Below are positions 1-64,000 of a DNA stretch of 64,000 nucleotides, piece after piece. Source of the stretch: Umbilicaria muhlenbergii (lineage: Eukaryota > Ascomycota > Lecanoromycetes > Umbilicariales > Umbilicariaceae). Below the pieces are notes generated by a model. That model made no database searches. It was not told the origin of the DNA and saw only the letters and a list, made by a program, of their open reading frames with translations. A program made the translations under genes and the position numbers. The stretch covers positions 1,084,364 to 1,148,363 of the forward strand of contig KK106984.1 of assembly GCA_000611775.1 (NCBI GenBank). The letters run 5' to 3'. The stretch's first letter is position 1. Every line of letters starts with the position of its first letter.

Positions 1-288
1 ATCTTCATGATGCTTGCTTTCACAGTGCTTACCTTCATGATGCTTTTTCATTAACAGTGATACAGCTCATTATGCTTCACATTAATCACATCATTAATGT
101 CCTCAGGTAAATTATCTGTGATTTTCATTTATTTCCTCTGTTCATGCAGGCCTTTAACTCAACCTCACATAATTATACCTTTCATGAGGTAACTCTTCAC
201 AGGGAGGCTCAGCTTCATGATTATATTATTTCACAACAACTTATGCAGCTCACTGATCATGAGTAAGATCATGAAGTGATTTGTAAAT
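1..288. other. Unassigned repeat-block flank
   Basis: AT-rich, CpG-free sequence before the left LTR of element A, with repeated CTTCATGATGCTT-like words at the very start. No coding relic is recognisable. It is probably part of another decayed repeat that continues outside the window. Confidence 0.4.
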
Positions 289-682
289 TGTTAAAGCTCT
301 CACACTATAGTACTAGTGAAGTATGCAGTGTGAGTGTACACATGATACTGCTCACCTTGCTCACCTTGCTCACTAGGTGAGCATGACAAGCATGAAGTGT
401 TACATCATGTTGCTCACCCTGCTTGATGCAATGAGCATGATGAGCATGCTGAGCACATGAGTCTTCTATAATCTATATAATCACAGGTAGATTTATAGTT
501 AGAAGCTCATGCTCAACTTATGTATTAAATGCAATCTCTTAAATTTATGACTATTAGTTTCCTCACTTGATCTTAACCTTAAAGTCATATAGTTCATTGA
601 ACCTTGTCTAGTTCATTGAATCATATCTTGTAGTTCATTGAATGACAGTATTACTTCAGTCATTATGACATCATCTGTTACA
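289..682 (+). repeat. Left (5') LTR of element A
   Basis: It aligns with 19913-20308 in the same orientation, and its inverse aligns with the LTRs of element B. It starts TGTTA and ends TGTTACA. The best shared part is about 466-682 (the sequence around CACATGAGTCTTCTA onward). The first 180 bp are much more diverged and contain short repeated GCTCA/GAGCAT words. The left edge is placed by the TG start and by length, so it may be off by some bases. Confidence 0.65.
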
Positions 683-3525
683 CTTTGAGCACCTACCTAC
701 AGGGTATCAGTCATGCAATGAATTGACTCATCAGTCTCAAGATGTTCAAATCCTCTGACAGAGAAGGATCAGTTGCTGAACATCTCTCTGACAAAATAAT
801 CTGAGTTAAGATCCTGTTATCAGATAAGTTCCTCAGTGAGAGAAGATTATTAAACTTGTTTTTCACTCAGCTTGACATGTACCTGTGATTTAACAAGGCT
901 TTATTCATTTCAGAATTAAAGAAAGTGTTGTTCACCTTCTCATTCCTGAGGTCAGATGCTTTGAACTGATTTAAACTTATCCTCTGAGATTATCTTGACA
1001 ACAAGACTGAAGATCAGGATGACTTGACTAATGAGATCTTTCATGTATTGAAGAAATTCAAGAAGCAGATAAGGATAATGTTTAAAACAGTTAATGAAGA
1101 GAGAATGATGAAGTGAGAAATCTGCAACATTCAGCAGAAAGAAGCAGCTGCTATGTATGCAGTAAACTTTCAGAGACTCACCTCACATATGAATTGAGAT
1201 GATATTGCTTTGATGATGCAATATTATAAGAGACTGAAGGACGTGATGAAAGATGAAATCTTTAAAACAGAACACCCTGTCATGCTCTTAAAAATGATTG
1301 AATGATCAATCATCATCAACAACTGAGCTTACAAATGAAGTTTAAAAAAGAGTCATAAGATTCTTGTACCTCAAAGGGCTGAGAAGAATCATGAGCGTCA
1401 ATATAATAATCAACTCTACTATGAACCTCAACTCATAAAAATTGATGCTGTTACTTGAGTGAATCAATTTCAGTGAGGGAAAGGACTCAGGAAGAACTCA
1501 GGAAAGAAAAAAAAACCTCACAGAAACAATTATTATAACTGCAGAAAATCAAAACACTTCACTTAAGACTGTTGAAACCCTGAAAAGATCATTCAATCAA
1601 AGAAGACATATGCTGTCATGCAAGAAGTAAAGAGCAAAGATAATCATAATGTTATATCTTGAACAGCATGTTATGATGATGACTGTTGCACACATCAGAG
1701 TGACAAAGATGACTCTGAATGATTTTCATGTCAACTTAAGAGTATAAGAGAATACATCACTGCCTCTCACTTAAATCAAGTTGTGAACTTGAAGAAACAA
1801 CAAACCTGATGAGATTAATTCAATCAAGAAGGCAATTACATTAACAGTGATGAAACAATGCCCTCATCTAGTGAGGAGAAAGATTTCATGAAAGTAACAA
1901 ACTCTGATGACACAGAAGAACTCATCAAGAAGAATGATGATATTTAAGCATTCACTCATGAAGAACAGTGACTGAAAACTTACAAAGAAGTATTTAAAAT
2001 GTTGAAAAGATCTTCTGAGAATTATGAAAATCATGTAAATCAGTTGCAGGAGCAAATCCTGTGAACAGTTAAAAATGCATTCACTCAGAAAGATGAAACT
2101 AAGAATATGAATTATCAGAATATACTCAGAGAAACATCATTGAAAGGTTCAAAGTTCATCATGAAAGGAGGGTACATTACTCTCAATGAAGTACACATCT
2201 CAAGGAAACTACACATGAAAGTTTAAGAACTTTGAAGTGAGTACTCAAAGCTAAACTCAATATGATACCTGGATAAGAAAGTCAACTCAAAAGACTTTAA
2301 GTATGTGAGAGAGAATCTGAGATTCCTCTCATTTAGTTCAAAAAACTAAAGAGCTCTTCAGGTCAGAGGTCTTTAAAGATGTTTAAATTAAAACCTTCAG
2401 AAGAGGTGATTATTAAAGAAATCACTGTCACAGAAGACATGAGCAACTTCTGTGTTTAAGTTAAAGTAAAAGGTCACTCAGTCAGACTGTTAATCAACAG
2501 TGACTGTACAGAGAATTTCTTGAATTCATGATTCACAAAGATGAACAGGATAGAAATTCAGAAAAAGTGAAATTCTTATTCACTTCAAAAGTTTGATGAA
2601 ACCCTTATCAAACACAACAATAATCATGTGAATGAAGAAACCGTTCTGACACTTATATGAATAAATCAACACTGAGAGAAAATCAGTTTCAACATTACAG
2701 AGCAACCAGGAAGTGACATAGTTTTAAGCATATCATGACTTCAGCAGGTCAATTCAATGATCAATTGAGCTGAGAATGAGATATACTTCATTAAAGGCAG
2801 TACTTTTATGAAGTTATATTCAGTTCTACACTCATCTGAAGGAGTGAAAGTCTTCACTATGACAGCAGAAAAGACACATAAGGAGTTAAAGAATCTTGAT
2901 GCAAAAATACTGTGAATTAAGTGAGTCAATGATGACTGAGACCCTATTATCAAGTTATCTATCCCTAAAGAATACAAAGACTTTGAAGAGTTGTTTACAG
3001 CAGTAAAGAAACAGGATGTCTTACTGAAACATTAAAAATGAAATCATGAAATCAAGATCATGAAAGAGTGTAAACTAATGAAGCAACTCATATACTCATT
3101 ATCACCTCAGAAGTTAAATGCATTGTGAGAATATTTAAAGAAGAACTTATAAAAAGGATTCATTCAAGAATCTCAGTCTTCAGCTGAATATCTGATATTG
3201 TTTGTCTCAAAATCTGATGAATCATTGAGGTTGTGTGTTGACTACAGGGCACTAAACAACATAATGATAAAAAACAGTTACTCACTGCCACTCATGTCAG
3301 AACTGCAAGACAGATTTTAAAGAGCATAATAATTCATGAAGTTCAACATCTCAGAGGCATTCAATCAGATATGAATAAAAGAAGGTGATGAATGAAAAAC
3401 AGTGTTTCAAACACACTCAAGGCTATATAAGTACTTAATAATATCATTCAGATTAATCAACGCCTCTGCAACTTTTCAGACTTTCATCAACAACATTTTG
3501 TGACAGTATTTAAACCAGTTCATAG

Positions 3526-3987
3526 TGTAACAGGTGGTGTCATAGTGATGAAGATAATACAATCATTCAATAAATTATATCAACATTCATTTAATCACGG
3601 CGCTTGGTTCAATGAACTACTGATCACATGTAGACTTGAATAGGCTAGAGGTTGTAGACTTATGAGATTGCATTTAATACATGAGTTGAGCATGAGCTCC
3701 TAATTATGAATCTACTTGTGATTATATAGTACTTTAAAAGACTCATGTATGATTGTACTGCTTGATGTGTGTAACATCCCTGCTCAGGGTGCTCATGCTC
3801 TGAGCATCATGAGCAGTAGAGTGCTCAAGGTGCTCATGCCCTGAGCATCATGAGCAGTATCACATGTACGCTTACTGTGCATATTAATTAAGTGCTCAGG
3901 GTGCTCATGCTTTGAGCATCATGAGCAGTACTGCATGTACACCTGCTACATGTACCAACTGAGTACTGTTTAGTGAGAGACGTAACA
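3526..3987 (-). repeat. LTR of element B (3' LTR of this - strand element)
   Basis: 462 bp, same length as 16589-17050 and differing mainly by transitions. TG...CA ends are present. It contains an internal cluster of the palindromic word GCTCATG/CATGAGC (about 3780-3930) arranged as near-repeats, AGGGTGCTCATGC...GAGCATCATGAGCAG. Confidence 0.9.
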
Positions 3988-4089
3988 CTAGCTCCCCCCT
4001 CAATATTTTCATCCTCAAAAACTCAACCTCCCTCATGCCTTCATTCAGTATCAGAAAGAAGAAGTCATCTACTTTCTGTCATTCTCATT

Positions 4090-4530
4090 TGACTGATTTG
4101 ATCACTGAAAATGAAAAAATTATTATGTGAACATGTGATCACTGCCTGATCAGTGACAAGGAGTGCAAGATGTTAAATGATTATAATAAATGTGACATCT
4201 GTGTTCAGCTGAGCATCTCTTGTGACTTGTTCATATCTCTGAAGGAGATCAACAAGATGAGTGTAAAGATTCATCACTTAAAAAAGAAAAAGGATGCCGT
4301 CACAGCACAGAAGTGAGAAATAAGGGTGAAGAAAAAAAAGCTTCACAAACAAATCACTTTCTTAAGGAAGAAACAGTCAGACTTGATTCATACTGAACTT
4401 CAAAACATTGAAGAGTTGAAGATGAATGAGCATGCAGCTACTGTAGCTGCTGATTCTTCTAGCAGGCCCCCTCTCAACTTCCTCATGCTTAAAACTTTTA
4501 ATTTTAATGACACAGACTGACTTCCTGCAG
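4090..4530 (+). pseudogene. Antisense Cys-rich/coiled-coil reading frame between integrase and 3' LTR of element B
   Basis: On the strand opposite to B's gag-pol, just inside its 3' LTR, is a reading frame with paired cysteines (CDHC ... CDIC ... C) followed by a long Lys/Glu-rich coiled coil and a stretch reading near the end LQNIEELK. The longest open part is 4326-4520. The matching place in element A (about 19460-19860, read on the - strand) shows the same coiled-coil part, including a near-identical stretch around CTTCACAAACAAA and GATTCATACTGA. So it belongs to the element family and is not chance. Cys-pair plus coiled-coil proteins of this layout are common as hypothetical proteins in filamentous ascomycetes. 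The function is unknown: it could be a DNA/RNA-binding accessory protein or a captured gene. It is broken in both copies. Confidence 0.6.
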
Positions 4531-7500
4531 ATTTCTTTGCTGAAACTGACACAGTTTCATCACACAATGAGTAAGATTTTTTACTGATTCTCATGTGTTT
4601 CCTTCACTATCATATTCTTTTTATTTGATCAGATAATGTGACTTATCTTTTATATCTTGCTGATTTAAGATTTCTTTTATCTTGAATTCAGCATCTTGAC
4701 TTTCTGAGTTGATCTCTGATGAATTTTCTTATATTGGTGTTTTTAGGTCTGCTGATTCAAGTAGTGATACATGAAATACTGAATGTATTCACATAGTGAG
4801 TGAAAGCTCAAGCTCATAGTTGACGCTTCTCTTAGTTTTAGCAATTTGAAAAGGTCTCAACTTCATGTGATTCAATTTGTTGTTAAGTCACTTTGTCTTG
4901 ATATTATGATGCAGGAGATATACTTTATTCCTCTCTTTGAGAATAAGTCCTTTATCTCTCTTTTTATTATAATATACTGTTGACTTTTCTGAGGCAAATT
5001 TAATGTTTCTTTGCAGCATTTCATGCAGGTCCTTGAGGCGGTTCACTTGTACTCTTGTTCATTATGTTATCATTATTAGTCCCCTGACCTCATTCATAGC
5101 CGGGTTGAAACTGTAATTGATGTAGAATGATGATACTTCAGTTGTCTCTGTTGTTGCTGAATTGTATGTTAACTGAGCTATTGATAAGAGTTCTACTCAA
5201 TTAGTTTGCTGATAATTAACATAACATCATAGGTACTGTTTCATAATCTGATTAAGTCATTCAGTCTGCCTGTTCATCTGAGGATAATATGATGTTGATA
5301 ACTTGTGATGAATCTTTAGTTGATTCACTAACAATTTTTAAAACTTAAAGGTGAAGAGTTTATCTTTATTGAAGATTATCTCTTTCAGCAGTTCATGATT
5401 GACTGCTATAATTCTTAAGAACATATATGTGAGTTCTTCTGCTGATAATGCTTCATTATAAGGTATGAAGTATTTATACTTTGTAAATCTGTTGATGATA
5501 ATTAGTATCAAGTTGTAGACTGCTTTCATCAGGGGTTCTTTTGACTTTGATAACTTAATCACAAAGTTTAATGTGATGCTTGCTCATGATCTTGATGATG
5601 TCTTTGATGACTTGAGTAAATTGTATGACTTATGTTGATCTGCTTTACTTCTTCAGCAGATGTCACACTTTTAAATGATCTCTTAAAAATTCTTAATCAT
5701 GTGTGAGAAGTAATAAATCCTTGTGAGTCATTTCACTGTTTTATTAATTCCCTGATGATCATGTGTCTTGTTGAAATGACTTTCCTCTGTTAGTTTTCAT
5801 TGAAGATTAACAGGAACATAAATTAAGTCTTGAAAAAATAATAAGTCTTTCTCCTTTTTAAAGCTTTCATGATCCTTAATATTCTGAAGAACTTGCTGTG
5901 CTAACTTATCATTCTTCAACACTTTTTAAATTTCATTTTTAAAAATGTTGTCCTCTACCTGTATGATGAGGTTAAACTGTTTATTGAAAGACATGTTCCC
6001 TTGCTTATTCTCTCAAAGGATAGCATGACTGATGATCAACTTATCTTGTAGGTAATCAGCTCATTGACTGAAAGTATTCACTTTAATGTTCTCTGATCCT
6101 TTTTAATAATGAATCCTGAAATTGTACTGTGACAATTCTTTCAACCAACGCACTTGTCTTTGATTTAAGACTTTCATTGTTGTGAAATACAATAAATTCT
6201 TATGATCTGAGTATATCTGAACTTCATGTTTAGGTCCTTTCAGATACACATGTCATTGCTTGAATGCATCAACAATAATTAACAGCTCCTTGTCATGTAT
6301 CTTGTAACTCATTTCAGCACTTATAAACTTTCTTGAATAAAAAGCTACTGAGTGCAGATGTCTCTTATTATCTGATTGATTGATGCATGCTTTTATAGCT
6401 TCATCTGACGTGTCTGTCTCAAGCGTAATAAGTTTCTCAGGGTTGAAACTCATGAGAATTAATTGAGAAGTGAATCTTTTCTTCAACTCATTGAAGGCTT
6501 TCTGTGCTTCAAGTGATCACTTAAATTTCTGATCTTTCCTGATCAACTTCATTAAAGGTGATGTGATTTTTAAATATTTTTCAATAAACTTTCTATAGAA
6601 GTTCATGAACTCAAGGAAGAACTGTACTTTCTTGACATTCTTCAATACTGATCATTCAACCACAGATCATATCTTCTCAGAGTTCATTCACAACTCTTCT
6701 GATGTTACAATGAAACTCAGGAAGTGTACTTCCTTGAAATGAAAAAGACTCTTCTCAGACTTTACCTGCAATCCTGCATCCTGAAGTGTTTATAAGACTC
6801 TGCAGACATGCTGAACATGCTGCTCCTTTGTCTTGAAGTAAATCAGTATGTCATTGAGGTACACAATCATGAACTGATTCAGGTATTCTCACAGTATGTT
6901 ATTAATGAAAGCCTGAAATGTTGCTGACATGTTTATCAATCTGAAAGGCATTACTAAGTACTCATAGAGTTTGAACCTTGTTCAGAATGCAGTTTTTCAT
7001 TCATCTCCTTCTTTAATATGAATCTGGTTGAAGGCTCCTGAAATATTAAACTTGATGAATCATTACATTCTCTGAAACTGATCCTGCAGTTCTGAAATAA
7101 GCAGCAAGAGGTAACTGTTCTTGATGATAATGTTGTTCAATGCTCAATAGTCAATGCATAACCTGAGTGAATCATCTGATTTTGGCATGAACAGTATTGA
7201 ATATTCAGCTGAAGATTGTGATTCTTATATGAATCCTTTTCATAAGTTCTCCTTTAAGTATTCTCACAAAGCATTCAACTTCTGAGGTAACAATGAGTAA
7301 ATAGATTGCTTCATCAGTGTGCAATCTTTCATGATTTTAATTTCATGATCTCATTCTTAATGTTTCAGCAAGGCATCTTGATCTTTTATAACTGTAAACA
7401 GTTCCTTGAAGTCTTTATATTCTTTAAGGATAGATAACTTGATAACAGAGTCTCAGTCATCTTCAACTCATCTGCTTCACAGTATCTTTGCATCAGGATT

Positions 7501-9245
7501 TTTTAATTCCTTGCATGTTTCTTTCACTGACATAGTGAAGATCTTCACACCTTCAGGTGAGTTTAAAACTGAATATAATTTGTTAAGATTATCACCCTTA
7601 ACAAAGTATATCTCATTTTCAGCTCAATCAATCATTGAATTGATCACTCAGAGTCATGATATTCTTAGAACTATATCACTTCCTGATTGCTTTATTATGT
7701 TGAATTGAATCTTCTCTCAATGTTGACCTAAATGCATAGGCGTGAGAACCGTCTCTCAGTTTACTCATTCATCATTATGTTTCATAAAGGTCTCATTGAA
7801 TTCTTAAAGCTTAAAAGGATTTTGCTTCACCTGAGTTCAGACTGCATGTTTTGCAGCAAATCCTGAGTTCATGAAGTTCTCTGTGCAGTCACTGTCTATT
7901 AGCAGTCAGGCTGGCTGATCATTGACTTTAACTTAAACATGAAAGTTGCTCATGTTTTCTTGTGCTGCAGTGATGAACTCTTGCTGTCATTCACTGCTTG
8001 AAGATTTTGAAACAAGCATCTCTGAGAGCCTCTGACCTGAAGGGCCTTCTAGTTTTTTAAATTAAAAGAGGAGAAACTTAAGTTCTTTTCTATATACTTA
8101 AAGTCTTTCAGATTCACCTTCTGAGCTGAATGTTTGTTCAGATCTTTTTTGAAGTATTCATTTCAGAGTTCTCATACTTTCATATGAAGTTCTCATGAGA
8201 TGTGTGCTCTGTCAAGGGTAATGTATCCTCCTCTGATGATGAACTGAGAACCTTTTAATGATGTCTCTCTGATTATATCTTGATAGTTGATTTCTTCATG
8301 ATCTTGTCTTTGCATAAATGCATCTTGAATAATGTAAAGAATCTGGTTTTTTATCTTTTTTATTCATTTCACATATTCCTCTTTCTTGCTGAGGGTGTTG
8401 AGTATTTCAGTATATGTTTGAATTCATCTTTCTTCATGAGTAGATAATTATTTATTATTGTCTTCTTTCATAAGCTCTCTTGAGCTTTCAGAATTTGTTA
8501 CTTTCATGAAGTCTTCCTCCTCATTAGATGAGGGTATCATATTATCACTGTTAATGTAATTGTCTTCTTGACTGAACTGCTTTCATTTAACTTGATGTCT
8601 TTCTGTGTCTGTGACAGAGTCTTGATGAGAGGTTACAGCATACTCTCTTGCCTTCTTTGATTAACATGAAAATCATTCAGAGCTGTTTTTATCACTTCAG
8701 TGAATTATACAGCTGTCATCATAGCAAGTTGTTCAAGACATAGCATTGTGCTGAACTGATTACTTCAGTGCTGACTTTTTTAACACAGCAGCATATGTCT
8801 TCTTCTTCAGCAGAAAGGTTTTCATTGAGATTTAATAATTACATGTGAAATGTCCTGACTTTCTGCAGCTATAGTAATTCCCTTTGACTTTAATATCTTT
8901 TGATAACTGTTTAATTCCTCTCTGAAATTGATTCCTTCAGAAGATCACATCAATTTTCATTGACTGAGAGTCATAATAAGGTTAGTTGTTATACTGAGTG
9001 CTTTCATGAGGTTTATTCACTTTTGGTGATACATAATTCTTCTGACTCTTTTCCATAGATCTTTCATACACATGATTGTTGATGATGACTGACTTTTCAA
9101 TCATTTTGATTAAGATACTTGATCACTTTAATCAGAAGATTTCATCTTTAATGAAGTTCTTCAAGCCTTTGTAGTACTGCGCAGTTAAGGCAGTGTCATC
9201 TCAATTCATATACATGACATGTCTTTGAAAATTGACTACATATGT

Positions 9246-9413
9246 TGTTATGATTATATCATAGCTTGAGCAGTTCACTCTATATGCTCACTCATCATAT
9301 TAAGCCTAGCGCTGAAACTAGTACTAGCGTAGATTATTTTGTATATAGCAGGCTTTCACGTCATTAGCAGAATTCAATCCTTTTACAACTCAACATTTGG
9401 CGTACGCTTAACA
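9246..9413 (+). repeat. 5' LTR of element D
   Basis: 168 bp, TGTTATG...CTTAACA, preceded by the target duplication TATGT. It still carries several CpG sites (for example CTAGCGCTG and GGCGTACGC), unlike the surrounding block. Confidence 0.92.
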
Positions 9414-12400
9414 ATTTAGTAGCAACACTGAATCAAGCATCATAAACTGCTTGATTGAATCAGGCCTCCTCATACCACTCAATTTGAGTGAGTCAATCAG
9501 GGTTTTTCATCATTTTTCCTTCATCACCTAGCTGAGTCTGAGGCAGCCACGTCACTAAGCACTACTTCATCATCAAAACTCCTCACTATTGTTCAATCAA
9601 GCTGGCGGCCACTACTCCCCTTGCTTTGAACCCCGCTACCGTTGATTTGTGCTTTCAACTTCAGGATTTCATTGAGTCTGAGCACGTCTGAGCTGAAGAT
9701 ATCACTGCCTTGAAACAACAAGCTATAGCCTGAGCTACACGTGGATGAACTCAGTCAAACCAGCTCACTGAACGTCAAACTCAATTAAACTCAAGGGAGC
9801 TTCTCACCTGACCTGCAGAGTGAACAACTGACAAGTCACGCTTACACTGAGACCTAAATTGAGCCCTCAATGAGATCTCAAATCACCTCTTCAATCAAGT
9901 CCTTATTAGCTCTGCTGATTCTACCACCTCTCTGAGTGAACCTGACATTATAACAGCTAGACGTCAGAGCTCTTCAATGAATATCATCAATTTGATGAAT
10001 AATGAAAGAGCAGGCCGGACCAGCCAAGGAACAGAAGAAGATCAGAGATTCATTAATACTCAGCATCAAGAGTTAACAGACATCATAGCACAAGCAGTAG
10101 CTGCAGTTATGTTGATTCAGCAAGCAAGCAACACTGAAAGAACAGGCAATAATGAGAACAATGATGAAAGTACTTCAAACAACACTCTCAATCTTATCAA
10201 CTCTACTGACCTTATCCCTACGCCTGTGGTCTTACCACAGTTGACTCACTGAAAGGCAGATGAGATCAGTCTCTTTGATTCACATCTTGACAAGTCTCAT
10301 GAAGATGATGAGATCATGACTGTCAGTAAAGACGTCTACTACTGCAGCATAATGCTGTTTATTGAGTGAATTCAGGACATAGTCACAATCAAGAGAGCTC
10401 AGCTAATTAGAATGAACCTCAACACCTGCCTTCAAGGAGCTTCTTTAACTTGATATACCTCTGAACTCTCTAACCTAGAGAGAATAAGCCTTCAGAATGA
10501 TGAGAACAGCATTGAGGAATGATGTTGAGCACTTAAGACTCAGTTCAAGAAGTCAGCCTCTGTTGCTCTCATCAGTCTCACTTTCACTAAGTATATCATG
10601 ATTGATGCACAGAGTCACTGAGAGCCTGCTGCTTATGTGCAGACAATCTTACATCATGCCAAGTCAATCAACATTGATAACATTGAAAATCAACTAACCT
10701 TTGTTTATCAAAATATTGTCACTGACCTTCAAGCTTTTATTGACCCCTCTACTGATACTATCATGATTAGCCAGTTCATCTCAACCCTTAAGCTTAAGAA
10801 GGACACTTGATGAGATATGCATCAACATGAGAGAAGTCATGAAAACTGCATGAGTAATCAATGAAATGACTGTGAGCGCGACAATCAAGGCTCTTGATTT
10901 GAAGGAAGTTGAAATGATCAGTATGACAGTTTTCATTTTAACTTTCCTAGTCAAGCTTCATTTCAGTCTCAGTATCAGTCTTCTTATCATCAAACACCCT
11001 TTTCTTCTTCAGATCACTCAGTTCAGAGCTTCTTTCAAAACTCTTTTCCTTATCATTCAGTAAACCAGAACCCCTCATCTAATAATTATCAGCAGCAACT
11101 TATCAATACAGCCTTGATTTCACCTCAGGCTTCTACTGGCAATCAATGTCAGCTGTTGCAGTCTACTTCAGGAAACACAAACTTAAATTCATATCATGAG
11201 CCTTATCAGAATCAAGCTGAACAGTCATACAATCAGTGAAATGAAGGTGAATACAGGTCTAACTACCCTCAGCAGCTTAAAGTATACTATGATGAGATCA
11301 GGTACAATCAATTTGAGGATTATGAAAATGACTACTACAACAATGATCATTTTGAGCAGGAAGATGACTGAGCAAATCACATCATTGATGAAGATCAGGC
11401 TTTCCCTGAAGCCTATGAAGAGCCTTTCTCAGGAGTCAATGAGAATGTTGATGTTAATCATGTTGTAGAGCAGGCTTCTTATCACTGTCACTGATGCTCA
11501 GAATCCTTCAGCTTAAATAACACTCTACATAAGCACGTCAGATCTAGCCATGATACTATCAAAGGGAGTCAAGACTTGACCTCAGAAGTTGAGCTCAAGT
11601 CAGCATATTCAACAGCATCAGCATCAAATGAAGACTTAGTTCAATCAAACACTATGAACACCTCCACCAAAGGCTATGAATTTTGAGGATGACGCTACAC
11701 CACAGTACAAGCTAGGCTATCTCAGGATGATCAGGTAGTCTCAATATGCTTAAACATTAATTGTATCATCAGTTTAATCAACTGAGGCTTCCTTAAGGAA
11801 CATGCCTTGAGAGCTGAAGTCAAGAAAATGGCCTCACTGATGAAGGTTTGAGGACTAAGCTTCAGCTCTCATGCTGCTGAAGACTATGTGAAATTAAACC
11901 TCTACCTCTCAGTTAAACATGATAAAACCGCGGTTATATGCTGTGAAATCCACGTCATTGATGACCTGAAGGTGAATATACTAATTGAAACTGACATTTT
12001 AGTCTCAGAACAGATTGACGTACTGTTATCTTAATGAAAGGCAGTCATAAGGAGCTGTAAGAATGTTGAGCTGAACCTAAACATCACTACTCTACTGAAT
12101 CAGACAAATTGATTATTATTGTTGAATGATCAAACTACAGTACCTGCCTATGATTCAATTATCATTCAAATCAAGCCTCTCAATGAATTACCCGCTGATT
12201 GAGACTTATTATTTGAACTGAAGTGTAAGCTTGCGGACGCCTATGCATACACATCAATCATCAATCATAAACTCACTAGTATTGAAGTCCACAACAATTT
12301 CAGCAAAGCTGTGATTATATCACGTCATACACTCTTAAGCTGCATTGTTGAGTATGAAGCTGATGACTGCTTCTTAGTCAGCTCAGATCTTCTACAAGCA

Positions 12401-15400
12401 GGCCTGTCAAAGTTTATTAACTGAATTAAATCAACCTTTCAGGCTCTACTGACTGTTATTATCACTTACTACGTAGCTTCCACTACCACAGTTGAACTGA
12501 AACAGCAGTTGTTGAACAGCATCACAGTCTATGAAAATATGCCTGCTGTCATCATCATAACTGAGGTCATCAACCGCTACCTCACTCTATGAGAGGACAA
12601 TGAGAATGTCACTGACATCCCTGAGAATGAATGAATGAAAATATCACTCCTTGATAACTGAAGAGAGCTGTACAAGCCTGAACAAGTCAAGGTATACTCA
12701 TTAAGCATCAAGAATCATGAGCTCATCAATGAGGCTTTTGACAAGCTACATGAGCAAGGCTGTATGATATGAATGACTCAATCTATGCTCTTTACTTATC
12801 TCTGCTTTGTGATCTGAAAGACTACCTCAGCTGAATGCAAAGGCTGTGTAGTTGTCAACATTCAAGCTTTAAACTGAATAATCATGCTTGATGCTTATTC
12901 AATCCTCAGTCAAGCAGACATCCTCACTGCTGTACAAGAAGCAGACTACATATCAACTGTGAACTGTGCTTCTTTCTTTTATCAATGAAGGGTTAAACTG
13001 CAGGACTGACATAAGCTCACAGTCTCTTCTCATTGAAGTCAGGAGATGTTCAATGTCACTGTCATGAGATATAAAAACTTCTCAGCCTATGTTCAATGAA
13101 TGATTGACTGCATACTTCAATCACATCACAACTTCTTCAGAGCCTATGTGGATGACATCATTATTTACATTAAATCAAAGTCATTAAATGATCATTTAGG
13201 ACACCTGAATAAGGTCTTCAATTTCTTAGCAAAGAAAGGCATATGCCTGTCCTCAAAGAAGTCTTTCCTTGACTATCTCATGATTCAATTGCTTGGCCAG
13301 CGTGTTGACGCCCTAGGACTCACCACCACTGAAGACAAGTTAACCGTCATAGTCAATATTGAATTCTCATGCACGCTTTCTGCCCTTGAGAAGTATCTAG
13401 GTATGATCAGCTATTTACATCAATACATATCATACTACGCCGTCATCATAAAGTCACTGCAGGAATGAAAAATGAGGTTAAATCTTAACTTACAAAAGTT
13501 ATGAGCAGAGAGAAGGTCAGATGAGAAGATCATTAATGTTAAAGACAACATCTGCAAATCAATGACTGACAGGACTGCTGTTGAGGAACTTACCTCTTCT
13601 GAGTTAAACAGCTTTCATCAGCTGTAAAGCCTCTTCTTTAAACTGATTATACTCATTCACTATGACCTGAAGCGTCAGCTCTACGTTGACATGAACGCCT
13701 CAAAAGAATTTGATTTCAGAGCTCACGTCTACCACATGAAGGAAAGCCATGATTTCATCACAACTTTAAGCTCAAAGAGCATGAAGTTGATACTCTTTCT
13801 TAACAAGTCTTTAGCTAACGCTGAGACCTGCTATTGATTGACTGAACTTGAAGTCACTGACCTTGTATGATTGATATGAAAAATCTGTCACATGCTGAAG
13901 TCTGCAGAGAAGCCTACTATCATCTACACTGATTATTTCACCACCCTAGGCATAGTCCGTCAATTCAGTTTGACATCAATGACATCAATCAACAAGCTGA
14001 ACTTACAGTTAGTTCATGTCAGTGAATATCTTCAAAGGTTCCGCCTTGATGTTCAGCACAAAGCAGGCAAGATCAACATCATCTCAGACACCTTATCTCA
14101 ATTAATTAGCATTAGCACGTCTGACTCATTGAATCAGTCACTCAATAGCTTTACAGTTGACGCTCTTATAGTAGAAATTCACTCCTGATTAGCAGACTGA
14201 ACAGCTCAATTGAGACTCAAGAAAGACATCCTTAAAGACTCTCTACTAACTGAGTACACCCTGATTTATTCAGTTACCTTGATTGAAATGAATGAAGTCT
14301 TCTGAACCAGACTGCTCAAAGCCTATGATGCAGAACCATGATGAGACTGCATTTGAATCATAATTTCAGACAATGACACTCTAGAAGAAAACACCATGAA
14401 GCTTTCATATCACTTAATTCAAAAGCTCATCTACTTTGATGACTCTGAACAAGGCTTTCATTTATGCATTCTCACTGATCTCATCAAGGAAGTCTTTCAG
14501 CTAGTTCATGACAAGTTAAATCATTCAAGGTATGCCTGCATGCATGAATGCTTAACACAAGGCTTTTACATACACAACCTCTCAAAGCAGCTGCATGATT
14601 TCATTAGATATTGTCCTCAATGTCAGTTAAATCAGACGCCCTGACACGCCCTTTATGAATTCATGCAGCTGATACTATCCTTGTCACAGCTCTTTCACAT
14701 TATAACTTTTAATTTCATCCTAGGACTCCTGACCTCAATTGAAGGCTACAACACAGTCATGTCTGTAACTGACAAGTTCAGCAAGGCAGTCACATTTGTC
14801 TCTGATAAGTTCACATGAGGAGGAAGAGAATGAGTGATGCAGTTATTAATTAAGCTGAATTTACTAAGATGAGGTCTACTGAACGCTATCATATCAGATC
14901 ATGATGTTCAGTTTGTAACAGGCTTGTGAAGAGCAATATTTGAGCACCTTCATGTTGATTTATTCTACTCTACTGCTTATCACTCACAGACTGACGGCGC
15001 CTCTGAAGTCATTAATCAACAGGCTGAAATCACCTTACATTATTACTTAATGATGATGAATAATTTAGCTGAGTGACTCATGATGCTTTCATGACTTCAA
15101 GCTGCATCAAATAACTCTTACTGAACTTTCACTCATCAGACTCTGAATGAAGTGCTTTACAGTTTTCACCTGAGTGAAGCACTTAACCTACTTCAAACAA
15201 ACATCCCTACTGAGTCTAACCTTGGTCTCATCATGACCGTTGAAGCTCACTCAACTGATGAAGAACATGTCACTGAATGAGCACAATTTCAAGAAGCTCA
15301 AAGGAGAGACCTTTTAATCATCATGTTTAATTATCAATCAAGTCATATTAATGTGAAGGACGCTATTGCCTGAGCTGTTATGCAAGTCAAGTACTACTAT

Positions 15401-15942
15401 GACACAAACTGACAATCATGATTTTTTGCCATCAGAGATGAGGTCTTACTGCGGTTACATCATGAATATAAACTTTCAGGAATCATGAACTGAAAGCTCA
15501 AACAACAGTTTGTTGAACTGTTCAGAATTACTGAATGAATAGAACATCTTGCTTACCATTTAAACTTACCTCTCATATGAAAGATTCATGACGTCATCTT
15601 GATAGCTCACTTGAAGTCAGCTAGCTTTAATGACCTTTATAATCAGTTTAAGCTTACACACCCCCCTGCTGTAACAGTCAACAGCGCTGAAACGGAAGAT
15701 CACTATGAAGTTGAAAAACTACTTCAGAAGCAAGTACACTGTTGAAGTCACAATCATATCATGAAATACCTAGTTCACTGAAAGGGGTACAGGCCAGAGT
15801 ATGATGCATGATATAACATCAAGGACTTGAGGGAAGTGAAGAAGCTTATCAAGAAGTATGAGAAGTGTATGATTAAAAAACAGGAAGAAGCTTTTCTTTA
15901 GTGCACATTGAGATAATGACTTTTCTTCATTTGCCAGCATGT

Positions 15943-16110
15943 TGTTACAGTTATATCATAGCTTGAGTGATTCACTCTATATGCTCACTCACCATATTGA
16001 GCCTAGCGCTGAAACTAGTACTAGCGTAGATTATTTTGTATATAGCAGGCTTTCATGCCATTAGCAGAATTCAATTCTTTTACAACTCAACATTTGATGT
16101 ATGTTTAACA
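15943..16110 (+). repeat. 3' LTR of element D
   Basis: 168 bp, same length as the 5' LTR and differing at roughly a dozen sites, mostly transitions. It is followed by TATGT, the second copy of the target duplication. Confidence 0.92.
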
Positions 16111-16588
16111 TATGTTGCAGCAGCTTCTTTCTGCATGATGTTGCAGATTTCTCATTTCATGATTTTTTCTTAATTAATGATTTTAAACATGATTTTTATC
16201 TGCTTCTTGAACTCCTTTAAATTGATGAAGATTTCATTTATCTCATCATCATGATCCTTCTTCTCATTTTTCATATAATCTCAGAGGGTCAGCTTGAATC
16301 AATTGAGAGCATCAGACCTCAAATAAAAAAATGCATACAATACTTTGTCAGCTTCCTTCTTGAACATGATGTGATTAAGGTGAATGTAAGTATCAAGCTG
16401 AGTGAGGAATGAACTCAACATTCTTCATTTTTTTAAGAACTTATCTGATGATGAGATCTTGATCTTCATCTCTGATGACATCAGACTCTCAATGACTGAT
16501 GAGTCATGACTGAAGGTTGTTATCCTTTCAAGAGACTCATGAGTCACAGTTCATTTTGTGACTGATATCTTAAAAATGATGCTTAAAG

Positions 16589-17050
16589 TGTAACAGGTGA
16601 TATTGTAGTGACAGAGATAATATAATCATTCAATGAACTATATCAACATTCATCTAATCATGATGCTTAATTCAATGAACTACTGATCACATGTAGACTT
16701 GAATAGGCTAGAGGTTGTAGACTTATGAGATTGCATTTAATACATGAGTTAAGCATGAGCTCTTAACTATGAATCTACCTGTGATTATATAATACTTTAA
16801 AAGACTCATGTATGACTGTACTGCTTGATGTGTGTAACATCTCTGCTCAGGGTGCTCATGCTCTGAGCATCATGAGTGATAAGATGCTCAAGGTGCTTAT
16901 GCCCTGAGCATTATGAGCAGTACCACATGTACGCTTACTGTGTATATTAATTAAGTGCTCAGGGTGCTCATGCTTTAAACATCATGAGCAGTACTGCGTG
17001 TACACCTGCTACACATACCAACTGAGTACCATCTAGTGAGAGGCGTAACA
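16589..17050 (-). repeat. LTR of element B (5' LTR of this - strand element)
   Basis: 462-bp partner of 3526-3987 in direct orientation. It is followed by the target duplication CATAG at 17051-17055. The interrupted RT region of element A resumes immediately to the right. Confidence 0.9.
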
Positions 17051-19439
17051 CATAGTCATCTACCTCAACAACATACTGATGTACTTGAAAATGAGAGAAC
17101 AACATGTTAAACATGTTCAGAAGGTCCTACAAGCACTAAAGAATATCAACTTATGAGTTAAGCCTGAGAAAAGTCTTTTTCATGCCAAGGAAGTTCAATT
17201 CCTCAGATTTATCATCACATCAGAAGGTCTATGAATGAACCTGAAAAAAATTAATTTCATGATTGAATGATCAGTTCTGATAAGTATTAAGGAAGTACAA
17301 TCCTTCCTAGGCTTTACAAACTTCTATAAAAAGTTTATTGAGAAATATTCTAAGATCACAGCACCTCTAATGAAGTTGATGAAAAAAGACTGAAAGTTTA
17401 TTTGATCTACTGAAGCACAAAAATCCTTTGAAGAGCTGAAGAAGCACTTCACATCATAATCAATTCTCATGAGTTTTGACCCTGAGAAACTTATTACACT
17501 CAAGATGAATGCATCAGACGGAGTTATAAGAGCATGCATTAATCAGTCAGATGATAAGAGATGTCTGTGATCAGTAACTTACTACTCATGAAAGCTTTTA
17601 AGTGCTGAATAAAGTTATGAGATACATGACAAGGAGCTGTTAATTATTGTTGATGCATTTAAACAATGACATATATATCTTGAAGGACCAAAGCATGAGG
17701 TTCAGATGTATTCAGATCATAAGAATTTATTATACTTTATGACAATGAAGGTCCTGGACTGAAGACAAGTTCATTGATTAAAAGAATTGTCACAGTACAA
17801 TTTCAAGATTCATTATTGAAAAGGATCAGAAAATGTTAAAGTGAATACTTTTAACAGATGAGCTGATTACCTGCAGAAGAAGTTAATCATGAATTAAGTC
17901 ATCTTTTAAAAAAATAAGCAAGAGAGCATAACATACAATAGAAAAGTCAACTTTACAATAAAAGTTGAGGATAATATTTTCAAAAGTTGAGTTCAAAAAG
18001 TGTTGAAGAATGACAAGTTAACACAACAAGTTCTTCAAAATATCAATGATCATGAAAGCTTTGAAAAGCAAGAAGGCCTCTTACTTTTTTAAAGCTTGAT
18101 CTATATATCAGTCAGCCTATGAGAGACGCTGATAGAAGAATGTCATTTCAGCAAAGTAAATGAACATCAAGGAGTTGAAAAGACAGTGAAATGACTCACA
18201 TGAACATATTACTTCTCATGATTAAGGAAGAAAGTTGAAGAAATCATTCAAAAGTGTGACACCTGCTGAAAAAATAAAGCAGAACATCACAGGTTATACA
18301 GATTATTAAAGTCATCATCAACATCATCACAATCATGATCAAGCATCACATTAAATTTTGTGATAAAACTGCCAAAATCAAGAGAACCCCTGATGAAAGT
18401 ATTGTATGATGTAATACTGATTATAATGAACTGACTCATGAAGTATGAATACTTCTTGCCATATAAGGAGTCATCATCAGCAGAAGAATTAACATACACA
18501 TTTTTAAAAGTTATAACTGTCAATCACAGGCTATCAGAAGAAATAATCTCAGACAGAGATAAACTCTTCACCTTCAAATTCTGAAAATCATTAATGAATC
18601 AGTTGAGAATTCATTACAAGCTGTTCACTGCATATCATCCTCAAACAGATGGACAGACTGAATGCTTAAATTAAATGTTGAAACAGTACTTACACTGTTA
18701 TGTCAATTATCAACAAACCAACTGAGTAGAACTCTTATCAGTAGCTCAATTAATTTATAATACAGCAGCAACAGAGTCAACAGGAGTGTCATCATTTTAC
18801 ATTAATTACAGGTTCAACTCATCAATGAATGAGGTGAAGAGATTGATAACAATAACATAAAAAGCAAAGATACAAGTGAATCACTTAAAGGACCTTCATC
18901 AGGAACTTCAGTGAAACATAAAATTTACCTCAGAAAAATCAGCAGTATATCATAATAAGAAAAGAGATAAAGGACTTACTCTTAAAAAGAAGAATAAAGT
19001 ATACCTTTTGTGTCACAACATCAAGATGAAGTGATCAAGCAACAAGTTGAATCACAAGAAGCTGAGATCATTTCACATTTTAAAAAAGAAAGAAAGTGTC
19101 AATTATGAATTTAAACTTTCATCAGTCATGTGAATACACTCAGTATTTCATGTATCTTTACTTGAATCAGCAGACCTGAAAACACTGTTACAAGATAATT
19201 CACCTGAGATTAACCCTGAGAGTCAAGATGCTGAGTTCAAAGTAGAGGAAATTCTAAATCAACAAGAGATAAATGATGAGCCTCATTATCTGATCAAATG
19301 AAAAGGTTATGACACGGCAGGGAACACATGAGAATCAGAGGAGAACTTTACTCATTGTTCAATGAAATTACATCAATTTCATCAGAGGAACCTGCTGTCA
19401 GTCAGTCATCAGAAATGATGAAGAGTTTGAAGAAATTAA

Positions 19440-19880
19440 GAAAAGAATTAATAATTTAACCTTGAGTCAGTTCCTCCTGCTTCAGTTCTTCAATGCTTTA
19501 AAGCTCAGTATGAATCAGATCTGTCTGTCACTTCTTTAAAAGAGTAGTTTGTTTGTGAAGTCTCTCTTTTTTCACCTTCAACTTTCATTTTCTAGCAGAA
19601 ATGTCTGTCTTTTTCTTTCATAAATGAAGGAGTTTCTCTCTGACATGATTCAGCTCAGCTGAAGATATCACAAGGTCACAAGCAACATCTGACTGAACAC
19701 AAGAACTGCAACAGTCAGATTCTGAAGATATGAAACACTCATGATCACTGAAGACACAGTGATGACAAGGTCACATGACAAGATTTTTAAAATTAATGAT
19801 ACAATCAGTCAAGTGAAAGCAGTGAATTAAGGATTGAGTAATCTTTCTGTCACTGAAGTAAGGCATGAGGGGCTTTGATT
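19440..19880 (-). pseudogene. Antisense coiled-coil reading frame of element A (homologue of the one in B)
   Basis: Lies between the chromodomain-like end of A's pol and its right LTR, on the opposite strand. Its reverse complement matches 4290-4450 of element B over the Lys-rich coiled-coil part (shared words such as CTTCACAAACAAA and GATTCATACTGA). It is more decayed than the B copy and no intact frame is visible. Confidence 0.5.
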
Positions 19881-19912
19881 TTCAAGGATGAAAACCTTGT
19901 GAGAGGAGCTAG

Positions 19913-20308
19913 TGTTATGACATAATCAGAACAGTACTTAAAAGTATGCACTTGCAGTGAACAGCTGATACTGATTAAAGTGATCAAGGTGAGTGAGAAC
20001 TTGAACACTTTAATCATCTTGATCAGGATGATTGAGCTGTTCAGAGTGATCAAGAGTTCAATCATTATGATTACCTCAATCACATGAGTCTTCTAGAGTC
20101 TATATAATCACAGGTAGATTTATAGTTAAGAGCTCATGCTCAACTCATGTATCAAATGCAATCTCTTAAGTTCATGACTACTAGTTCCCTCACTTGATCT
20201 TAACCTTAAGATCATATAATTCATTGAATCTTGTCTAGTTCATTGAATCATACCTGTAGTTCACTGAATGACAGTATTACTTCAATCACTATGACATCAT
20301 CTGTTACA
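19913..20308 (+). repeat. Right (3') LTR of element A
   Basis: A 396-bp copy of the 289-682 repeat in direct orientation. It begins TGTTATGACA, ends CTGTTACA, and follows the chromodomain-like relic of A. The sequence just before it matches, in reverse complement, the sequence just inside the B LTR at 3988-4050, which supports the boundary and the family link between A and B. Confidence 0.7.
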
Positions 20309-20518
20309 TTCACATGCAGGCAGCTGATCAGTAATAAAGTCATCTTCAGGCAAAGTCAGCAAATTGTCATTATCAATTTTTAAATTCTTGTAGTCACAGT
20401 GATTGGCTCACAAAAACATCAATCAATCAAAAATAATCTTTCTTTAAACATGCATTAATGAGTTGAACTGCTGTTCAATACCTCAGTTAAAGTGATCAAA
20501 AGGAGGTTTCAATAGCAA

Positions 20519-20607
20519 AATTTAAATAAAATTAATTATAATATTAATTTAAATAAAATTAATTATAATATTAATTTAAATAAAATTAATTATAATATTA
20601 ATTTAAA
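20519..20607. repeat. 27-bp AT tandem repeat, about 3.3 copies
   Basis: The unit AATTTAAATAAAATTAATTA plus TAATATT is repeated three times without visible change and followed by a partial fourth copy. Perfect copies inside an otherwise heavily mutated block suggest recent expansion, or that a unit with no C or G cannot be hit by C-to-T mutation. Confidence 0.9.
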
Positions 20608-21149
20608 TGACCTGAACAGGTTCTGAACAACTTACATTAAGTTTAAAGAGTAAAAGTGAAAGTTTATCATAAACCTTTGAAGTGTTCTGCATAAACATCA
20701 TCACATGTGATTTATATTTAAACTGCTGCCCTTTTATCTGTCATACTTGAATATGAATATGCAAATGAGCAATAAGGTGCTCTTCAACTTGTGTTAATTT
20801 AAACAAATGTTCAGGAACAGAGTTGCTAAGACTACATCTTTCATTTATTGAGTTGTAAAAGCTTTCTTTCATTTTCTAGTGAGATGTCTAGCTTTTATGC
20901 TCAAGAAGGCTAAACCTATTTGAGAAAGTAAAAAGTAGGTAGTTCATAACAAGAGTCAACATTCAGATGATTATACTCAGTAAATAATCAAGATTTCTCA
21001 CTTCTCTCTTAAGTAATGCAGTGTTTGCAGATTTGTTTAGAATTAAGCTTCATATTAAATTACTTTTTATTGCACTGAATGCATTTATCTTGTCATAGTT
21101 GAGTCAGGTTTTGATAGAAATCCTTAATATATCCTCAGTATTCCTCTGA

Positions 21150-21350
21150 AATAACAGAGTCATGTAAAGATGATGAAGCTGCAGCAGTCATCTGACTGCA
21201 AGAAGATGTAAAAGATGTAAACTGATTATTAAATGAGGTCTGAACAGGTTCAGAAATAATAAAGTCATGTAAAAATGATGAAGCTGCAGCAGTCACCTGA
21301 CTGCTTAAAGATGTAAACTGATTATTGAATAAAAACTGAATAGGTTCAAC
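21150..21350. repeat. Imperfect tandem duplication, about 105-bp period
   Basis: Two blocks share AGTCATGTAAA.ATGATGAAGCTG, CAGCAGTCA.CTGACTGC and GATGTAAACTGATTATT in the same order, starting near 21150 and 21255. On the - strand both read as Ser/Thr/Ala-rich stretches containing TAAASS.LHD, so this may be an internal protein repeat of the dead gene on that strand. Confidence 0.7.
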
Positions 21351-21735
21351 ATTATTCTGAATAAATATTTATAATCAATTATCATGAGCATGATTCATTG
21401 TTCTTTGATATTCTTGACAAGTAGTGATTGCTGCAGCAGAGCTTTCCTGCTGTGATGAGTGAAATTGATTGAGTGATCATGAGCAGTGACATTAAGAACA
21501 AAGCTGTTCAAGCTGTTTAAACTGTTCAACTTGCTCAGATGATGTTGAAGTTAAGATATCTCCTCAATTCTGTGCATGCTGTTGAGCTCATGCAGCCTTT
21601 TCCTTCACCTCAGCAACATGATGTGTTTGTTTATCTCACTCAGCTTTCACCTCAAGATGATTAAAGTGAACATTCAGGCTCAATTCATTAAGTGATGATC
21701 TTACACAGGTGTGTTTCTCTGACAGTGAATGCAAC

Positions 21736-21948
21736 TCATCCTGAACTGTAGAAACATGTTGATGAACATGTCAACATGAGTCCTTCTAAAACACTGATTA
21801 AAAAGATCATGAAAGAGGATTCTGAACTCATAGCTCTGCAAGCTGAACAGGTTTTCAGGTTCTGACAACCTCTGTGACTAAAGTCAGCTGCGGGCTTCAA
21901 ACGCCTACAAGAACTACAGAAAAGGTAATTCATAATAATTATAATCAT
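21736..21948 (-). pseudogene. CxxC-CxxC (zinc-ribbon-like) reading frame, degraded
   Basis: A - strand frame starting near 21933 reads MNYLFCSSCRRLKPA, then ADFSHRGCQNLKTCSACR: two CxxC pairs about 20 residues apart, as in small zinc-binding modules. Such modules occur at the N-terminus of repeat-associated hypothetical proteins in filamentous fungi. Downstream, toward 20.3 kb, the frame dissolves into low-complexity relics. Its start lies where CpG begins to reappear. The family is not identified. It could be part of a transposon or a captured gene. Confidence 0.45.
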
Positions 21949-22808
21949 GCAGCGTTCTTAGCTATAGTCGTGCAGCGAGAACGCAGAATTTCATGCCAAG
22001 ATCATAGTGAGCCTAGTCTCAAACAGGAAAAAAACCACCTCCGGAATGGAAAAATCTGCTTCACTAGCGGCTGAACGTGATTTGAAACCCCCTATGGAGA
22101 TTTAACATGAGCAAGCTCATGAATAAAACGGTGGCAGGGTCACATGACGCGCGTTGCTCATTCAGGTGAGGGCTAACCGCAATGAGCAATTCACCGCGAC
22201 GTAGAGCACGGAGTAGACTGTCATGATCATTTAACCTTGAGCGTCATCTTCTCTTGAAGTAGCTTTGTGTTCAATCCCTCCTTGTAAACTCACATGGACT
22301 AGGGCATGTTCAAAACTGTGACTCCTACCAAGGCATTATTTGATGTTACAAGCGGCTTAAAGAACCTGTGGCTACTAGGTTAAGATGCTAACTCAAGTAC
22401 TTGGTTCATCAGCATAGTCCTTGTCACTGGATTCTATGCTTGAGTACATTTAAATCTTGTCTTAATTACCTGAGCTTTACATTTAGAGTAGGATTTGAAG
22501 ATGTGATGAGCATCTATCATTGTTAGGGCTCCTGCGAGAAGCTCAGGCTGTGGCTGAATGGGGGAATAGTGAAAAGTTGTGGATCCATTCAATATATAAC
22601 CCCGCGATCATTGCATGAGCATAAGGGGAAACTCTAGGGTTACTCTGATAGCTATGAAGGCCGAGCCGCCTATTTCTGCTACGTTGAGCCATCAGTTCAT
22701 GCTTCAATGCTGTTCATTGTTTTCCTCAACACCTCATCATCTCATGGACTAAATCATCTTGCAGATACAAAACCGCCTCCCCGGCTTGACCTCTTCATTT
22801 ACAGCCGC
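21949..22808. other. Less mutated island, no gene seen
   Basis: CpG is present again (for example CACGACGCGCG-like words near 22150 and 22200) and base use is closer to normal. I see no reading frame with protein-like content and no terminal repeats. It is probably a fragment of non-repeated or recently arrived DNA within the repeat block. Confidence 0.4.
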
Positions 22809-22813
22809 TGTAC

Positions 22814-23473
22814 TGTTGAATTTATTCAACAGATTGACCAGAGTTCGATTGCTATGAAAAGTGATGCGAATATATAGAGGGGGGATGCCAAGCCACTAAG
22901 CAGGTGACAGTGAAAACTCAATAGTTCTTCTCACTGCAACTGCTCCCTCACAACCCTAAAACCACAACCTCATTTTCTCACTCAAATCTCAATATTCTCA
23001 AAGGAATGATCACCTCTGTGAACTTCTGATAAGTGCCTTGTAGGCCTGTAATGCCTCTGCGTGGAGGGCTTCTGAAGTGAAATGATCACCTTTGTGAGCT
23101 TCTGATAAGTGCCTTGTAGGCCCGTAATGCCTCTGCGTGAAGAACTTCCATGATTGCTTCTCTGTGAAGGACTTCCGTGGATGCCTCTCTGTGAAGGACT
23201 TTCAAAGTGGAATGGCCACCTTTGTGGGCTTCCATGACTGAAACGCCACCTCTGTGAGCTGGCTTCCGTTACTGCCTCCATAGAGGGCTTGTTTGCATAG
23301 TCTTTAACGTCCTCTCAGCATGGACGGAGTCAATCTGCAGCGCCTTGTGCTGACCGGGCTCATAACCTGTTGAATTTATTCAACGGATTGACTAGAGTTC
23401 AATTGCTACGAAAAGTGGTGCGAGTAGAGGGGGGATGCTAAGCCACTAAGCAGGCGACAGTGAAAACTCAACA
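22814..23473. mobile_element. TRIM-like miniature LTR element (660 bp)
   Basis: Two direct terminal repeats, 22814-22923 (110 bp) and 23368-23473 (106 bp), begin TGTTGAATTTATTCAAC. The right copy ends CTCAACA and the left copy the related CTCAATA. They differ by one 4-bp indel (TATA) and a handful of transitions. The element is flanked by a perfect 5-bp direct duplication, TGTAC (22809-22813 and 23474-23478). TG...CA-type ends, short LTRs, 5-bp target duplication, no pol and a total length under 1 kb fit a terminal-repeat retrotransposon in miniature. The 444-bp interior is mostly tandem repeat. It looks structurally whole but non-autonomous. Which element supplied its enzymes is unknown, since its LTRs do not match A, B or D. 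Confidence 0.82.
23004..23285. repeat. Tandem repeats inside the TRIM-like element
   Basis: A 75-bp unit beginning AATGATCACCT.TGTGA and containing CTTCTGATAAGTGCCTTGTA, then AATGCCTCTGCGTG, occurs twice (from 23004 and 23080). It is followed by shorter derivatives built on CTTC(C/T)GTGGATGCCTCTCTGTGAAG-type words and a third AATGGCCACC start near 23211. Confidence 0.8.
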
Positions 23474-23478
23474 TGTAC

Positions 23479-24065
23479 ACTACATGTGACTATAATATGC
23501 GGTGATATACAAACTGCCTCTATGCAGCCTTACTTATGTGAACACGAACCTCTGTAGCCTACTGGGAGGTGATGAGAGGCGCACCATGCTCTAAGTGTTA
23601 TGCTTACGATTCCAGTTGCGTGATCTCTCTAGGCAAAGCCTTTGAAGGTGCTCATAGCTCGATCTGATCTATTCATTGTAGGATAAGGAGGACTTATCTG
23701 AGGGTGAATTTTGATGCATTATTACATGAATACGCTGCTAAGGCGATTACGCCCGACAATAAGCCGCTGAGGCAGTAGGTGGTCACTGGCGCCATCACCT
23801 CAGCATCACAATTTAATTCTAAGGCGCGGAACAACTTTGTAGCAATATAATCATCACACTTCATCTTTGGTTCACTTGAATCGGTGCAAAATTGACTGAG
23901 TTATGAATTTTTTTCTACATGAAGTATATACGCAGTCCTGTAGCCCTACTAGTGAACTGTCATGCAACATCAGCATGGCCGCTACAGGTCTAGAAATTTG
24001 AATTTAAAAGCTTTATATCAATCAATTGAAGGCCTCAAAGTATGAATAAGATCAGGTGATAATCA
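23479..24065. other. Intermediate-composition spacer, no gene seen
   Basis: CpG-containing sequence between the TRIM-like element and the pyrimidine-rich tract. No coding relic, terminal repeat or RNA gene was recognised. Confidence 0.4.
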
Positions 24066-24095
24066 ATGTTGATATACTACAGACTACCTCAAGTG

Positions 24096-24300
24096 ACTGA
24101 GCCTCCTCCTCCTTCCCCCTCCTCCCTTTACGCCTTCAGCCCCCCCCCCTCTTCTTTGCAGACTTTTAATGATCACCTCTCTCACTCTCCCTTCACCTCT
24201 CACCTCAATCTTTCTTTCATGAGTGCCTTCCGCCCCCCCTTTCACCTCCTCATCCCCCCTCAATTTTCTTCTTCTCCGCCTTCAAGCCACCTGAAATTTC
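24096..24300. repeat. Pyrimidine-rich low-complexity tract
   Basis: C/T-rich runs (CCTCCTCCTCCTTCCCCC, CCCCCCCCC, TCCGCCCCCCC and similar) make up most of this stretch. The mirror-image purine-rich tract lies at 24888-25015, on the other side of the palindrome. The open frame here is just Pro/Ser from CCN/TCN codons and is not a gene. Confidence 0.8.
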
Positions 24301-24417
24301 ACCTCATAACTTGCCTCTGCCAAGTTGCTTGATTGACGCCAGTTTCATACTGATATCTCATACAAACCTGGCACACTTCCTCCTTCAACAACCAAGCTGA
24401 TTCATCAAGAACGGCAT

Positions 24418-24720
24418 ATAAAGTCACTTCAGGCCTTCATTATGTCACTGAAGATTCTGACAGCTGACAGGCAATGTTAGTAGCTATAATAAGCAGGTGA
24501 GACTTCCCAAATAAGTAATTCTAAGCTCACTTTTGATATTATAAATAATAATATTTATTATACAGTTGAAGACTGTATATCATATCAAAAGTGAGCTCAG
24601 AATTGCCTATTTGAGAAGTCTCACCTGCTTATTATAGCTACTAACATTGCCTGTCAGCTGTCAGAATCTTCAGTGATGTGACAGAGGCTTGAGGTTGAAA
24701 CAGAGGGTGTTTTTAATATA
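24418..24720. repeat. Foldback palindrome (about 100+ bp arms)
   Basis: The left arm, about 24440-24537 (core CTGACAGCTGACAGGCAATG ... GTGAGACTTC ... AGCTCACTTTTGATAT), is repeated in reverse complement at about 24580-24680 with few mismatches. The spacer of about 40-45 bp is AT-rich. Weaker pairing extends outward to about 24418 and 24720. Transcribed or single-stranded it would fold into one long hairpin. It could be a foldback MITE or a collapsed inverted duplication. Confidence 0.88.
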
Positions 24721-24887
24721 AAGCTTGAAACAGACTTGATCAGATGACATCTGATATTGAACTTTAAACTCTGTTAATTTTGACTTCTGACTTCAGAAAT
24801 GAATTCACCGTATAAAGTTATGTCATGTGTGTTAAAATCAGCTTAATTGAACAAGAAACAGGCTCAAAATGACTGTGAAAAGTAAAA

Positions 24888-25015
24888 CAGGAAGAGGGGG
24901 GGGGGGTTGAAGAATGTGATGAAAGAAAGAGAGAGGGGGGGGTGATGAAAGAAGAGAGGAAGAGCATGATGAAAGAAAAGAGGAAGGAGAGCGTGATGAA
25001 AGAAAGAGGAGGTTG
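24888..25015. repeat. Purine-rich tandem repeat (GTGATGAAAGAAAGAG-type)
   Basis: Four to five copies of a 25-35 bp unit built on (G)TGATGAAAGAA(A)GAG(AGG) plus G-runs of eight to eleven. It is the mirror of the C/T-rich tract at 24096-24300. Confidence 0.8.
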
Positions 25016-25194
25016 CAAAATTCAAAATCACAACTGATCAAACAGAAACTTACAGATATAATAAACCTCAAGCCTCAGTGATATAAGAGGTCATAAAGAC
25101 TTATTCTAGTAAAGTAGAGGCAGGTGCAAAAAGCGTGTAGGTGAAAGAATGAGTGATTCAGCTGAGTAGGCAGGCTGATCAGCAGGTGAGTCAA

Positions 25195-25660
25195 TCATGA
25201 AGGTGAGCAGTTCAGCTGTGAAGGGGATCAGCTGTGAAGGTGTTCAACCAGGTAAGCAGGTCAGTCAGCAGGTGAGTCAGTCATGAAGATGAACAGTTCA
25301 GCTGTGAAGAGGGTCAGCCGTGAAGGGGTTCAGCTGTGAAGGAGGTTCAGCTGTGAAGGAGGTTCAACTGTGAAGGCAGATCAAATGCAGAGGTGTTTAA
25401 CTGTGAAGAGGTTCAACTGTGAAGGCGTTCAGCCGTGTAGAGGGTTCAGTGATGACAGTGAAGAGGGAGGAGATTCTGCTGTGAAGGCAGGTCAGATGTG
25501 AAGATGTTTAACTGTGAAGAGGTTTAACTGTGAAGGCGTTCAATCATGTAGGGGGTTCAGAGGCGTTCAGCTGCATAAGGGGTTCAGTGATGATGATGAA
25601 GAGGAAGGGAATTCTGCTGTGAAGGCAGATCAACTGCAGAGGAGGCAGTTCAGCAGTGAA
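25195..25660. repeat. Minisatellite built on TTCAGCTGTGAAGG
   Basis: Many tandem and near-tandem copies of a 14-17 bp word (TTCAGCTGTGAAGG, TTCAACTGTGAAGG, GGTCAGCAGGTGAGTCA). Larger internal duplications include two blocks around GATGTTTAACTGTGAAGAGG and GTGATGA.GATGAAGAGG. There is no coding sense. Spacer lengths vary, so this is not a CRISPR. Confidence 0.85.
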
Positions 25661-26499
25661 GATGATTCAAATGAAGAGTCTCATCAGGGATGAGGAAGTG
25701 AAAGTGCAGTGAGAACATAATCACAGTTGAAACACAGTCATCAATAAAAAAAGGCTTTGAATCAAAATGATTCAAAAAATAATAAACCTGATGAAAATTT
25801 ACTTCTCCTAGTTAATGTTCTGCAGCACGTTCAGAGGGTGTATGAGCTCAAGACATGATTAATGAAGAAAGAAAGAAAGAAGGCAGGATCATAACAGTAA
25901 TAAGTAATTATAGAAGCAGCCAAAGGCAGTGAAACACTGATATAAAAACAGCTGAAACTGCTCATTTTAAAATCAGTAGCAACAGCGCCTTCAGAAACAG
26001 CAACATCACATGTGAAAAGCATGTATGATCATAGATGACTATCAACCAATGCAGTTTGTATGAGATTTATATAGAAATTTCATAATTGAATGTCAAAAGT
26101 GCTATTCTGAAACTGCATGCTCATGCATGCACATGCATGATGATGCGCTTGGCGCCTTGTGTAACAAAGAAGTTTATACATGAATTTTCATCATGTTGCT
26201 GCTGACTTCTTTTCTGCTTAGTCAGTCAGCAAGCTCATGCCTCAAGTAATCACAGTGAGTTAATTTTTTTCCTGGCCAGTGAAGAAACATGATCAGTACA
26301 ATCACACACATCACAGTAAAGGCATGAGACGTTCAGGCAAGATGAAGTATATATTGAATTATAATCCCTGATGACAAGAGCCTTGAACACATGAAAACAT
26401 CAAGGGTATATTGCAAGAAATGATAAAACAGTGCACTTGAAACAGGACTCACTGAGTCATTCATGATTAAAATGTCTTCATCAGTGCAAACCTGCCTCA
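25661..26499. other. Decayed spacer, nothing recognised
   Basis: CpG-poor sequence between the minisatellite and the Crypton relic. No motif or repeat edge is evident. It may include the end of the Crypton. Confidence 0.35.
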
Positions 26500-29400
26500 G
26501 CTTTAGCTATTAGAACCCTTTAAACAGCCTGAAAGTCATGAGTGATTCAGACTGATGTGAACATTTGAGAGGGGGTGAAAGGAAACCTGTCACAAAATTA
26601 ACTTCCTCATTGATTGTGAAAGGAAAGATGAGGTCAGATCTGAAGCATATAATAATTAAGTGTGCTGTGAAGACTTCCTCAAGTCTTTCAGGTAGTCTGA
26701 AAGTCAATTCAGTGACTTACACCTTGATGAAATCTGAAAAGTCTTCAAGTTTTTAACAACACTGTCTGCTTCATCAGTCCTGTAAGGTGCCTTGATGATT
26801 ATCTCATCAATTATAATCTTCTGTCAACTAAATCAGATTCATGCTCTGTTGATGAGCTGTCAAGATGAGCTGTATGTTTTCTTTAATCACTCAATTGCTG
26901 ATTTGAAGCTCACATTTATCTTTCACTCCTGTCACAAGTCCTTCACAGTGTTGATATGAACACTCATTTGATGAGTGAATGAGGCCTGAGACACTGCAGC
27001 AGCAGGATGATGAAGAGGAGTTCAGTTGACCTTCATTGTTGAAGATGATGACAGCTCAGAGAGTGCAGGCATTAAATTTGACTCAATTTCTGAAGTGTCA
27101 CTCACAGACAGTGACAGTGAAGTCAGGACTTGAGAAGGGGGAGGAGAAGAAACCTGATGAGATGAGCAAACATATAAAACAACCTTTTCTTTCACTTAAT
27201 CTCACTGATAATTCAATATCTGCCTGATTGCTTCACTCATCTGGCTAAAATCAACATTCTGATTCATCATAAGGGTCTGGCTGAGCAGGTCTATTCAATC
27301 AGTGAGTAAAGACATTACTCATTAAATTTAAACATTCACAGGCTCCTCTTCAGTCTGCTTCATGATCACAACAGCATTAGCAAAGTCTTTTCATGCTGAA
27401 TGCTGAAAAATCTCAGTGATGAAGAGGGGATGATCAGGGAATTTAACCTGCAAGATGATGAAATCTTGCAGGAAGATGAGCTGCAGAGATTTCAGCAGAT
27501 GAAGAAAGTTCTGAGTGATCAAGTCACTCTCATCAATGCTTTCCTTTTAATAGCTGATGTTTCAGGCTGTATGAAGGTGGAAGTGCTTCAGTCATGTCTC
27601 AACTTTTAATCAGATCAGGCACAGCAGAGCTTCTGATGAAGTCACCTGCACTCTTTTAAGGTGATAATCACCTTTTGACTGAAATTCAGCTGCCTCATGA
27701 ATGTAGCTGTAGAGCAAGGCTGTTAAATATGTCTTAATCATGACAGAAGAGTCTCAGCCGCCTGCTCATCAAATTTATGCAATAATTAGCTAGAAAGAAC
27801 CTGAAACATATGAAAGACAGTGTAGAAACAAGGCTCAGACAATGACATGCAGAAACTCATGCAGAACTTTGAAAAGTGAAAAAAGTCTGCCTGCTGCCTG
27901 AAAGGTTCATAGGAGATGACGCTTTTAAAGAGCTTTGTAATTGAGCTCAGCAGTCAATGCAGCCTTTGTTGTGCACATATAGATCTGTTATGTGTGTTAA
28001 TTTGAGAGCTGTAGTGTTCAGTCTGAATTTTTGACACGCAGGGAGAGATGAATGAGTACTTGATGAAAAGTTTAAAACAAGCGGCAAAGGGGCAGAGGCT
28101 TTCAAAAATCTGAATCATGTCTGAACAGGCTGTGAAGTGACTCTGAAGGCAAGGAATAAGTCTTTCTGAAGGTGCAGTAAGTAAGTACTTCATCATGAAA
28201 GAGGAAAGTGAAGTGCTTACCTCCTCTGACATTTCAGAGGCCTCTTCTCATCAGCCTTGTTCCTCTGTTCAACCTTGTTCAATTGAGCTCAAACTTTGGC
28301 ATTGAAGGTGATTTGCAGTAGGCTTTTAAGCCCTTCAGGAGATTCAGCCTTGACAGCTTTAAAAAAAAGTCTGAGTTTTAATTTTAAAGATTCAGAGCTG
28401 ATGTGCTTCTTCAACCTGAGGCTCTCAAAAATTCAGTTCAGCTCTGTTCTTCATGCAAAGTGACTTTTAATTGACATGTATGATAGTGCTAGAAGGCCTG
28501 TCAATCATGAAGTCAAGGAGAAGGAGGGGGACTCACTGTCACAGAGAATTGCATGATCAAAATTTAATGCTGACCTCTCAACTGAAAAGCAAGAATGAAA
28601 ACAGTAGAGACACCTCAATCAAGGGGTCAAACCTGAAACATATAAAATGAAAAAGAGAAGTGAAACTCACATCCTTCTCAGTTGTCCTGTTCAAATGCTT
28701 AATGTTCAGTGCTGAAACACGCATTGCGTGCGTCTTCTTTGATGATGCAATGTCACAGCACTTAAACAGCTGATTGATCTGATTCAGCTGCGTGTAGTAC
28801 TTCATGATGTAGACAGGGTCTTGGCTCACAAGCAGCTTCAGATTGTATCATTGATGATTCTGAAATGACAGGAATTCCTCATCAGTCTGATGTCAACAGA
28901 AGAAGAGGTATTGAGTTAAAGCTTCAACAGAACAGATGAGGACATTCTTGTGCTGAATGATCTTCATATGCTCAACTCAGCTGTTCTTGTTGATCTTGCT
29001 GTTGCACATAATAAGCACAGCAGCCTGACAGAGGATGAGGCTTTGTCTCTGATTAAATGTGATGAGGTAGAGGTCTGCAAGATCAGCATCATGATGCATT
29101 TCTCTCCTGATCAAGTAGTAATGACTGATGAGGATGTCAAGGTGAGTCTGAAGGTACATGAAGCACTTTGATGACTGCTTCAGCAAGTTCTCACACATCT
29201 CAGTCAGCTTCAGGTCTGAATAGCTGTCAAGGAGCATCTTTAACCTCTGATTCTCATAACTTTCATGCTGCTGTTGATCTGTAAGCCGCTTTCAGTCCTT
29301 CAGCCAGGTGTTGACAGTGGTGAAGCAGAGAGTCAAGTTGTTGTTGAGCTTCAAGAAGACTTTTATCAGGTGTCAGATAAGTACAGAAGTTTTAATAAAG

Positions 29401-30030
29401 ATGAGAATCACTTATCTGCTCATTATAAATATTCATTATGACTGCAATATAATTCTTCAGGGTGTTTCACTTCAGGGGAGTGCCTTCAGAGTTGTGAACA
29501 TGAACTTCACTGTCATCACTGCTGCTCTGATCATTATCACTGCTGTTCATCACCTCTGACTTCAGCCTGTTCTCCTTCAATCAAGCAGTCTTCTTCTTCA
29601 ATGATTTTTTAACCTTCTTCCTCATCTTTCTCAGCTTCTTTGCAGGAACCCTGCAGAGGAGAATCTCTTCATTCATGAACTGAAGAAGTTTTCCCTCACT
29701 GATCAAGACATCATCCTGATAATGATGCTCATGACAGAATTTTTAAGTCAATTGTTAACACCTGCTGTCAAGGGCAAAATGAGAAAGGGGTGAAACTGAC
29801 TGTTCAGAGCTTTCATGAAAGTGAGTATGTTCATGTGATGTTCTTCAGCCAGTTTTTCTGCTTCATGATCATGGCTGCACAGATTGCAGCGGCGTCAGCG
29901 TCATTATTGATCATTTGTATGATCACTGAGTTTGTCACAAAGTTCAAGACAGGAGCTTCTGAAGCTCTGATCATCACTGATGCAGTGACAGCTGTAAAGG
30001 TCACCCTGAGGCGTCTTCTCAAAGTCATTG
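26500..30030 (-). mobile_element. Crypton-type tyrosine-recombinase DNA transposon, degraded
   Basis: Read on the - strand. About 29760-29300 matches the N-terminal part of fungal Crypton transposases (helical, with a KKLRKMRKK-type basic run). About 29240-28980 corresponds to the catalytic domain around the first Arg box (YYLIRREM ... ADLADLYLITF). 28829-28680 carries SSKKTHAMR, the His-x-x-Arg box region, in the order expected for R-H-R-Y tyrosine recombinases. About 26960-26640 resembles the C-terminal GCR1_C DNA-binding domain (SVHINTVKDL ... E ... INVSFKSAIE). Between them the frame is broken by TGA/TAA codons and probable introns, for example one starting GTGAGTTTCAC near 28678. Trp and Arg codons are the ones most often replaced by TGA. 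Cryptons move by site-specific recombination of a circular intermediate and lack long inverted repeats, so the ends cannot be set by eye. The family call rests on motif order recognised from memory. Confidence 0.7.
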
Positions 30031-30345
30031 TTGAGTGAGGAGGCAGAGCAGGCGTCAGTAAAATTATTAAAAAAGATCAAATGACAAGTAGAGTTAAAAC
30101 CCAAGACTGAATGATGAGTAGAGCTCAAAAACAAGATTAAATGATGAGAACTATCAACAGAAAGAATACAGAGTCACAGGAGCACTTAAACAACAGAGAA
30201 GTAAAAGCAGAAAAGCAGACTGAAGGAAGAAGAAAAATTTATGACCCTCATGACTCATAAAGGAAGAAGCAAAGCCGGCTGATCAAGATGATGACCACTA
30301 CACTATGAAAAGCATGAAAAGCATGAAAAGCAAAGCGGAGGCAGG

Positions 30346-30420
30346 AAAGTGTTATTGAGGGGGCAAGCAGTCAAATATGTGAAAAGTGAAGATGAAATGA
30401 TGTTATTGAGGGGGCAAAAA
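30346..30420. repeat. Short direct repeat next to the MULE left end
   Basis: TGTTATTGAGGGGGCAA occurs twice, about 57 bp apart (from about 30349 and 30402). Just upstream GCATGAAAA is repeated three times. The second copy abuts the MULE inverted repeat. Confidence 0.75.
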
Positions 30421-30427
30421 GTCAGAT

Positions 30428-30511
30428 TTCTGAAAGAGAGCACTTCTGAATAGACCCCTTCACCTTTCACATAAACCTCTGAACTTCCACATAGACCCTA
30501 CTAACCTGATC
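30428..30511. repeat. Left terminal inverted repeat of the MULE
   Basis: Reverse complement of 33230-33312 with about ten mismatches in roughly 84 positions. Nearly all are C/T or G/A, with the mutated state mainly on this left side. Confidence 0.88.
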
Positions 30512-30949
30512 AGGCAGTATTACTCAGCGCGTCATTTTTACACGTCAGAGGTGATGATTTCTTTGAAATCTGAATGAAAATGAAGGTTGAATTAGAAGGC
30601 TCAATTATTCAAGATTTAAAGTTCAATTTTGACTTTCAAAAGTCATTCAAAAGGTGAATATATGCTAATTGCATGCAGATCTTCACCCCCCTCACTGCTG
30701 CCCTCTCATTATTAACATCATCACTCCTCCTCTGACTGCTGCTGCTGCTCCCTTTGATTGCTGTCATCACCCCCTCCGCCACCTCATAACCCCCCTCAAC
30801 CAGAATTCTGAGGCAGCCTCAGGCAATGAAGTGCTGCCAAAATTCAGCAGCCAGCTAAATCACCACCTCTATGACATGCCTCAGAGGTGAAGATCTAGCT
30901 GGCTAGTCAAGGATGTTTCACACATCAAGCATCTCATGAGGGATGCCTG

Positions 30950-33155
30950 ATGTGTCTGTCACAGTTGAAGGTCACTGTCCCTGCTGCCTCATGTTCTTAA
31001 GATGATCTGTCACAGGAGTAAAGTTGATGAACTGAGACAGAATTGTCTGCTCTGATGATGCCTCTTCTTGCTGCTGAGCTTGCTGACTTGCTGCTCTTCT
31101 TGCTCACTGACTTGAGGCTCACAGAGCCTGTGAAGCTCACTGTCACTGTTTATTTCTCTTTTGCTGACTTGCTTCTTGACTTCTCTGCTTCTTCTGCTCC
31201 TCTTGCCCCTTCTGCTCCTCCTGCTCTCACTGCTCTCACTGATTAACCTGATTTAAAGCAAGCTCTCACTGTGAGAGGTCTCACCTGATGAAAGCCTCAG
31301 TTGATCTTTCATGTTGATGAACTTGAATGAGGTTCTGAACCACAGTCACAGAGTTCACGGGCTGAACCTCTGCAAGTGAATTTAATCATTAATGAGGGTG
31401 TATGTGATCCTGTTTCAGGGCTTCCTTGATGAAGAGAAAAGTCTGAATATCATGCTTGCATGAGAGACCTGTGGTGATTCAGAAAACCCTGATACAGGGT
31501 AGCAAGCATGTGAACTCCTTGATAAGCTCCTTTCACTGCTCATGCATAAGCTCAATGACTTGAATACTAATCTCTTACTGTAGATATCAAAAAATTGAGG
31601 CATTGTGATGAAGAAGCATGATCTCAGCCTTCTGATCTTCATGAAGAAGGTGCAATTCATGCAATTGATGCTCAAGCTTGTATTGCACCTACTTTACAAC
31701 ACTTGCCAGATCTTCAAGATTACTTTTCAGTCTCTGTTTAATCCCTCAATGCCCTCCTTCTGCTGTTGATGTCACTAACTTATTGAAGTGAAGGTAGGTG
31801 TTCATTCAGGCTCAGTAATGCTTCTCTCACATGCCCTCAGTGAACCACTCCTTTAGGAGGTATTCATAGAGGGTAGTAGATCAACAAGGGTTAACCTCAG
31901 AGTCTGAATCAGCAAGGGTCAGGTTGATAAGCGCTTCATGAAAGCCTGCTACAGTAGGGGCGTTGTGAACTGCAAAAAAAAGCTGTGATCAAGCTTGTTG
32001 TGCTTCAGCGTCAGCAAAGTAAGCCTTCATCTTCACCTGAGTCAGAACATTCTTGTTAATATGTCACTGACAAAGAAGAAGTTTGATTGCAGGAAGTTCT
32101 TCTTTCAAAGCTTCAATTAGAGCTTCTTCTTTATCTGTGACTGTTATTTCAAGATCATCTGAACATTCTATGTTTACCTGTATGATTTTAATATGAGAGA
32201 CAAGCCAGCTGTAGTACTCAGCGTCCTCATGATGAAGAAAAGCAAACCTCACATAGAAGGTTTTGTTGCAGGCGGTTGTTGACATCAATATGACAAGGGG
32301 CATGTTATATTTGTTCATCTTGTAGGTGGCGTCTATGAATAAAATGTCAGAGTATTTCTCTAACTAATTCAGAGCAGGCTGATAAGCAAAAAACAGGCTT
32401 CACAGCTGATCTCAGAGGTTTAATTGATAAGCAATGTATCACTTCTCTGAGGCCTGAAGTTCCTGCAGTAAGGCTTGTAAAAAAGTCATTGAACAGAGCT
32501 CCTCCCTCTTTATATCTCTTATAGTGTTATATATATCCTGTTTTTTGAAATATTGATTGAGATTGTTCATGCGCAGTCTCACTGCAATTTGTAGAGCAGT
32601 AAGGCTTCATTGTTGATCTAGGTGCACTTGTTTTATGTCATCTTCAGTTCATTTTCTATGAGCAGAGTAGGCTTCAGGTGAAGCAGCTGAATGATTGTGA
32701 TTATCATTTCTTATAATCAGTTCTCATACATCATTACTTCTTTTGCTGTACGCCTTTCATGAGCATTCTGTCATATGAACAGCTCCCTCTCTAACTCTTA
32801 AATCAGGGTTTACACAGTTCTTATATTTTTCACCCTGAGAGCATTTTAGTCAGTTTTTTACCACTTCATTATTTTCATTCTTTTTATACCCTGCTTTGAT
32901 GACAGCGTAGTCTTGCTTGACAGCATGTAGATTCACCTTCTGAATCAGAGCAGTGAGGGTAGGAAAGGGCTGATCAGTCAGTGAAGAAAGCAGCTGCATG
33001 AGGGGGTAGTTGACAGCAGTTTCAGGAGGTGACTTGTCAGGATTTTCTTCATTCAATTCTTCATTGAAATCTGATATTTGAACGTTCACAAAGTCCTTCA
33101 TGGCGTCGTGGAATTCTGCTACAGAACTTGAAAGAGAATCAGAAAATTCTGTCAT
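30950..33155 (-). pseudogene. MULE transposase, degraded
   Basis: The frame starts at 33155 (MTEFSDSLSS) and is open for 101 codons. A Cys/His region like the FAR1/WRKY-GCM1 DNA-binding domain follows about 32840-32680, ending in a DNHNH box. The MULE catalytic domain comes next: the first Asp lies in LFIDATY near 32340, the NKYNMPLVILM stretch opens the open frame 32318-32064, and the second Asp lies in VTDKE near 32130, about 65 residues after the first as usual for this family. LLCQ then HINKNV is the CxxH box, with a TGA where Trp is expected. Downstream, similarity continues to about 31250 (for example KQRLKSN) and a Ser/Arg-rich tail follows. There are at least ten in-frame stops, mostly TGA. 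When intact, such a protein would bind the inverted repeats and cut and paste the element. Confidence 0.82.
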
Positions 33156-33229
33156 GATTGAAGAGGGCAGGCTTCATTCACGGGGCTCATGAGGCAGTGA
33201 CGTGGTCTACTACACGTATTTATACCCAA

Positions 33230-33312
33230 TCAGGTTAGTAGGGTCTATGCGGAAGTTCAGAGGTCTATGTGGAAGGTGGAGAGGTCTATTCAGAAGCGCT
33301 CCCTTTCCAAAA
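33230..33312. repeat. Right terminal inverted repeat of the MULE
   Basis: Partner of 30428-30511. It keeps CpG and CC/GG steps (TGCGG, AGCGCTCCC) that are TpG/CpA or TC/GA in the left arm. Confidence 0.88.
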
Positions 33313-33459
33313 AGCGGGGGCGAAAAGTGGTTTTTTTTTTTTTGGGGTGGAGGGGGGAGCAGCAATAAGCATGATTATTGGGGGTCGACACATTACGCGG
33401 ACCCCGAGATATTGTACTTATCGCACCAAATTTGTATGGGAGATAAACAGAGGCAGGGG

Positions 33460-33500
33460 GCCGGCGTAATGACGCGAGCCCCTCGCGTAATTACGGCCAC
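33460..33500. repeat. Short perfect-type hairpin, CGTAAT.ACGCGAG
   Basis: GGCGTAATGACGCGAG and CTCGCGTAATTACGGCC are inverted copies (about 14-17 bp stem, 2 mismatches) around a 3-4 nt loop. It is CpG-rich and so lies outside the mutated block. It could be a MITE remnant or a protein-binding palindrome upstream of the 33797 gene. Confidence 0.6.
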
Positions 33501-33796
33501 CCTCTATAAGGTATTCAGTAGGTGAGATGGCTACAAACCGGTCGAAGCCCTACAAAGCTTGGCCAATGGCGGGGCTTTAGAGGCTGTTCAGGCTAGTCGG
33601 GTCTGTAGTTACCTTACCGAAGGGACCCTGGGCTCACCTCAGTCGCACCCGCCTATTCCGGGATCGTCATTGACTTGGATCACCTGAGAAACGAGTGCGC
33701 AGCGCCGAGAATTGAATTGGACCGTCCAGCCAACCATTGTTTCGTTACTCCGTTACAGCAGCGTATCGTCAGTATCGTACACTTCCGAGTATCATC
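33501..33796. promoter_or_regulatory. Upstream region of the 33797 gene
   Basis: The 5' flank between the hairpin and the start codon has normal base use, with a short pyrimidine/GTATC-containing stretch before the ATG (TCGTACACTTCCGAGTATCATC). No clear TATA box. Presumed promoter and 5' UTR by position only. Confidence 0.35.
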
Positions 33797-34736
33797 ATGC
33801 CTCCGTTCAGAAATCCGTTCGGCAGAAGACCGCCACCTGCAAACGATCTTACTCCCGGTCAAGGTGAAAACACGCCGGCCGCGCCACCGAACGGGCAAGC
33901 AAAAGAGCCGCAAAGATCAGACTTGACAAGTTCAAGAACCTCATCCGCTTTGAGCATCAAACCAAATAAAGATGAGCCGAACGAGTTCAAGTTGAGCGGT
34001 ATGTTCATAGCGATTTGGTGACAGTGCCGAATACATGCGTTTTGCGCTTCATTGTTGGAATGTCACACATGTGCTGATCATGTCGCAGTCGTCAATGACA
34101 GCGGGGTCTATCTTCCAGTACAGTTGTCCTACCTATAGTCTGGAGTGGAAGCTGACATAAACTAGCCATCGCCGCCGGAGAAGAAAAGCTTCTGGCACAG
34201 GTCGGCGACATCGAGCAGCTCATCCAATCACCGAAGTATGCTGAGCGAGAACGAACCCTTCTCAATCTCTCGCGAATCCTTCGACTCGTACCGGAGATCT
34301 TTTGTACGTAGCCAGATGGAAGTTACCTATTCAAGTGGCACTTGCTGATCGTCGTGTGCAGGACATCTCAGCGCGATCACCTGTGTTGCCAGCCGAAACC
34401 AATCCACCAAGGCAGAGCCTTGACTCACGAACGTCACGTATGCCGCGCTCCGCGATCAATGGGTCAGGACGTTTTGAAAGACCGCAACCAACAGACGAAG
34501 AAGGCTTTGAGGATATTGGACTGAACGATGAGACCAAGCCAAAGAAAAGGGGCATCTTCTCGCGCTTTGCAGACTCCGCAGATCACTCGGCATCAGATGA
34601 CAGCTCAAGACCGAGCTCCAGTCACCGGGGGTTCCACCTTCCCGGAAGGAAACGGGGACAAAGCGGGCAGGGTGCAGAACTAGGAAACATCAATAACCCG
34701 GCAACGAATGCAGATGACGACGGTATTATCAGATAG
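33797..34736 (+). CDS. Small conserved Pezizomycotina protein (SR-rich), 5 parts as 4 exons, function unknown
   Basis: Proposed exons: 33797-33998, 34089-34117, 34166-34303 and 34362-34736, giving 247 residues; all junctions keep frame. Donors are GTATGT, GTACAG and GTACGT, and the second exon is only 29 nt. The protein starts MPPFRNPFGRR, then a Pro/Ser-rich stretch, then the distinctive VNDSGVYLPPSPPEKKSFW (across exons 2-3), ENEPFSISRESFDSYRRSF and DISARSPV, ending in a Ser/Gly/Lys-rich tail. I recognise this motif series as conserved among filamentous ascomycetes but know of no function. No signal peptide or membrane segment. The SxS/RRSF motifs look like phosphorylation sites, and the protein is probably disordered. 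ATG 33797 was chosen because upstream in-frame starts are non-ATG. Confidence 0.8.
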
Positions 34737-35215
34737 TCAGCCGCGTAACGATAATTGTCGACCCGGCTCATCCCCTCCAAGTATTAATTGTTAATTGGCG
34801 GCCCTTCGGGATAGCTCAAGTTTCGAGGAGTAATAACGGCAGTGCATCGGGACTGGAGAAGGTGTTCTTGGGCATCAAAACATTCGTTATGGTCTCGATG
34901 GTTGGTATGGTAATAGTTCATTTAGGGGCTCGAGGAGCGTATGGAGTGCGGAACAAAAACGTTAAATCCGGGTCAGGAAAATCATAATAAAATACCAACC
35001 TTTTCAACCCCCAGAAGCTTAAGAGTGGGTCTACAGCAGCTGCTGAGGCGTTCAAGGTGAATAAAGCGTACTCAGCGTAAATACTTCACCTTCGGATTTA
35101 AGTAGATTTATCCGAAAAGCAAACTTAGCAGAGTGCACTAGCGCCGCCAGAAATAACAATTCTTGGAGAGAAGAACCAACAGCGTAGAATCTGATAACTT
35201 CGACCCTGAGCAAAA
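34737..35215. other. Intergenic spacer (3' end of 33797 gene, promoter of PUF6)
   Basis: Normal-composition DNA. An AATAAAAT-like signal is seen near 34987 and a short AAATAACAATTC tract near 35150, just before the Puf6 start. No gene or RNA recognised. Confidence 0.4.
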
Positions 35216-37366
35216 ATGGCCGGACTAAAGCGCAAAGAATCCCCTGCGATCAAGAACTCGGGGGGTAGGCTTCAAAAAAAGGTGAGGACAGATAATGCAG
35301 AGGTCAAAAGAGAAAAGCGTCCGGTATCTGAGGCCGAAGCCGAGACAGACTCGGATCCAATTATTGAATCTGATACGACGGAGCATAGTGGCGAAGATGA
35401 TGGCGTCAGCTGGCCCTCGGATGATGAGGAGACAACAGTTGCTCCCAAAAAGCGCAAGTCGGGTGTCGAAGATGGAGAGGTGAAAGGGAGTGGAAAGACT
35501 TCTACTCAGGGCATTGACAACTCTGCAAGTGGCAACGGCGCTACCAACTGTGAGTTTGGATTCTGTCTCGAGAAGTGATCACTGGCTAATTAGGTTCCAG
35601 CTACATCTTCAAGAGAAGCCCATGCGAAACAGAAGGCTCTCGCGCAAGAACGCAGAGCGGCGAAGCCAAACGCAGACTCCGTAGCACGGTCGAAGAAAAT
35701 ATGGGAGCGCCTGCGGAGGAAGTCCCACGTGCCATTGGAGGAACGCAAAGTGCTAGTTGCTGAGCTGTTCGAGATCATCACTGGGAGAGTGAAAGATTTT
35801 GTCTTCAAGCACGATTCGGTACGGGTGATACAAACGGCTCTAAAGTACGCCAATGTGGACCAGAGGAAGATGATTGCCAAGGAGCTCAAGGGGGAATATC
35901 GTGGACTCGCCGAAAGCAAGTACGCCAAGTTCTTGGTTGGGAAACTTCTTGTCCATGGAGATGCTGAGATACGGGACTTGATTGTGCCTGAGTTCTATGG
36001 GCATGTCAGGCGTATGATGAAGCATCCCGAGGCCTCTTGGATCTTGGATGACGTTTACCGCGGTATTGCAACACCTCAGCAGAAAGCAATTTTACTGCGG
36101 GAATGGTATGGGCCCGAGTTTGCCATCTTCAAAACAAGTGGCGAGGACGCCGTCTCATCGGATCTGAAAGCACTGCTTGATCAACATCCGGAGAAGAGGA
36201 CACCGATTATGCGGTCGCTACACGAACTCATCAACCAGCTGGTGCAAAAGAAAACAACAGGCTTCACTATACTTCACGACGCTATGCTGCAGTACTTCCT
36301 TAACCTCCAGCCTGCAGGCGAGGAAGCTGTGGAGTTCATCGAGCTTCTCAAAAGTGATGAGGAGGGCGATCTGCTTAAGAATCTCGCCTTCACCAAGTCT
36401 GGTGCTCGTCTGGTTTGCTTAGCACTGGCATATGGCAACGCGAAAGATCGGAAGCATATACTCAAAACCTACAAAAACACCGTACAAGTTCTGGCATTCG
36501 ACAACTACGGGCACCAAGTCCTCCTCGCTGCCTTTGACGTCATCGACGATACTGTCCTAACATCCAAGTCGATCTTTCCTGAGCTCCTGGGCAAGGACTC
36601 CGCACCCGAACAACAGCAAGAGACCGTCATGTCGTATCTCGTCCACCTAAACGCCCGCATACCGCTCCTGTATCTCTTTGCCGGCAAAGCTAAATCCATC
36701 CTCACGCCCGAGGATATGGCCATACTCGACGAGATCCACGGCATCCGTGCCACAACCTCGAAGAAAGAACCCGAGACCAGACGAAAGGAACTCCTCAAAG
36801 CCCTGTCTCCGCCCCTTCTATCCTTCATAACCGCCAACGCCGAAACCCTGGTTCAAACCACTTTCGGCTGTCTCTTCATGACTGAAGTCCTCTTCGGAGC
36901 CGAAGGAGAGAAGCAAGAAGCCTTGGAAGCTGTCGCAGACTTGGCCAATGGCGGCGAAGAAGTCCAAACGGCTCTCGAATCCCCCGCCGCTGGCCGCATG
37001 CTCAAATCCCTTGTCCTCGGCGGGAAATATAACCCCTCGACCAAAGCTGTCGAGACTGTCGATCCGCCTCTGTGGTTCCACGAGATCTTGTATGCGAAGA
37101 TCAAAGACCGCATCCTCGACTGGGCCACCGGCGGGAATTCTTTTGTGGTTGTCGGCCTGCTCGAAGCGGATGGCTTCCCGGACCGAGAGGCGCTGAGGAA
37201 GACTTTGGCGGGTTCGAGCAAGGAGCTGAGCAAAGCGGCAACGCAGATGACGCCTGCGCAGAGGGAGGCGTTTGAGAGGAAGGGGCAGGAAGGGAAGGGC
37301 AAGGGGAAGGGAGGGAGGGAGGTGGGGAATAAGGGCACGCGGCTGCTTTTGCAGAAGCTCGTTTAG
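35216..37366 (+). CDS. PUF6: Puf6/PUM3 family pumilio-repeat RNA-binding protein
   Basis: Exons 35216-35549 and 35601-37366 (intron 51 nt: GTGAGT donor, GGCTAAT branch, CAG acceptor), giving 699 residues. The N-terminal 115 residues are a charged, Lys/Glu/Ser-rich tail (KRKESP, EAEAETDSD). Then a WERLRRK box and the pumilio repeats (HDSVRVIQTALKYA; SKYAKFLVGKLL; HPEASWILDDVYR), the CPL domain around residues 430-600 (TFGCLFMTEVLFG), and a basic Gly/Lys tail. Yeast Puf6 is of similar length (about 656 residues). It is nucleolar and acts in 60S ribosome assembly and in repression of ASH1 mRNA; the human counterpart is PUM3. By homology this one is nuclear/nucleolar. It follows the 33797 gene on the same strand and converges on the carrier gene. 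Confidence 0.93.
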
Positions 37367-38083
37367 TGAATCAGTGGTCATGGCTGGGGCAGTTCCCTCC
37401 GGTACGCACACTTGTCCGGCATCGGGCTTGTTGCGATCGTGGAGCTGCTGGTGCAGGGGCTTTTGGGTATGTCAAGGGGGTGCCCGGCCATGGGTACAGA
37501 GGGAGGGGTTTTCTGGCAATGGAGGGGCCTTCTACGGCGGCTTGCTGTTCAAAGCTGCTTTTAGTATAGTCACTATACGTGGCTACCGTTAAATGACCAT
37601 CTTTTGTCACCGTCTCATTTGGATAGTCGATGAATACTTGTTCGATACTATTCTGTGGGTATGGCGTCTGCTGGTGTAATGCGTTAAAGGCCTTTGTCAA
37701 ACGTCACCGGAATGATCCCAAGGCAACAATTGCATCCTTCTAGGTTAAGATATCCGAAGTTTGAAGAAATGAAAGTGGCTAGAAATTACTACGTTGACTC
37801 TGTTTGTGGGCCGGTTAGATGTATATCAGTGTGTAGTATAAGCCGTGATTAGAAAGACAGATCTGTAAAATGTTCTTGTTCTAATCATCTTTCATTCTTC
37901 GTTCACTCTTCTTCTGTCCTTATTCTCATTATCTTTTATCCTTCTGCTATCCTTCTTCTATCCTTCTTCCATCCCTTATTTCACTTTACACAACCCTCAT
38001 CTCTATTCACACCCTATACTACAAACCCTTACAACCTACACCAACTGATCCCCTCTCCACCAACCCCACCTGCCCCCCCAACC
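37367..38083. other. Convergent intergenic spacer with pyrimidine-rich tract
   Basis: Lies between the 3' ends of PUF6 (+) and the carrier (-). The part 37890-38080 is C/T-rich with repeated ATCCTTCTTCTATCCTTCTT words and then C-runs that continue into the carrier's last codons. On the - strand it would be a purine-rich 3' UTR. No gene. Confidence 0.5.
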
Positions 38084-39235
38084 TCACCCCACCGCATCCC
38101 CCTCCGCCCCCATCCTCCTCCCCTCCAACCAACTCCTCCCACTCTCATAAATCCCCAAATAAAGCCCACTCCCCAAGCAAGTCCACGCGCTCCTCAACAG
38201 CCCCCCCCTAAACAACCCCTTCACCCCCTCCGTCCGCCAAATCTCCCTCCCCACAGCAACCCCTCCCGCCCTGCCCCCCCGCGCCGCTTGCCGCGCCCGC
38301 TCCATCTCAACCTGGGCGTCTTTCCCCTGCGCAGCCACTTCCTCGAGTGCTCTGTCGGGATCGCGGGCCGCGCCGAGCATGATGCGGGTTTTGACGACGT
38401 CGATCGGGGTCGTGATGAGCGCGGCGACGGAACCCGCTGTGCCGGCTGCGACGGCGGTGACGGTGCCGCGTTCGAGTAGTGTCCCGCTGGACTTGTTGCG
38501 GGATTTGCGGTACGCGAGTAGCGACGCTTTCAGGTGTTCGTACATGGGGAAATGCATGGCCGTGAACGGGAGATTGCGAGCCGCCAGCGCCGTGTAGCCG
38601 CGCCATAATTGGCTGGGTTTTTTGAATCGGCGGAGGGTGAGGAGGGTGGCGGTGGGGTCGAAGGCTGTGGTGCGGGCGGAGGAGGAGGAGGAGGAGGAGG
38701 ACTTTTGTACCATTTGCGCGTTTTGCTTGAGGACTTCGGCGGGGGTGAGGATGAAGCAGGATACTAGTTCGGCGATGGAGGAGGCGGCGGAGTGGACTAT
38801 GGCAACTGGGATCAGAGGCGCGCCGGAGGAGGATACCGGGTTGGCGTGGGTCAAGAGAGATTTGGTCCCTTCATAGGTCGTGAAGAATGCTCCTGCTGGT
38901 GATTATACACGCGTGAGCCATAGCTCTCGAGGATGCCAGAGGGAGGGCTTGTTGGGCATTGGCGTACATGAGGGTACAGTGACTATTATGATACTGCCAA
39001 CGCCTTGATATAGCCCACGGAATAATGAGCGCTTGACTGCGTTGGTCGAGGCATTGGTGTAGAGTCGTTTGTAGTCTGGGGACTGGATTCGGGTTTTGAT
39101 TGTATCGAGAGGGTATACAAGCAGGTCAATAGTGAATGCTGCAAAGGCTCCAGCCTAATATCGTCAGCGAATCATTGTAGACCGCATCATGTTACTGCAT
39201 ACCACTAATATATCAGTGTTGGTGTTGTAAGACAT
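38084..39235 (-). CDS. Mitochondrial carrier family (SLC25) protein, Pet8/SAM-carrier-like
   Basis: Exons on the - strand: 39235-39203 (11 codons), 39154-38968, 38895-38084, giving 343 residues; introns 48 and 72 nt. All three carrier signatures are present: YPLDTIKTRIQ (repeat 1), LTPAEVLKQNAQM (repeat 2), TTPIDVVKTRIM (repeat 3), each with the P-x-[DE]-x-x-[KR] core, and FRGLYQGV / WRGYTALAARN as second halves. VPSSGAFFTTYEGTKS is typical of the carrier fold. The P-A-E-V-x-K-Q form of repeat 2 resembles Pet8/SLC25A26 (S-adenosylmethionine carriers), but a long Ser-rich, poly-Ser/Arg insert after repeat 2 helix 1 is unlike Pet8, so the substrate is left open. It acts in the inner mitochondrial membrane. 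The extreme 3' end is C-rich and low complexity. Confidence 0.88.
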
Positions 39236-41096
39236 CAGACTGTTTCAACAATAATATTTTGGTGATATCGTTTGAAAAGTGCTCACGACGTCATCGTCTC
39301 AAGCGATACATCATGAAGCTAAGTCGTATTCGAACAGCAGGCTGGCCATTAACATTTCTCAGATGAGGAGGCCCTTTGATGTTCAAAACACACTGCAGAG
39401 AAAGTTTGAGGGCCAAGTTGCGTTCTTGATTTCACTAAAAAAACGTTGCCTTTTATCATCGATTTGCTGCTGAGGATCCCCCGAAATTCTCTACTCTGAG
39501 TACTTCAAAACTGTCACTTGTTTCGATAGTACGCCTGACCAGTCAGGTAAGGTGAAGTGCTCCAGTATCTTCGCTGCAGGTGCAAAAGCTCGACACGAGA
39601 TAGAGGAATCCTGAAGCATGTCTGTCAAGCGAACCGTCCAAATAAGTGGCAGTCTTCTGATGAAGCACCCCTCGATGTTCTGTTTGGCGAAGAGGGCTAA
39701 ATGCACCGATGCTGAAGGTTGAAGTCGTTGAGCTCTGTACTACACTCCTGCCTTTACTGTTGGTTATATTTCGTTATCGTTTTGCTGCTGAGGACCCCGC
39801 GGATTTCTCTGCTCCGAATGTGCCAGTAGTCTTGATGGTTCACCTGCTGTGTGTCTGCTGGTCGCTGAGGACCCCCAGACGAGACACAAGGCTTGTACTC
39901 GTACGAGTGTCCATTTAACTAGATAGGGTTACAGAGGACTTTCAAGGGCTTCACTCCGAATTCAATGCTGTGGGGGAATGCCAGCTTTCTCATCCGGAAG
40001 GCCAGCCTTTTGATGCGTGAAGTGTTTCTGAAAGGCCCATCGATGCTCATAGCACAAGTCAAGCTGTATCCTATAGCACCTTCAGTTTCAGGTCGGTTCT
40101 ATCGCCACGCCTGAGGCAGAAACGGCGTCACCACTCTGGCCTGTGTGAATCATTGAAGCTTTCGAGGCAAAGCATGGTTTCTCTGGTTGCCGCTTGCCGA
40201 AGCAGCGGAGATGTCAGGGTCTTTTGATATTAGGCCCTCTCATTGGTCCGTTCAAGTAACCGCCTTCAATGCTCGGGCCGGATCTCACGCTGGCATGACT
40301 AATCAGGATCCAGTTCAACAGTCTTGGTCGACATTATTGTTCTCCATTAGGCCATATCTTATCAGACTGGTGCTCGTGCTCCCATGAGGGAAGAGTGGGA
40401 AGGCGTAGAAGAGTAGAAGAGTAGAAGAGTCAAAGAGTAGTGCCGAAAGAGCCTTGCACATCGAAGGATGCTGGCTGACCGGTCGAAGATCCTTGCCTAG
40501 CTGAACCTAGCTGGAGCACACCTTGAATGACGTACGCCCGGCCAGGCTGAGAAGGCCCCTTTCCGCCAAGCCAGTCGGAGTCGGGCGTCCCAGCTTGCGA
40601 GCAGTCTTGGTCTCAGGCTCGCCAGGCTCCAGCTTAAAACACATGAGCGAAGGAGGCACCGGACACCCTTTGTCGATTACCTTGGTAACCTGCAATCTTT
40701 AGCATACGTCCTCAGTCGCAACGAGGCTCCGCATTCCGTCGACAACCAGCATAAAGTCGTTGCGCCACGCTTTTCTGCCAGTCGCACATTTGATTCGCGC
40801 CACTGCGAGACAGCTACTACCAGTCGATCCATCACTGTACTCACAGCTGGGCACGAAAAACTCTCGAACGAGCACTTCAGTCAGATCGCATTCGGATCAT
40901 AAAGCAAACACTCCATTACCGACTCTATCACCCGAAATCACTCGTGGCGACAAGCATTAATCATCCGTCGAAATTCATTGTACTTCGACCCCTCACATAA
41001 GGTTCACACGCAACTCAAGCTTTCCCGAAGCCAATTCCACTTGATCTTGACCGACATTCGCTTGGCCCCATCCATCCCAGGCCGAACAGCGCGATC
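39236..41096. promoter_or_regulatory. Long divergent intergenic region with diverged duplications
   Basis: Sits between the carrier (-) and the DUF3824 gene (+), so both promoters should be here. It contains two related blocks (from about 39458 and 39774) sharing TTTGCTGCTGAGGA.CCC and TTCTCT.CTC, a third GCTGAGGACCCCCAG near 39864, and a short AGAAGAGTAG tandem repeat at about 40394-40440. No open frame with protein-like content. It may be an old repeat or a pseudogene whose parent I cannot name. Confidence 0.5.
40394..40440. repeat. Short AGAAGAGTAG tandem repeat
   Basis: GAAGAGTAGAAGAGTAGAAG followed by AGTCAAAGAGTAG: a 10-bp unit about four times, the last copies imperfect. Confidence 0.8.
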
Positions 41097-42974
41097 ATGT
41101 CGTACGAATACGACCAGCAGGAGTCGCATCGGCGACACAAGTCGGAGCGTTCTCGACGGGACCGACCGGTCTACGAAGAAGAGGAAATCATCGAGACCCG
41201 CAACGGACCTCCGCGAGGTGGTCGGACGATGGATTTGGCCCGTCGACCTCGCGACGATAGCGACTCCATCGAAGAAATCCAACGTGAATTCCCGCCTGGA
41301 GAAGGTGCATACGTGCAGCGACGTACCACTGTGCGAGACAAGTACGCTTCTGCTCCACGGCGGGCTCGCTCCATCGACCGTGGCTATGAAGAGGATTATT
41401 ATGGGGTAGATGCGCGACGGTCTGATCCCTCTGTCGGAGGGGGAAGACGCCGCGGTGGACGGGACAGTGATCGAAGACGTAGGGATTCATTCAATCAGAG
41501 ATGTTCGCATTTTGGCTAACATGATCCAGACAACCGCCGGAGCAAATACGAGTCCGAGTCCGAGTCATCCGACTTTGACAGTCCGCCTCCTCGCGAACGT
41601 CGTAAGTCTCTAGGTGAACAGGCGCTTGCGGCTCTTGGTCTCGGAGGATTGGCAGGTGCTGCGGCTGGCGGACGCGACCGATCTGAGAGCCGAAGTCGTG
41701 CCGGGCGTAGTGGCCGTGGCAGTAGTCGACGTCGTCACCGGTCCTCGTCTTACGACTCCCGCTCTCGTGAACGTGAACCTGATACGCAGGCGAAGATCCA
41801 GCAAGCTGTCAAAGCAGCTCTCATTGCCGGCGCAACTGAAGCGTTTCGAAGCCGCAAGGAGCCTGGCGGATGGACCGGAGACAAAGGAAAGCGTGTTCTG
41901 ACAGCAGCTATCGGTGCCGGAGGTATTGATGGCCTTGTCAGCGGTAATGACCCAGATAAGAAAGGAGGTCGTCACACTATCGAAGCTGTCATTGGAGGCC
42001 TGGCGGGTAACAGACTGATCAACGGCCCTAGAGACAATGAGCGCTCTAGGTCTCGAGGAGGAGGGGACAGGAGAAAGAGTGGTGGCTTCGGTCTCAAGGA
42101 CCTTGCCGCTGGTGGAATAGCAGCGGCGGGTGCAAAGGCGTTGCTTGACCGCAGCCGCTCCAAATCTAGAGGCCGCAGATCTTACAGCAGTTCCGGTTCC
42201 TCGTACGACAGTAGCCCTCCTCGCAAAAGAAGCTCAAGTGTGGGCGCTTTCGCCAAAAGGGGACTCGGCAAGGGTATGGCCATGGTTGGCTTGGGCAGTG
42301 GCGGTAATGATCAGTCAAACTATCGGGATTCGAGGAATAGTGACCGCGATGGAGGGTATCGTGATCAACAAATACGTCCACGTGGAGGAGGGGCCGAGGA
42401 GAAGAGTGGTACTAGCAGCAGCTCGGAAAGCGACCTGGACATATCGTCGTCTGAAGAGGAGCGTCGACACAAGAAGATTCGTGGAAAGGAATACCTCACC
42501 GCAGGTCTGGCAACCGTGGCGACAATCCACGCCGCTCATTCAGTTTATTCGTCCTACGAGAACAGGCAAAAGCGCCGCAAGGAGGTGTTGCAGGGGAAAA
42601 TGTCTCCGGAAGAGGCGAGAAAAAAGAAATCCAAAGCCACCCTGCAGGATGCTGCAAGCGTTGGTATCGCAGCTCTGGGTATCAAGAGTGCGATAGGTGA
42701 GTGGAAGGAAATGAAAGAGACGCGGAACGAATGCCATGAGTTTGAGTCCAAGGCAGAGAAGAGAAAGGAGAGGAGGCTCCAGAGGATGAGAGGAGGCGAC
42801 AAGGCCGGTAATGGGAACTATCGCTATTCAGAGCCGAATCTCAACCAAGCCTACCAGAACGGTGGATATCAGAATGGCTACGGTAGCGGCCCACGGTACA
42901 ATGATGGCAATCCTTATAACAGTGGTGCCCTCCCTCCGCCACCCATGGGGCCTCCTCCATCACGATATCACTAG
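41097..42974 (+). CDS. DUF3824-type, Ser/Arg-rich fungal protein
   Basis: Exons 41097-41478 and 41530-42974 (51-nt intron, GTAGGG donor, GCTAAC branch, CAG acceptor), 608 residues. The N-terminal third is RS/RD/Asp-rich (RRHKSERSRRDR, RRPRDDSDSIEE). The middle has Gly/Ala-rich hydrophobic blocks separated by Arg stretches: LGLGGLAGAAAGG, KAALIAGATEAFRSRKEPG, RVLTAAIGAGGIDGL, IEAVIGGLAGNRLINGPR; this series is the mark of the DUF3824 family of filamentous ascomycetes. Further C-terminal are KEYLTAGLATVATIHAAHSVYSSYE and LQDAASVGIAALGIKSAI, then a charged helix and a Tyr/Asn/Gly/Pro-rich tail ending PPPPMGPPPSRYH. The repeated Gly/Ala helices could associate with membranes (glycine-zipper-like). 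Function unknown. Confidence 0.88.
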
Positions 42975-43897
42975 GACAGCTGCTTGTGCGGCACTGAGTA
43001 GCATGGGATGTTAAGAGGAAATGAACTTGATATTTACGCGATTTCTAATGGAATGAGAGCACACAAAGGGTGGCAAGATGGACAGGCTAAGCTGGGGTTT
43101 GAGGACATGCAACTTGGCTTGATGATGGGGTACGATGGTTATGAGCTTTTCGACGGATCCCTTCATACTCGGTGGTGCTATGAGGAATTGCGGGTTTGGG
43201 GCCTTTGCCTTCTAGATTGCGTAGCTAACAACTACTCACGACTCATGAAGTAAATGGATATTAGGCGTCAGTGCTAGCCTGTCCAATAACGACTGAAACT
43301 TTTCAGTTCAAGTCTGCCACTGATTTGGATGGTACGCGTGAGGCGTGGCAGGCACGGCAGGGTGAGAGGGTGCAAATAAACGCTGTGCTGTTCGCTTAGC
43401 GGCAGAGACAGCCTGTATATCGGTAAGACCTGCTCGGATGAAAACGTCTCTTATGATGAATCTGCAGGCCTCACCGAGCTGGATATTTCATCTGCCCAAA
43501 GGTTCTCGTGATCTTTCTTCGTTGTTGACTTATTGGCGAGGTTTCAGCTCCTTCTACGCCGAGCCCTGCCATGTAACCCGAGACTTGAGGGCCGGTCCTG
43601 GAGTCTTCTGACTAAGGTACCTTAGTCTTCTGACTACGAGTAGTATACCCGCCGGGCCACGGTCGGGATGTGATTCGTCATAAATTTCCCCATACGCGCA
43701 TGACGTTGTAGCTGCTTGGATAGCCAAAGCTTGGCATACCTTGATGCTCCTGCGAGATTCTTCTTCGCCAATAATCGGTCACCGACGTGGCGACACAAAC
43801 GGTGATGTGCTTTCTATTAATCCATCAGCAGCACACTTTGGTCTGAAGAACACATATCAATCTCAATCCTAATCTCACTCTCACTCTCGTTCTCAGA
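42975..43897. other. Intergenic spacer, promoter of the PIN-like gene
   Basis: No gene seen. Contains the short duplication/palindrome GTCTTCTGACTAAGGTACCT then TAGTCTTCTGACTA (about 43604-43637) and, just before the next start, a CT-rich leader CTCACTCTCACTCTCGTTCTC (about 43874-43894) typical of fungal 5' UTRs. Confidence 0.45.
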
Positions 43898-45535
43898 ATG
43901 TCAGGAAGTCTCACGACGTCCTTTCTGGGCGCACTCCAGGCCTCGCTGTCTGTGTTGCTCACGATTGGCTATGGAGTGATTGCCGCACAGTACGACCTGC
44001 TAAAGGGGTCGAGTGCGAAGGACATTAGCAAAATATGCGTCAAGATGTTTTTGCCCGCCTTGCTGATTGCGAACGTAGGCAGTCAACTGCATTCGGACAC
44101 GGCAATGAGATATGTACCGATTCTGGGTACGTCTCTCTGCACATGCGGCGTCTTCGTTTCACAAGTGTAACCCCAAAGGACGGCCGCTAATCAGCTGCAG
44201 TGTGGTCTCTTATCTATACGCTGGCTTCCATGGCCATTGGCTTCATCCTTACCCGTCTCCTCAGCCTTCCTTCCTGGGTCACCCCGGCCATCTGCTTCAA
44301 CAACACGACCTCTCTTCCCCTCCTCCTCATTCAGTCTCTCGATGCAACGGGCGTTCTCTCCACCCTCCTCATGTCCGAGTCGGATACGACCTCCGCAGCC
44401 ATCACGCGTGCAAATTCCTACTTTTTGGTCTGCTCTATTGTATCAAACTCCTTGACGTTTGCGGTTGGACCAAAGCTCCTGGGTGGAGAGGACTCGCCAG
44501 ACGAGGAGGAAGAGGACAAGAAGCAGGACAATCCGGATGGTATAAATGGTACTGAGGATGTCGAACAAGGCCCATCCAAGCCTACCTGGCTAGCAAATGG
44601 GTACTTCGACGACGACCCTTACTTCGACGACCACGCTAATGGTCGCGCTACCGGGCACGCCAATCAAGATGACGACGAAGAAGTCACAGAGGAGACTTCG
44701 CTTCTCCCCGACACGATTCTCCGCCATGCCGACGCTGCTGGCCGCGAGGTCTACAAAGAGGGTAAGAAGGGCTGGGACAAGCTTCCGCACTGGGCGCAGG
44801 ATTTCCTGGAGTTCCTGTATGCCTTCTTAAACGGCCCATTGATCGGAGCGGTTATCGGGGCCATCGTCGGGCTTGTACCATCGCTTCACACGGCATTCTT
44901 CGCCGCCCAGGCGGATGGTGGGATCTTTACGGCCTGGTTGACGAGCAGCTTGGAGAATATAGGTGGGCTTTTTGCGTCGCTGCAGGTTGTCGTTGTCGGA
45001 GTCAAGTTGAGCAGCAGTCTGAGGAAGATGAAAAAGGGGGAGGATAGTGGGACGGTGCCGTGGCTACCGATGTGCCTGGTGCTGTTCATTCGGTTTATAC
45101 TGTGGCCTGGGTGAGTCCTTCTTCCAACCCTGCTTCCTGCTACTTGAGTGGACATCGACATATATATCAGAAGATCCAATTCTTGCTGACCCCAAGCGAT
45201 TCCCGTCAACAGCATCTCCATTGGCGTCATCTACCTCGTCGCCGCCCGAACCCACTGGCTTGGCAGCGACCCCATGCTCTGGTTCACAATGATGCTGATG
45301 CCCACTGGCCCGCCCGCACTGAAATTGACCGCCCTTGCGGACGTCAACGGCAATAGCGATGAAGAAAAGATGGCCATCGCCAAATTCCTAACAGTAGGTC
45401 GCCCGTTGGTAAGTCGAAAAGGGTCTATAATTGGCGCTGACGAACACACAGATCTCCTATGCGGTCAGTCCACTGATCTGCATCGGTGTTGTGGGAAGTC
45501 TAAAAGCCAGCGAGTTTATTATGGCCAGCACATAG
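43898..45535 (+). CDS. Auxin efflux carrier/PIN-like (AEC family) membrane transporter
   Basis: Exons 43898-44126, 44201-45110, 45213-45393 (or 45408), 45452-45535, giving 467 (or 472) residues. Membrane helices 1-5 lie in residues about 5-190 (SLSVLLTIGYGVIA, SKICVKMFLPALLIANVG, WSLIYTLASMAIGFILTRLL, VTPAICFNNTTSLPLLLIQSL with the conserved Asn-rich turn, YFLVCSIVSNSLTFAVGP). Then comes a long acidic cytosolic loop (DEEEEDKKQDN ... DDDEEVTEET) and helices 6-10 (LIGAVIGAIVGLVPSLHTAFF; LENIGGLFASLQVVVVGVKLSSSL; LVLFIRFILWPG; SIGVIYLVAAR; SYAVSPLICIGVVGSLKAS). The split by an acidic loop is typical of fungal AEC proteins, probably in the ER or plasma membrane; the substrate is unknown in fungi. 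Intron 3 has two in-frame donors, GTAGGT at 45394 and GTAAGT at 45409. The first gives LTISYAVSP, closer to relatives as I recall them. Confidence 0.9.
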
Positions 45536-46581
45536 AGATTGGGAAACTGGAGACTATTTTCTTGCATTCAAATGGTGTTCTTTATACCCACTAGACTGAT
45601 ATCCCTTGGGGTTTTTTTTGGTCTGTTTTCTACTGGGCGCTCATCGGTAATATTGGTGGGAGGGGGTAAGCCTTGGCTCTTCCTCAACCTCGCGGGGGCC
45701 CAGCTTAATGAGGTAATATTGGGGGGCAAGTTTGGGCTCTTTCTTCAATATGACGAGGGCCCAGCTTGATAAGTCGGTTTGTATATTAGATTGATATCAC
45801 GATACCAATGAAGCCAAATCATTCATGTTCTAGAGACTGGATCCGTGAAATACGCGCTGCCGTATGTGACTGCTGAGTCGGCAGATCTTCGCGCAGAGGA
45901 GGCTCCCTCAAGCTAGTGATATCACTGACATGTCAATGTCATCATATCCGGAGAGCCCCCTTCTTCTGCAGCCATCTGATACCTACCGCTTATTTCGACG
46001 GTGCGCCTGCTGAGCACCGTTTGGTTGGCGTGTCGCGTTTCAACTTTGCAGGATTTTTGGTCGAATGCGAAAGGGCTGATGGGTTGAAAATACGAGTGTG
46101 CCTAAGCTTGTGCTGTGCTGCGGCGTCCTCCTGCGCCCTGGTGCGAGGCTGTGGGGGTGTGCGGTGGTTGGATTGGCTTGATGATGGTGGTTGGGGGCGG
46201 GAAGGGGGGGCTATGGTCGCCTCATGGGTTTGCGTAGCCTTGCTGCTGGTATCGTTTGGGAGCCTGGTTGCGAGCGGTTGTTTGCGAATGCTGCTTGACT
46301 GTACTCTTGGCACTTTACTACCCTCGACGGTTTCTGAGAAGTTTCAAATTACAGCTCCGACCTGCGAGTGCGACGAAGATTGAAGAGCCGAAGGCGTTTT
46401 TGTAGGGTTCCAGATACCACGTTGGATCTTGGGAGAGGTGTCGACAGCTGAGATATAAATTACCAACGACTTTGGGTACGTTCTCTCAATATGTTACCGC
46501 TAGCGGTTGTGACTTGCCCTGCAATTGCTAATTCATATTCGTAGCTTTTCTCTCGTTCATCTTCCAAGACCTGTGAAAGCT
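45536..46581. other. Intergenic spacer with a 66-bp tandem duplication
   Basis: 3' flank of the PIN-like gene and 5' flank of the ankyrin gene. It contains the imperfect tandem duplication 45646-45770. The long open stretch 45916-46383 begins with GTG and has no recognisable content, so I do not call it. The region just before 46582 is probably promoter/5' UTR. Confidence 0.45.
45646..45770. repeat. Imperfect tandem duplication, about 66 bp
   Basis: Copy 1 from 45646 and copy 2 from 45712 each run GGTAATATTGG, a G-run, AAG, TTGGGCTCTT or TTGGCTCTTC, then GGGCCCAGCTT. Copy 2 is a few bases shorter. Confidence 0.85.
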
Positions 46582-49500
46582 ATGTCAAAACAGTCAAAAA
46601 CCCGCCGAAGTCCCACTTTTGAAGCTCCAGAGGGTTCTCGCGGTACCGGATATACCTCCATAGGGGTCTCACTGCCCTATTTCGAAGGCTCATCAGCAAC
46701 TGCTCGAAGGCCTAAGAATATCGCAGGACCTAAAGTGTCTGAAGAGTTATCAATGAACACAATCGAATCCAGGGCGTTGATTAGCGCAATTGACTCCGGC
46801 GATAGGGCGGCTGTGCTGGGACTGCTAAGAGTAGGAGCTAATGTGAATACAACCGAAGGTCCTCTTTCGATACCACCACTCATTCGAGCGATACGCTTAG
46901 GGAATGAGGCAATTGTGCAGCTGCTACTGGACTGGGGCGCTAAAGTCACTAGAGACCATGGCTGGAATGAGACAGCACTCCATGTTGCGGCTGGAAAGGG
47001 TCATACTGAGGTGGTGAGGATGCTACTGCAGAGTGGGGCCGACGTCAATGCGATCGATAATAATGGGGAAATGCCACTTCATTTCGCAGCTGGGCAAGGT
47101 CATCATGAGACGGTGAAAATGTTGCTGTTAGAAGGAGCTGATCTTAGTGCGCAAAATGTTCGTGGAGAAACAGCACTTCATTTGGCAGCTGAGCAAGATC
47201 ACTATGTGACAGTGAGGCTGCTACTGCGCAATGCCGCAGACATAACAGCTCAGGATATACAAGGCAGAACACCACTTCATTTGGCAGCTGAGCAAGGTCA
47301 CTCTGAGGCAGTGCGGCTACTACTGCAGAACTCCGCCAATATAATAGCTCAGGATATACAAGGCAGAACACCCCTTCATTTGGCATTTGAGCAAGATCAC
47401 TATGAGATAGTGCAGCTGCTACTTAAAAATGGAGCCGATGTTAACGGAAAAGACAGAGATGGACGGACACTACTACAAAAAGCGGTTTCAAGCATGAACA
47501 AGACAATGGTAAAAGTGCTGCAGGAAGCGGGTGCTGACATTGCATCAAAGAGTGCCTTTGAGAAGAGTTTTCTACGCAAAGTAGCCTTGGAAAGCTCCAA
47601 TCTAGGTACAGAGGCGCGGTTAAGTGATGTCTGTCACGATTATGAAGACATTCTCAACCCAGGAAAGTACTTCAAGGAGCTCAACGACCTAGAAAGAAGG
47701 GTGGCACTTCATTCATCACTCAAATACTTTGAGCAGGGTCTCTACATTATAGAGAAAAGTCATCACAGCCTCGATAGCCTAAGCTCTGATTTCGGCCTGT
47801 GGGCAATGAGGGGAGCGCTTTGGGAGGGCAACAATCAAGATTTCCAAGCATGGAGCGCATGCTATAAATTCATCATGCGTAGCTTGGTTGAAAGCTACTC
47901 AGTTGTATTGCAAGTTCTTGAAAATCTGGACTTACTTGGGGAATCTGGATTTTGTGGGTCCTTTTTCACCATTCTTGTTGCGACCAGAAGCCGTCCGGAA
48001 GTTGCGCAGGTCTCACGAATCGAGCGTTCTACAGTGGATGTGATTGCGGTCTCCATGCGGGAGAGCATATTCGCTCTTGCAGCACTCTACTCGAGACTAA
48101 AAGTTGACGGACAATACTACTCTCAGCTACCGCAAGATGTATCATCTACAGTAGAGGTCCCCAGACGTCACTGTACAGAGTTACTAGCCGGTATGGACCT
48201 TGTTGTTCAGGGGCGGTTAGACGAGGGATCCAGTCTTAATATGATGCCCGAGCTAACAGATATTCGGCTCGCCACATTGATTATGAATCTCGGGCTTGTC
48301 ATGTATTCTGGATCACATGGTTCGGATATTGAGAAATACCTTAGAACGCATGTCATACCGGGAAACCAATCTCCTACAATGGAAGGAGTCGGAACATCAC
48401 CGATCTTGACGCCTAGAGAGTCGCTCGACGAAGTCAACCCATCTAGATTGCAAGTACTTAACGAAGCTGCTACTTATGGATTTCAATGTACAATGAAGCG
48501 TCTGGCGTGCTTGGAAGAATTCATTGGGGGCTCAGTCTGGGTCTTTGAGCATCTACAAACTGGACCGATCGCTACTGTGTCAGACAGACGGCTGTTTGTC
48601 TCCACCTCAATAGAGGACTTCAGCGATATGTGGGGACCAGTCTGGGCTGTTCCGAGTAAGGAACGCAACATGATCAAGCATTACAATGTGCCCAAAGGAA
48701 TGATCCGCAGGGTATCATTAAATACCTTTCCAGACCCAAAAATCGACGACTGCGAGATTCCTTGCCATTGGAATAGCTGGGCAGAACTCTCAGAATACAG
48801 TGAGGGTTTACATTTTACTTTCGACGACCTCCTAATCAAACCGTCAGACAAACTCCTTATTGGTCTCCCGTTCCAAAATAACGTAACGTGTCAGTTCACG
48901 CTGAGGGAGATAGAGCGTACAAGAGCCGGCCGCATGGTTCCTGCTGGTACGTTTTCAGAGGCCTGGTTTACAGACACTTATCAAATAGGGGCAAATGCTG
49001 GCTTTCGGGGCGTTGGTGTGTCAACACAGCGTACAAGAAAGAAACGTCCAAGTAAAACACATAAAGAAGCCATATGGGACAATATAAAGAACTCACCGCA
49101 GAGCTTCCATCCCGGGATCTTCAACCTTTTGTTAGGTCTAGAAGTTAGTCACTGCACCGGGAACGCACGAAGAATCAAGATGAAAGATCTCTTCCGTTTG
49201 GACCCTGTCAAAAGCTATCTGAAAGAAGTACAGCCTGAATGGTATAACAGTGCACTCGGCGGACAGTTCTCAGAAGCTATCAGCAGTTCCGATGCGGGTA
49301 TGCTCCGCTGTTTTTGGGACGGTCTATCTGCTGAAAAGAAGCTCGAAGTTGTGGCGATCGTTCAGGTCGTGATAGACCCGCTGCAATTCACCGGAGTGAG
49401 GGAAGACGGGACCTTTGGAGTTGGCTATTTGAGTTCCGGGAGGGATGCGCAGATTATGCTGCTAAACCGGCATCTCAATGACTGGGCTGGCGTCTTAAAG

Positions 49501-49929
49501 GACTCGGAGACCGTGACCACCTACGCAATCTTGAACAAAGTCTGCCTTGAATGCGCCCTTCGAGATTACGACACCCACATTTGTCGGTCCAAGGGCGGCA
49601 GAGCAGGCTTTACAGTTCTCGAGACGCAAATCACCGTTCCCTATGGGATCTCCGATCAAGAACAAAGCCGTTTCTTCCGCCTTGGGGAGCAAGGTCGTTT
49701 GGATATCATTAGCAAGAAAGATGACGGCGTCCTTGTGGCGAAATGGGAGCAAGCGGACATGCGAGAAGTGTTGAACAGAGTCAAGAAGCTCGTACAGCCT
49801 CAGAAAGAGATCCTATATGATCAGGAAGTAGTCAAAGATGCCGAGATGGGTGACCAGATCTTCCAGGTCTACATACGATCGCAGCATCGCAGTAACTTTG
49901 GCTGGGGAGAGGCCGTCTATGGCTGGTAG
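46582..49929 (+). CDS. Large ankyrin-repeat protein with uncharacterised fungal C-terminal domain
   Basis: A single uninterrupted exon, 1,115 residues. ATG 46582 (MSKQSKTRRSP) is the first in-frame ATG; the open frame extends upstream only with non-ATG codons. After a disordered 65-residue head come about eight ankyrin repeats (residues about 68-330), with consensus parts such as GRTPLHLAAEQGHSEAVRLL and ADVNAIDNNGEMPLHFAA. Repeats 5-7 are nearly identical in DNA with a 99-bp period. The remaining 780 residues are a conserved-looking region with FSDMWGPVWAV, EIPCHWNSW, LLLGLEVSHCTGNARRI and a closing region AGFTVLETQITVPYG. I recall this tail from hypothetical ankyrin proteins of filamentous ascomycetes. 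No NACHT, kinase, F-box or membrane segment is seen. Probably a scaffold or recognition protein; no function claimed. Confidence 0.87.
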   Translation: MSKQSKTRRSPTFEAPEGSRGTGYTSIGVSLPYFEGSSATARRPKNIAGPKVSEELSMNTIESRALISAIDSGDRAAVLGLLRVGANVNTTEGPLSIPPLIRAIRLGNEAIVQLLLDWGAKVTRDHGWNETALHVAAGKGHTEVVRMLLQSGADVNAIDNNGEMPLHFAAGQGHHETVKMLLLEGADLSAQNVRGETALHLAAEQDHYVTVRLLLRNAADITAQDIQGRTPLHLAAEQGHSEAVRLLLQNSANIIAQDIQGRTPLHLAFEQDHYEIVQLLLKNGADVNGKDRDGRTLLQKAVSSMNKTMVKVLQEAGADIASKSAFEKSFLRKVALESSNLGTEARLSDVCHDYEDILNPGKYFKELNDLERRVALHSSLKYFEQGLYIIEKSHHSLDSLSSDFGLWAMRGALWEGNNQDFQAWSACYKFIMRSLVESYSVVLQVLENLDLLGESGFCGSFFTILVATRSRPEVAQVSRIERSTVDVIAVSMRESIFALAALYSRLKVDGQYYSQLPQDVSSTVEVPRRHCTELLAGMDLVVQGRLDEGSSLNMMPELTDIRLATLIMNLGLVMYSGSHGSDIEKYLRTHVIPGNQSPTMEGVGTSPILTPRESLDEVNPSRLQVLNEAATYGFQCTMKRLACLEEFIGGSVWVFEHLQTGPIATVSDRRLFVSTSIEDFSDMWGPVWAVPSKERNMIKHYNVPKGMIRRVSLNTFPDPKIDDCEIPCHWNSWAELSEYSEGLHFTFDDLLIKPSDKLLIGLPFQNNVTCQFTLREIERTRAGRMVPAGTFSEAWFTDTYQIGANAGFRGVGVSTQRTRKKRPSKTHKEAIWDNIKNSPQSFHPGIFNLLLGLEVSHCTGNARRIKMKDLFRLDPVKSYLKEVQPEWYNSALGGQFSEAISSSDAGMLRCFWDGLSAEKKLEVVAIVQVVIDPLQFTGVREDGTFGVGYLSSGRDAQIMLLNRHLNDWAGVLKDSETVTTYAILNKVCLECALRDYDTHICRSKGGRAGFTVLETQITVPYGISDQEQSRFFRLGEQGRLDIISKKDDGVLVAKWEQADMREVLNRVKKLVQPQKEILYDQEVVKDAEMGDQIFQVYIRSQHRSNFGWGEAVYGW
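47150..47445 (+). repeat. 99-bp ankyrin-coding tandem repeat, nearly identical copies
   Basis: GCTCAGGATATACAAGGCAG followed by AACACC.CTTCATTTGGCA occurs at about 47246 and again 99 bp later at about 47345. The preceding repeat at about 47150 shares CTTCATTTGGCAGCTGAGCA. The copies are closer to one another than to the outer repeats, a sign of recent duplication or gene conversion. Confidence 0.85.
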
Positions 49930-51047
49930 ACTAGTTCGATGACTGCGTCAATTTAGGACTACTTACGAAATAGTTAAAGCGTGGGCCTTACACATCTGAA
50001 ACCGAAGCATGACCATTCGAAACAATCTACGTGTTGCTACTATAAGGGTGTGCAGTGATCACTTACTCTAGTACCTTATGCGTTCAATCATCCGAGCATC
50101 GTTGACGGCTGCAGTCACCATAAACATGGATCTACTATTTATGCATTAACCCTCAACATCTATTTTGAATGTTGACCAGTTGAGAGGACCCTCAGCTAAG
50201 GACGGCCAATTATTTTCCCCATACACCTGTCACGCATGCTCGAGTTTCACCAGATGAACGCACGATGCAAGGAGGTGAGAACCGGGCAGCATATTTTCCA
50301 CGCGATAAAATCGATTCCATCTTCTCCAGCGAGTCACAACTCTTCATCGCCTTACGCTCAAGGCTCGAGACCCGGTGCGGCCAGTAGCAACGCTTTGTAA
50401 GCTTCAAGCACATGCAGCGACGGTCGCCAAGTGCTTTCGAAAACGAAATTCGGATTCGCGTCAATCAATCACAAGAAAGAAAGTCGCATACCCGCGCTGA
50501 TTTGCAGCTTGATGCTTTGCGCCGTGGAAGCCGATCGCGACACGCAGCGGGAAGGCGATCCTATCCCATGACTTGCCCCCCAGTATTGTCGGTAGGCACG
50601 GCGCGGTATAAATTTTCAAGCAGTAAGACCGAAGAGAATTACGAGCACGAACACCATCAAAATCATCAATTGGTGATGCTCACTCGGCCCGTTATCGATT
50701 GCCAGATAGGGACTGTCTTTTTGGTACCGCGGATAAGGTCTGGAAATGGATCTACACAGGATAATACAGGGATTGTAAAGGCGGTCGCACTGTCGCACAC
50801 CACGTTTGGCGAGCTTGTGACCTGGAGGCGCTCCTTGCCTCCACGCCTCCCTATTCAATGACATTATCTATCCCAAACCTCTAAATCAACCTCATCCTCT
50901 CTGTGCGCTCCTCTTTGGCCGTTTTTAGCACCATCTATCCTTGCGCAGACACTTTTCGCACCTATTGCTACGTCGCTCACCCGTGTACTGCCATTGTTGC
51001 TTCGATGAGCTCGCCCACATCTCGATCTAGCAGACCGAACCTTCATC
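49930..51047. other. Intergenic region, one doubtful open frame
   Basis: Lies between the ankyrin gene and the giant repeat gene. An ATG-started frame of 149 codons at 50412-50861 (+) has mixed composition, no recognisable motif, no clear intron support, and competing frames on both strands. I do not call it a gene. The last 150 bp contain pyrimidine-rich leader-like sequence for the next gene. Confidence 0.4.
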
Positions 51048-54000
51048 ATGGCAGCGACGTCTGTCATGTCGTACTGCGCCGATCGCCCCGACAGCGAATT
51101 TCTCGAACGAAAGATCCCGCCATTGAGGACTGGTTTGGATGACGCTGGTGGATGCGCGGCGGACTATATCTTAACGAGGCGGTGTGATTGCGGCTGCATG
51201 GGGCGGGGTCCATGCAAAGCTTCTCCGCCAACCTCGACCTGGGTAGGACCATAGATCCCTTACCACCCTCGAATCTCTGGCTTTGGGGGTGTCTCGGGAA
51301 GGATTCGAGTTACCCAACAGCCGCTAGCTCTGCACAGACGATCTAACTTCTACAGCATTCACCTAACCTTGATCATCAGCCCTCGAGCAAATTCACGTTG
51401 AGCGTAGAGCTTCTTGAGGTCGCCGAGAATACACCTTCACCCTATGGTTCGCCGCCGCCATCCTACCACGAGGCCATCACCGATGCGCCGCCCGATTACA
51501 CGTTCACCGATTGCTTAGCGCACTGCCCCACTATCACCCTTGGCGTTCTTTCCCCGGCATCGAAAGGTGGAGACAGTCAGTCAAACGACCCGCTACCTCC
51601 CTTCGGCCTCATGTCGCCACCAGCTATCAACTTTGACGATACTTCTAACGTCCAATCTCACGGTGCCAAGAAAAAGAAGCAGGCCCAGAAGAAAGCCAAC
51701 CAAGCCAAGTGGGCTGACTCGGATGACGAGGGGAACAAGGAAGACGGCGAAGGTGAGAACGGTGGGGGCAGTGGAGGCAGCAATCACGGTGACGGTGGGG
51801 CAGGAGATGATGGTGATGATTGGGACACGGGAAAGAAGAAAAAGGGCAAGAAGGGCAAGCAAAATGTAGACGAAGAGGAGGAGAAGAAAAAGAAGGAAGA
51901 GGAAGAGCAGAGGAAGAAAGACGAAGAGGAGGCTGCAAATGGTTCTAATCCTCTCTCATGGGCGGATGGTGGAGATGCGAATCCAGATGATGAATGGGGA
52001 GGTTTTACGGCCGCGGGGAAGAAGGGCAAGAAGGGAAAGAAGGGAAAGGTATAAATACACAATCATGGGCCTTTCCCTCTCGCTAATAAAGATTTACAGG
52101 CCGACCCTGTTCCTCCTGCGCCTCCACCACCTCCTGACCCTCCCACGACCAACATGTTCGATGACATCGACCTTCTTGACGATCCAGCTCCCCAGATTGA
52201 TCTCAGCTTCGGTGGTACAGACAACAAAGATAAAGGCTTCGGATTTGGTGGCTGGGGAAGTAGTTGGAACACCGGCAACAAATGGGATTTCAACGGGGCA
52301 GATGCAGCAGGAGCTGATGTGGCTGGTGAAAAGGCGGTCAAGGATACCAAGGCTGCTACTGGAGACGCTGGCGAATCCAACGTGTGGTCCTTTGGGGGCA
52401 ACAAGAAAAACAAGAAAAAGACAACGACGTCCGGGTTTGACTTTAGTGACTTTGGACTGGACGAAATGAAAGAAGAGGAGCCGCCTATGGAGGAAAGTAA
52501 ACCCGCTGAAGAGGATGACTGGGGTGGCTTCATGTCTGTGGGTAAAAAGGATAAGAAGAAGAGCAAGAAAGGCACTGGCGAAGAAGCAATCAAAGCCCTA
52601 GAGCCAGCCGTTGTCGATGTACCTTTATCAGACCCACTAGCTACCGGGGATAGTAGTTGGGGTGGCTGGGGAACAGCTTCCTCCAAAAAAGATGCCAAGA
52701 AAGGAAAGAAAGGTGTCACTGAAGTCGATCCACCAGTGAATGACGTACCTCCACCGCCACCTGCCGCACCAGTAGAAGTCAGTGGAGATGATGGATGGGG
52801 CACCTTTGGATCTAAAAAGGATAAGAAGAAGGGCAAAAAGGGTGCCATCAAAGAGCCTGCCGTTACTGAAGAACCAGCAGTCGTCACCGTGCCAGACCCA
52901 GAGCCTATGGCTGAAGAAGGTTGGGGTGCCTTTTCGACCAAAAAGGACAAGAAGAAGGGCAAGAAGGGCGCTGCAGAGGAAATTGCAAAGCAGGAAGAGC
53001 CCGCTGTCGTAGTTCCGGGGCCAGAGCCAGAGCCTATGGTTGAAGAAGGTTGGGGTGCCTTTTCGACCAAGAAGGACAAGAAGAAGGGTAAGAAGGGCGC
53101 TGCAGAGGAAATTGCGAAACCAGAAGAGCCCGTTGTCGCTGTAGTTCCAGAGCCAGAGCCTGTCGCGGACGAAATTTGGGGTAGCTTTAGCACAAAGAAG
53201 GACAAGAAAAAAGGTAAGAAGGGTGCATTTGAAGAGCCCCCGGCACCGGAAGAGCAGCCCACTGTTGTGGCTGTCTCAGATCCTCCACCAGCGGATGAGG
53301 GATGGGGCACTTTTGGAACCAAGAAAGACAAGAAGAAGGGTAAGAAGGGTGCATTTGAAGAGCCTCCGCCACCGGAAGAGCAGCCCGCTGCTGTGGCTGT
53401 CCCAGAGCCTCCACCGGCAGATGAGGGATGGGGCACCTTTGGAACCAAGAAAGACAAAAAAAAAGGTAAAAAGGGTGCATTCGAGGAGCCTCCGCCACCA
53501 GAAGAGCAGCCCGCTGTTGTGGCCGTCCTGGAGCCTCCACCAGCAGATGAGGGATGGGGTACTTTCGGAACTAAGAAAGACAAGAAGAAGGGTAAGAAGG
53601 GTGCCTTTGAAGAGCCTTCGCCACCGGAAGAGCCTCCACCAGATGTGGCTGTCCCAGAGCCTTCACAGGCAGATGAGGCATGGGGTACTTTTGGCGCCAA
53701 GAAGGACAAGAAGAAGGGCAAGAAGGGTGCTGTAGAGGAGCCTATGCATGTAGAAGAGTCCGCCGTTGTTGCTGTCCCGGCGACTGAGCCTGCAGCAGAA
53801 GAGGTGTGGGGCACGTTCGGGGCGAAGAAGGACAAGAAGAAGGGGAAGAAAAGCGCTTTTGAAGATTTTCCACCAGCTGATGAATACGCCGAAAGCGTTG
53901 TTCCCGAGGCGGAGCCAGCAGCCGAAGACACCTGGGGAACATGGGGTACTGCAGCGAAGAAGGACAAGAAAGGGAAGAAGAACGCTATTACGGAGGCCAA

Positions 54001-57000
54001 GGAGGAACCAATAGCCGTTGTGGAGTCTGCGCCTACCGCAGAAGCCGCCGACACCGTGGCGGACGATGATTGGACTAGTTGGGCTGGGGCCGGGAAGAAG
54101 AAGGATAAGAAGAGCAGGAAAGGATCCGTGGTCAGTACGAAGGCTGACGAAGCATTGCCACCGCCACCCCCGCCTCCGCCGCCAGCTGAAATCCTAGATG
54201 TTCAAGATACCTTCAAAACTGATGACTGGGACACATGGGGTACCTCCAAGAAGGACAAGGATAAGAAGGGCAAGAAGGGCAAAGCTGCAGAGCCTGGCCC
54301 TCCAATAGCGGCAGTCCCAGAGCCGATGATTGAGACGAAGGCAGGTCCTGAAGACGAGTGGGGTACTTGGGGGCTATCTAGCAAAGACAAGAAGAAGAAA
54401 GAGAAGGCGGGTAATAAGGCGGCCGTTGAAGTGGTTGACGACTTCAACTTTGAAGCTCCGATGGCAACTACGTTTCCTGACTCAGTCCCACCTGTAGAGG
54501 AAGACACATGGGGTACGTGGGGGACCTCAAAGAAGGACAAAAAAAATGGTGGCAAGAAGGTCAAGGAATTTGAAGTACCGCCTCCAGCCCCGTCGCCACC
54601 TATAATGCCTGAACTGGACGACCCTGAAGAAGACGAATGGGGATCATTTGCACCGGTGAAGCCGAAAGGCAAGAAAGATACTAAAGCGGACACTCTGGCC
54701 GGAAAGATTTCAAAATCAAAGACTACCAAAGCCGAAGAGTCTAAAGTGGGCAAGAAGAGTCCCAAAGACAAGGATGAAGATCTTATTGACATGGTCTCCG
54801 AATCGCCGGAAGAAAAAGTTTCGAGTGAAAGCAAGAAGGACAGCAAGAAAGACGAAACGCCAGCGAAAGCCGCCAAGAGCTTTTGGGGTGGCTTTGGAAA
54901 CACAGCGGCGACGAAAACTAAGGTAGGCAAGGACAAGGATGACGCTAAAGCTAAGAAAGTCGAAGATGATGACGCCGCCGGGGAAGAATACGATGATGAT
55001 GTTGGGGAAGAAGATGAAAATGCTATCGTCGAAATCATAGAGGAGCCACCGAAGAAGAGCCCTAAGGACGCAAAAGGCAAGGCCGGTAGCAAGCTTACGA
55101 GAACCAACAGTAAAGAGAGCGACAAGGGCGGCAAGTCCGACGATAAGAAAAAGAAGGGCGATACTAGCGCGCTGATCGATATCGTGGAGGAAGCAGCGAC
55201 AGAGAGTAACGGAAACACGTGGAAAAGCATGGACGGCGAAGACAAGCACGAGGCCAAAGAAGGCAAGAAGGAGGAAAAGAAGGACGACGCTTGGAGCTTC
55301 TGGGGGTCGAAGAAGACAGCTGGCAAGAAGGCAGATGAGTCCAAGAAGGAAATTACCAAACAAGATTCGGCCAATCAGAAGGCCACGCTAGCCAAGGTCT
55401 CGAATGCGCCAGAAGTGACGCTCGCTGACGAAGCAGCGCAACCTTCGAAAGCAACAATGTCGACGATAAAAGCGAGTGATTCAAAGTCCAAGACGACCGG
55501 CAAACTCTCTGTCGCGGAGAAAGTGAAACAGTTGGAGAAGGAGAAAGAAAAGAAGTTGGAGGCAATCGCGCCGCCACCCGCGCCCGAGCCAAAACCCCTG
55601 CCAAAAGCCGACTCGCCTCCGGATAAAGCGAGCGCATCGACAAAATCAAAGGGCGCAACTGCAACTAAATCTGCATCATCAAAGAAGAAAGATCTGTCGC
55701 CTCCTGCAGATCGAAGCAAAACTTCAAAGGACTCTGTACCAGGCAGCTTTCCTTCCGAAGGCGCGGACGACGACATCGTAGACGTAGTTGATCTTCCCCC
55801 TGTTGATAACAAAATAAGTAAGAAGAGTGCCAAATCCAAGAAAGAGCCAACTATGGCGGACATGCTTATGGAAGACCCGGCGCTACCGGCACCACCGGCA
55901 CCGCCAACACCTCCGCCCGAGCCAGTCTCGAGCAAGCCTGTGAAGAAGGAACGCGCGCGTGTCGTAAGAGATGAAGGTGCCGGTTCTTGGGGCTTCTGGG
56001 GTTCAGCGCCGAAGAAAGATGTCAAGAAGGAACGCAGATCAAAAGACGACGCGGACGTAGCTCCGCCACCGACAAAGGAGAAAGTCCCGGCACCAGCTCT
56101 GACAAGGTCGAAGTCGACAAAGATCCCCAAGGAGAAGGAGCGAGAAGTCGAGAAGTCTTCAGGCTCTGACAAGGAAAAGAAAGCAGTTCCCAGACCCGCC
56201 AAAGCAAGAGGCATGGGCTTTGCTGGTATGTTCGGAGCTTCGCCCGCCCCTTCAAGGACGAAGTCTCGTGGGCGGCCCGGCACCGCTGTACCTAAGAGTA
56301 CTTCTCGAAGAGAATCTGTGGATGTCGGTGCAGTGGGCATCCCGTCCCCGCCACCTGATGATCTACCCGAGATGAACTCCAAAGCTGCAAAGATCATGGG
56401 TATGGGATCTGGAAAACTTGGTCGGAAGGAGTCCACTCGTGGAAAGCAGAAAGCTTCCGGTAAGACATTCACCACTTTGCCGACCATTTCTCAGAGACTT
56501 TCTAATCGTCCGGACGCAGTCGTACCTGATCCGTATGCAATTGACGATGATGATATGGTACTCGTGAACGAATTAGAAGACCCGGTCATCAACGCCCTTC
56601 CGCCTCCTAAGGATTCGCGCAAAGCTGTCGGCTTGGACAAAAGCTCGAAGAGCAAGTCGAAGAGAGAGGTAGGCGCTGACCCCAGTCCTCTGCCTGAACT
56701 CGTCATGGACGCCCAAGCTCTGCCAGACAGGAGTCGGCCAAACTGGGAACCTGACTTCGAACCGTTCGTGAAGGCTAATGGCAAGACGAAATACAAGCAG
56801 ACCAATTCCAGGTCGGACCCTACGGATGATATCGTCATGGTGGAAGCAGGTCCTTCAACCGATGGTCCCGATGTTGTGACTGGCCCAGATGACCTTAACT
56901 TTGTGGAGAAGCCACGAGAACCGCCTCGGTTGAAGAGATCAGCGACGACAACTGCAAAGAACCCTCCTAAATTGATGGGACTTTTCGGGCCCTTCCGCAA

Positions 57001-58261
57001 CAGCCGTCGTACTTCCGAGGCATATGCTCTACCAAAAAGTAAAGGAGCTTATGGCGACGACGACGGTAATGAGCGCCGAAAGCGTACTGTTTCCGGTGGT
57101 GGCGACGCTGCGAAGCGTCTTCGGCGCGACAAACGAGATGTTCGACGAGCTGATACCCGAGACTTCGATGGAGATGGCTTCAACACTGATGCCGCACCGA
57201 ACGGTGGTGCATCGACTGAAGCCGAAGATGCTGAAGCCCGTCGTGAGGAGCGGAGAGCTAAGCGAGCTCTAAGAGATCAAGAGGCTAAAGAAGCAAGAGA
57301 AGCAGATCTGAGGGCGGCAGAAGATCGAAGGGCAAAACGTCGAAAAGCGGAACAGGCTCAAGTTGAAGCCGACAGGGCGAAACGCAGAGACGCAAGAGCG
57401 CGGAAAGAGAAGGATGAAGACGAACGAGAGGCCAGACGACAAGCCGATAAGCGGGCGAGGCGTGCGGCGAGAGATGAAATGAATGCCAAAATTGAAGCGT
57501 CCAGAGATGGCGAGACTAGGGGTCTGGATAGACGGAGTAGACGTCGGGATGATGATCCGGTCGGCGAATCATCAGCACGGCCTCACAGATCCGACCGTCG
57601 CCGCTCCTACGTGGACAAGCCTACTTCCGTCCGCTCCCCAGATGAGGAGACCGAGCGGCGTCACCGCCGCACGCACCGTACTCCAACCAAAGAGACAAGC
57701 CGCCGCAAATCGGCGCCACCGGTGGAGGACTATTTCGACCCACGCAATGGCGCGGATGAACTAAATCCCGAGCCTCTACCTGCACAAAACCCACCCTACA
57801 TGCCGCACGACAATGGGACTAACGACCATACTTCGTCTTGGGTGAACTCCCAGATCATCGAACCCCCGCCTCCACCACCTATCGAACCTAGTGTTATCGA
57901 ACCCCTACCCGTCATTAATGACGATGATGGCGGAGCGAACGAGGGGGACTCTGTTGTCGAAGAAACGGCGCGGCGCGCTCCGCGGCGCTCCTCACACCGG
58001 CAGTCTAGATACGCGGATATGGGTCCCTATGAAGTTGATGAGAGGAGGCGGAGGCGGGAGTCGAGGAGGATTGACAGGGAGGCGGTCAGGAGCAGTGAGG
58101 GCAGTGGTGACGGAGATCGGTATGCGAGGAGGAAGAGCGAGTATAGCGGTGGGTATACCGAGAAGGCAGGAGGACTGAGAACTTTCGATGGACGGGGGGC
58201 GAATGGGGCGGGTGCGAAGAGGGCGAGCTGGTTCAAGAAAATTACGAATTTGCAGATGTGA
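51048..58261 (+). CDS. Giant disordered protein with more than 20 WGxF-KKDKKKGKKG repeats
   Basis: Proposed exons 51048-51242, 51380-52048, 52100-58261 (introns 137 and 51 nt), giving 2,341 residues; junctions are in frame, and the first exon is the least certain. N-terminal part: YGSPPPSYHEAITDAPPDYT (PPxY-like motifs), then Lys/Glu and Gly/Asp-rich runs. Residues about 330-1590 hold 21-22 copies of a motif with Trp, Gly/Ser, an aromatic residue and a Lys block (WGTFGTKKDKKKGKKG), separated by acidic Pro/Val/Glu linkers (EEP..PEEQPAVVAVPEP). Later come Lys/Ser-rich disorder, an Arg/Ala/Glu-rich predicted long helix (about residues 1990-2170), RSRRDD/RRRS segments, a VEDYFDPRNGA box, NDHTSSWVNSQ and the tail RASWFKKITNLQM. 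The C-terminal boxes are conserved in filamentous ascomycetes as I recall. No enzyme domain. The layout suits a scaffold or phase-separating protein; function unknown. Confidence 0.85.
52770..53960 (+). repeat. 126-bp-period coding minisatellite (42-residue unit)
   Basis: The Trp codon of successive units lies at 52796, 52922, 53051, 53177, 53303, 53429, 53555, 53681, 53807 and 53933: every step is 126 bp except one of 129. Each unit encodes W-G-x-F, a Lys block and an acidic Pro-rich linker. The middle four units (53177-53681) are closest to each other. Confidence 0.95.
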
Positions 58262-58871
58262 GGGTAGGATGGGGAGGGATGGCATGAGAATGATTTGACT
58301 CTGCTGGTCGGAGCTATTCGCTCTTACCTTGCGTCGTTTGAAGGGACTTTGCATTTGCGATATCTGTGGCAGCGCTGTTACCCTTCGTGTCGTCCGGCTC
58401 TGGCTGTGTTTGGGAGGCTATTCAGCTGGGCGGGATGATCTTTTTCTTATATACCCCCTTGGCAGGACTGAAATTGTTGGAGCGAATGACAGTTGTATAG
58501 GCTACTCTGATAATGTTTTCTATGAAATTGTAATACTACTACTATTTCCTTGGCTTTCTGGGACTCGATAGAGCTTTTGACGATCCGAGGCCGTCTCATT
58601 TACAGCTCGACTTTGAAAGGCCCCGCATAGAATTTGGGTTGCAGTGACGTGTGGACTGAATTGGTTTTGCCAAGACTGAAGCCTAGATCCCCTGAGCCCC
58701 TTGTACTCGTAGAGATCACTACCGTCGCTTAGTGTCGGCATTGGGCATCCTCAGGTACTCACGTGTTACTGCAACGCTTGCTCGCAGCATCCCCCAGCTT
58801 TCAGTCTTCGCTGTTGCTGCAACAATGATTCTGAGGTATCCAAGTGATACGGGCAACCTCAGTAGGTCAAA
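58262..58871. promoter_or_regulatory. Intergenic spacer, promoter of the E2 gene
   Basis: Tandem same-strand spacer. It has T-rich stretches (TTTTTCTTATATACCCCC near 58440) and no reading frame of note. Presumed 3' UTR of the giant gene and promoter of the E2 gene. Confidence 0.4.
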
Positions 58872-60445
58872 ATGAGGGCGGCAAGAGCATCTATACGTCC
58901 TCGTGTGTGTCTCCAATGGCCCCGACAATGGGCAATCCCGAAGAGCTGGGCTAGCATAAGGCGCCCTTTCCATGGTTCTGCACGGCGAGCAGTCATCAAA
59001 CCATTTATCCTTGCTGATATTGGCGAAGGTAGGATACTTGTTTGCAGAAAACATTCGGACAATGACTGACCACTGCTGTAGGCATCAAGGAAGTGCAAAT
59101 TATACAGTGGTTTGTCGAGCCAGAAGCACGCGTCGAACAATTCGACAAGCTATGCGAAGTACAATCGGACAAGGCAGCGACGGAGGTGTGCCAATTGTGC
59201 CACGTCCACAAAAACAGGACGCTGAAGCGTGTTCTAGATCACTTCCCGGTTCGATGGTGTGATCAAGAAACTATACTATGAAGCCGAGGATATGGCACAG
59301 GTTGGCAGGGTAGGCCTATATACTTGAGAATGGGAATGTCTCCCGCTGAGAAACGCTAGCCACTGTGTGATATCGACATCCAAAGCGAAATCTCGCCGGA
59401 AGACGAGGCTCTTACCACACCCCCAGCCGAGCAAGCTAGCTCTTCATCGTCAGCACAGCAGCCACAAATAGCTGCCGAAAAGGATGAAGGCGAAGGGGGA
59501 GTTACCGAAGGAAAAGCTGGACCTCCTATGAAACCGGGAAAGCACTCATCGTTGGCAACGCCGGCTGTTCGAGGGCTCTTGAAAGAGCTAGACGTCAACA
59601 TCGCAGACATAACCGGCACAGGCAAAGACGGGAGGGTTCTGAAGGAAGACGTCCACAAGTTCGCCGCAGCAAGGGACGCGCCTTCCCCATCTAAATCTCA
59701 AACGCCTTCTGTTCGACCCACCCACAAGGACGACGAAACCCAACACCACCACCCCACCCCCCTAACCCCGAACCAGCACGCCATGTTCAAAACCATGACC
59801 CGCTCCCTAACAATCCCACACTTCCTCTACGCCGACGAAATAAACATGACCCCCCTCCACCAACTCCGCCACCGCCTCCTCCCCCACCACAAACTCTCCT
59901 CCCTCCCCTTCATCATCAAAGCCGTCTCCCTCGCCCTCTCCGACCACCCCCTCCTCAACGCCCGCCTCGACCTCCCCGCCAACCCCTCCGATCCCCCTAG
60001 GCTACTGTTCCGCCAAAACCACAACATCGGCGTCGCCATGGATACGCCCCACGGCTTGCTCGTCCCGAATATCAAACACGTCGCCTCCAAATCCATCCTC
60101 GAGATCGCGGCCGAGCTGGGCCGGCTACACGGGCTGGCGCGGGCGGGGAAATTCTCGCCCTCTGACTTAACGGGCGGGACATTTACGGTTAGTAATATCG
60201 GGAGTATTGGGGGGACGTATGTGGCGCCTGTGATTGTGGAGAGCGAGGTGGCGATTTTGGGGATCGGGAGGGCGAGAGTGGTGCCGAGGTTTGGAGAAGG
60301 GGGGGAGGTGGTCAGGCAGGAGGTGGGGGCTTTTAGCTGGAGTGCGGATCATCGGGTTGTCGATGGAGCTAGTATGGCGAGGATGGCGGAGAGGGTGAGG
60401 GGGTTGGTGGAGGAGCCCGCGGGGATGGTCGTGAGGTTGAGATGA
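58872..60445 (+). CDS. DBT: Branched-chain 2-oxoacid dehydrogenase E2 (dihydrolipoyl transacylase), mitochondrial
   Basis: Exons 58872-59028, 59082-59185, 59238-59309, 59360-60445, introns 53, 52 and 50 nt, giving 472 residues. An Arg-rich mitochondrial presequence (MRAARASIRPRVCLQW) is followed by the lipoyl domain (PFILADIGEG ... EVQSDKAATEITSRFDGVIKK), with the lipoylated Lys in SDKA. The E3/E1-binding domain follows (SLATPAVRGLLKELDVNI.. TGKDGRVLKEDV), then the catalytic domain with FTVSNIGSIGG and the active-site DHRVVDG box near the end. QWFVEP, FDKLCEVQSDKA and RFDGVIKKLYYE fit the branched-chain enzyme better than pyruvate or 2-oxoglutarate E2. It transfers acyl groups from valine, leucine and isoleucine breakdown to CoA in the mitochondrial matrix. 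Codon 3 choice is unusually C-rich in 59750-60000. Confidence 0.95.
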
Positions 60446-61474
60446 GGGGGTGTGTGGGATTGGGCTGGGGCGATGGAGGGGTGGTGAGTTGGAGGTTCGG
60501 TTACTTGGGGTTTGAGGCGGAGCTGGATGAGACAGTAGGTATGAGGGTAAAAGCAATTTGATAGGCGTGAATAGGTCGGTGGGAGGTGTGTTTTGAAACG
60601 GATCACTAGGGGACCTAGTCATCTGGTGGTGAAAACTAGGATTAAGCCAAAATACCTCCATAGGCCATCGAGCATTGCGAGAGGAGCCAACCGATTTGAT
60701 CTACAACATCAAATCATATTGTCACAATCATCAAATAAAAACTCCACCAGCGTCAAAGCAGTCCTGAAATACGTGCTCATGATTCCATTACCGATGTATT
60801 TCAACAATGCACAACCGCAAACCGATGAGACCATACCCACTACCGTCGTCTTCGCGCGGTGGCACCTGGGCTACCTCGGCTTGTCGGCAGGACAGTGACA
60901 AAAACTCCAGGCCCTGGACTCCCTCGGCTTTCCGGATTAGTCTCCTTGCATAACCGTAGTCCTGCAAGACGATCGTTCACGGGCTCTCAGCAGACCGCAA
61001 GAGGTGTCTAGTAATATAGTTACTACATAAGTCATGTATATACAATCGTACATCCTACAACAATATCGTACGAGCCGTATACGGCCCTCTGTGCAGATAG
61101 ATACCAGAAGACACATGGACAGAATAGCTCTGTAGATTGAAGAAACAGATGGAATAAGAAGAGGAACAGCCCAAAAGAAATTTTTGGTCTCATCGGTCTA
61201 AGCAAAACCGCTAGATAAGAGTCAAAAAGCATGGATATATAGCAAGAAGCATATCAACCGCTGAATCAGAAATATCAAGCCCCCAATCCCTCCACTCATC
61301 TCGTCCCAACTCTCGTCCCCCTCTCATCTCCCTCTGATCCCCATCCCCCCCTCGTCCCTTCCCCCCTCTCCCTATCCCTTTTTCATCCCCCTCCCATCCG
61401 CCTCCCCTCCAATCCCCCTCTTATCCCCACCTTCACCCTCTCATCCCTTCCACAACCCCCCTTCTCCAACCCCC
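60446..61474. other. Convergent intergenic spacer
   Basis: Between the E2 gene (+) and the gene on the - strand. A frame at 60593-60898 has no recognisable content. 61290-61480 is C/T-rich low complexity (CCCCCCTC, TCCCC runs), forming a purine-rich 3' UTR for the - strand gene. Confidence 0.45.
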
Positions 61475-63906
61475 TCAAAACCCCCCCTCCTCCTCCCCAT
61501 CCAACACCCTCCTCGCCCTCTCCAGCCTCGCCCTCCAAACCCCCGCCGCGTGTACCCCGCCTTCGCTCCCCTCCGCCGTATACAACTTGGCGCAGAGAGT
61601 GCGGAAACTCTCCATCAGCGCTTCGACGAGGACTTTGTCGGAGCTGCTGTATTGGAGAGCGGGTGCGAGGGAGCCGTCGGGGAGGGGGAGGGGGGCGNNN
61701 NNNNNNNNNNNNNNNNNNNNNNNNNNNNNNNGGGGAGGGGGGGTTGGTGGTGGCGGAGGGACGAGGGGAAGGGAGGGCGGGGGGGTTGGAGGATGAGGTG
61801 GAGGTGGAGGTGCTAAGGGGGGTTGGTGCAGGGTTGGTTGTTGGGGGCTGCGTGCTCGTGCTCTGAAGACTGGGGTCGGGGGTGGCTTTGGTGGCTTTGT
61901 CGACTCCTCTGGCCGCTCGACTCGAGGATTTGGGCTTCTCGATGTAGGTGTCGGATTGCCAGGCTCCGGCCATGGGAGGGCGTCGGATCCAGGCGTCTTC
62001 GTCGGGTTCGCCATCGGATTGTGTCCCTTCGGTAGCGGTGGCGAAAGAACTTAGCGTCGACACGGATTCGACGCTGTTCTGCCTCGAGTGTGCTTTGTGC
62101 CAAGTTGCAGGCGCTCGGGTACCATTGCTTTGCTCCTTGGAAGATGGTGCGCCCTTGGCTGTCGTGTCGGAGCTTTCCAAGACGGGTTCGTTGGGCCTGG
62201 TGGTCTCGGCCGAGTCTGTTGAGCTGGAACTTCCTCTTCGTTGACCTCGTTTTTTACTGAAGCTGCCCATGCCGCTGTGGAGGAAGAAGTTCTGGTAATC
62301 GAAAGCATCTGGGCGATCCTCATGGCGTTCGCTAATAAGTTCCGCGGAGGGCTCGTAATATTCCTCGTCTCCAACTATCTCGTCCGGTTTACTATCGTTG
62401 ATGTTCTCCATCTCGTCTTCCTTCGGGTATGGATCCTCCTCTTGTCTCAGGTCTTCGAGATTCATGTCTCTCACCTTGCCCTGATCCTTGTCTAGCGCTT
62501 CATCCTGGTCGGGCCTCGGCTGAACTCCACCTTTTGGTTCTGGCTGTGATGTATTGTCAAGGTGCTCTTGCCGAGAATATCTTCCGAGACCACTTTGCAG
62601 CTTTGTCCGGTCTGCTTGGTTTTCCTCAGCATCATCCAAAGGCTTTCCTACACCGTTCCAGCCATGTTCGGCATTGACGTCGAAGCCTGCCATATCCGAG
62701 CCACCACTTCCTGTATACCATTGCTCTGCAGCTGTAAAAGGACTCGGGTTCCTTAAGCTTTGTAGACTCCGTCTTCGCAGATGATCCTCACGCGCTTGCT
62801 GTTTCAGACTCGAGATCTTTCCCCTCAAATCTTGCATCTGATCCCGCAGTTCGCGCATCTGCACTGTAGAACGTGATCTGGTAAGGCCCGTCTGTACGGG
62901 AAACTTGGAGTCAAAGTCCGAAGCTGCCTGGTCAGGGTACTGAGGCTCCTCGTTGAGCAATCTGCCATTGGTTCGAGAGTGCATCTCATTAGCGTATTGG
63001 AACGACGACGGGGCTGGTCCGTCTTCATTGAGGGGTTGCAGAGAGACGTGTGGGCGATTATTATAGCTACGGCTGTGGACAAGGCCCTGGCCACGACTGC
63101 TTGCCGATACGAGATGCTCCCCTTTATCTTGCTGGTCCAAGTAATTGTGGCTCGTGCCAACGGAGGCTGTTTCACCGGTCACCCCCTCGCCTAACATGCC
63201 GTATGATGTGTTTCCCGGCAGTGTGTGCAACGAAGACGGCACTGAGGGTTCGCTAGAGACTCTTGTATGTCCTTGGCCACCAATCGATGGTACGAAAGGC
63301 GAATTGAACTGGCGGTGCTTAGAGGTCGTAAGGGTTCCTGCCTGACGATCCCCATTCGTTGTTGGGGGTGAGTAGTTTGACGCTTGATCAAGGCTACGAC
63401 TGGCAATGGATGGCATTGAGGTTGAAGGGGCGAGGAAGAGCGAGTGGCGTGCACGATTGAGATTGCCCTCCATGTTCTACAACAAACAATCAGAGAGTGG
63501 GTTCCAAAGTACAGCAGTATGGTCGTCTCACCGTCAGTCTTCTTTTGGCATCGGCAAGTATACGCTCTGCCCGTTTAGTCAAAGCAGCGTGTGACAATGG
63601 GCCCTCCTCTTCCTCCGGGAAGGGACTTCCGACGGGACTCGGAAAGTCATCGACCGTTGCTGAGCCCAAACCCTCCCAATGCGGGATCTCGAAGTCGTCA
63701 AGTGATGCATCACTTCTTCTCTTGAAATCGTAGTCATCCTGCAACGTCGGCGAGGACGCCAAAGGGAGAGAGGGTGGAGGTTGCGATTCGAAGTCGGAGG
63801 ATTGAGTAGAATTGCGCGAGGGTTCGTAGGACGGCAAGATCATATCAGGATTGGTTAGTGACGGCGACGGCGGGTCAACCGCGGGCTGGTTAGGAAGGAC
63901 GTGCAT
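61475..63906 (-). CDS. Conserved fungal coiled-coil protein crossing an assembly gap, function unknown
   Basis: Exon 1 63906-63532 (125 codons) and exon 2 from 63476 down to 61475; intron 55 nt (GTGAGA donor, TTGTAG acceptor). Exon 1 has FKRRSDASLDDFEIPHWEGL and GPLSHAALTKRAERILADAKRRL. Exon 2 starts NMEGNLNRARHSLFLAPS and contains a coiled coil RSTVQMRELRDQMQDLRGK .. LKQQAREDHLRRRSLQSLR followed by NPSPFTAAEQWY; these boxes are conserved in filamentous ascomycetes as I recall. A 34-N gap at 61698-61731 breaks the frame. To the left of it (the C-terminal side) the sensible frame is the one reading SDKVLVEALMESFRTLCAKLY ... WRARLERARRVLDGEEEGGF and stopping at 61475, not the Gly/Arg-rich frame running on to 61383. 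A few residues at the start may lie elsewhere. Probably cytoplasmic or cell-cycle related, but no function claimed. Confidence 0.78.
61698..61731. other. Assembly gap (34 Ns)
   Basis: A run of 34 N in a G-rich (C-rich on the coding strand) low-complexity stretch coding Pro/Ser. The length is probably nominal: the coding frames on the two sides do not agree across it. Confidence 0.97.
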
Positions 63907-64000
63907 CGTGAGTAGCGGTTGCTCAACGGGTAGCTACAGACAATGGCCCGATGGTGAGGACATGCGTCAGGTAAATCTGGGGGTTGCATCCGATTCTGGT
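63907..64000. other. Window edge, 5' flank of the - strand gene
   Basis: Upstream flank of the coiled-coil gene; too short to judge. An upstream exon or the promoter could lie here or beyond. Confidence 0.3.

Follow-up and report, generated by a model that had tools for sequence, protein, structure and literature searches.

The ligand motif of delta-COP is described as a tryptophan followed one to six residues on by a second tryptophan or a phenylalanine in acidic surroundings (PMC8015235), and is named WxxF in a further report (PMC6737914). WxxF also binds the sandwich domain of the AP-2 alpha-ear (PMC3794858), and the tail of FAM21, in the WASH complex, is reported to carry 21 LFa motifs (L-F-[D/E]3-10-L-F) for retromer and other partners (PMC7093645). 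In Pezizomycotina, the giant repetitive Woronin-body tether leashin (LAH) spans 5,936-10,821 aa and is described as having conserved ends around a repetitive, acidic, PELS-rich middle whose central regions are unconserved in primary sequence (PMC2690989); its published repeats are LPVDEDLDLLPALPES and PEEVELPASP, and a transmembrane region is placed near its C-terminus (PMC5345055). The largely disordered fungal septal-pore proteins SPA and SPP have disordered regions that, in the published analysis, are biased toward Arg/His and against Lys/Gly (PMC10023807).

Here we compare these systems with a gene found in a window of 64,000 nucleotides from Umbilicaria muhlenbergii (contig KK106984.1). 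Reading the window for open frames and GT-AG introns, we predict a three-exon gene on the forward strand (51048-58261) that encodes exactly 2,341 aa (Table 1), and the coordinates, length and repeat count given in a preliminary description of this DNA are all correct. Around the start codon (ATG, 51048), position -3 is A and position +4 is G. Given that eight GT-AG pairs within the scanned limits keep the frame between exons 1 and 2 open, the exact 5' intron is a predicted one, and we treat all exon joins of the gene in the same way. Intron 2 links the first motif unit with the remaining units, and its retention would lead to a stop at the TAA of 52052-52054.

Table 1. Predicted gene and features of its product (window positions; aa, residues of the 2,341-residue product)
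Feature	Position	Strand	Basis or remark
Exon 1, aa 1-65, N-terminus with Cys residues (CDCGCMGRGPC)	51048..51242	+	open frame
Intron 1	51243-51379	+	donor 51243 is one among several workable choices
Exon 2, aa 66-288, with both PPxY motifs as well as the first W-x-x-F + Lys unit	51380..52048	+	
PPSY (aa 91-94) and PPDY (aa 102-105), 11 residues apart	51455..51499	+	motif match
Span of 21 W-x-x-[F/W] stickers, aa 271-1588	51995..55999	+	motif count
Intron 2, 51 nt, phase 0	52049..52099	+	GT...CTAAT (branch-like site)...ACAG
Exon 3, aa 289-2341	52100..58261	+	within a 2,068-codon stop-to-stop open frame (52055-58261)
Tandem array of regular 42-43-aa units, W at aa 521-858	52796..53875	+	TRF periods 126, 129 and 252 nt
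Middle region, five SIM-like acidic/hydrophobic motifs	55025..56842	+	pattern match
Predicted single charged helix, aa 1995-2093	57218..57514	+	AlphaFold2, block pLDDT 86-97, model residues 111-200
Arg-rich C-terminal tail	57728..58258	+	DYFDPRNG 57728-57751, SSWVNSQ 57833-57853, terminal ASWFKKITNLQM

The most regular feature of the predicted product is an aromatic motif followed by lysines. We find 21 W-x-x-[F/W] sites in the 2,341 aa, with F at +3 in 13 and W in 8, at successive spacings of 42-232 aa. Gly occupies +1 in 18 of the 21 (that is, WG), an acidic residue lies within -4 to -1 of the Trp in 19, and every one has at least four K/R among the next 20 residues (+4 to +23). Shuffle controls (n = 1000 each) were run with related sticker patterns: WGxF, observed 13 times, has a mean of 0.08 and a maximum of 2 in shuffles, and W-[GSTDA]-x-[FW], observed 21 times, a mean of 0.70 and a maximum of 4. 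As a non-circular check of the Trp-Lys pairing, Lys clusters were located without using Trp; 18 of the 19 begin at most 8 residues downstream of a Trp, and these Trps carry F or W at +3 in 17 cases and G in the other. The 21-22 aromatic-plus-Lys stickers noticed earlier are thus present far above expectation. No second locus for the sticker/Lys module was detected in the 34.8-Mb genome, and its core is found in one gene only.

In the array, each unit consists in order of an acidic pair, W-G-x-F, KKDKKKGKKG and a spacer of E, P and V, and a repeat of this kind could have grown by slippage with no function at the level of its motifs. The tandem period of 126-129 nt and the simple, Lys-rich codons would suit such a neutral expansion, as would the pair of units at aa 563/606, which is a recent duplicate (pS 0.16). 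However, the stickers change silently while their protein stays static and the spacers do not. Comparing Trp/Lys segments between adjacent units, we count 34 synonymous and 8 non-synonymous codons, versus 18 synonymous and 43 non-synonymous codons in the spacers (p = 3e-7 for the difference); this tally covers 6 of the 9 aligned units, at gapless 42-aa spacing and in 5 adjacent pairs, among which neighbouring units are partly non-independent. It is a safer test than the Nei-Gojobori estimates (stickers, 9 units: pN 0.087, pS 0.749; spacers, 6 units: pN 0.337, pS 0.482); these overstate pS at two-fold Lys codons, and for that reason we claim no dN/dS for the stickers. Outside the recent duplicate, 7 of the 8 adjacent pairs have a sticker pS of 0.47-0.79, and the array is therefore mostly not freshly homogenised. 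That the Trp/Lys stickers are under purifying selection while the spacers between them diverge is well supported; the spacers are loose acidic/Pro/Val linkers that drift at the protein level. Neutral low-complexity expansion is already disfavoured by these counts, and we consider it very improbable.

No homology to a known enzyme or structural family was found, since no Pfam family scores over the cut-off in the exon 3 frame (from 52154), the exon 2 frame (from 51398) or five smaller pieces, and the sole PDB match of exon 3, to eIF5, has an E of 0.01 and was dismissed as low-complexity sequence. The sub-threshold Pfam matches to Cwf_Cwc_15 (E 0.0038), Presenilin and DDHD (exon 2) and to PPE-PPW (E 0.013, middle region) likewise fall in low-complexity sequence. 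The C-terminal boxes, the unit strings and the motif name, used as exact strings, were not found in the open-licence literature, and no comparable protein was recognised among the matches listed there. Mean hydropathy (0.371) lies below the disorder boundary (0.415). AlphaFold2, run with no alignment, predicts no fold for the units and one confident element, a charged, Arg-rich helix of about 99 residues, in line with the Arg-rich helix of the preliminary description. A coiled coil was considered for this helix and rejected, as a hydrophobic heptad is absent in every register. Charge pairs at i to i+3/i+4 number 18 against 16.0 in shuffles, 27% of which reach 18, so that the designation of a single charged helix is taken from AlphaFold2 and composition. 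Arg makes up 18.1% of aa 1900-2341, the only Arg-rich part of the protein. We regard it as well supported that the predicted product is a disordered multivalent scaffold, which is the part of the preliminary description's scaffold claim that stands; its suggestion of a condensate or tether fares less well, the repeats being nearly free of Arg and Tyr and the features of leashin being absent.

In a tether of the leashin or titin-PEVK kind, the repeats would act as a spring while both ends grip cell structures. The long Pro/Glu/Lys-rich repeat middle and the differing ends are consistent with this, and the plan of leashin, also a giant repetitive protein with special ends, is alike. However, with 2,341 aa the protein is far shorter than the leashins described, and within the array its stickers are under strong constraint, whereas the central regions of leashin are reported to lack primary-sequence conservation. 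A transmembrane-like segment is also absent from the whole chain: the top 19-residue Kyte-Doolittle mean is 0.96, at aa 107, and none of the four best hydropathy windows lies in the C-terminal tail. On the features tested this is not a leashin-type tether, and we hold an elastic tether of any kind to be improbable.

Alternatively, the protein may bind itself. In a homotypic condensate, whether FG-nucleoporin-like or of the sticker-and-spacer kind, the W/F residues and the alternating acidic and Lys blocks would associate with each other, building a mesh at septa or at the tips of hyphae. The stickers are regular, and the charge alternation of aa 421-1160, which resembles that of block polyampholytes, is strongest at a period of 43.5 aa (power 10.3; no more than 3.9 in any of 500 shuffles). 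The FG dipeptide occurs in six units, as WGTFG. The genome also has a gene for a HEX1-type Woronin-body protein, from which septal pores can be presumed. But aa 200-1160 (961 aa) hold only 2 Arg (0.2%) and 1 Tyr (0.1%), and the usual Arg/Tyr cation-pi chemistry is therefore missing there. The same region is 16.4% Lys, 11.0% Gly and 0.2% His, so that, comparing raw percentages with the normalised differences of the published analysis, a protein that shares its disorder with SPA and SPP is Lys/Gly-rich and Arg/His-poor where their disordered regions are biased oppositely. Generic stickers would, moreover, need no exact W-x-x-[F/W] spacing. We therefore see self-assembly as a real but unlikely possibility; if it does occur, it would proceed through repeats nearly without Arg and Tyr, in contrast to the known septal-pore proteins. 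The same sticker pattern could equally be used for self-association, which counts against a receptor reading.

A fixed W-x-x-[F/W] spacing suits receptor binding, as judged from the motif, at least as well as self-association. Based on these data, we propose, with a little less than even confidence, that the protein is a scaffold with many short linear motifs that bind a receptor. Such a giant, almost wholly disordered scaffold would work by avidity: each unit of about 42 aa would present one motif (acidic patch, W-x-x-[F/W] and Lys cluster) and be joined to the next by its loose spacer, and the roughly 20 weak motifs of a chain would engage many copies of a single folded receptor. The likeliest receptor for the stickers would be a coat or adaptor appendage, to which we give about half of the weight placed on receptor binding as a whole. 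It might be the mu-homology domain of delta-COP, whose ligands (the Dsl1 lasso, Gcs1/ArfGAP1, Cex1 and insect FAM114A) share the W-then-W/F order and neighbouring acidic residues; W-x(1-6)-[W/F] occurs here at 21 sites, with two residues between the aromatics. Unlike these ligands, which are published as lying within an acidic stretch, the stickers are acidic upstream and strongly basic downstream, each being followed by Lys residues. It might instead be an AP or GGA ear, given that the W-x-x-F core of published ligands of the AP-2 alpha-ear and the AP-1 and GGA ears (NECAP WxxF, Eps15) is present at 13 of the 21 stickers; here too basic residues come next. Two Alpha_adaptinC2 ear loci over the cut-off in this genome agree with such a receptor but are not discriminating. 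Nearly all eukaryotes have ears and coatomer, so that finding them in the genome proves little. In either case the Lys cluster could add contacts with the membrane or coat, and the C-terminal helix, together with the Arg-rich tail, could form a second docking end.

With about 20 copies of a short aromatic/acidic motif on a single chain, the proposed scaffold follows the logic of the tail of FAM21, which is reported to serve several partners. The two differ in that the LFa motif is absent here (one LF in 2,341 aa) and in that nothing in this protein matches Pfam over the cut-off. Were the coat-gathering reading true, hyphal vesicle traffic would have in this protein a FAM21-like hub that arose from a new motif, and with a vesicle coat as receptor it would represent a new mode of coat gathering in hyphae. 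The full proposal, namely an undescribed giant fungal family that gathers coats by about 20 W-x-x-[F/W]+Lys motifs through delta-COP or AP/GGA ears under SUMO/Nedd4-type regulation, is speculative and on the sequence evidence rather unlikely. Many giant disordered proteins of filamentous fungi are missed by annotation because domain matches are absent. Here the evolutionary record of the repeats separates the working residues (W-x-x-[F/W] and the Lys cluster) from filler, and a nameless protein thereby becomes a clear peptide-binding question.

Disordered chains with many WG pairs are also known from SPT5L, and stickers with WG in 18 of 21 could collect Argonautes as a GW182/SPT5L-like hook does. 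As in GW182-like hooks, the disordered chain carries multiple tryptophans, most with an adjacent G, and the stickers are more than 10 residues apart, as are the Ago-binding sites described in PMC9262622. Three places in the genome have a Piwi match above the cut-off, two of which contain internal stop codons (either introns or decay), and a fourth match falls below it; the best Argonaute (L012) retains the pocket-3 proline P700. This is the only one of six pocket residues compared that is kept: P733, F802, K803 and E838, which mediate GW182 binding in ALG-1 (PMC5147811), align to K, A, L and A, and C691 of AGO2 pocket 3 (PMC9262622) to V. The comparison covers one of the three over-cut-off places and metazoan reference pockets, from which fungal ones could differ; as it stands, the loss of the pocket in L012 appears to speak against a GW182-like role. 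The second aromatic at +3 and the Lys clusters are foreign to hooks of the WG type, and the G itself is missing from three stickers. We consider an Argonaute hook highly unlikely.

Two further motif classes may bear on regulation of the scaffold. The N-terminal PPxY-like motifs of the preliminary description are PPSY at aa 91 and PPDY at aa 102, which we take to be candidate docking sites for a WW-domain/Nedd4-type ligase; they could recruit a ligase of the Nedd4/Rsp5 type. SIM-like sites, by a pattern that is our own simplification, number 12 in the whole protein, versus 0.65 on average in global shuffles (never above 5, n = 1000) and 0.78 in local ones, with 0 of 1000 reaching 12 in either; those of the middle region are IVEII (aa 1264), LIDIV (aa 1313), IVDVV (aa 1514), MVLV (aa 1774) and IVMV (aa 1866). 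These sites may bind SUMO and so allow SUMO-dependent recruitment. It is conceivable that they and the two closely set PPxY motifs are the working parts of a SUMO/ubiquitin hub, with the Trp/Lys array as a secondary surface, and the SIM-like excess favours this. However, 7 of the 12 sites look weak, lying in Val/Ala-rich spacers or near the N-terminus, the SIM-bearing spacer drifts, and the pattern is a simplified one; such a hub has in our view only a slim chance.

Other short-motif patterns were searched as well. Clathrin-box and FFAT-like patterns have no match in the 2,341 aa, and the PASK polyphosphate motif has no window in the whole protein. An Atg8-interacting motif was rejected as an explanation of the stickers, as the 18 Trps lying ahead of a Lys cluster have F/W (17) or G (1) at +3 and never I/L/V; the Atg8-interacting pattern has four matches, of which that at aa 1137 overlaps a sticker through its Phe and that at aa 2331 lies at the C-terminus. 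NLS-like KKKxK has 13 matches in the whole protein, which would suit a nuclear protein equally and count against a coat reading. A looser ear pattern, an acidic residue followed by [FW]-G-x-hydrophobic, occurs at 16 places.

The three predicted exons of the giant protein gene read as one protein of 2,341 aa, the length given in the preliminary description. Exon 3 lies inside a stop-to-stop frame of 2,068 codons (52055-58261). The second intron (51 nt, phase 0) links the first motif unit, at the end of exon 2, to the remaining protein, and its retention would lead to an immediate stop. Within the scanned limits, eight GT-AG pairs leave the frame of exons 1 and 2 open, and the intron chosen here is a plausible prediction from sequence.

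Exons of the giant protein gene (window positions) and regions of its product (aa)
Feature	Position	Strand	Basis or content
Exon 1	51048-51242	+	reading-frame model
Exon 2	51380-52048	+	reading-frame model
Exon 3	52100-58261	+	inside stop-to-stop frame
N-terminus			CDCGC motif; two PPxY motifs (aa 91, 102)
Trp/Lys repeat region	aa 176-1160
Lys/Ser-rich middle	aa 1161-1900		three further stickers; SIM-like motifs
Predicted charged helix	aa 1995-2093		AlphaFold2
Arg-rich tail	aa 2094-2341		terminal sequence ASWFKKITNLQM

Each sticker is a short linear motif in which two aromatic residues stand at a fixed distance. W-x-x-[F/W] occurs at 21 sites (13 F, 8 W), in agreement with the 21-22 stickers first counted. 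When the protein was shuffled 1000 times at constant composition, W-[GSTDA]-x-[FW] (21 observed) had a mean of 0.70 and a maximum of 4, WGxF (13 observed) a mean of 0.08, and W-x-x-[F/W] with KK close behind (20 observed) a mean of 0.23. Lys clusters were also defined blind to Trp, against circularity, as at least 6 K in 10 residues; 18 of the 19 begin no further than 8 residues downstream of a Trp, which in 17 of the 18 cases is followed by F or W at +3. Charge alternation over aa 421-1160 has a best period of 43.5 aa (power 10.3; the highest value among 500 shuffles was 3.9).

Selection within the array falls on the stickers. The residues W, G, F and KKDKKKGKK are invariant across all nine of the units that were aligned (those with W at aa 521-858), while their codons differ. 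Over all pairs, pN is 0.087 and pS 0.749 in the sticker (-4 to +16, nine units), versus 0.337 and 0.482 in the spacer (+17 to +37, six gapless units). Because pS is inflated for Lys codons, a tally of codons in the five adjacent pairs among the six gapless units is a simpler test: 63 are the same, 34 synonymous and 8 non-synonymous in the sticker, compared with 44, 18 and 43 in the spacer (Fisher p = 3e-7). Therefore the sticker is kept as protein sequence and the spacer held only loosely, which bears out the sticker-and-spacer layout of the preliminary description. Sticker pS is 0.47-0.79 in 7/8 adjacent pairs; the pair at aa 563/606 (0.16) is a recent duplicate. Judged by these comparisons the array is mostly old, and a freshly slipping minisatellite does not fit. 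The outer units are more variable (18 units, positions -3 to +3 only: pN 0.288, pS 0.685).

In a charge-hydropathy comparison the protein as a whole comes out as disordered (0.371 versus a boundary of 0.415), and a hydropathy scan found no transmembrane-like segment. For a 68-aa array segment aligned with 10 sister segments, AlphaFold2 gave a mean pLDDT of 56 and reported no secondary structure. This supports disorder, short of proof because a fold may escape prediction when the alignment is shallow. Modelled without an alignment, the last 450 aa have a block of pLDDT 86-97 at model residues 111-200, within the helix, and 42-65 elsewhere.

The repeat appears confined to this gene. A 71-aa two-unit query against the own genome (34.8 Mb, 7 contigs; E up to 10, best candidates scored) gave 14 matches, 13 of them in the giant protein gene and one, weak, on contig 1 (E 1.26). 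The core DNA pattern, with at most 2 mismatches, has 9 sites in the genome, all within the gene, and the reversed control pattern has 0. Homology to a known family, named earlier as grounds for rejection, was found neither in Pfam (no family over cut-off for the pieces searched) nor among solved structures (no meaningful relative of the exon 3 frame). Among the matches listed from open-licence papers, no protein of this giant Trp/Lys repeat kind was recognised.

The closest described peptide codes that we found are those of coat-appendage ligands: the delta-COP mu-homology domain reads W-x(1-6)-[W/F] within an acidic context (excerpts of PMC8015235 and PMC6737914), and the AP-2 alpha ear reads W-x-x-F (excerpt of PMC3794858). 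In architecture the nearest case is the tail of FAM21 with its 21 LFa motifs (excerpt of PMC7093645), but the giant protein lacks the LFa motif itself. Based on these peptide codes and the FAM21-like architecture, the preferred reading is a multivalent scaffold that gathers receptors, for which coat or adaptor appendages are the leading candidates; the stickers would engage these appendages and gather many receptors on one chain. Where the motif departs most from known delta-COP ligands is the Lys cluster directly after the aromatic pair; of its features, this is the likeliest to be new.

The scaffold of the preliminary description is retained, whereas the condensate becomes the main rival, self-association of the protein. 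With 2 Arg and 1 Tyr in aa 200-1160, self-association by the usual cation-pi route is less likely, whereas Lys/Glu coacervation or FG-like cohesion would be compatible with this composition. A nuclear role is possible, given 13 NLS-like KKKxK matches. The protein also has 12 SIM-like acidic-flanked hydrophobic tetrads by our simplification of the SIM consensus, versus shuffle means of 0.65 (global) and 0.78 (local); the five best-looking, in the middle region, are IVEII, LIDIV, IVDVV, MVLV and IVMV. Together with the PPxY motifs, they suggest regulated recruitment.

The tethering part of the earlier proposal does not stand in its leashin (LAH) form: on the two features compared, leashins are larger and have a transmembrane region (excerpts of PMC2690989 and PMC5345055), and the giant protein is smaller and has no such region. 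The genome encodes a HEX1-type Woronin-body protein (best PDB match, Woronin body major protein hexA, E 2e-103), which makes a filamentous ascomycete very probable as the host. Relative to the disordered septal-pore SPA/SPP proteins, the repeat region is biased the opposite way in raw percentage composition (excerpt of PMC10023807).

A GW182-type Argonaute hook fails its main test, the pocket residues being replaced in L012, the best Argonaute locus; the comparison covers this one of the three Piwi places over cut-off. A constant offset of 143 converts ALG-1 P733/F802/K803/E838 to AGO2 590/659/660/695, in agreement with AGO2 numbering. These ALG-1 residues, named for the GW182-binding pocket in an excerpt of PMC5147811, correspond to K/A/L/A in L012 aligned to an argonaute-2 chain, and of two pocket-3 residues named in an excerpt of PMC9262622, C691 is V and P700 is kept. 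L012 (contig 4:1985866-1986720) is QDE-2-like, with a PIWI surface that lacks the four metazoan tryptophan-pocket residues; in N. crassa QDE-2, aligned with it, the position of P590 is likewise occupied by Lys.

Downstream on the same strand, 59360-60442 encodes a 2-oxoacid dehydrogenase acyltransferase (E2) with an E3-binding domain. A run of 34 N at 61698-61731, in a Pro-rich minus-strand frame, marks an assembly gap or a withheld stretch. Upstream, one uninterrupted frame at 46513-49926 codes for 1,138 aa; it contains six stretches of ankyrin repeats, and for its long C-terminal part Pfam offers no convincing match. The Arg/Ser-rich protein at 41001-42971 lies in two long frames, and a Pfam search with E values up to 1 matched nothing; like the tail of the giant protein, it is of low complexity and rich in Arg. 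A PUF/CPL-domain protein (35594-37363; CPL E 4e-36) is presumably of the ribosome-biogenesis PUF6 kind. The AT-rich block at 1-34000 has CpG observed/expected of 0.13 (1-20 kb) and 0.31 (22-34 kb), CpC of 0.56 and 0.80, raised CA/TG, and TpA/ApT not raised; its decay is C-to-T at CpG (and CpC), unlike repeat-induced point mutation, which is usually CpA-directed. Within this block, 9863-13468 holds retroelement-like open-frame scraps, one of which, by eye, resembles reverse transcriptase.
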